Shown here: positions 1 to 26,753 of the stretch, in pieces
Position numbering within the stretch: position 1 is the first letter of the stretch
How the letters are laid out: each line of letters begins with the position of its first letter
Source of the DNA: a virus
Direction: 5' to 3' (one strand)
IMG/VR virus record: IMGVR_UViG_3300036770_004388
Coordinates: 1 to 26,753 of that record
Length of the DNA stretch: 26,753 bases
Made by a program: the position numbers and the translations under genes
The notes under the pieces: generated by a model
Told to the model about the DNA's origin: nothing
Seen by the model: only the letters and a program-made list of their open reading frames with translations
The model's database searches: none

Positions 1-225
1 GAGAAGTTTGCAGAACTGAAAGACGACCTAGGTGATGGCATTGCTACACCTAAAAAGATCATTAAGAAAGCAAAGCTGGCAGATCATGATGGCAGTGTGA
101 AAACATCATGGGGAGAAACATTGAATTACACATCAGGTGAAGACTATATCGTTATGCATGGCTCCAACGATTACGGTGTAGTAAAGAAAGATATTTTCAA
201 AAAAACTTATAAGGTAAAGGAATAA
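1..225 (+). CDS. 3' end of a PGDYG-like phage protein (partial)
   Basis: The reading frame is open from base 1 to a TAA at 223-225, so only the last 74 codons are here and the start lies outside the window. The translated end reads KTSWGETLNYTSGEDYIVMH, then a G-S-N-D-Y-G-V-V stretch and D-I-F-K-K-T-Y. This order (W-G, DYIV, YGVV, DIF, TY) resembles the small PGDYG-type domain found in many phage and bacterial proteins, whose biochemical role is not settled. It lies directly upstream of the DsbA-like gene with a 2-base gap and is probably co-transcribed with it. The call rests on a short motif pattern only; a longer multidomain protein is possible. Confidence 0.5.
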   Translation, partial: EKFAELKDDLGDGIATPKKIIKKAKLADHDGSVKTSWGETLNYTSGEDYIVMHGSNDYGVVKKDIFKKTYKVKE

Positions 226-227
226 AA

Positions 228-494
228 ATGGCTAAAATGTATGGTCCCGAAGAAAAAGCAAAGTTGGAGCGTTTGATCACTGAAGGTTCAAATGTTCTCC
301 GTGAAGTTGAAGATCTACAAGAAGGTCTCAAAGAAACTGTCAAAGCTGTAGCAGAAGAGCTACAGGTCAAACCTAGCATCATTAACAAAGCGATCAAGAT
401 CGCACACAAAGACAATTGGAAGTCACACGAAGAAGAGTGGGATGAGATTGAGATGATTTTGGGCGTTACTAAACGTTTGCCCGAGAAAGACTAA
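228..494 (+). CDS. dsbA: DsbA-like double-stranded DNA-binding protein (late transcription)
   Basis: 88 residues, highly charged and helical. The C-terminal half contains a KPSIINKAIKIAHKDNW segment followed by acidic helices (EEEWDEIE). This matches the layout of T4 DsbA (89 residues), where a variable helical N-terminus precedes a helix with AxHKDN and an acidic tail. T4 DsbA binds double-stranded DNA near late promoters and helps late transcription. The start is supported by AAGGA at 217-221, six bases before the ATG. The gene abuts the next one (stop TAA 492-494, next ATG 495). Identity is inferred from length, motif and acidic tail; sequence similarity to T4 itself is modest. Confidence 0.65.
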   Translation: MAKMYGPEEKAKLERLITEGSNVLREVEDLQEGLKETVKAVAEELQVKPSIINKAIKIAHKDNWKSHEEEWDEIEMILGVTKRLPEKD

Positions 495-797
495 ATGCAT
501 CAAATATCAAATGCAATCGTTGACATTTATCGCTGGGCAGAAAGAGATTACCGTGAGTGGCCGTTTCGATTTATGGTGGAAGTCTTTGCTTGGGCTATTA
601 GCATTGGCTGTAGCATTACTATGGCTGTCACCGTTCCTACCCCACCCTTACTCGCTCTATATCCTATTTGGATCCTTGGTTGCAGTATGTATGGTTGGGC
701 TGCTTACACTCGTGGGAGCTTTGGTATGCTTGCTAATTATCTCTTACTTGTCACTATCGACACTGTCGGATTGACAAGAATGATCGTAAACCTGTAA
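495..797 (+). CDS. Small multi-pass membrane protein, unknown function
   Basis: 100 residues. After an amphipathic start with RWAERDYREWPFRF come two to three hydrophobic segments (roughly residues 28-46, 50-68 and 77-95), so an inner-membrane protein is likely. Proteins with a similar WPFRF-x-E-x-FAWxxSIxCS pattern occur in aquatic T4-like phages, but I know no assigned function. It begins immediately after the upstream stop, consistent with translational coupling. A second open frame of 87 codons overlaps it at 511-774. I take this one as real because its membrane pattern is coherent and it abuts the upstream gene. Confidence 0.6.
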   Translation: MHQISNAIVDIYRWAERDYREWPFRFMVEVFAWAISIGCSITMAVTVPTPPLLALYPIWILGCSMYGWAAYTRGSFGMLANYLLLVTIDTVGLTRMIVNL

Positions 798-805
798 AGA
801 AAATT

Positions 806-1159
806 ATGGAATTTTTTGGTTATCACTTGATGTTAGATTGTTCTGGATGTGAAAAAATTGACGATAGAGAAAATATCTACAATTTTATAAAAGAACTGGT
901 TCCTAGAATTGACATGATAGCCCACGGAGAGCCTATTATAGAATATCTGTTACCAGGAGATCCAAAACAGGGTTATAGCTTAATGCAGTTGATAACAACC
1001 AGTAACATTTCAGGGCATTTTATGGAATTGAACGGAACTGCATACTTTGATATTTTTAGCTGTAAAGATTTCGATCTACAGCTAGCACAAGACATTGTAA
1101 AAAAATATTTCAATCCAAAAAAAACAAGAATTAATTTTATCACAAGGCATGCAGATTGA
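806..1159 (+). CDS. speD: SpeD-like pyruvoyl-dependent decarboxylase (S-adenosylmethionine decarboxylase family)
   Basis: 117 residues, close to the 120-130 of class 1b SpeD proenzymes. The family self-cleaves at a Ser to make a pyruvoyl cofactor; in Thermotoga the key residues are S63, H68 and C83. Here T-S-N-I-S-G-H puts Ser66 five residues before His71, and DIFSCKDFD puts Cys86 twenty residues after Ser66, the same spacing. The Glu before the Ser is Thr65 and the His after it is Asn67, which is unusual. Canonical enzymes decarboxylate AdoMet for spermidine synthesis, but homologues that act on ornithine or arginine are known, so the substrate is open. It overlaps the DUF3445 gene by 11 bases. 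The local DNA is more AT-rich than the polymerase gene. Confidence 0.75.
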   Translation: MEFFGYHLMLDCSGCEKIDDRENIYNFIKELVPRIDMIAHGEPIIEYLLPGDPKQGYSLMQLITTSNISGHFMELNGTAYFDIFSCKDFDLQLAQDIVKKYFNPKKTRINFITRHAD

Positions 1160-1868
1160 TTTTGTAAAAATTCCGTATTCTACTGCGCCCTTTATGGTAA
1201 GGAATACCGAAAGAGCTTTTTCAAAGAATGTCGACTCTGCTTTGCTAGAAAAAAAACGTAGAGAGGTCAAATTGTATGGAAATGATTTGTATGGACAATA
1301 TGATGGATCCTCTACTACAATAAGAAACTGTGCGAATCTGTGTGGTCACGATACTGATAATATTTTAGATCTAGCAATGAAGTTGGAAGAAGATATTGCA
1401 ATCATGCATAAAGGAGTATTGATCGCGATATGCTTCTGTTTTCCTAGCGGGTTCGTACCAAGTGAACGTGTCGGATTAAATCTCGATCAAGTCCATGCAC
1501 CTGTTGCTGATGGTGATCTTTTGCGCAGAGCTAGCCCGAGAATTGCCCGCGTGATGTGTGAACAAGAAAGTTTTAAACGTAACGTATGGACTATAACAGT
1601 AAACCCGGACCTAAGCAATCATCCAAAAAACGTTAAAAACATAATCCCTAAAATTTTAGACGACCTTTATTTTAGAACAGAATATCAAACAACATTAAAA
1701 GTTGATCAAGATACTAGTTTGTTTTTTGTCAAAGTAAATGTTGTACCACTAAAAGACGTTTATTCACAAAAAATCTTAGAAAGCATTAATTCCATGAGTC
1801 AGGCCGTTTTAGAATATAAAAATTTGACTTTGATAAAAAATCTGCTAAACTCTATTAATGATAAGTAG
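1149..1868 (+). CDS. DUF3445 / haem-dependent oxidative N-demethylase-like protein
   Basis: 239 residues. The pattern matches the DUF3445 family (alpha subunit of haem-dependent oxidative N-demethylase): an EED segment (KLEEDIAIM), then CFCFPSGFVPSERVGLNLDQ followed by a V-H-x-P-V element, a W-T-I strand, and near the end RTEYQTTLKV followed by a beta segment ending VVPL. In the family the last element reads R-x-E-R-Q-T-L-x-R-L-P and belongs to the haem and substrate site; here the second Arg is Tyr. The enzyme type removes methyl groups from amines such as dimethylamine. The 11-base overlap with the SpeD-like gene suggests coupled expression and a shared amine theme. The family call is fairly firm; the substrate is unknown. 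Confidence 0.68.
   Translation: MQIDFVKIPYSTAPFMVRNTERAFSKNVDSALLEKKRREVKLYGNDLYGQYDGSSTTIRNCANLCGHDTDNILDLAMKLEEDIAIMHKGVLIAICFCFPSGFVPSERVGLNLDQVHAPVADGDLLRRASPRIARVMCEQESFKRNVWTITVNPDLSNHPKNVKNIIPKILDDLYFRTEYQTTLKVDQDTSLFFVKVNVVPLKDVYSQKILESINSMSQAVLEYKNLTLIKNLLNSINDK
1824..1851 (+). promoter_or_regulatory. Candidate sigma70-type promoter for the DNA polymerase gene
   Basis: TTGACT at 1824-1829 and TAAACT at 1846-1851 are separated by 16 bases, and TG at 1843-1844 precedes the -10 as in extended -10 promoters. Transcription would start near 1858, at the very end of the DUF3445 gene, giving a leader of about 85 bases before gp43. The -10 matches only four of six consensus bases, so this is a candidate. 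Confidence 0.35.
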
Positions 1869-1912
1869 TATTGTACATGGTAGGCTGGGCCATAAACTGC
1901 ACATTAGGTATT

Positions 1913-1937
1913 TGTGAGCCGTAAATCACATATGGAG
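1913..1937 (+). promoter_or_regulatory. Candidate gp43 translational operator: 5-bp hairpin with 8-base loop next to the Shine-Dalgarno
   Basis: TGTGA at 1913-1917 pairs perfectly with TCACA at 1926-1930 around the 8-base loop GCCGTAAA. The GGAG ribosome site follows at 1934-1937 and the ATG at 1942. In T4, gp43 represses its own translation by binding a hairpin with an 8-base loop beside its ribosome site. The layout here is the same although the loop sequence is different. A 5-bp stem alone can occur by chance, so position is the main support. Confidence 0.45.
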
Positions 1938-1941
1938 AATT

Positions 1942-4611
1942 ATGAGTTACGTTGACGCTTTTTATGACCGAGAGCAGGATCAAATCCTTGTCGTTGAAAG
2001 AGATGATAAAGGTCGTAGACACTACAAAGAGTATTCTGCACGACATATTTTTTATCACAAAGATGTCAAAGGCAAATATACATCAATTTTCGGCGAATCT
2101 TTAAACAGAGTCAGCTGTAAAAACATTAAAGAGCTTAGAAAAGAACTTGCGATTCACAGCAACAAGCAGCTATATGAAAGCGACATAAATCCAATCTATC
2201 GATGTTTAGAAGACCACTATCTTAATGTCGATGCTCCAAAATTAAACGTAGCATTTTTCGACATCGAGGTTGACTTTGATCCGGAACGCGGTTACGCCAG
2301 CCCAGATGATGCATTTATGCCGATTACTGCAATCGCAGTTCATCTTCAATGGCTAGATACGTTAATATGTCTTGCTATCCCCCCAAAAACTCTTAGTATG
2401 CAGGAAGCTAAAAAATCAGTAGAAGAGTTTCCTAATACAATGTTGTTTGACAATGAAGCAGATATGCTAGATGCATTTCTAGATCTAATAGAGGATGCAG
2501 ATGTTCTGAGTGGGTGGAACAGCGAAGGTTTTGATATTCCCTATACCGTTAATCGTGTTATCAAAGTACTCAGCAAAGAAGATACAAGAAGATTCTGCCT
2601 GTGGAATCAATTTCCTAAAAAGCGTGAATATGAAAAATATGGTAAAACCGCTGTCACATATGATCTTATTGGACGAGTGCATTTAGACAGTCTAGAACTT
2701 TATAGGAAATATACCTATGAAGAGCGACACACTTACCGACTAGATGCTATCGGTGAAATGGAGATCGGTGAGAACAAGACAGTTTATGAAGGCACCTTAG
2801 ATCAGCTTTATAACAACGACTTCCGTAAGTTCATTGAATATAATAGACAAGACTGTGCGCTGTTAGATAAACTAGATAAGAAACTACAGTTCCTTGACCT
2901 GGCTAACAAGATCGCACACGAAAACACAGTTCTACTACAGACTACTATGGGTGCTGTAGCCGTTACCGAGCAGGCTATTATCAACGAAGCTCATCGTAGA
3001 GGATTTATCGTTCCTAATCGCAAAAAAATGGATGAGCATGGAGATACGCAGGCAGCAGGTGCCTATGTTGCCTATCCTAAAAAAGGCATACACGAATGGA
3101 TCGGTTCTTTGGACATCAACTCATTGTATCCCTCAGCGATTCGTGCCTTAAACATGGGGCCAGAAACCATTGTCGGACAGTTACGACAGGATGGGACTAA
3201 AGATTATATCGCCGCGGAAATGGGCAAGGGTAAAAGTTTTGCCGCGGCATGGGAAGGTATTTTCGGTTCGTTAGAATATACCGCAGTGATGAACAGAGAA
3301 GTTGGTAGAGAAATTATTATCGACTGGGAAGGCGGCGGCAGCGATACATTGTCTGCTGCACAAATCTATGATTTAATCTTCGAAAATAACCAACCATGGA
3401 TGCTCTCAGCAAACGGTACTATCTTTACCTACGAAAAAGAAGGTATCATCCCTGGCTTGCTGAAACGCTGGTATGCTGAACGTAAAGAGATGCAGGCCAA
3501 ACTCAGAGAATGTATCCAGGCCGGCAACAAGATCGAAGAGGATTACTGGGATAAACGTCAATTAGTTAAAAAGATTAATTTAAACAGTCTGTACGGTGCT
3601 ATCCTTAATCCAGGCTGTCGTTTCTTCGATAACAGGATCGGACAGTCAACTACACTCACTGGTCGAGCAATCGCTAGACATATGGCATCAAAAGTCAATG
3701 AAATCATTACCGGAGAATACGATCACATTGGTAAAGCAGTGATCTACGGTGATACTGATAGTTGTTATTTTTCAGCCTATTCAACTCTGAAAAAAGACAT
3801 AGACCGAGGTACCCTACCTTGGACGAGAGAGTCAGTTATAGAACTTTATGATACTATAGGAGAAGAAGTAAATGGTACGTTTGTTAAATTCATGTCAGAT
3901 GCCTTCCACTGCCCAAAAACTCGAGGAGAGGTCATCAAAGCAGGTCGCGAGATTGTTTCTTCCAAAGGACTTTTCATCACCAAAAAACGATACGCAGTGC
4001 TATACTATGACAAAGAAGGAAAGCGAGCAGACATCGAAGGAAAGCCAGGAAAAATCAAAGCAATGGGCTTGGATCTTAAAAGATCCGACACTCCTGTAGT
4101 AATCCAAGACTTTTTATCAGAAGTGTTAACAAAAGTCTTAACAGGTGTAGATAGAGAAGACATACTTGCATATATAACTGATTTCCGCACCGAGTTTAAA
4201 ACTAGGCCTGGTTGGGAGAAAGGTTCGCCTAAACGTGCTAACAACATCACTGAATACGCTGCAAAAGAGAAAAAAGCGGGTAAGACTAATATGCCCGGGC
4301 ATGTAAGGGCAAGTCTTAATTGGAACACGCTGAAACGTATGTTCGACGACAAATACTCAATGCAGATCACAGATGGTGCCAAAGTCATAGTCTGCAAACT
4401 CAAAGATAATCCTATGGGCTATACATCAGTGGCCTACCCTGTAGATGAACTGAGATTACCTCAATGGTTCAAAGACTTACCTTTCGACGATGCTACTATG
4501 GAAACCACAGTCATCGACGAAAAACTAGAAAATTTGATCGGTGTTCTAGAATGGGACATCAGTCAGACTAGGAGCGACAATAATTTTGCAAAATTATTTG
4601 ATTTTGAATAA
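1942..4611 (+). CDS. 43: T4-like family B DNA polymerase (gp43)
   Basis: 889 residues against 898 in T4 gp43, so full length. The exonuclease domain has Exo I FFDIEVDF (D107, E109), Exo II GWNSEGFDIPY and Exo III YNRQDCALLD. The polymerase domain has motif A SLDINSLYPS (D391), motif B K-K-I-N-L-NSLYG (residues 543-552) and motif C YGDTDS (D604, D606), followed by a KKRYAVLYYD element. The C-terminus NNFAKLFDFE is a plausible clamp-binding peptide. It copies phage DNA with proofreading and works with the clamp encoded next. The start follows GGAG at 1934-1937, with a possible autoregulatory hairpin just upstream. All catalytic acids are present. Confidence 0.98.
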   Translation: MSYVDAFYDREQDQILVVERDDKGRRHYKEYSARHIFYHKDVKGKYTSIFGESLNRVSCKNIKELRKELAIHSNKQLYESDINPIYRCLEDHYLNVDAPKLNVAFFDIEVDFDPERGYASPDDAFMPITAIAVHLQWLDTLICLAIPPKTLSMQEAKKSVEEFPNTMLFDNEADMLDAFLDLIEDADVLSGWNSEGFDIPYTVNRVIKVLSKEDTRRFCLWNQFPKKREYEKYGKTAVTYDLIGRVHLDSLELYRKYTYEERHTYRLDAIGEMEIGENKTVYEGTLDQLYNNDFRKFIEYNRQDCALLDKLDKKLQFLDLANKIAHENTVLLQTTMGAVAVTEQAIINEAHRRGFIVPNRKKMDEHGDTQAAGAYVAYPKKGIHEWIGSLDINSLYPSAIRALNMGPETIVGQLRQDGTKDYIAAEMGKGKSFAAAWEGIFGSLEYTAVMNREVGREIIIDWEGGGSDTLSAAQIYDLIFENNQPWMLSANGTIFTYEKEGIIPGLLKRWYAERKEMQAKLRECIQAGNKIEEDYWDKRQLVKKINLNSLYGAILNPGCRFFDNRIGQSTTLTGRAIARHMASKVNEIITGEYDHIGKAVIYGDTDSCYFSAYSTLKKDIDRGTLPWTRESVIELYDTIGEEVNGTFVKFMSDAFHCPKTRGEVIKAGREIVSSKGLFITKKRYAVLYYDKEGKRADIEGKPGKIKAMGLDLKRSDTPVVIQDFLSEVLTKVLTGVDREDILAYITDFRTEFKTRPGWEKGSPKRANNITEYAAKEKKAGKTNMPGHVRASLNWNTLKRMFDDKYSMQITDGAKVIVCKLKDNPMGYTSVAYPVDELRLPQWFKDLPFDDATMETTVIDEKLENLIGVLEWDISQTRSDNNFAKLFDFE

Positions 4612-4619
4612 TTTCACAG

Positions 4620-4648
4620 TTGATTTTTATTCTAGATCTAAATATAAT
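4620..4648 (+). promoter_or_regulatory. Sigma70-type promoter upstream of the sliding clamp gene
   Basis: TTGATT at 4620-4625 and a perfect TATAAT at 4643-4648 are separated by exactly 17 bases, in the 63-base gap between gp43 and gp45. The start would fall near 4655, shortly before the ribosome site AAAGGA and the ATG at 4675. I see no MotA-box-like sequence in the usual T4 middle-promoter position. Confidence 0.6.
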
Positions 4649-4674
4649 CTTAATATACTTCTAAAGGAAATAAA

Positions 4675-5412
4675 ATGAAAGATATTCTCCAAGACATTGT
4701 GTCTCATACACAAAACTTAGGCTTTTTAACTACAGTAAAAATTACAGGCGCAGAAGATAAAACAGAAATGTTTAGCATGGCCGACGACCGATCGGTTATT
4801 ATGACAGCTGAAACTTCTGCACCCTATCCAGATATGATCGGTACTTTCGGTATGCCGCAACTACAAAAATTGAAATACCTGCTCGATGGGGCAGAGTACA
4901 AAGAAGATGCCAAGATCACTATTACGAATGCAGAAAGAAATGGAGAAACCATTCCGGTCGGTATCCACTTCGAAAACAAAGACGGCGACTTTAAAAACGA
5001 TTATCGTTTTATGAATCAGGAAATCATTAACGAAAAGATGAAGACTGTGAAATTCCGTGGCGTCAAGTGGGATGTAGAAATTGAGCCTACTGTATCGGCG
5101 GTACAGCGTTTCAACTTCCAAGCAGGTGCTAACAACGAACATCCCACTTTCCTCGCTCGCACAGAAGCAGATAATCTTAAATTCATCTTCGGTGATGCTT
5201 CAACGCACGGTGGAGAGTTCGTGTTCGCTATGGGAGTGGAAGGCAAACTACAACGTGGCTGGACTTGGCCAGTGCTGCCGATACTAAGTATCCTTAAGAT
5301 TGCTGATGTCAATAACACCAAGATGGCGCTCAGCGATGAAGGTGCTATCCAAATCACTCTAGACAGCGGACTGGCTACTTACAAGTACATCATTCCAGCA
5401 CAAGCAGCATGA
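4675..5412 (+). CDS. 45: Sliding clamp, DNA polymerase processivity factor (gp45-like)
   Basis: 245 residues, slightly longer than T4 gp45 (228). It follows gp43, as in many T4-like phages. The protein is rich in beta strands. Its last 60 residues include GKLQRGWTWPVLPILSILKI and a terminal LATYKYIIPA strand, typical of the second clamp domain, and FGMPQLQKLKYLLDG resembles the helix of the first domain. Three copies would form a ring around DNA that holds the polymerase and, in T4, also activates late transcription. A strong ribosome site (AAAGGA) and its own sigma70-type promoter suggest abundant early expression. It overlaps the next gene by 4 bases. Confidence 0.9.
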   Translation: MKDILQDIVSHTQNLGFLTTVKITGAEDKTEMFSMADDRSVIMTAETSAPYPDMIGTFGMPQLQKLKYLLDGAEYKEDAKITITNAERNGETIPVGIHFENKDGDFKNDYRFMNQEIINEKMKTVKFRGVKWDVEIEPTVSAVQRFNFQAGANNEHPTFLARTEADNLKFIFGDASTHGGEFVFAMGVEGKLQRGWTWPVLPILSILKIADVNNTKMALSDEGAIQITLDSGLATYKYIIPAQAA

Positions 5413-5651
5413 CCAAAGATTGGAGAGACGCTGATCACGGCGTATCCTACTATTATCTCAAAGATACTGGTAGGATTGTAGGACAGGTGTGGAACATGGC
5501 ACATACCAATATCTATGGAGCCAAAGCCACCAGCGAAGCAAACGAAGAACGAATACTAGGCCACTATATCACATCCGACCATGCTAAAAAGGCTGTAGAA
5601 AATTTTTGGAACATCCAAGAGAGAACACTAGACTATGAAACAACCAGTTGA
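5409..5651 (+). CDS. Conserved small phage protein, unknown function
   Basis: 80 residues with a WNMAHTNIYGAKA segment and a C-terminal helix (HAKKAVENFWNIQERTLDY). No catalytic motif, signal peptide or membrane segment is visible. Similar short proteins occur near replication genes in aquatic T4-like phages, but I know no role. It starts inside the stop of gp45 (ATGA overlap) and overlaps the start of dpdA by 17 bases, so it is translated from the same message as both. Confidence 0.65.
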   Translation: MTKDWRDADHGVSYYYLKDTGRIVGQVWNMAHTNIYGAKATSEANEERILGHYITSDHAKKAVENFWNIQERTLDYETTS

Positions 5652-7176
5652 TCTAACACCCTTACAGAAGGACTACGCGGTATATCTGCCAGCGATCAGT
5701 GCTTTCTATTCTGATTATGTGGCCAAACAGCGCAAGTCAGAGTTCATCCCAAAGGAACGTATTCCGCGGGGATTCGATCGCGGTGTAGAAGGAATGAACT
5801 TCCTCAATCCAGAACAGGGCTATTTCTACTACAAATATGGCTTGTTTTCCGCTGGACACGCACAGCTAGACCTCAACAAGACCATGGATCAAGATGCTAT
5901 GATTCAGCAACGTGATCGCAACCAGAGCTTGATCCTGGGCGATTCGGGTGGTTATCAGGTTGGTAAAGGTGTGCTAAAGTTCGATTGGCTGGATTTCGAA
6001 GGAAAGAGTGCGAACAAGACCCGAGACGATATCCTCAACTGGTTAGAGCTAACTGCAGACTGGTCAATGCTGCTAGACGTTCCTACGTGGGCCTGCGACC
6101 ACATACATAGCCCTAAAACCGGCCTAAAATCTTTCGATGACTGTTTAGAAAAAACTCGCTTTAATAACGAATATTTCTTAAATAATAGAGTAGGTGCTAC
6201 TAAATTCTTGAACGTTTTGCAGGGCAGTAATTGGGAAAACGCTGAGAAATGGTATCAAGGTGTCAAAGAGTACTCGGATCCCACAGCATGGGGGGACAAA
6301 GCCTGTGAAGGTTGGGCCATGGGTGGTGCTAATATGTGCAAGATGCCAATTACCCTGCGTAGACTGATTACTCTGCGTTTTGATGGCTTGTTGAACGATA
6401 AGAATTGGATGCACTTCCTAGGTACCGCACAATTAGATTGGAGTTGTTATCTAACCAGTATTCAACGACAGATTAGGAAACATATCAATGAGAATTTCAC
6501 CATCAGTTTTGACTGCGCAAGTCCTTTCATCGCTACCGCCCACGGGCTTGTCTATACTAACGCCCAACACACCAATAAGCGATTTTCAGTTATCATGGAC
6601 AAGGCCCCGGATAATAAGATGCTTGCCAGACGGCACGATATTCCTTTCCCATTCGAGAGCGAGATTGGACGACGCCTCAGCATCGCTGACATCTGCCATT
6701 ACGCACCAGGAATGCTGAACAAGATAGGCAAAGAAGGTAAGACATCGTGGGATAGTTTTGGTTACGCATTGATGATGGCACATAATGTCTATTGCCATAT
6801 TGTAGCTGTACAGAGAGCTAACAATCTAATGGATATTGAACGTGCATCCTATAAGCCTAACTGGCGTCAATGGAACAAAAAGAAAGATGCAGATAAAAGC
6901 GACGAATATAGTGAATGGGTACCTCGCAACATTCTGTACTTTGATCGTTTCGTAGAAGAATTGTTTGATCTCAAGACCAAAGACGAAGCGTTTGAAATGA
7001 TCGCCGAAGCAGAACGTCTTGGATTCTTACAAAACTTAGAAGGTGCTCGACTACGTGGCGGAGTCACTAACATCGTTGATAGTCTGTTCTCAGAAGTCGA
7101 TGAAGAAGGTGCAGAAGTCGCTCCTTGGGCCGATGACAGAGAAGATGAGGAATTAGATAAACTTAAAGCTGAATAA
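5635..7176 (+). CDS. dpdA: DpdA-like DNA-guanine transglycosylase (7-deazaguanine insertion into DNA)
   Basis: 513 residues. It resembles the tRNA-guanine transglycosylase fold in its DNA-acting DpdA branch. Residues 99-110 (LILGDSGGYQVG, D103) match the substrate-binding DSGGxQ of the family, residues 147-151 (LDVPT) follow the DpdA pattern, and ISFDCASPF puts the expected nucleophile at D293. I see no CXCXXC zinc motif after it, which fits a DNA-type rather than a tRNA-type enzyme. The reaction would exchange guanine in DNA for a 7-deazaguanine such as preQ0. FolE, QueE and a QueD-like protein lie downstream, giving strong context support. The C-terminal 30 residues are very acidic. Confidence 0.85.
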   Translation: MKQPVDLTPLQKDYAVYLPAISAFYSDYVAKQRKSEFIPKERIPRGFDRGVEGMNFLNPEQGYFYYKYGLFSAGHAQLDLNKTMDQDAMIQQRDRNQSLILGDSGGYQVGKGVLKFDWLDFEGKSANKTRDDILNWLELTADWSMLLDVPTWACDHIHSPKTGLKSFDDCLEKTRFNNEYFLNNRVGATKFLNVLQGSNWENAEKWYQGVKEYSDPTAWGDKACEGWAMGGANMCKMPITLRRLITLRFDGLLNDKNWMHFLGTAQLDWSCYLTSIQRQIRKHINENFTISFDCASPFIATAHGLVYTNAQHTNKRFSVIMDKAPDNKMLARRHDIPFPFESEIGRRLSIADICHYAPGMLNKIGKEGKTSWDSFGYALMMAHNVYCHIVAVQRANNLMDIERASYKPNWRQWNKKKDADKSDEYSEWVPRNILYFDRFVEELFDLKTKDEAFEMIAEAERLGFLQNLEGARLRGGVTNIVDSLFSEVDEEGAEVAPWADDREDEELDKLKAE

Positions 7177-7186
7177 GGAGATCATT

Positions 7187-7396
7187 ATGTACGAAACCCG
7201 AATTAAGCATCTTGAAGAAGCACATCGTATCATTAACAAACAAATTGACGGTTTGGAAAAAACCGGAAATTTTTCAGACGATTATCTTTCCAGTTTGAAG
7301 AAACAAAGGTTGACATATAAAGACGAAATTGCTAAACTAAAGCGACTGCAATGGGAACATGATCACGAAACGGTAGATTGGGATGACGACAGATAA
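7187..7396 (+). CDS. DUF465/YdcH-like small coiled-coil protein
   Basis: 69 residues, almost wholly helical. The order IKHLEEAHRIINKQIDGLEK, a short turn with FSDDYLSSLKKQRL and then KDEIAKLKR fits the DUF465 (YdcH) family, in which two helices form a hairpin. No enzymatic role is known; such proteins are widespread in proteobacteria and some phages. An ideal AAGGAG lies just before the ATG at 7187. The acidic tail VDWDDDR overlaps the next gene by 14 bases. Confidence 0.7.
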   Translation: MYETRIKHLEEAHRIINKQIDGLEKTGNFSDDYLSSLKKQRLTYKDEIAKLKRLQWEHDHETVDWDDDR

Positions 7397-7589
7397 AATT
7401 ATTCTTAACAGAAACGATCTAGCAAAGATTCAACAACTGCTTGAAAAATTTCCGGATACTGATTTCTTTTCTCTCGTACAAGAAAGCGGTTCCGGAATTG
7501 GTAGCGTTCTGACAATATCGTTTAACTATTCCGTCGATGATATCAGAGGAACATTTACAACTGAAATAAACGGTGTAGAGGACTGGTAA
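7383..7589 (+). CDS. Small protein of unknown function
   Basis: 68 residues, beginning with a helical LNRNDLAKIQQLLEKFPDTD region and continuing with predicted beta strands (SVLTISFNYS, GTFTTEING). I do not recognise the family. The alternation of one helix and a small sheet suggests a compact soluble domain. It overlaps both neighbours (14 bases upstream, and a TAATG junction downstream), which supports it being translated in this operon. Confidence 0.6.
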   Translation: MTTDKIILNRNDLAKIQQLLEKFPDTDFFSLVQESGSGIGSVLTISFNYSVDDIRGTFTTEINGVEDW

Positions 7590-7720
7590 TGAACTGTATA
7601 AACTTGCCCGATCCAACATTGGTAAACTATCTAGAAGCAGTTAATCTCTATCTAGAATGGAACCGTGCTTGGGTCGATTTCTATCTTAACTTTTACAAAA
7701 TTTATCTACCAAAGCAATGA
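7589..7720 (+). CDS. 43-residue small protein in an overlapping gene chain
   Basis: A short frame starts at ATG 7589-7591 inside the upstream stop (TAATG) and ends at TGA 7718-7720, overlapping the next ATG at 7717 (ATGA). The 43-residue product begins MNCINLPDPTLVNYLEAVNL and has an aromatic-rich amphipathic end (YLEWNRAWVDFYLNFYKIYL). It would otherwise leave a 127-base gap in an operon that has almost none, and both ends couple to neighbours. Function unknown; the aromatic helix could sit on a membrane or a partner protein. Confidence 0.6.
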   Translation: MNCINLPDPTLVNYLEAVNLYLEWNRAWVDFYLNFYKIYLPKQ

Positions 7721-8130
7721 AAGACGAACTAGATCGGCAGCTCTGCGAGAAGTATCCCCTCATCTTCGCAGATCGCAATAAATCAATGATGGAATCCTGT
7801 ATGTTCTGGGGATTCGAGCACGGCGACGGATGGTATCCGATTATCGACAGCCTCTGTGATAATATCCAAAATCATATCGATTGGCAGACGAAACAAGGAA
7901 AAACAGTTCCGCAGGTAGTAGCCACGCAGGTCAAAGAAAAGTTTGGCACACTGCGTTTCTACTACAATGGCGGAGATGATGTCATTGACGGAATGGTGCG
8001 TATGGCGGAATCTTGGTCTGCTGTGGCCTGCGAAGAATGTGGCGCACCCGGCACACAGAACAGCCGAGGCTGGATCAAAACACTTTGTGAAACCCATAGA
8101 AAAGAAAGAGACGAACGATATGAATCGTGA
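7717..8130 (+). CDS. Conserved phage protein with a C-terminal zinc-ribbon-like motif
   Basis: 137 residues. Clear conserved blocks are a C-x-F-W-G-F-E-H-G-D-G-W-Y-x-I-I-D stretch, the QVKEKFGTLRFYYNGGDD block and CEECGAPGTQNSRGWIKTLC followed by E-T-H. The last block has CxxC and CxxxH spaced as in a single zinc site. Proteins of this type are common in phages and appear in bacterial genomes, but I know no demonstrated function. DNA or RNA binding is possible from the zinc site, which is inference. It overlaps both neighbours. Confidence 0.75.
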   Translation: MKDELDRQLCEKYPLIFADRNKSMMESCMFWGFEHGDGWYPIIDSLCDNIQNHIDWQTKQGKTVPQVVATQVKEKFGTLRFYYNGGDDVIDGMVRMAESWSAVACEECGAPGTQNSRGWIKTLCETHRKERDERYES

Positions 8131-8638
8131 TTACGCAGATGGCGTCAAAAATGATGTAGAGTTTTTCACAGGCACGGAAGTAGAACATACTCCTGCTTAT
8201 GGTATGAAAACTCTGTTCGTGGTAGGAGTTAAAAATCCTGCAGAGATCGAAGCACATCTCAAAAATGGTATCCGGCATATCTTCTTTGGTGCTAACCATA
8301 GTTTCAAACCTAAATACAACGACTATGCAGAATGGAAACTGTGGGAAGATATGATCACCTATTTCCTAGAGCGTGATTATCTCTGTAGCCTAGATATTCC
8401 ACTAAGTGCTGTAGAAGAGTTTAACGACGGTGGTTTGAACGAATACAATAACTTCATTCCGCAGATCCGTGTGCCAATTCCTTACATCAAACTGTGGAAC
8501 TACAACACTATGTTGAAGATCGATGACAAGGACTTTAAAGCAACCAATCCAGGTGTGTGGTCACATAGTCTTCACAAGCTGATGGACCGATCAGCTTTCA
8601 CTGATTGGAATTGCTATAAAAACGATGAGGTGCTATAA
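8120..8638 (+). CDS. Conserved T4-like aquatic phage protein, unknown function
   Basis: 172 residues from ATG 8120, which overlaps the upstream gene by 11 bases. The frame is open further upstream, but that part lies inside the neighbour. It starts MNRDYADGVKNDVEFFTGTE and contains a G-M-K-T-L-F-V-V-G block, an IFFGANHSF block and a NPGVWSHSLHKLMD block. This arrangement is seen in many cyanophage-type T4-like genomes as an unassigned protein. No known catalytic motif is evident. It is mixed alpha and beta, soluble, without signal peptide. Confidence 0.7.
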   Translation: MNRDYADGVKNDVEFFTGTEVEHTPAYGMKTLFVVGVKNPAEIEAHLKNGIRHIFFGANHSFKPKYNDYAEWKLWEDMITYFLERDYLCSLDIPLSAVEEFNDGGLNEYNNFIPQIRVPIPYIKLWNYNTMLKIDDKDFKATNPGVWSHSLHKLMDRSAFTDWNCYKNDEVL

Positions 8639-8641
8639 TAA

Positions 8642-8989
8642 ATGAGTGGGCCATATATCACTGGATCAAAAAGTACAAGACCTAGGATTAAAAGAGTAAG
8701 AGAAATGAAACAGAAATTGACTTGGAGGCAGCGTTTAAGAAACTGGTTCAACAAGGATCTGGAAGATAACGATATGCCAGAACTTTGTATGCAAGATGTC
8801 GAACCTAGCGGATTGGGTGGAGAAGGAATGCGTTTCCAGCTGTATCGTGCCAGTGGTGGCTATGTGGTAGAGACTCGCTACTACGATCAAAAGAATGATA
8901 GAAATCTCCATAAACTCTATATCGTCCAAGAGGACGAAGATGTAGGACACGCTATTGGCAAGATCATCACTATGGAGAGCCTGCGATGA
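8642..8989 (+). CDS. Conserved phage protein, unknown function
   Basis: 115 residues from ATG 8642. A second possible start, ATG 8705, would give 94 residues beginning MKQKLTWRQRLRNWFNKDLE and has a purine-rich stretch before it. The conserved part is the SGLGGEGMRFQLYRASGGYV region followed by VETRYYDQKNDRNLHKLYIV, a small beta-rich domain. I know no function. It ends in an overlap with the next gene (ATGAG at 8986). The basic N-terminus followed by a beta sheet could suit nucleic-acid contact, but that is only a suggestion. Confidence 0.6.
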   Translation: MSGPYITGSKSTRPRIKRVREMKQKLTWRQRLRNWFNKDLEDNDMPELCMQDVEPSGLGGEGMRFQLYRASGGYVVETRYYDQKNDRNLHKLYIVQEDEDVGHAIGKIITMESLR

Positions 8990-9183
8990 GAACTGTTATC
9001 AAAGATAAAGAAGATTTTCGTCTTACACTTAAAAAAGAGCCTTGTGTGGCTCCAATTGGCTTGTACAACATTGAAATGGTGCAAGAACAATTAAAAGACG
9101 GTAAAATCACGCAGTCTAGCACTTATCAATTTTTTATGACTGAAAACGAAATGAATGTATTAGCAAAGGCGTTGGCACAATGA
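8986..9183 (+). CDS. Small protein of unknown function
   Basis: 65 residues starting MRTVIKDKEDFRLTLKKEPC. The composition is that of a small soluble alpha/beta protein; no motif is recognised. The C-terminal helix ENEMNVLAKALAQ is the most regular part. It is linked by 4-base overlaps to both neighbours (ATGA at 8986 and at 9180), so its expression is tied to the QueD-like gene downstream. Confidence 0.55.
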   Translation: MRTVIKDKEDFRLTLKKEPCVAPIGLYNIEMVQEQLKDGKITQSSTYQFFMTENEMNVLAKALAQ

Positions 9184-9560
9184 TCATCAAGCAAGATGTG
9201 CGGCCACGCACAGAAACGTATATCAAAGTACGTACAGAATTCGAAGGTTATCACTTCTATCCAGGCGCAGGCGATATCGATCATCGTATCAAGTTCCTCG
9301 AAAACGAGCATCGCCATATGTTCAAAGTAGAAGTCAAGATTTCAGTCACACATCTGGATCGCGAATTAGAGTTCTTCCTGGTAAAATGGGCCTTGCAAGA
9401 CTTCATCAAATCAGGTAAAATGAATCACAAGAGCTGCGAGATGATCGCAACAGATATCTTGGAACAGCATCTCTTGCCTAAATATGGTGAGAGGTACTAT
9501 GAGATCGTTGTCTCGGAGGACGGGGAATCCGATGGCATCGTTGAATACTTCCCCGGTTAA
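9180..9560 (+). CDS. Divergent QueD / 6-pyruvoyltetrahydropterin-synthase-like T-fold protein
   Basis: 126 residues against 121 in E. coli QueD. The zinc triad is recognisable: His25 in FEGYHFYPG, and His44 and His46 in ENEHRHMFKVEVKIS, corresponding to H-x-H plus an upstream His in QueD. MNHKSCEMIATDILEQHLLP aligns with the NPTSE-x-x-A helix, and E113 in the VVSEDGE strand fits the substrate Glu near the end. The usual catalytic Cys four residues before the HxH is Leu40, and the region with the Asp-His pair is shortened. QueD makes carboxytetrahydropterin, the second step to preQ0, and the context with FolE, QueE and DpdA fits. A binding or altered-chemistry role is possible. Confidence 0.55.
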   Translation: MIIKQDVRPRTETYIKVRTEFEGYHFYPGAGDIDHRIKFLENEHRHMFKVEVKISVTHLDRELEFFLVKWALQDFIKSGKMNHKSCEMIATDILEQHLLPKYGERYYEIVVSEDGESDGIVEYFPG

Positions 9561-9570
9561 GGAGATTGTA

Positions 9571-9867
9571 ATGAAAGCAATCATTATCAGTTTAGCATTG
9601 ATCGCAACACCTGCATTCGCAGACGAAGCATTGTTGAAAAAGAGTAACTGTATGGTCTGTCACGCAGTAGATAAAAAGATGGTAGGACCATCATACAAAG
9701 ATGTCGCTAACAAGTATCGCGGACAATCAGATGCCGCAGACAAGTTGGCCAAAAAGATCCGTGCTGGGGGTGCGGGGGTATGGGGGCTGATCCCGATGCC
9801 TGCTCATCCACAAGTTTCGGAAGCTGACGCCAAGAAATTGGCAACCTATATTCTCAACACCAAGTAA
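9571..9867 (+). CDS. Periplasmic class I c-type cytochrome (c551/c552-like)
   Basis: 98 residues from ATG 9571, preceded by a strong TAAGGAG at 9558-9564. Residues 1-17 form a signal peptide ending AFA before DEA. The haem site is C27-M-V-C30-H31, and Met76 in LIPMPAHP is the likely sixth iron ligand. The ending DAKKLATYILNTK is the standard closing helix. This is the pattern of small cytochromes c551/c552 of proteobacteria, which carry electrons in the periplasm to oxidases or nitrite reductases. Haem attachment would rely on the host maturation system. A cytochrome c is uncommon cargo for a phage. It sits inside the rightward operon with normal spacing, so it is not an obvious assembly artefact. 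Confidence 0.9.
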   Translation: MKAIIISLALIATPAFADEALLKKSNCMVCHAVDKKMVGPSYKDVANKYRGQSDAADKLAKKIRAGGAGVWGLIPMPAHPQVSEADAKKLATYILNTK

Positions 9868-9881
9868 TAAAGGAAATTAAA

Positions 9882-10151
9882 ATGGCAAATCCTGCCTGGC
9901 TTAATAAGTATCTAACTATGAAACAAGAAGTAACCAAAGTGTTCGATGATCTCGACAACTACCTTGATTTCTGCAGATTCGAACTGCGTGATTTCAATCC
10001 CGCTCATCTGTACGATAAGGGCAATGAGAATTATCGTGCGTTCTTAAACAGCCAACGACCACCTCGCCAGTGGCAGGATCGCAGGCCACGGGGCGACTAT
10101 AGTCGCGGTGGCAACAACGGACATCGTAATGGCCAAAGTTTTTCTCGTTGA
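9882..10151 (+). CDS. Small protein with a basic, glycine- and arginine-rich tail
   Basis: 89 residues. The first 60 are helical and begin MANPAWLNKYLTMKQEVTKV. The last 30 are probably disordered and rich in Arg, Gly and Asn (including RRPRGDYSRGGNNG), resembling RGG-type nucleic-acid-binding tails. I do not recognise the family. AAAGGAA precedes the start at a good distance. It overlaps the glycosyltransferase gene by 23 bases. Binding to RNA or DNA is a reasonable guess from the tail only. Confidence 0.6.
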   Translation: MANPAWLNKYLTMKQEVTKVFDDLDNYLDFCRFELRDFNPAHLYDKGNENYRAFLNSQRPPRQWQDRRPRGDYSRGGNNGHRNGQSFSR

Positions 10152-11232
10152 TCTCGAGGCAGTAGAAACTAGATACACCGGGCAGTGGAAAACTCACTTC
10201 CCGGAACTTCTACGGAGGTACGGTCATGATGTTCAGGTTATCTCTGGTCTGGAAGATATTCCTAAAGCCACTACTCCTGGCGCCTTTCTTAATTTTGGCG
10301 GCACTAATATCTACAAGGCTAGCCAAGTTGAGAAGATGGGCAGGCTGTTCTGCGAGGGAAAAGTAAAGGCTGGAGATCACTTCATCTTTACAGATGCTTG
10401 GCATCCTGGTGTGGTCAATCTCAAGTATATGAGCGAACTGTTAGAGATTCCTGTTAAAATACACGGACTGTGGCACGCCGGTTCATATGATGAGCAAGAC
10501 TTCCTAGGTAGATTGATTGGTCCTGCTCGCTGGGTCCGACACGCTGAGAAGTCATTCTTCCACTGTTTCGATCACAACTATTTCGCATCAGAGTTCCATG
10601 TCCGTATGTTCTTCGACGAGCTCTTACATGACGGAGTACCATTTGACAATCCTTGGTACGACGAAGATTGGCGAGATGTATATACCGACAACGATCGCAA
10701 GATCGTCCGCAGTGGTTGGCCCATGGAATATATGCCAGATACTCTGCTGATGTACAAGAACATGCCCAAGCGTGATCTAATCTTGTTTCCGCATAGACTA
10801 GCTCCAGAGAAACAGGTTGAGATCTTTATGGATCTTAAAGAAAGCCTACCGCAATATGAATTTGTAATCTGTCAAGAATATCCTTTGACAAAAAACGAAT
10901 ATCACAATCTGCTCGGGGAGAGTAAGTTAGTGTTCTCAGCAAACCTACAAGAAACATTAGGCATTTCGTGGTATGAAGGTGCTCTGGTAGATGCTATTCC
11001 AATGGTTCCGGATCGTTTGAGCTATAGTGAAATGGCATTGGATGAATTTAAATATCCGTCGGATTGGACGCTGAGCTTTGACACATACAGAATACACAGA
11101 GAAAAGGTCGTAGCGCAGATTCATGAGTACATGAATAATTACGAAAAGTATCTACCCGGCCTAAATAAACAGGTAGATGTGCTAAAGAAAGAATTCTTTA
11201 GTTGCACAAAACTCTTGGAGATGTTAAAATAA
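10129..11232 (+). CDS. GT-B fold glycosyltransferase (GT4-like)
   Basis: 367 residues from ATG 10129. The start is placed at MAKVFLVDLEAVETRYTGQW, a first beta strand as expected for GT-B enzymes. Near residue 220 is LILFPHRLAPEKQVEIFMDL, the start of the donor-binding domain. Around residues 275-283 ETLGISWYE matches the E-x-F-G-I-x-x-x-E motif of GT4 transferases, followed by A-I-P-M-V-P. It should transfer a sugar from a nucleotide sugar, but the acceptor is unknown. In T4 the GT-B enzymes glucosylate modified cytosine in DNA; here DpdA is in the same operon, so DNA is one possible acceptor, and a cell-surface sugar is another. Confidence 0.72.
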   Translation: MAKVFLVDLEAVETRYTGQWKTHFPELLRRYGHDVQVISGLEDIPKATTPGAFLNFGGTNIYKASQVEKMGRLFCEGKVKAGDHFIFTDAWHPGVVNLKYMSELLEIPVKIHGLWHAGSYDEQDFLGRLIGPARWVRHAEKSFFHCFDHNYFASEFHVRMFFDELLHDGVPFDNPWYDEDWRDVYTDNDRKIVRSGWPMEYMPDTLLMYKNMPKRDLILFPHRLAPEKQVEIFMDLKESLPQYEFVICQEYPLTKNEYHNLLGESKLVFSANLQETLGISWYEGALVDAIPMVPDRLSYSEMALDEFKYPSDWTLSFDTYRIHREKVVAQIHEYMNNYEKYLPGLNKQVDVLKKEFFSCTKLLEMLK

Positions 11233-11266
11233 ATGTCATCCTCGACAATAACTCGGAGAAAATTTA

Positions 11267-12028
11267 ATGGAACAAAAACAAACAGGCATTGACGCAATGT
11301 CAGGCGACGGTGGTTATCAAGAAGCATATCTAGCAGATGTGATCCGCTTCAAAATGAAGCGTGATGGTAAGAGATTCTGGGCGGGCGATAATATTTCAGA
11401 ATACCTAGACGATAATGGAATCTATAAAAATAAATTAATCGCCGAAGCAACAGAAGCATTTGAAACTGTGCTCGATCGTTTGCTGATCGATCGTGAGACT
11501 GATCCTAACAGCCAAGGTACTGCTCGTAGATTGGCTAAGATGTATTTCAATGAAATTATGAGTGGTAGATATGAACCAGCACCAGAAGCCACAGCGTTCC
11601 CCAACGAACCAGACAACATTACCAATGAGTGCTATGACGGCATGCTTGTGGTACGAAGCGAACTTAAATCCATGTGCAGCCATCATCACCAGCCTGTTAG
11701 TGGCGTGGCCTATATTGGCATTCTGGCTGCTGATAAGTTGATTGGTCTAAGCAAATACACTCGTATCGCTCAGTGGTGTGCTATGCGTGGAACTCTACAA
11801 GAAGAACTGTGCATGGACATCGCTCGCGAGATCATGAAGGCCACAGACTCAAATGATGTAGGTGTTTATATCCAAGCGACCCACGGTTGTTGCGAGAATC
11901 GCGGCATCCGTGCTCATAGCTCACTTACACAGACTACTGTGCTCAAAGGTGTGTTCAAAACAGATCCAGGTGTCAAGAAAGAGTTTATGGATAATATCAA
12001 ACTACAACAGGACTTCGCACCGCGATGA
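11267..12028 (+). CDS. folE: GTP cyclohydrolase I
   Basis: 253 residues. The enzyme converts GTP to dihydroneopterin triphosphate, the first step to folate and to 7-deazaguanines. Zinc ligands are visible: C137 and H140 in SMCSHHHQP, and C208 in THGCCENRG. The helix LIGLSKYTRIAQWCAMR and the block AHSSLTQTTVLKGVF match the family well. An N-terminal extension of about 50 residues precedes the usual start of the fold, longer than in E. coli FolE (222 residues). GGAGA precedes the ATG. With QueE, a QueD-like protein and DpdA nearby, the likely product is preQ0 for DNA modification. It overlaps a 43-residue membrane gene. Confidence 0.95.
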   Translation: MEQKQTGIDAMSGDGGYQEAYLADVIRFKMKRDGKRFWAGDNISEYLDDNGIYKNKLIAEATEAFETVLDRLLIDRETDPNSQGTARRLAKMYFNEIMSGRYEPAPEATAFPNEPDNITNECYDGMLVVRSELKSMCSHHHQPVSGVAYIGILAADKLIGLSKYTRIAQWCAMRGTLQEELCMDIAREIMKATDSNDVGVYIQATHGCCENRGIRAHSSLTQTTVLKGVFKTDPGVKKEFMDNIKLQQDFAPR

Positions 12029-12156
12029 TGAAATCTATTTGGACAGTAGTAATCTTGTTCTCTGTGATCAGTTTAATTACATCCGACCCAGAGCCGCTGA
12101 TAGCAGGATTGATTTTAGCTGCTGTTGGCATCGGTATTGAAAGGTTTTATCGATGA
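12025..12156 (+). CDS. 43-residue membrane protein in an overlapping gene chain
   Basis: ATG 12025 lies within the folE stop (ATGA) and the frame ends at TGA 12154-12156, overlapping the next ATG at 12153. The product has two hydrophobic segments (residues 5-19, WTVVILFSVISL, and 25-38, LIAGLILAAVGIG) joined by a short SDPEP turn, and a basic end ERFYR. It is therefore a small hairpin membrane protein. Function unknown. The coupling at both ends and the absence of any other gene in this 124-base interval support it. Confidence 0.6.
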   Translation: MMKSIWTVVILFSVISLITSDPEPLIAGLILAAVGIGIERFYR

Positions 12157-12566
12157 ACTTTTTTGAACCTTTGCGTGACGACCTAATGGTTCAGCAACAG
12201 ATCAAGAACAGTTGGGAACATTTCGTTGGTGTTATCATGCTTAACCAAACTGGACGTAAACCTGTAAAAACCTGCTTGCCAGAGTTCCTATATTGGTTTC
12301 CTACGCCACAGGCATTGATCGATGCGGATGAAGATTTCGTCAAGAGCATCATCCAACCGTTGGGCATGGTTAATGTCCGTTACAAACGTTTGGTCAGAAT
12401 GAGCAGAGACTATTTGACATGGGACGGTGATGATGCTACAATGTTGTATGGCATTGGCAAATATGGTAGCGATAGTTATGAGATTTTCTTCAAGAACAAC
12501 TACAGTGTTGTGCCTACTGATAAAGAACTTAAACGCTATCTAGAAGAGGAAGTATATGTCTATTAG
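12153..12566 (+). CDS. MBD4-like HhH-GPD DNA glycosylase
   Basis: 137 residues, the size of a bare catalytic domain. It follows the vertebrate MBD4 glycosylase domain closely: VGVIMLNQTGRKP at the start, I-x-P-L-G with later YKRLVRMSRDYL, the helix-hairpin-helix MLYGIGKYGSDSYEIF (residues 97-112), then VVPTDKELKRYL with D123 at the position of the catalytic Asp. MBD4 removes T or U from mismatches with G. There is no FeS-cluster cysteine set like that of endonuclease III. Its place between folE and the phosphoribosyltransferase suggests repair or editing of phage DNA, or attack on host DNA; the substrate is not known. Confidence 0.78.
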   Translation: MNFFEPLRDDLMVQQQIKNSWEHFVGVIMLNQTGRKPVKTCLPEFLYWFPTPQALIDADEDFVKSIIQPLGMVNVRYKRLVRMSRDYLTWDGDDATMLYGIGKYGSDSYEIFFKNNYSVVPTDKELKRYLEEEVYVY

Positions 12567-12789
12567 ATTCGACATAGATGAAAAAACCAGATACGAGGCA
12601 GGTAAGTGGATGACAGAAATGTTCGGACAACCTATGGAAAATATAACATGGTTTTGGTCACACAGGCTTGTACGAAAACTCGATGGTCAAAACAATGAAG
12701 TTTGGGGCTGTATTGAGGGAATAGAGATTTGGAAAGATTGTCCTAATATATCGCTAGCTTTAATAAAATGGGGGTGCAATGTTTCTTAA
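12556..12789 (+). CDS. Small protein of unknown function
   Basis: 77 residues starting MSIRFDIDEKTRYEAGKWMT, rich in Trp (five) with a few charged helices. I do not recognise it. GAGGAAG lies just ahead of the ATG inside the glycosylase gene, an 11-base overlap, and its own end overlaps the cupin gene by 11 bases. The regular small overlaps support real translation. Confidence 0.55.
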   Translation: MSIRFDIDEKTRYEAGKWMTEMFGQPMENITWFWSHRLVRKLDGQNNEVWGCIEGIEIWKDCPNISLALIKWGCNVS

Positions 12790-13216
12790 ACTGCTAGATC
12801 GATTAGGTCGCAAGCGTATTATCATGGACCGAGTCAGCGACGAACCCTATCTGGAACGCTACTATCTCTTTCTCAAAGAGCGTGAGCGTTTTCCCTTTAA
12901 CATTTTTCTACATAAATTCCTAAAAGGAGACCCCGATGATCTCCATGATCACCCATGGCCTTATGCTACTCTCATTCTTAAAGGCGGCTATTGGGAGACC
13001 ACACCCAAAGGTCGCTTCTGGAGAGGTGCAGGACATTTCCGAATGAGTTCAGCAGACAGTTATCACAGGATTGAGCTAGAACCAGGTGTTACTTGTTGGA
13101 CATTGTTTATGCCGGGGCCGCATCGCAAAGAATGGGGATTTGATGTAGAGGGTAAATGGGTTAAGTGGGACGATTATCTAAGGATGCGATATGAAAAAGT
13201 TAGTACTGGACAATAA
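12779..13216 (+). CDS. Cupin-fold protein
   Basis: 145 residues. LHDHPWPYATLILKGGYWE gives the first cupin motif (H-x-H with downstream Gly and Glu), and DSYHRIELEPGVTCWTLFMP gives the second (His, then P-G). WGF and a terminal W-x-x-W region complete a pattern seen in many phage and bacterial proteins of unknown function. Cupins of this sort bind a metal and act as enzymes or sugar-binding proteins; no reaction can be assigned. It overlaps the phosphoribosyltransferase gene by 26 bases. Confidence 0.75.
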   Translation: MFLKLLDRLGRKRIIMDRVSDEPYLERYYLFLKERERFPFNIFLHKFLKGDPDDLHDHPWPYATLILKGGYWETTPKGRFWRGAGHFRMSSADSYHRIELEPGVTCWTLFMPGPHRKEWGFDVEGKWVKWDDYLRMRYEKVSTGQ

Positions 13217-13742
13217 AGAAGTTAGACATTTAGTATCTAAAATCTGTCGGACTATCTCTGGTAGCAATTGGCGGCCCGACTACGTGGTAGGAATTACCCG
13301 AGGAGGATTGATTCCTGCTGTTATGATCAGCCATTGGTTTGACTGCCCAATGGAAACATTGAATGTCAGTCTCCGTGATAATACAGGTCGAGGTCCAGAG
13401 AGCAATCTTTGGATGGCTGAAGATGCGTTTGGTTATCATAGGGCCGATCTCCCAGAACCAGGATCCAGCAATCCCGAACTGCGCAAAAATATTTTGATCG
13501 TAGATGATATCAACGATTCGGGTGCTACATTCAATTGGATCATGGAAGATTGGCCCAGTGGATGTTTGCCTAATGATCCTGCTTGGTCAGATATCTGGGG
13601 CAATAATGTCAAGTTCGCAGTATTGGTAGATAATCTCGCCAGCAAGTGCGAACGCAAAATGGACTTCTGTGGTCGTGAGATTAATAAAGCAGAAGATGAC
13701 GTGTGGGTAGATTTTCCTTGGGAAGATTGGTGGACTAAATGA
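13191..13742 (+). CDS. Type I phosphoribosyltransferase (purine salvage type)
   Basis: 183 residues. The PRPP-binding motif is NILIVDDINDSGAT (D105, D106), and YVVGITRGGLIPAVMIS (residues 31-47) is the upstream beta-strand with the R-G-G loop of xanthine/guanine/hypoxanthine-type enzymes. An insertion of about 30 residues separates these from the aromatic hood end. The enzyme would join PRPP and a base to give a nucleotide. The base is not certain; Gpt-like use of guanine or xanthine is likely from the motif layout. AGGAT lies ahead of the start. In this operon it could salvage guanine released by DpdA, which is inference. Confidence 0.82.
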   Translation: MKKLVLDNKEVRHLVSKICRTISGSNWRPDYVVGITRGGLIPAVMISHWFDCPMETLNVSLRDNTGRGPESNLWMAEDAFGYHRADLPEPGSSNPELRKNILIVDDINDSGATFNWIMEDWPSGCLPNDPAWSDIWGNNVKFAVLVDNLASKCERKMDFCGREINKAEDDVWVDFPWEDWWTK

Positions 13743-13960
13743 AAATTATGTTGCATTGTACAGACAAAGGTGTAGATGTAGAAGCAGATATATTAAATCA
13801 TAAGAAAGGTATATTCCTTGAAACTGCTATTAACACAGTTAAACTACGAATGACTTACATGAAACAAACTAAAGCCTATGTAGGATCGATGGCTGGTTTA
13901 GAATTCGTTATCCGTGAAGAAAACGTTCCTGATGAACATCGCAAGGAGTGGACACGATGA
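13739..13960 (+). CDS. Small protein of unknown function
   Basis: 73 residues starting MKIMLHCTDKGVDVEADILN. It appears to form a small beta-alpha unit, with no recognised motif. It begins inside the stop of the phosphoribosyltransferase gene (ATGA) and ends in an ATGA overlap with the HIT gene, whose ribosome site (AAGGAG at 13943-13948) lies in its last codons. Confidence 0.55.
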   Translation: MKIMLHCTDKGVDVEADILNHKKGIFLETAINTVKLRMTYMKQTKAYVGSMAGLEFVIREENVPDEHRKEWTR

Positions 13961-14367
13961 ATTATTCAAGCAAAGTAATACTTACTGAAGAAAATAGTAT
14001 CGAAGATTCTAAAGGTGCTCCATGGACCGAATTAGAATCAGAAGATTATCATGTATCCGTGTTTCGCGACATCTATGCTGTCACTGAAGGACATAGATTG
14101 TTCGTGCCTAAATATAATACCGTAGGTGTTCTCAAAGATGCCTTCGAAGATGCTGTAGAACGTGGTATCAAAGGTATGGTCGAAGGGGAATGGGACGGAT
14201 TTAACATAGGCATCAATGTAGGAGAGGCGGCAGGGCAGACCTGTTCTTGGCCACATATACATATGATTCCCAGACGCAAAGGCGATATGGCGGATCCTCG
14301 AGGCGGTGTTAGACATGTAATACCCGAAAGAGGAAATTATAAATTATGGTCTCAGGATACCGAGTAG
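13957..14367 (+). CDS. HIT-family nucleotide-binding hydrolase or transferase
   Basis: 136 residues from ATG 13957; a GTG at 13948 in the same frame overlaps the ribosome site AAGGAG (13943-13948) and is rejected. HIT proteins hydrolyse or transfer nucleotide monophosphates using H-x-H-x-H. Here the segment QTCSWPHIHMIPRRKGD has H100 and H102, the middle catalytic and the last His, while the first His is replaced by Trp98. N-terminal HLFV-like strand (GHRLFVPKY) and a helix precede it, as usual. The rest (NIGINVGEAAGQ) is standard. Substrate unknown; dinucleotide or adenylated-compound hydrolysis is typical of the family. Confidence 0.85.
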   Translation: MNYSSKVILTEENSIEDSKGAPWTELESEDYHVSVFRDIYAVTEGHRLFVPKYNTVGVLKDAFEDAVERGIKGMVEGEWDGFNIGINVGEAAGQTCSWPHIHMIPRRKGDMADPRGGVRHVIPERGNYKLWSQDTE

Positions 14368-14396
14368 GCGATATACATCCAACAAAGGAGAATAAA

Positions 14397-14534
14397 ATGG
14401 AAGAACAAGTACCTTGCGGCTGCGGCCGTAGTGCAACAGGATTCTGTACAGGACTACACGAAATGTCTGAAGAAGAGTATGAAACATATCTCATGGAACA
14501 TTTTGACGAAGATCCAGATCAGATAGGAAACTAA
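14397..14534 (+). CDS. Very small Cys-rich protein with a CDGSH-like motif
   Basis: 45 residues from ATG 14397, which follows a perfect AAAGGAG. The frame is open upstream but without a good site. The motif CGCGRSATGFCTGLH resembles the iron-sulphur CDGSH pattern C-x-C-x-x-S-x-x-x-P-x-C-D-G-S-H, but is one residue shorter between Ser and the third Cys and has T-G-L-H for D-G-S-H. All three Cys and the His are kept, so a 2Fe-2S or zinc site is likely. The rest is an acidic helix (MSEEEYETYLMEHFDEDPDQ). Confidence 0.6.
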   Translation: MEEQVPCGCGRSATGFCTGLHEMSEEEYETYLMEHFDEDPDQIGN

Positions 14535-14535
14535 G

Positions 14536-14739
14536 ATGAGACAACAATTAATCGAAGCCAGCAAAGAACATTTCCGTGCTCATATCACCAAGCATCGTAT
14601 GAATATCGAAGTGATGTTAAATAATCCTACCGCTATTCACGAACATAGCGATATCATGGAAGCCATCGAAAAGGAAGCAGGTTATATTGCCGAGTATATG
14701 GACAAACTTGAGGTGATGGAGAAATACTTTAGTGAATGA
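14536..14739 (+). CDS. Conserved small helical phage protein
   Basis: 67 residues, all helix: HITKHRMNIEVMLNNPTAIH followed by a D-I-M-E-A-I-E-K-E stretch and a terminal YMDKLEVMEKYFSE. Similar proteins with AHI-x-KHR-x-N-x-EV and EHxDIME blocks are frequent in cyanophage-like T4 genomes, with no assigned role. The start follows the upstream gene by a single base; the end overlaps the next start. Confidence 0.65.
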   Translation: MRQQLIEASKEHFRAHITKHRMNIEVMLNNPTAIHEHSDIMEAIEKEAGYIAEYMDKLEVMEKYFSE

Positions 14740-14935
14740 AGTGTTAATTCCGTGGAGAGCAGGTGATACTGTATCTATGTGGAGCGACCATTGTGCGATG
14801 ATAATCGAACAGTTTGGTCTACCAGGCGGTAGATATTCCACAGAAGTTTGTGCAGATTGGATGAGTTTTAAATTTCTAGATGAAAAGGATGCGTTTTTAT
14901 GCAAGATAATGTTAAGCGAACATCTTGGACACTAA
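14732..14935 (+). CDS. Small protein of unknown function (GTG start)
   Basis: 67 residues. The frame starts with GTG at 14732 (or GTG 14741); the nearby ATG at 14736 is out of frame and stops after three codons. GGAG at 14717-14720 is the likely ribosome site. The sequence RAGDTVSMWSDHCAMIIEQF followed by GLPGGRYSTEVCADWMSFKF has a compact alpha/beta look without a known motif. It overlaps the next gene by 37 bases. Confidence 0.5.
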   Translation: MNEVLIPWRAGDTVSMWSDHCAMIIEQFGLPGGRYSTEVCADWMSFKFLDEKDAFLCKIMLSEHLGH

Positions 14936-15081
14936 CAGTCGACGAGGATCCGGAAACAGGAGATAGTATATTGACCTTTCCTGAAGACCTATTAGAATCA
15001 GCAGGTTGGAAGGAAGGTGATGTAATAGAATGGATCGATTGCAAGGATGGCACTTGGCAACTGAAGAAAAAGAGTGTATAG
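14899..15081 (+). CDS. AbrB/MazE-like swapped-hairpin domain protein
   Basis: 60 residues. SILTFPEDLLESAGWKEGDV followed by I-E-W-I-D and a terminal GTWQLKKK strand follows the pattern of AbrB/MazE DNA-binding domains (beta strand, P-x-x-L-x-x-x-G-x-x-x-G-D, then two strands). Such domains dimerise and bind DNA, and similar short proteins are common in aquatic T4-like phages. A regulator role is possible. AAGGA at about 14885-14890 supports the ATG 14899 start inside the upstream gene. Confidence 0.6.
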   Translation: MQDNVKRTSWTLTVDEDPETGDSILTFPEDLLESAGWKEGDVIEWIDCKDGTWQLKKKSV

Positions 15082-15082
15082 T

Positions 15083-15274
15083 ATGAAAGATGCAAATATT
15101 TTAGAACAATTAGAATTATTAAAATCAAATCTAGAGAAGGCAAATGTTGTGCTAAATGATCTATATGAAAGAAACATGTTTATTGTTATTTCATTTGACG
15201 AAAGAGGTAGGACTATATCTCCGGTACTGCAAATAAAAACAGCAATACATCACGTTGATTATCTTAAAGAATAG
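15083..15274 (+). CDS. Small protein of unknown function
   Basis: 63 residues from ATG 15083; a GTG at 15074 is in frame and possible. The first half is a coiled helix (LEQLELLKSNLEKANVVLND) and the second a beta region (MFIVISFDERGRTISPVLQI). I do not recognise it. It ends 2 bases before queE, so it probably shares its message. Confidence 0.5.
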   Translation: MKDANILEQLELLKSNLEKANVVLNDLYERNMFIVISFDERGRTISPVLQIKTAIHHVDYLKE

Positions 15275-15276
15275 CC

Positions 15277-16146
15277 ATGGAAAAAATTAAAATATCAGAA
15301 TGCTTTTACAGCATACAAGGTGAAGGACGCTTTATGGGTGTGCCTTCTGTTTTCTTGAGAACATTTGGTTGCAACTTCCAATGTGCCGGCTTTGGTCTTC
15401 CTCGAGGAGAAAAGACCACAGAAGTCGATCCTATCGCTGCCAATGTTCAGCTGTACAAGAGCTACGAAGATCTTCCGCTGGTCAGTACGGGCTGCGACAG
15501 TTATGCATCATGGCATCCGGCATTCAAACATCTGTCGCCGTTTTATACCATCGATGAGATCGTAGATAAGGTCGTAGACACACTGCCTTACAAAGAATGG
15601 CGTGATGAACATCTAATCATCACAGGAGGTGAACCCTTGCTGAAATGGCAGTATCTATATCCGGAACTATTGAGCCATCCTAAGATGCAGAATCTCAAAG
15701 AACTGACATTCGAGACAAACGGTACTCAAGCATTGACAGACGACTTCAAGAGTTGGATCCACAGAGAGTGGCATCACGATGGCTCTATCAATATGGGCAG
15801 AGGTCGCGATACATTCACTTTCTCTGTAAGTGCCAAACTGCCTTGTTCGGGTGAAGCGTTTGAAAAGGCTATCCGTCCAGAAATAGTAGCAGAGTATGAA
15901 GAATACGGTTATGTCTATCTCAAGTTTGTGATCGCTAACGAACAGGATGCAGAAGATGCTGAATGTGCTATCGGTGCATACAGAGCAGCAGGTGTGACTG
16001 GTCCTGTTTACTTTATGCCTGTGGGCGGTGTCGAAAGCGTTTATCAATTGAATAACCGTGCTGTCGCAGATCTAGCGATGAAGCGTGGATATCGCTATTC
16101 GGACAGACTACAGGTGCCATTGTTTAAAAACGAGTGGGGCACCTGA
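15277..16146 (+). CDS. queE: QueE-like 7-carboxy-7-deazaguanine synthase (radical SAM)
   Basis: 289 residues. The start has the QueE signature FYSIQGEGRFMGVPSVFLRT and ITGGEPLL supplies the SAM-binding GGEP. The enzyme turns carboxytetrahydropterin into 7-carboxy-7-deazaguanine in the preQ0 pathway. The iron-sulphur Cys are unusually placed: C32 and C36 in GCNFQC, but the position three further on is Phe39, and the third Cys is probably C73 in TGCDSYASW, giving C-x3-C-x36-C. In most QueE it is C-x3-C-x2-C, though insertions exist. C73 is followed by D-S, matching the C-D-T of normal enzymes. With FolE, QueD-like and DpdA in the operon, assignment is firm. Confidence 0.92.
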   Translation: MEKIKISECFYSIQGEGRFMGVPSVFLRTFGCNFQCAGFGLPRGEKTTEVDPIAANVQLYKSYEDLPLVSTGCDSYASWHPAFKHLSPFYTIDEIVDKVVDTLPYKEWRDEHLIITGGEPLLKWQYLYPELLSHPKMQNLKELTFETNGTQALTDDFKSWIHREWHHDGSINMGRGRDTFTFSVSAKLPCSGEAFEKAIRPEIVAEYEEYGYVYLKFVIANEQDAEDAECAIGAYRAAGVTGPVYFMPVGGVESVYQLNNRAVADLAMKRGYRYSDRLQVPLFKNEWGT

Positions 16147-16400
16147 TGCCGCAGGATAATTCATTCGACAGTGATGTGCAATGTAGTCCTCCATCAGAAG
16201 ATTGGGGTTTGAAGCGGGCACGGTACTGGAAGCTCAAACTGTGTTGGCTTCCTAAAAAGTGTTATCTTTCAGGAAAGTCTTTATGGGGTAAACTTGCCTA
16301 CCACGGTGAAAGATGGATTACAGGTCCAGGAGAGCCAGTAGTAGAACACTATTGGATTGAAAAAACTGAGTTCATAATTTGGACTCTAAAGGGAAGATAA
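16146..16400 (+). CDS. Small basic protein of unknown function
   Basis: 84 residues from ATG 16146, in a TGATG junction with the queE stop; a GTG at 16134 is in frame. The sequence carries RARYWKLKLCWLPKKCYLSG, a basic aromatic stretch, and later HYWIEKTEFIIWTLKGR. No catalytic motif is seen. The fold is probably a small beta sheet. It overlaps the next start by one base. Confidence 0.5.
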   Translation: MPQDNSFDSDVQCSPPSEDWGLKRARYWKLKLCWLPKKCYLSGKSLWGKLAYHGERWITGPGEPVVEHYWIEKTEFIIWTLKGR

Positions 16401-16837
16401 TGAAATTAGTTAAAAAACTGTTGGGTATCGACAAGATTGAACAAGATCTACAAAGAGCACAAGATGCTTTAGAAGAAGCCAAAGCCAAGCAAATTGAAGC
16501 TGAGAAGGCCGCATCTCTGGCTCAAGAACAAGAAGAGTTAGCAAGATTGTCACCAAAAGAACGGGCTAATCGTAAGAAAGAACCGTGGATTGGTGTACTA
16601 AATACTCACATTAATAAAGAAAGTGTCCGTAATGGTTTCTTTGAGCTTGACTGGAATGACCATTTTGTGTTAAAATTAAAGCAAGAAGGATATGGTGTAG
16701 ACGGTGATCCAGACGAAGAGATCGTAGATCGTTGGTTCCGAGAACTCTGCGCCAATGTTGTAGTAGACGGTGATTACGGTGGTCCTGTTAATACAGGTGT
16801 TATAGACATACAGAGTGTAAAGAAGAACAATCAATGA
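16400..16837 (+). CDS. Conserved phage protein with an N-terminal coiled coil
   Basis: 145 residues from ATG 16400 (GGGAAG just ahead). After MKLVKKLLGIDKIEQDLQRA comes a coiled coil to about residue 50 (repeated Ala, Glu and Lys), then LSPKERANRKKEPWIGVLNT, then GFFELDWNDHFVLKLKQEGY and a WFRELC end. The second half resembles a family frequent in T4-like cyanophage genomes, with no known role. The coiled coil suggests oligomerisation or attachment to a larger assembly. It overlaps the nuclease gene by 4 bases. Confidence 0.68.
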   Translation: MKLVKKLLGIDKIEQDLQRAQDALEEAKAKQIEAEKAASLAQEQEELARLSPKERANRKKEPWIGVLNTHINKESVRNGFFELDWNDHFVLKLKQEGYGVDGDPDEEIVDRWFRELCANVVVDGDYGGPVNTGVIDIQSVKKNNQ

Positions 16838-17820
16838 CATATATTCTAGTTGATACAGCTAACACATTTTTCCGTGCTAGACATGTTATTAACGGCGATG
16901 CTGATATTAAACTTGGCATGGCATTTCACATAACCCTAAACTCAATCCGCAAAGCATGGCAGCAGTTTAATGGCAGTCATGTTATCTTCTGTTTAGAAGG
17001 ACGCTCGTGGCGTAAAGATTTTTATACTCCATACAAGGCGCAACGTGCGGCGCAACGTGCGGCTCATACAGAGAGAGAAGCAGAAGAAGAAAAAGTATTT
17101 TGGGAAGCATTCGATACATTTAAGGAATTTATTTCCGATAAAACAAATTGCACGGTTTTACAAAATCCTCAATTAGAAGCCGATGATCTTATCGCAGGGT
17201 GGATACAGAGTCATCCTGATGATGACCATGTTATTATATCTACAGATACCGATTTCGTACAACTTATTGCATCTAACGTAAAACAGTACAACGGAGTAAT
17301 GGAACATGTTATCACCCACGAAGGTATCTTCGACGATAAAGGTAAACCGGTCATTGATAAAAAAACAAAGGAACCTAAACCTGCGCCCAACCCCGAATGG
17401 CTACTGTTCGAAAAGTGTATGCGTGGCGACACTTCCGATAATGTCTTCTCTGCATACCCAGGTGTCAGAACTAAGGGCACATCCAAGAAAGTTGGTCTCA
17501 CTGAAGCGTTTGAGGACAGGAACACAAAAGGCTTTGCGTGGAATAACCTTATGCTACAACGCTGGAACGACCACGAAGGCAAAGAACACAGAGTTCTGGA
17601 AGATTATGAGAGAAATCGGCGATTGATTGATCTATCATATCAGCCCAATCATATTAAAGAAATTATTGCCGCAACTATCTCCGAAGCGACAGGCGCAAAT
17701 AAAAATATCAGCCAAGTCGGCATCAGGCTGATGAAATTTTGCAATTTGTACGATCTAAAAAAGATCGCAGAACAAGCGCAATCATATGCCGAACCACTTA
17801 ATGCGAGGTACACACTATGA
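16834..17820 (+). CDS. rnh: 5'-3' exonuclease / RNase H of the FEN family (T4 Rnh-like)
   Basis: 328 residues against 305 in T4 RNase H. Metal-binding acids are present: D7 in ILVDTANTFFRARH, E115/D117/D118 in QLEADDLIAGW, D138 and D140 in ISTDTDFVQLI, and GDTSDN near residue 200. GRSWRKDFYTPYKAQR matches the conserved region that grips the 5' end. In T4 the enzyme removes RNA primers and adjacent DNA from lagging-strand fragments. A 12-base duplication at 17038-17061 adds A-Q-R-A in this region. It overlaps the next gene by 4 bases. Confidence 0.92.
   Translation: MTYILVDTANTFFRARHVINGDADIKLGMAFHITLNSIRKAWQQFNGSHVIFCLEGRSWRKDFYTPYKAQRAAQRAAHTEREAEEEKVFWEAFDTFKEFISDKTNCTVLQNPQLEADDLIAGWIQSHPDDDHVIISTDTDFVQLIASNVKQYNGVMEHVITHEGIFDDKGKPVIDKKTKEPKPAPNPEWLLFEKCMRGDTSDNVFSAYPGVRTKGTSKKVGLTEAFEDRNTKGFAWNNLMLQRWNDHEGKEHRVLEDYERNRRLIDLSYQPNHIKEIIAATISEATGANKNISQVGIRLMKFCNLYDLKKIAEQAQSYAEPLNARYTL
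17038..17061 (+). repeat. Tandem duplication of a 12-base unit in the nuclease gene
   Basis: GCGCAACGTGCG occurs twice in a row (17038-17049 and 17050-17061), in frame, encoding A-Q-R-A twice. It lies just after the conserved YK-x-x-R element, in the flexible arch region of FEN-type nucleases. It is a simple in-frame duplication and probably tolerated. Confidence 0.8.
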
Positions 17821-18293
17821 CAGACTTACACGCCAAACCAATCATTGATAACAAATTTTGGATCGTCGAGAAAGACGGAGAAAAATTTGCAACACTAAGG
17901 AAGGACGATGAAAATAGATTTGTACTAAGTAACATTTTAGGTACAAAAATTTTTGCAGATAAAAAAGAAGTAACTAAAGAATTTGGCAAAGATTTTTTTG
18001 TTGCTAAAATCATTAAGGAGTCTAGTGACAACAGGCCAGATGAAATACATGGGTTTCCGGCAAGTTCCAAACCGCATAACTGCATGTATGACATAAAAAG
18101 AAAATTACCGTTATTTACAAAAAGTGAAGATTCAAAAAGCCTATATTGTGCAGGTTATTATACCATAAAATTCGACAAAGGATGGGTCAAGAGTTTCTGT
18201 CCAAAACTAATCACTCTACAACGATATCCATTTAAAGGTCCGTATAAAACAGAATTAGAGATGAAACAGGTGATGTCAAATGTCTCAAAATAG
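17817..18293 (+). CDS. Conserved T4-like aquatic phage protein, unknown function
   Basis: 158 residues. The C-terminal third is very regular: KLPLFTKSEDSKSLYCAGYY followed by an I-K-F-D-K-G-W block and a LITLQRYPFKGPYKTELEMK block. This block is widely conserved in cyanophage-like T4 genomes, next to replication genes, but I know no function. Several Cys and aromatics in the block may form a small core; there is no enzymatic motif. It overlaps the nuclease stop by 4 bases and the following gene by 14. Confidence 0.72.
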   Translation: MTDLHAKPIIDNKFWIVEKDGEKFATLRKDDENRFVLSNILGTKIFADKKEVTKEFGKDFFVAKIIKESSDNRPDEIHGFPASSKPHNCMYDIKRKLPLFTKSEDSKSLYCAGYYTIKFDKGWVKSFCPKLITLQRYPFKGPYKTELEMKQVMSNVSK

Positions 18294-18531
18294 CCTACCC
18301 TCAACTTTACCTTCAGTTGAAAGGCTATTAAATAGGATTTCAGTAGCTGAAAAAAGTCAACAAAAAGAAATTAGGATTTCTATCCAAGAAGCTAAAGAAT
18401 TGTCATCTGACCTTGCTATTATGACCTCAAGGTTATCTAAAACAGTTCAAGAAATCCACTCGATGTTAGCTGATATTAAAGCCGCCACTACCAAAATAGA
18501 TGTTAAGTTTGACGGAGGCGGGTTTAATTAG
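18280..18531 (+). CDS. Small coiled-coil phage protein, unknown function
   Basis: 83 residues. A disordered start (SQNSLPSTLPSVE) leads into a long helix with coiled-coil pattern (LNRISVAEKSQQKEIRISIQ, then an SRLSKTVQEIHSMLADIKAA stretch) and a short tail ending DGGGFN. It may be a scaffolding or structural adapter, which is a guess. An AGGTGA stretch a few bases before ATG 18280 serves as ribosome site. It ends at a late-promoter-like octamer. Confidence 0.55.
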   Translation: MSQNSLPSTLPSVERLLNRISVAEKSQQKEIRISIQEAKELSSDLAIMTSRLSKTVQEIHSMLADIKAATTKIDVKFDGGGFN

Positions 18532-18538
18532 ATAAATA
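18531..18538 (+). promoter_or_regulatory. T4 late-promoter-like octamer
   Basis: GATAAATA differs at one base from the T4 late promoter TATAAATA. It lies right after the stop of the upstream gene and 26 bases before the preferred start at 18564. Transcription would begin near 18545, so the message would include the AGGA ribosome site but not the earlier ATG at 18540. Confidence 0.4.
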
Positions 18539-18563
18539 TATGCGTGGTTTTCAGGACACGTAT

Positions 18564-18851
18564 ATGAGTAGACCCAAACCTAAAATATTATTAGAACACA
18601 TAAGTAAAGAAACTTACAAAGTAGAACAGATTCTAGAGAGTGAGGCCATCTGGGCGGTCTTTTACAAAGACATGCCTTTTAACCTCAAAAGTAGTAGTAG
18701 CATTACGAGTTACCCTGGGCCGAAATATAAGAAGGTCAGTTTTTCCAATCCTGGTCATGCTCATAACTTGTGTAAAAAACTTAACAAGTTATTTAAGACT
18801 ACAGATTTTTCAGTAGTTATGTTGACCAAGGGCAGTAGGATAGATGAATGA
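18564..18851 (+). CDS. Conserved T4-like aquatic phage protein, unknown function
   Basis: 95 residues starting MSRPKPKILLEHISKETYKV. The ATG at 18564 is chosen because AGGA lies seven bases ahead and the octamer at 18531 would place the start of the message after the earlier ATG at 18540 (103 residues). Conserved blocks are AIWAVFYKDMPFNLKSSSSI and YPGPKYKKVSFSNPGHAHNL. The family is frequent in cyanophage-like T4 genomes with unassigned role. No catalytic motif is visible. Confidence 0.7.
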   Translation: MSRPKPKILLEHISKETYKVEQILESEAIWAVFYKDMPFNLKSSSSITSYPGPKYKKVSFSNPGHAHNLCKKLNKLFKTTDFSVVMLTKGSRIDE

Positions 18852-19236
18852 TATCAAATCCAAATTTACAGAAGTCCTTAAAATAACTCTGCAAGAACAA
18901 AACTTTCAATTTGATGAATCAACTTTTGAATCTAAAATATGGTTCAATTTGAGGAAAAAAAGCCCTAGCTTAAGACTTACCGACGAGGGCCTGAGTTATG
19001 TAATACAGGCAGACTTAAGAACTTATGAGGTTGATTTCCCAAAAGAATTAAAAATATCACCACAAATTTTAATTTGGCTAGATAGATACCTCGAAAGCCC
19101 CTATCATTTAAGCAATAACAAAATTATAGTGATAACTGAAAAATCAGCAATAGAATTGCATTTATTTTCAGGGGACTTAAAAAAATATGGTTTAACTAAA
19201 ACTATCAATAAAAAAATTAGTCAGAATTTAGTTTAA
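18844..19236 (+). CDS. Conserved phage protein, unknown function
   Basis: 130 residues, mixed alpha/beta. Blocks LRLTDEGLSYVIQADLRTYE, then ILIWLDRYLESPYHLSNNKI and IVITEKSAIELHLFSGDLKK recall a protein common in aquatic T4-like phages, without a role I know. The frame overlaps the upstream stop (ATGAATGA). AGGA at 18837-18840 supports the start. It is followed by a 28-base gap holding a late-promoter-like octamer. Confidence 0.65.
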   Translation: MNDIKSKFTEVLKITLQEQNFQFDESTFESKIWFNLRKKSPSLRLTDEGLSYVIQADLRTYEVDFPKELKISPQILIWLDRYLESPYHLSNNKIIVITEKSAIELHLFSGDLKKYGLTKTINKKISQNLV

Positions 19237-19250
19237 TCAAACTCAGTCTT

Positions 19251-19258
19251 CATAAATA
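19251..19258 (+). promoter_or_regulatory. T4 late-promoter-like octamer
   Basis: CATAAATA, one base off the T4 late consensus, in one of the few small gaps of the operon (19237-19264). A start near 19265 would give a leader if translation begins at ATG 19304. Confidence 0.4.
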
Positions 19259-19264
19259 ATTTCG

Positions 19265-19543
19265 ATGGAATATAATACATTAGATTTACTAAACGAAAGG
19301 CAAATGAAATACCTGCCTATGCATTTCTGTTCTTTTCAACTTGACGACGGAATTGTGTTTTCTAATAAAGAACAGATACTTAATTGGATCAGAGCGAAAT
19401 TGGTAGGCAGATTTGCATTTCTAAAATCAATTGGCTTAGATTCTAATCAAAAAATGAAATCATCGTTCATAGTAGGATTTGAAAAACCTACTGAACTAAC
19501 TTACTTTATAATTGCCTGTCCATACCTAAGGAGACCAGAATGA
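19265..19543 (+). CDS. Conserved phage protein, unknown function
   Basis: 92 residues from ATG 19265, for which I see no ribosome site. An in-frame ATG at 19304 follows AAAGG (short spacing of three bases) and would give 79 residues starting MKYLPMHFCSFQLDDGIVFS; this may be the true start. The core has an LNWIRAKLVGRFAFLKS helix. I do not recognise a function. It overlaps the next gene by 4 bases. Confidence 0.55.
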   Translation: MEYNTLDLLNERQMKYLPMHFCSFQLDDGIVFSNKEQILNWIRAKLVGRFAFLKSIGLDSNQKMKSSFIVGFEKPTELTYFIIACPYLRRPE

Positions 19544-19764
19544 CAGAAACTTCAGACAACACAGAAACTATTGAAAATAGCCCTAAGGCAGAATCTCAAC
19601 AGCCCGCAGGAGCTGACCTTAACGTGAGTGATTTATCTGCATTAAAATCAATCATAGATGTAGCAACGCAGAGGGGAGCATTTAGAGCTGCAGAATTAGA
19701 AAGTGTTGGCAAGATCTATAACAAACTATCAAATTTTTTAGATTCAATCACTAAAAAGGATTAA
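19540..19764 (+). CDS. Conserved small phage protein, unknown function
   Basis: 74 residues. A disordered acidic start (ETSDNTETIENSPKAESQQP) is followed by two helices (LNVSDLSALKSIIDVATQRG and AAELESVGKIYNKLSNFLDS). Such proteins occur widely in T4-like cyanophage genomes in the same kind of gene block. ACCTAAGGAG ahead of ATG 19540 is a strong ribosome site, so high expression is possible. Function unknown. Confidence 0.65.
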   Translation: MTETSDNTETIENSPKAESQQPAGADLNVSDLSALKSIIDVATQRGAFRAAELESVGKIYNKLSNFLDSITKKD

Positions 19765-19766
19765 AA

Positions 19767-20387
19767 ATGAAAACGTTAAAGCATGTAGGTAAAATTAAAA
19801 ATACTGGAGCGAAAGTGTTGGTAGTGTTTAGAACTCTTCCTGGAGAGTCTAACATGGCTCTGGTTCTGCCTACAGCCAGCCTACCGGATCAATATCACGA
19901 TGCACTTATTCAATTAGTTGAAAGCGATCAAGCACAAAGCACAAATGAATTTGGGGAAATCATGTTCATTAGAAGATTTCCAGATGGCAGGCCGATGCTA
20001 CAAGCAATGCAGGCCGATGGTAGACTACAAAAAACACCAACTTCATTAATCACTATGACTCCTACCCTAAGTGATTCTATTCAACTTGATGAATTAAATT
20101 CAATTATTGCTTCACAAAAAAATTGCGCTGTTGACGATTTAGCTAATTTTGTGACCGGTGGTAGATCGAACAGCGATACGCCGCAGCAGGCGGTGGTTGA
20201 AGAGGCAGCAACTATCGAACCTTCTGTAAGTCAACCCGCGCCCTTGACTGATAAAGATCTTGCAAAAAATTATCGAAGTCAGGCAGATTCGTTATATAAA
20301 GAAGCAGCGAGGCTACGCAAACAGGCTGACGAATTAGATCCACCTCAGAAAAAAACAGTGAAAACTAAAGAAGCAGTAGATGTCTAA
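19767..20387 (+). CDS. Conserved T4-like aquatic phage protein, unknown function
   Basis: 206 residues. A beta-rich N-terminal domain has KVLVVFRTLPGESNMALVLP and a later EFGEIMFIRRFPDGRPMLQA block followed by MQADGRL, well conserved in aquatic T4-like phages. The C-terminus is disordered and charged (with KNYRSQADSLYKEAARLRKQ as a coiled helix). It resembles a virion or assembly accessory protein by composition, but I know no demonstrated role. It overlaps the next gene by 8 bases. Confidence 0.68.
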   Translation: MKTLKHVGKIKNTGAKVLVVFRTLPGESNMALVLPTASLPDQYHDALIQLVESDQAQSTNEFGEIMFIRRFPDGRPMLQAMQADGRLQKTPTSLITMTPTLSDSIQLDELNSIIASQKNCAVDDLANFVTGGRSNSDTPQQAVVEEAATIEPSVSQPAPLTDKDLAKNYRSQADSLYKEAARLRKQADELDPPQKKTVKTKEAVDV

Positions 20388-20685
20388 AGCTCTTTTCAGA
20401 CCACCGAGACATTTAGTCAAAGAATGGCCTGAAGTATTCGAAGATCTATATATGAATACTATGCCGGTAGCATATCTAGATCTAGTAATCATTGAATTTG
20501 ACGACGGTAAAATATGGCAGATAGACATTTCGGCTCAGTTGATTGAAACGGATGCCGATTCTGTCTGCAATAAACTTTTAGATATCATGCAAGAATACAA
20601 AGAATCTATTGTAAAAATGGATTTTAAAATAAACGTAGACAAACTTAAAAGAGATATCAAAGAAGAAATATCTAAAATATTTTAA
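20380..20685 (+). CDS. Conserved T4-like aquatic phage protein, unknown function
   Basis: 101 residues: FRPPRHLVKEWPEVFEDLYM, then LDLVIIEFDDGKIWQIDISA, then VKMDFKINVDKLKRDIKEEI. All three blocks are conserved in T4-like cyanophage-type genomes. No motif suggests a function. It closes the rightward operon. Its TAA overlaps the stop of the leftward dehydrogenase gene over TTAA at 20682-20685, without a terminator. Confidence 0.68.
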   Translation: MSKALFRPPRHLVKEWPEVFEDLYMNTMPVAYLDLVIIEFDDGKIWQIDISAQLIETDADSVCNKLLDIMQEYKESIVKMDFKINVDKLKRDIKEEISKIF

Positions 20686-21902
20686 TCCGAGCGTGTATTA
20701 CCATAGTGTAATACAATATGTTCGTCGGAATTAAAGTTCCTCCAGGGATCTACAACTACGCTTCCTGGAGCGATACTACAATACAACTGATCAAAAGAAT
20801 TGGATCCTGTGTAACGATAGGTCGTACTGGCGCTGTGTGCTAATAATACGACACCATAACACTCTTCTATCATATCATCAGTATTCGGATCAATGAATTC
20901 TACAGAAAAACCGTTTTGTTCACAAAAATGGGCTATTAATAAACTGTAACTGCCGTCTAAATACGAGACGTTGGGTTTGTAAGACTTCCCATGAATGTAA
21001 ATCTTCATCTTATAACGATTGGCCTGCTCAATTAAATACAGCGCTAGATTTTTTGCCTGAATTTCTCTGCTCTTCATTATTGCATCAAACAGGTCGTACC
21101 CTAGCTCTAGTTTATCTGCTATGTACCTTAAAGCGATATTGTCTCTTGGATGACAGGCACCTCCGTCCCCCATACCTGCCTTCATATATTGTGGACCCAT
21201 GATTCTCATAGTAGACTTCGCCAATGCTTCAGTTACTACATCGACATTAATATTACCCTGTTTCATTGCGATATCTTGTATCATGTTTACTAAACTAATT
21301 TTGGCCGATATAAAAGTGTTATAAAAAACTTTTATACATTCGCATTCGTCCCAGGTACCTATTACATACCTTGGATTATTTTCCATTATTGTCATATAAA
21401 ATTCTTTCAACAATCTAGCATCGCCAGTTTCACTTCCGTCATCAGTACCAATCATGACCATTTCAGGATTGACCATATCCCAGGCTACACTGCCCATCGC
21501 AATCAAATAAGGATTGTATATAAATCTAGTATTAGTAACTAAAGGTACAAATTTAGTTCTAGTAGTGCCGGGCAACACAGTTGAAATCAATACCAAAAGT
21601 TGATTCTTCTTCATAAATTTGTTTGCTTCGGCAATGCAGGTTTCAACAATCGAGTAATTAAAATCCTTTGGAAATAAATGTGACGAAGGAAGACTTCCGT
21701 CATACTCAGAGTCGTGCGGAGTAGGAACTGCTATAAAGACTATATCAGATTCAGCGACACACTCTTCTATAGAACCTACAACAGTAATTATCTCGCTCGA
21801 CTTCTTAGTTATATCATAACCAAGAACTCTGTGGCCTTTATTTGCAATCGCCTCTGCGCACGGCAACCCCAATTTTCCAATTCCTATAAATCCAATCTGC
21901 AT
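20682..21902 (-). CDS. UDP-glucose/GDP-mannose dehydrogenase family protein
   Basis: 406 residues. These enzymes oxidise a nucleotide sugar twice to the uronic acid with NAD. The N-terminus MQIGFIGIGKLGLPCAEAIA is the NAD-binding G-x-G-x-x-G. The helix KVFYNTFISAKISLVNMIQD has the usual conserved Lys and Asn. Catalytic Cys250 is in GMGDGGACHPRDNIAL, matching G-G-x-C-x-P-K-D with Arg for Lys. All three domains are present. The gene points left and shares its upstream region with the rightward gene at 21951. It implies that the phage makes a uronic acid or similar sugar for surface or virion decoration. Substrate uncertain. Confidence 0.88.
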   Translation of the reverse strand: MQIGFIGIGKLGLPCAEAIANKGHRVLGYDITKKSSEIITVVGSIEECVAESDIVFIAVPTPHDSEYDGSLPSSHLFPKDFNYSIVETCIAEANKFMKKNQLLVLISTVLPGTTRTKFVPLVTNTRFIYNPYLIAMGSVAWDMVNPEMVMIGTDDGSETGDARLLKEFYMTIMENNPRYVIGTWDECECIKVFYNTFISAKISLVNMIQDIAMKQGNINVDVVTEALAKSTMRIMGPQYMKAGMGDGGACHPRDNIALRYIADKLELGYDLFDAIMKSREIQAKNLALYLIEQANRYKMKIYIHGKSYKPNVSYLDGSYSLLIAHFCEQNGFSVEFIDPNTDDMIEECYGVVLLAHSASTTYRYTGSNSFDQLYCSIAPGSVVVDPWRNFNSDEHIVLHYGNTRSD

Positions 21903-21910
21903 ATATTTCT

Positions 21911-21938
21911 TTCAATAAATAAAACACTATTTATTGAA
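21911..21938. promoter_or_regulatory. Perfect inverted repeat with two opposed late-promoter-like octamers
   Basis: TTCAATAAATA at 21911-21921 and TATTTATTGAA at 21928-21938 are exact reverse complements with the 6-base spacer AAACAC. The plus strand carries AATAAATA at 21914-21921, and the minus strand carries AATAAATA at 21935-21928; each is one base from TATAAATA. The element sits in the 48-base gap between the divergent genes 20682-21902 (minus) and 21951-23150 (plus). It can serve both directions at once, or act as an operator. Confidence 0.6.
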
Positions 21939-21950
21939 GGAAAAAAAGGA

Positions 21951-23150
21951 TTGGTTATAAAACTGCCAGACGCATTCATCGACAACGAATATGTGCAGAA
22001 CACTCTGGATACAGTGTTTACGATGATGATTAACGAAATCGACCCTAACAGATTTCTAAACTATAACAAAAAATATTATATACACGCTTTAATAAAATAT
22101 CCTAAATGGGTACCACAAGTCGATCTATTTCAATATCTTCAACCTTCGTATCTACAGATGTTGAAAGACGACAAATGTTTTTTTATATTTGATGCAAGTA
22201 CCGAAGGATTTAGCCCGATATATAGAGAACCTTACTTTGATATTTTGTATTTTAATTGCAAAAAGTATAACGTAAACACCGATAACATAATTTTTGTTTC
22301 GGCCAATCTGAAAGACGAACAGAACATCGATATCTATAGTAAAACCAATAATGTAAGACCGATAAAAGTTTTTTCATTCCCTTCGTTTGAACACGTAGTC
22401 GGTAATTATCAAATAAAATCTCCAAAAGAACTATTAGAACTCGAAAGAAAATATACTGTAGAACAATACAATAACAAATATTTTTCAAGCCTAAGCAGAG
22501 TAAACAGATATCTAAGAACTGCTGGAACATTTATATTATGTCAAGATGCTATCTCTAAGAATGCGTTAATTAGTCATAACGCATTTGATAAAATTTATAA
22601 CATTGACAGCTGGAAACAAACCAATCATCTAAGCGAATATTCAAACGAACTAATAGAAAATTGGTTGAACAAATTACCAATGACTGTTGACAGAGATGAT
22701 TTTAATGTTAATTGGGCATTAGATACACCTTTCGCTGATATACACCGACAAACGATTTTCCAAATCGTAAATGAAACATTAGTGGATGATCATAATTCAA
22801 CTTCATTATTTTATAGCGAAAAAACGTTTAGACCAATACTACATTTCCAACCATTTGTAATTTGGGGTCAAACCGGTTCAAATCATGCCTTGGCAGATTT
22901 AGGATACAAAATTTACGACGAGTGGTTTGATTTAAGTTTTGATTTCGAAAACGATCCAATAAAACGTTATCACATGCTTTTGAAATCTGTTAAAGCTTCT
23001 TGCGAAACTTTCTGTCATTTATCTAAAGAAGAGCAGATAGAATGGAAATTTAAAAACGAAAATATTCTTTTGCACAATTATGAAACTATGACACAAAGAA
23101 ATTATAGTAAAAATAAATTAAAGACATTTTTGAGTACTTTATGCAACTAG
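21951..23150 (+). CDS. Glycosyltransferase-like protein of viral type
   Basis: 399 residues if translation starts at TTG 21951 (MVIKLPDAFIDNEYV), with GAAGGA nine bases ahead; no ATG or GTG lies between the upstream gene and the next in-frame ATG at about 22023. The C-terminal half has STSLFYSEKTFRPILHFQPF (S289 E290 K291), then a V-I-W-G strand and LADLGYKIYDEWFDLSF. This recalls the E-K-x-[YF]-x-P-[IL] motif of GT10 fucosyltransferases and related viral glycosyltransferases. The N-terminal half is not recognised. The AT-rich sequence is unlike the core genes. Sugar transfer is a reasonable suggestion but not proven. Confidence 0.5.
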   Translation: MVIKLPDAFIDNEYVQNTLDTVFTMMINEIDPNRFLNYNKKYYIHALIKYPKWVPQVDLFQYLQPSYLQMLKDDKCFFIFDASTEGFSPIYREPYFDILYFNCKKYNVNTDNIIFVSANLKDEQNIDIYSKTNNVRPIKVFSFPSFEHVVGNYQIKSPKELLELERKYTVEQYNNKYFSSLSRVNRYLRTAGTFILCQDAISKNALISHNAFDKIYNIDSWKQTNHLSEYSNELIENWLNKLPMTVDRDDFNVNWALDTPFADIHRQTIFQIVNETLVDDHNSTSLFYSEKTFRPILHFQPFVIWGQTGSNHALADLGYKIYDEWFDLSFDFENDPIKRYHMLLKSVKASCETFCHLSKEEQIEWKFKNENILLHNYETMTQRNYSKNKLKTFLSTLCN

Positions 23151-24010
23151 TAACTAGACCCCCGAAACGACTTTTTTCATTTGGATGTAGTTTTACAAAA
23201 TTCTTTTGGTCTACATGGCCAGAAATCATTGCACATGATTTAGACATTCCAGTATACAACTACGGTCAAAGCGGTGCTGGTAACCAATATATTGCAAACA
23301 TGGTTTGTCAGGCTGACAATTTTTATAATTTTACTGAGGATGATCTTATTATAGTGTCCTGGACTAATGTAGCAAGAGAAGATAGATGGACGAACGGGCA
23401 ATGGATTACACCAGGGAACATATATTCGCAAGGTATATATGATCAAGCATTTGTCGAAAAATGGGCAGATCCATTGGGATATCTTATAAGAGACTTAGCA
23501 TCAATAAAACTTGTAAAGAATTTTTTAGATCATAAAAAATGTCAATTTCATTTCTTTTCGATGTGTGACATAGCATATCAATTTAATCAAAATTCTACAG
23601 TAGATATTATACCTGAACATTTAAAATCTAAATATCGTGACACATGTTCTCAATACGAAAATGTAATAAATTTTATTCTTCCAAGTTTTTTCCGAACGTT
23701 ATGGAGTAACGACCTCGTAAAAAATAAATTTGATATTGAAGAATCTCAAGGATACACTTTGTTTAAAGACGGGCATCCATATCCTGAAGAACATTTTAAA
23801 TTTATTAAAACTATTTTTCCTGAACACAAATTTAAACACGAAACACTTATGAAAATCGATGATGTTCAGCACAAGTTTAGAGATTTTGTTAGACACAAAA
23901 GCCAAGAACTAAAAAAAAGCTGGGCAATTTACGAATTATCTACAAGCGAAAACGATTTATTATTAAATTTAACTACTATTAAGAAATCAGAAATTGTAAA
24001 GAAAATTTAA
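23141..24010 (+). CDS. SGNH-hydrolase-like protein
   Basis: 289 residues. LFSFGCSFTKF (Ser17) resembles the block I G-D-S of SGNH enzymes, though Cys takes the Asp place. GQSGAGNQYI (residues 42-51) matches block II, SWTNVARED (N76) block III, and D210-G-H212 block V, so the Ser-Asp-His set is visible. SGNH proteins remove acetyl or acyl groups from sugars and lipids, or are inactive relatives. The last 60 residues form a charged helical tail. It overlaps the upstream gene by 10 bases and the convergent radical SAM gene by 24. Confidence 0.65.
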   Translation: MQLVTRPPKRLFSFGCSFTKFFWSTWPEIIAHDLDIPVYNYGQSGAGNQYIANMVCQADNFYNFTEDDLIIVSWTNVAREDRWTNGQWITPGNIYSQGIYDQAFVEKWADPLGYLIRDLASIKLVKNFLDHKKCQFHFFSMCDIAYQFNQNSTVDIIPEHLKSKYRDTCSQYENVINFILPSFFRTLWSNDLVKNKFDIEESQGYTLFKDGHPYPEEHFKFIKTIFPEHKFKHETLMKIDDVQHKFRDFVRHKSQELKKSWAIYELSTSENDLLLNLTTIKKSEIVKKI

Positions 24011-25174
24011 TTCGGGAAATGTTTGAATAAAATCCCTGTTGCGGATCTTATCATAATATCTAGTAACTTCTATAAATTTTTTATGCAGGTCGCTATCATA
24101 AGATGAATTTTCTAGTCCATGAACAATAGATTCTATTTGGCTATCTATATGATTATTATATTTTTTAGACTGTAGTTTTTTATATATTTTTTCTTTAAAT
24201 TCGTCATCAATAATGTTAAAACTGTAATAATAGGGGTTGATTAAATTATATGTGGTCGGAAAAAATTCTGAAACATTAAACAACTGTTGATCTATGAGAT
24301 AATCTAAAAAATCACAAAAAGTAAAAACATTAAAACAAGAAATAACGCTATGAATCTGTACGTTTACGTGTGGCAAATTTTCTTTAATTGATTTTAAATT
24401 AGACATCAATAAGTTCCAATCTGTGCCTTCTCTAATATACTCAGCTCTCGGTCCCCAACTATCTAAACTAACATAAACATTAACATTTTTAAAATGTTTC
24501 CAATATTCTAGTATCGAGCGGCCTTTATAAATTAGAACACTTAAATTAGTATTATATCTAAGTTCAGTTTCAGTTAATCCGTTATCGATTAGATAATTTA
24601 ACATCTCAAAATGTTTATCAGTCAATAATGGTTCGCCGCCGGCAAAATAAATTTCTTCCATATCTTTAAAATGAGGAATTAGTTGATTATAAAGGTTATC
24701 ATTATTATCGCCGCCAGCATTAATATAAACCTGTCGGTTTCTTCCATGCTTTACATCTTCCAATGCCCAACTCGAAGAATAGGTGCCGCTACAGCCTCGA
24801 CACTTAAAATTACATATATTGCTCCATCTCATATCAAAATATACTAATTTTAATAAATTTAAATTTCCGTCTTCCGTTGTATGATCTAAAAGATAAGAGT
24901 ATTTTTTAAATTTTTCATTATAATATTGTCTAGAGCTAGCGTTCCCACTATCTTCTGCATGATAGCAGGCTTTGCATTCATCGCAGCGTTTTCCTTCCAT
25001 CATTTTTTTACGCAGATCTTTAAACCTGTCATTATTCCATATTTCTGAAATCGTATTCTGCCTCAGGTTGCCTAAATGAAGGTGATGATCTGCAATACAA
25101 CACGGAATAACTGATCCGTCTGGATTACCATAAAAATGTAACCAAGGTAATATACAGAATGTTTTAGACTGCAT
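23987..25174 (-). CDS. Twitch-domain radical SAM protein
   Basis: 395 residues. N-terminal Cys (C7, C25/C26, C64, C67 and C70) form a twitch/SPASM-like auxiliary FeS domain placed before the core. FCILPWLHFYGNPDGSVIPC is a characteristic block. The core cluster is C121-x3-C125-x2-C128 in ICNFKCRGCSG, and YFAGGEPLLT supplies the SAM motif. YVSLDSWGPRAEYIREG continues the barrel. Proteins of this type occur in phages and marine bacteria with unknown substrates; peptide or sugar modification is expected. It is followed on the minus strand by no gene but overlaps the SGNH gene tail to tail. A second, partial relative lies at 26053-26753. Confidence 0.85.
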   Translation of the reverse strand: MQSKTFCILPWLHFYGNPDGSVIPCCIADHHLHLGNLRQNTISEIWNNDRFKDLRKKMMEGKRCDECKACYHAEDSGNASSRQYYNEKFKKYSYLLDHTTEDGNLNLLKLVYFDMRWSNICNFKCRGCSGTYSSSWALEDVKHGRNRQVYINAGGDNNDNLYNQLIPHFKDMEEIYFAGGEPLLTDKHFEMLNYLIDNGLTETELRYNTNLSVLIYKGRSILEYWKHFKNVNVYVSLDSWGPRAEYIREGTDWNLLMSNLKSIKENLPHVNVQIHSVISCFNVFTFCDFLDYLIDQQLFNVSEFFPTTYNLINPYYYSFNIIDDEFKEKIYKKLQSKKYNNHIDSQIESIVHGLENSSYDSDLHKKFIEVTRYYDKIRNRDFIQTFPELNFLYNF

Positions 25175-26072
25175 TATTTTTAAAAAAATTATATAAGTTG
25201 AAGGCCCACAACGAATGAGCTATTTGATTAGGATGATTATTATGGAGATAATTTCCTTTTATAAATTCGTTAGATTTTTCTATTTTATCTAATTCTTGTT
25301 GTAACATATCATTGTTAAATTCTATATTTTTATAATTTTCTAAAAGATCGTTCAACCATCCGACTGATTGAAATCGTTGCATCTCTATATCTTCGCCCAT
25401 TATTTTTCCGCTGAATCTAATCCAACTTGTAGGATAAATTCTAAATTCGTTATATGATTTTCGATTTTGAAAACAACAAAAGTTTTTCCATACAACACAT
25501 TCGATATTACTATATTTTCTTAATTCTACACTTATAAGGTCTAAAAACATTTCATCGTACAAGATCAACCATTGATCGAACGTGTATCTTTTATTTTTAT
25601 CGTACATTGAGGTGATAGGATGATTTCCTATTTTATGACTAATGCTCATTTCTCTTGATGGTTCGGTGATTTGTAAAAAAAGATTTATCTTCTCATAACC
25701 TAAGGTAGAAACATATTGTAAAATTCTAGGCAGTTCCATGTACATATATGCATTACAATTTCCAGGAACCGCATATTGATAAAAATCACTATCTAATAAT
25801 AAGGATAATTTAGGACCGAAGCAATGCCTTAATTGATTCTGCAGGCTATATCGTTTAAGGCCAGTGGCGATATCAGGAAGGCTTTCGCCGTACGTCCAAC
25901 TTTCTCCAATGACAACAGTGATAGATTTTTTTCCTCTACGTACATGAAATTCTGTAAATTGGGCTGGGACTTCGACCCAATCAGGTTTTAGATTTTCGCT
26001 GTTAAAAGAGATGTCAATTATATTATAATTGTAATCTTTAAAATCTTCTATATTATATTTTTGCCAGTTCAC
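25164..26072 (-). CDS. SGNH-hydrolase-like protein (second type)
   Basis: 302 residues from GTG 26072, with GGAAG six bases ahead. An ATG at 26147 in frame would overlap the upstream gene by 95 bases, which is less likely. VVIGESWTYGESLPD holds the nucleophile-like Ser58, YAVPGNCNAYMY corresponds to block II, and near the end NNHPNQIAH gives the His block, so it has the order of an SGNH protein. LKPDWVEVPAQFTEFHVRRG precedes it as an N-terminal strand region. It overlaps the start of the radical SAM gene by 11 bases, implying coupled translation. The substrate is unknown; an acetyl or acyl group on a sugar is typical of the superfamily. Confidence 0.6.
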   Translation of the reverse strand: MNWQKYNIEDFKDYNYNIIDISFNSENLKPDWVEVPAQFTEFHVRRGKKSITVVIGESWTYGESLPDIATGLKRYSLQNQLRHCFGPKLSLLLDSDFYQYAVPGNCNAYMYMELPRILQYVSTLGYEKINLFLQITEPSREMSISHKIGNHPITSMYDKNKRYTFDQWLILYDEMFLDLISVELRKYSNIECVVWKNFCCFQNRKSYNEFRIYPTSWIRFSGKIMGEDIEMQRFQSVGWLNDLLENYKNIEFNNDMLQQELDKIEKSNEFIKGNYLHNNHPNQIAHSLWAFNLYNFFKNNAV

Positions 26073-26753
26073 CGCATGCTTCCATAAAATTTGATAGCTC
26101 AGGAAAAGTTTTTTTGAAATCTGTTCCTCTTCGCCGATCATATTCATTAAACCAATTATAAAAATCTATTCGGCCTTCTCTAATTTTATTTTCAGTATAA
26201 ACAGATGTTTCCATGTATTTTACAACACGAGAAAATTTATCAATTTCTGCCTTACTAAATTTTTCTCTAGATTGATCGTCACAATTATCTTGCATAAATT
26301 TTAAGGATTCATACATGTAAGGCATAAACTCTTCCTTAGGCAAGATATTCATGTCGTACTGTAATGGTTCTTTTAAATGTGGAGTGTCGAAACCAATACG
26401 TCTAAATCTATCAGAATTTTCATTGTTGTATTTCTTTCTCCATTCTAATATCTTCGCCAAGAGATTTTTAAAACTTGTTACAGTTAGAATATTAAAAGTG
26501 ATCATGAAAGTTACTGGAGAAGTAGTTCCTAACATATACATATCAAAATTCTTTTCCCAAATTTCTAAATCTAATCCAGTCCTTATATATTCGGCTTGTG
26601 GCCCCCATGTATCTATACTTGTAAAGAGTTTAAATTCTCTTATCTTATGTTGACTTGTTAAATTATTCACGTAATTAACGAATCTATCTATTAATACAGG
26701 CTTTACACCAAAATTACTGTTTATATTCAAACCTAATTCCGGCATGGGGTTAT
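26053..26753 (-). CDS. Twitch-type radical SAM protein, C-terminal part (cut by window edge)
   Basis: The frame reaches the window end with no stop: the last visible codons read N-P-M-P-E-L-G, so the ATG at 26745 is not necessarily the start. About 232 residues are visible. FTSIDTWGPQAEYIRTGLDL lines up with YVSLDSWGPRAEYIREGTDW of the neighbouring radical SAM gene, and both end with F-K-K-T-F-P-E-L or F-I-Q-T-F-P-E-L. It is thus the barrel end and C-terminal part of a related protein; the FeS Cys would be outside. It overlaps the SGNH-like gene by 20 bases. Confidence 0.7.
   Translation of the reverse strand, partial: NPMPELGLNINSNFGVKPVLIDRFVNYVNNLTSQHKIREFKLFTSIDTWGPQAEYIRTGLDLEIWEKNFDMYMLGTTSPVTFMITFNILTVTSFKNLLAKILEWRKKYNNENSDRFRRIGFDTPHLKEPLQYDMNILPKEEFMPYMYESLKFMQDNCDDQSREKFSKAEIDKFSRVVKYMETSVYTENKIREGRIDFYNWFNEYDRRRGTDFKKTFPELSNFMEACGELAKI

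Follow-up and report, generated by a model that had tools for sequence, protein, structure and literature searches.

Among the described systems related to the locus analysed here is the host-recognition cluster of pelagimyophages, a variable region beside the tail-fibre genes, where glycosyltransferases (mostly GT8) and a UDP-glucose dehydrogenase are encoded and some genomes also carry radical SAM cassettes (mSystems 2020, PMC7029224). This cluster was read as modifying the host O-chain, and a conserved module of SGNH, GT-A and multiple radical SAM genes was not described in that work (PMC7029224). The T4-like marine genome TARA_ERS488813_N000010 has 12 radical SAM genes, which were discussed only for iron-sulphur metabolism (PMC5332604); it resembles in this respect a 354-kb phage contig of our data set (G004) with 13 twitch radical SAM matches. 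In PBCV-1, virus-encoded glycosyltransferases (A64R and partners) act on a virion protein (PMC7826918, PMC9614988), but this is an algal virus with the major capsid protein as acceptor. Mycobacteriophages carry glycans on capsid and tail-tube proteins (Freeman et al. 2023, cited in PMC12619734), whereas here the fibre is the proposed acceptor.

The NCBIfam family NF033640, which comprises twitch radical SAM proteins, includes proteins of the Vibrio phages KVP40 and K566. In the cultured phage K566, two GT8 genes and a gene for a Ser/Gly/Tyr-rich protein lie interspersed among four twitch radical SAM genes. In bacteria (Bdellovibrionota, Bacteroidota and other groups), members of this family are mostly found without the companions of the phage module described below. 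Literature searches combining radical SAM, jumbo phage and glycosyltransferase found no paper, and those combining radical SAM, SGNH and phage returned only an unrelated RiPP review. The PBCV-1 system has no radical SAM or SGNH genes to our knowledge, nor do we know of an array of radical SAM, SGNH or dehydrogenase genes in mycobacteriophage glycosylation. The sequence-only reading of the present locus recognised no described phage system of this make-up. This holds for the module itself, which the earlier papers do not describe, but not for the radical SAM cassettes and glycosyltransferases of the region, which were known before.

Gene content of the right end of the window

The window is the whole analysed stretch of 26,753 nucleotides (IMG/VR record IMGVR_UViG_3300036770_004388), and six genes occupy its right end:

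20682..21902, minus strand: nucleotide-sugar dehydrogenase, 406 aa (PF03721/PF00984, phrog_9148)
21951..23150, plus strand: GT-B fold glycosyltransferase of the GTx family, ~399 aa (AlphaFold model, fold comparison)
23141..24010, plus strand: SGNH-family protein 1 (SGNH1), predicted esterase or acyltransferase (motifs, profile)
23987..25174, minus strand: N-twitch radical SAM protein RS1, 395 aa (NF033640)
25164..26147, minus strand: SGNH-family protein 2 (SGNH2) (motifs, iterated profile link to SGNH1)
26053..26751, minus strand: N-twitch radical SAM protein RS2, C-terminal half, the contig ending inside the gene (NF033640)

The assignments made from the letters alone (a dehydrogenase, a transferase, two SGNH and two twitch radical SAM genes) were confirmed at the level of family or fold, and the gene orientations bear out the alternating strands. 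The right end is indeed AT-rich, but its boundary is not at 20682 as proposed: GC content is 41.7% at positions 1-17800, 35.1% at 17801-20681, 38.1% in the dehydrogenase gene and 30.5% at 21903-26753, so that the drop begins earlier and is strongest past 21.9 kb. In relatives, per-gene GC shows the cluster to be hardly more AT-rich than its surroundings (loci L033 and L014), and a foreign AT-rich island was set aside as an explanation. The genes do not form a self-standing island; they make up the last part of a larger module that starts at the tail-fibre genes. Most of this module lies beyond the contig end, and the window covers one edge of it. The DNA polymerase of the window clusters with those of jumbo myoviruses (Phosso, Atu_ph07, 121Q), not with pelagimyophages. 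The window also encodes GTP cyclohydrolase and QueE-like genes.

Conservation of the module across viruses

Scans of IMG/VR revealed several hundred related places in metagenomic contigs, many of which are fragmentary, so that the module is common to hundreds of viruses from uncultured aquatic sources. The full unit runs from the fibre genes through F7, F9, two GT8 genes, a small gene and GT-A to two to seven radical SAM genes, followed by a variable set of GT-B, SGNH, UDP-sugar dehydrogenase and carbamoyltransferase genes. This arrangement is conserved in most of 106 viral loci, and the genes at the right end of the window are syntenic with those of its three nearest relatives (L031-L033). 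For the module counts, the radical SAM protein served as the search entry, giving 88 viral loci after dereplication. At least two radical SAM genes were present in 87/88, accompanied by SGNH (71/88), GT-A (70/88), GT-B (69/88), GT8-like (59/88), F9 (48/88) and F7 (45/88) genes, with F7-F9 and F9-GT8 forming adjacent same-strand pairs 44 and 47 times, respectively.

Reciprocal seeding, restricted to loci of at least 10 kb, gave the same picture: radical SAM genes were present in 46 of the 49 loci seeded with GT-A, and the 63 dehydrogenase-seeded loci contained GT-B (56), radical SAM (53), GT-A (46) and SGNH (45) genes. Bacterial loci of the same radical SAM family, from a genome scan with a closer set (A8) than the 26-row alignment A6, had SGNH genes in 9/78 cases and GT8/GT-A genes in 3/78, all three phage-contig-like; the difference in SGNH association between viral and bacterial loci is strong (Fisher p=2e-23), the loci being not fully independent. 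No single theme was seen in the bacterial neighbourhoods, which contain further radical SAM genes and small numbers of GT2, carbamoyltransferase and GDSL genes.

These results bear on the possibility that the genes are independent cargo gathered by chance in a variable region. A base composition unlike that of the rest of the window and the changing orientation of the terminal genes between relatives would fit such an origin, but reciprocal co-occurrence and a gene order kept in many divergent loci, together with the general lack of this set in bacterial carriers, contradict it and make it hardly credible. The search for co-occurrence in viruses was positive, and the result that would have refuted the earlier proposal of a biosynthetic cluster (no co-occurrence elsewhere, independent cargo) did not occur. 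The association exceeds chance, and the six genes form a real functional cluster.

Radical SAM and SGNH proteins

RS1 matches NF033640 with 384 bits (cut-off 170) and contains a SPASM domain (PF13186, residues 7-71) and a radical SAM domain (PF04055) with the CxxxCxxC motif CNFKCRGC at 121 and a GGEP motif. Its twitch cysteines C7, C26, C67 and C70 are invariant across the 26 relatives of alignment A6. RS2, the gene of which is cut by the contig end, matches positions 204-397 of the same model (112.6 bits); its CxxxCxxC and twitch-cysteine region falls beyond the contig end, and its full-length relatives exceed the cut-off. RS2 is 55-63% identical to the complete radical SAM genes at the first position in L031-L033, and it was placed in the first-position clade with 100% SH-aLRT support for the 11 nearest rows. 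The radical SAM genes cluster in separate old clades according to their position in the module, suggesting that they catalyse different steps.

The best solved match of this family is BtrN, in the twitch domain only. BtrN oxidises a sugar-like cyclitol, but many SPASM/twitch radical SAM enzymes elsewhere act on peptides, so that glycan chemistry is not forced by family membership. The radical SAM proteins might therefore modify fibre amino acids directly, by epimerisation or cross-linking, with glycosylation as a separate, parallel process. The position of the genes behind Ser/Thr/Asn/Gly-rich fibre proteins would be compatible with this, and the position-specific clades could reflect several different sites. 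We consider this unlikely, given the match to a cyclitol-oxidising enzyme and the interleaving of the radical SAM genes with glycosyltransferase and SGNH genes, among which they do not stand alone.

SGNH1 has a GCS block I at residue 15, WTNVAR at 74 and a DGHP block V at 210, whereas SGNH2 has a GES block I, TEPSR and an NHP block V in which Asn replaces Asp; for SGNH2, residues G81, S83, R165 and H305 are invariant, and the family alignment A2 keeps the Ser and His throughout. The two proteins were joined by an iterated profile search, and the family profile (A2) matched solved GDSL/SGNH enzymes in the PDB (best E=1.9e-5). With a block I Ser, a block V His and this profile similarity, both are assigned to the SGNH/GDSL superfamily. 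Compared with the syntenic genes, identity is 45% for SGNH1 (L032) and 45-55% for SGNH2 (L031-L033), and relatives suggest a true start of SGNH2 near GTG 26072. No signal peptide was seen in SGNH1, and no export signal in the SGNH proteins of the module. A single-sequence scan for close relatives of SGNH2 found none, whereas a scan with its alignment (A5) yielded 70 loci. Some of the SGNH2-seeded loci (about L324-L343) are without radical SAM genes, indicating that this subfamily also lives elsewhere. Direct searches of a phage database gave no match for SGNH2 or the GT-B protein and one weak match for SGNH1.

Sugar dehydrogenase and glycosyltransferases

The dehydrogenase exceeds the Pfam cut-offs for PF03721 (4e-19) and PF00984 (2e-17) and matches phrog_9148 (E=1.4e-98); both GxGxxG and the catalytic-motif cysteine (GMGDGGACHPRD) are retained. 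Its C-terminal UDP-binding domain is weak (24.5 bits, cut-off 30), and its score against the TIGR03026 subfamily (163.7 bits) is below the cut-off of 189.8. It shares 71% identity with its syntenic counterparts in L031/L033 and 58% with gp227 of cyanophage Bellamy; relatives in Bellamy and HTVC008M lie with epimerases, a carbamoyltransferase and methyltransferases. By sequence, the protein belongs to the UDP-glucose/GDP-mannose dehydrogenase family and would supply a UDP-uronic-acid-type sugar.

The GT-B open reading frame as listed (21714-23150, plus strand, GTG start at 21714) has no family match. Its relatives begin close to 21951, and the true start is probably TTG 21951 (399 aa), which makes its antisense overlap of 188 bases with the dehydrogenase gene an over-call. 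The AlphaFold model (m6c9fc434c75b, pLDDT 85.6) has a two-domain GT-B fold, and its Foldseek matches are glycosyltransferases, trehalose-P synthase and MshA among them (E about 1e-4). For the partner transferases, the GT8 profile matches glycogenin (E=2e-6) and the first Foldseek matches of the GT-A model (pLDDT 91) are the PBCV-1 major capsid glycosylation enzyme (E=2.7e-5), a likeness at the fold level only, with 12-18% identity to the PBCV-1 structures. Profile searches against the PDB gave nothing credible for GT-A and only a chance hit for GTx (NleH1, E=0.046), for which reason the folds were predicted by modelling. Fold and sequence evidence supports three glycosyltransferase types, GT-B, GT-A and GT8.

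By VIA-align, the GT-B model aligned at Z 11.5 with T4 beta-glucosyltransferase, over 286 residues (5.1 A), and with alpha-1,3-fucosyltransferase, over 269 residues (4.5 A). The presence of both the beta- and alpha-glucosyltransferase of T4 among the top matches, along with the GTP cyclohydrolase and QueE-like genes elsewhere in the window, would be compatible with DNA hypermodification, the GT-B enzyme and its partners glycosylating modified bases. However, GT-B folds with many different functions score equally by Z, and the module contains GT8, GT-A and SGNH genes and lies near fibre, not replication, genes, which makes this very improbable.

Fibre proteins and proposed function

F7 is a fibre-like protein in which Ser, Thr, Asn and Gly average 45%, and fibre genes lie past it in L033/L031. 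These fibre genes and F7 have relatives in Pseudomonas phage PA5oct that are annotated as detected by mass spectrometry; PA5oct carries its F7 relative without the sugar cluster, so F7 does not depend on the cluster. Nearly all module enzymes are without a predicted membrane-spanning segment in a simple hydrophobicity test and look soluble. As in virus-encoded virion glycosylation, predicted-soluble glycosyltransferases are thus linked to virion protein genes. With sugar, radical SAM and SGNH genes directly behind fibre genes, these phages probably attach chemically modified sugars to their own fibres (or to the host surface).

The module very probably modifies a surface glycan of virion or cell, and this reading, already proposed from the sequence, was the best of those weighed in the light of co-occurrence and synteny. 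The main alternative to a virion acceptor is remodelling of the infected cell's lipopolysaccharide or capsule, which might block superinfection or keep progeny from re-adsorbing. The host-recognition glycosyltransferases and UDP-glucose dehydrogenase of pelagimyophages were earlier read in this way (PMC7029224), and the dehydrogenase relatives of cyanophages and pelagiphages sit in clusters read as lipopolysaccharide-type. However, the module has no recurrent membrane protein (flippase, polymerase, ligase or lipid-carrier transferase), although the host could supply these, and its SGNH proteins are without export signals. The GT8/GT-A/radical SAM core directly follows the fibre genes in most loci, and the GT-A model first matches a viral capsid glycosylation enzyme. 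Host-surface modification is possible, if rather doubtful, and the tail fibre is the somewhat favoured acceptor.

Our best reading (probability about 0.55) is cytoplasmic glycosylation of the phage's own tail fibres with radical and acyl tailoring. Freshly synthesised fibre protein would receive a short side-chain glycan in the cytoplasm, begun and lengthened by the GT8-like and GT-A enzymes. Next, an oxidised UDP-sugar would come from the dehydrogenase, and a further sugar would be attached by the GT-B enzyme. Each radical SAM protein, with one auxiliary twitch cluster, may then make a different C-H change, such as epimerisation, dehydrogenation or deoxygenation, on the sugar or the acceptor protein, and the SGNH proteins may add or remove acyl groups. 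Finished fibres would bear an unusual glycan influencing receptor binding, stability or recognition. We infer the acceptor, the sugar, the chemistry of each radical SAM step and the biological effect from the observed gene content, order and conservation, from folds, motifs and likely solubility, and from the neighbourhood of fibre genes.

More tentatively, widespread aquatic phages may use position-specific twitch radical SAM enzymes to rebuild fibre sugars successively into glycans unknown from cells. If true, phages, and not giant algal viruses alone, make their own unusual virion sugars. For the many viral radical SAM proteins that lack an explanation, the analysis offers a class of function and an acceptor open to testing. 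If the reading is right, it adds radical C-H chemistry to phage virion glycosylation, provides new sugar-editing enzymes and bears on receptor-binding variation in abundant aquatic phages.

Gene content and boundaries of the cluster

All six gene assignments made in the sequence-only reading were borne out:

20682-21902, minus strand: nucleotide-sugar dehydrogenase
21714-23150 as listed, plus strand: predicted GT-B glycosyltransferase, assigned by fold
23141-24010, plus strand: SGNH protein (SGNH1)
23987-25174, minus strand: twitch radical SAM protein (RS1)
25164-26147, minus strand: SGNH protein (SGNH2)
26053-26751, minus strand: twitch radical SAM protein (RS2), C-terminal half

The last of these genes, RS2, is cut by the contig end. 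Two starts were probably over-called: the glycosyltransferase gene is likely to begin at TTG 21951, just beyond the point where the divergent dehydrogenase gene starts, and the likely start of SGNH2 lies close to GTG 26072. The AT-rich change proposed from 20682 onward does not begin there, and AT-richness does not characterise the cluster in relatives.

The DNA polymerase of this 26.8-kb IMG/VR virus fragment is nearest to those of the jumbo myoviruses Sinorhizobium phage Phosso (50%), Agrobacterium phage Atu_ph07 (47%) and Escherichia phage 121Q (43%). Genes for GTP cyclohydrolase (phrog_2197) and a QueE-like radical SAM protein (phrog_2076) at 11267-12028 and 15277-16146 suggest a 7-deazaguanine pathway, perhaps for DNA modification.

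A conserved viral module

The genes are not independent cargo, as the same set and order recur in viral relatives. Three relatives share the gene set: L032 has the complete block from the glycosyltransferase gene to RS2, L033 lacks SGNH1, and L031 carries SGNH1 on the opposite strand together with two additional genes. A gene inserted between the GT-B gene and SGNH1 of L031 (3613-5646) encodes a protein of 678 aa that weakly matches radical SAM phrogs. The left-hand genes of L033, the closest long relative, include two additional genes (4382-6702), one with a weak QueC/PAPS-reductase-like match.

A profile built from 26 radical SAM relatives found at least 592 confirmed radical SAM places in IMG/VR. 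The typical arrangement across 106 viral loci begins with a fibre gene, families F7 and F9, two GT8 glycosyltransferase genes and a small gene; next come GT-A (one or two genes) and radical SAM (two to seven genes), followed by GT-B, SGNH, dehydrogenase, and F6 or carbamoyltransferase genes. After dereplication to 88 loci, SGNH was present in 71, GT-A in 70, GT-B in 69 and GT8 in 59. Since these loci had been picked by their radical SAM gene, the test was reversed with other genes as seeds. Twitch radical SAM genes were present in 46 of 49 GT-A-seeded and 53 of 63 dehydrogenase-seeded loci (both at least 10 kb), and in 35 of 48 SGNH2-seeded loci, where one subgroup lacks the module. The module is real, conserved and widespread.

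In contrast, among 78 bacterial loci with the same radical SAM family from GTDB genomes, SGNH genes occurred in nine and GT8 or GT-A genes in three; with companions this rare, the gene company is viral. The Fisher value for SGNH in viral versus bacterial loci (2e-23) is a guide only, because the loci are related to one another. The three loci with GT8 or GT-A genes (L125, L152, L183) resemble phage contigs in MAGs; they represent either phages binned by mistake or a clue to the hosts. These contigs, binned as Rhodobacteraceae and Rickettsiales, carry the phage module, with fibre genes in two. Bacteriovoracaceae, Bdellovibrionales and Oligoflexia genomes (L145, L130, L124) have their own tandem twitch radical SAM arrays, that of L145 comprising eight genes; no glycosyltransferase partners were found near these arrays with the profiles used.

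Age of the radical SAM arrays

In a rapid maximum-likelihood analysis of 63 radical SAM proteins, in which long branches limit the deeper forks, all 16 first-position genes, including RS2, fell into one group (SH-aLRT 89). RS1 clustered with the genes in second position at its eight nearest loci (99), and most positions of long freshwater arrays formed their own groups (about 99-100%). Such position-wise grouping indicates that the arrays are old and position-specific rather than products of recent duplication, and suggests that the enzymes at different positions carry out distinct steps.

One 354-kb phage contig (L014) contains 13 twitch radical SAM matches. Five of these make up the main array, and the rest are scattered through the genome, in some cases close to additional SGNH genes. 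Of six SGNH matches on this contig, four are only a few kb away from the main array.

Predicted enzymes and their likely target

The GT8 pair matches glycogenin by profile (E=2e-6). The GT-A model (pLDDT 91.1) has a PBCV-1 capsid glycosylation enzyme as its top Foldseek matches (E=2.7e-5), and its VIA Z of 9.9 over 141 residues is nearly tied by many other GT-A and nucleotidyltransferase folds. For GT-B, many GT-B enzymes tie at VIA Z 11.5. Solved-structure matching of the radical SAM proteins is limited to the twitch domain (BtrN, E=7e-6). Most SGNH proteins begin right at the catalytic block, and the module enzymes have hardly any membrane-spanning segments as predicted from their hydrophobicity profiles.

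In the host-recognition cluster of pelagimyophages, earlier work noted glycosyltransferases, a UDP-glucose dehydrogenase and, in some genomes, cassettes of radical SAM genes, and read them as O-chain modification (PMC7029224); the module contains genes of these same three types. Twelve radical SAM genes in a single T4-like genome were remarked on for Fe-S metabolism (PMC5332604). Glycosylated mycobacteriophage virions are cited in PMC12619734, and PBCV-1 virion glycosylation by virus-encoded enzymes has been described. Among open-licence papers, none joined the glycosyltransferase, dehydrogenase, radical SAM and SGNH parts as a module. In Vibrio phage K566, a cultured parallel, four twitch radical SAM genes are accompanied by a pair of GT8 genes (PF01501), one GT-B-like gene and one gene for a Ser/Gly/Tyr-rich protein. 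In Pelagibacter phage Mosig (1302-18402), also cultured, a large block behind the tail-fibre genes includes MoaA-like, nitroreductase, aminotransferase and carbamoyltransferase genes and an SGNH relative.

In L033 and L031, the module continues with F7 and then several large fibre-type genes. Relatives of these fibre-side genes in Pseudomonas phage PA5oct, including one of F7, carry the record note ESI-MS/MS and adjoin a long tail-fibre subunit. Ser, Thr, Asn and Gly together average 45% in F7 proteins versus about 22% in the enzymes. We consider surface-glycan modification the probable function of the module (probability roughly 0.85), and the tail fibre is slightly favoured as the acceptor of this modification.
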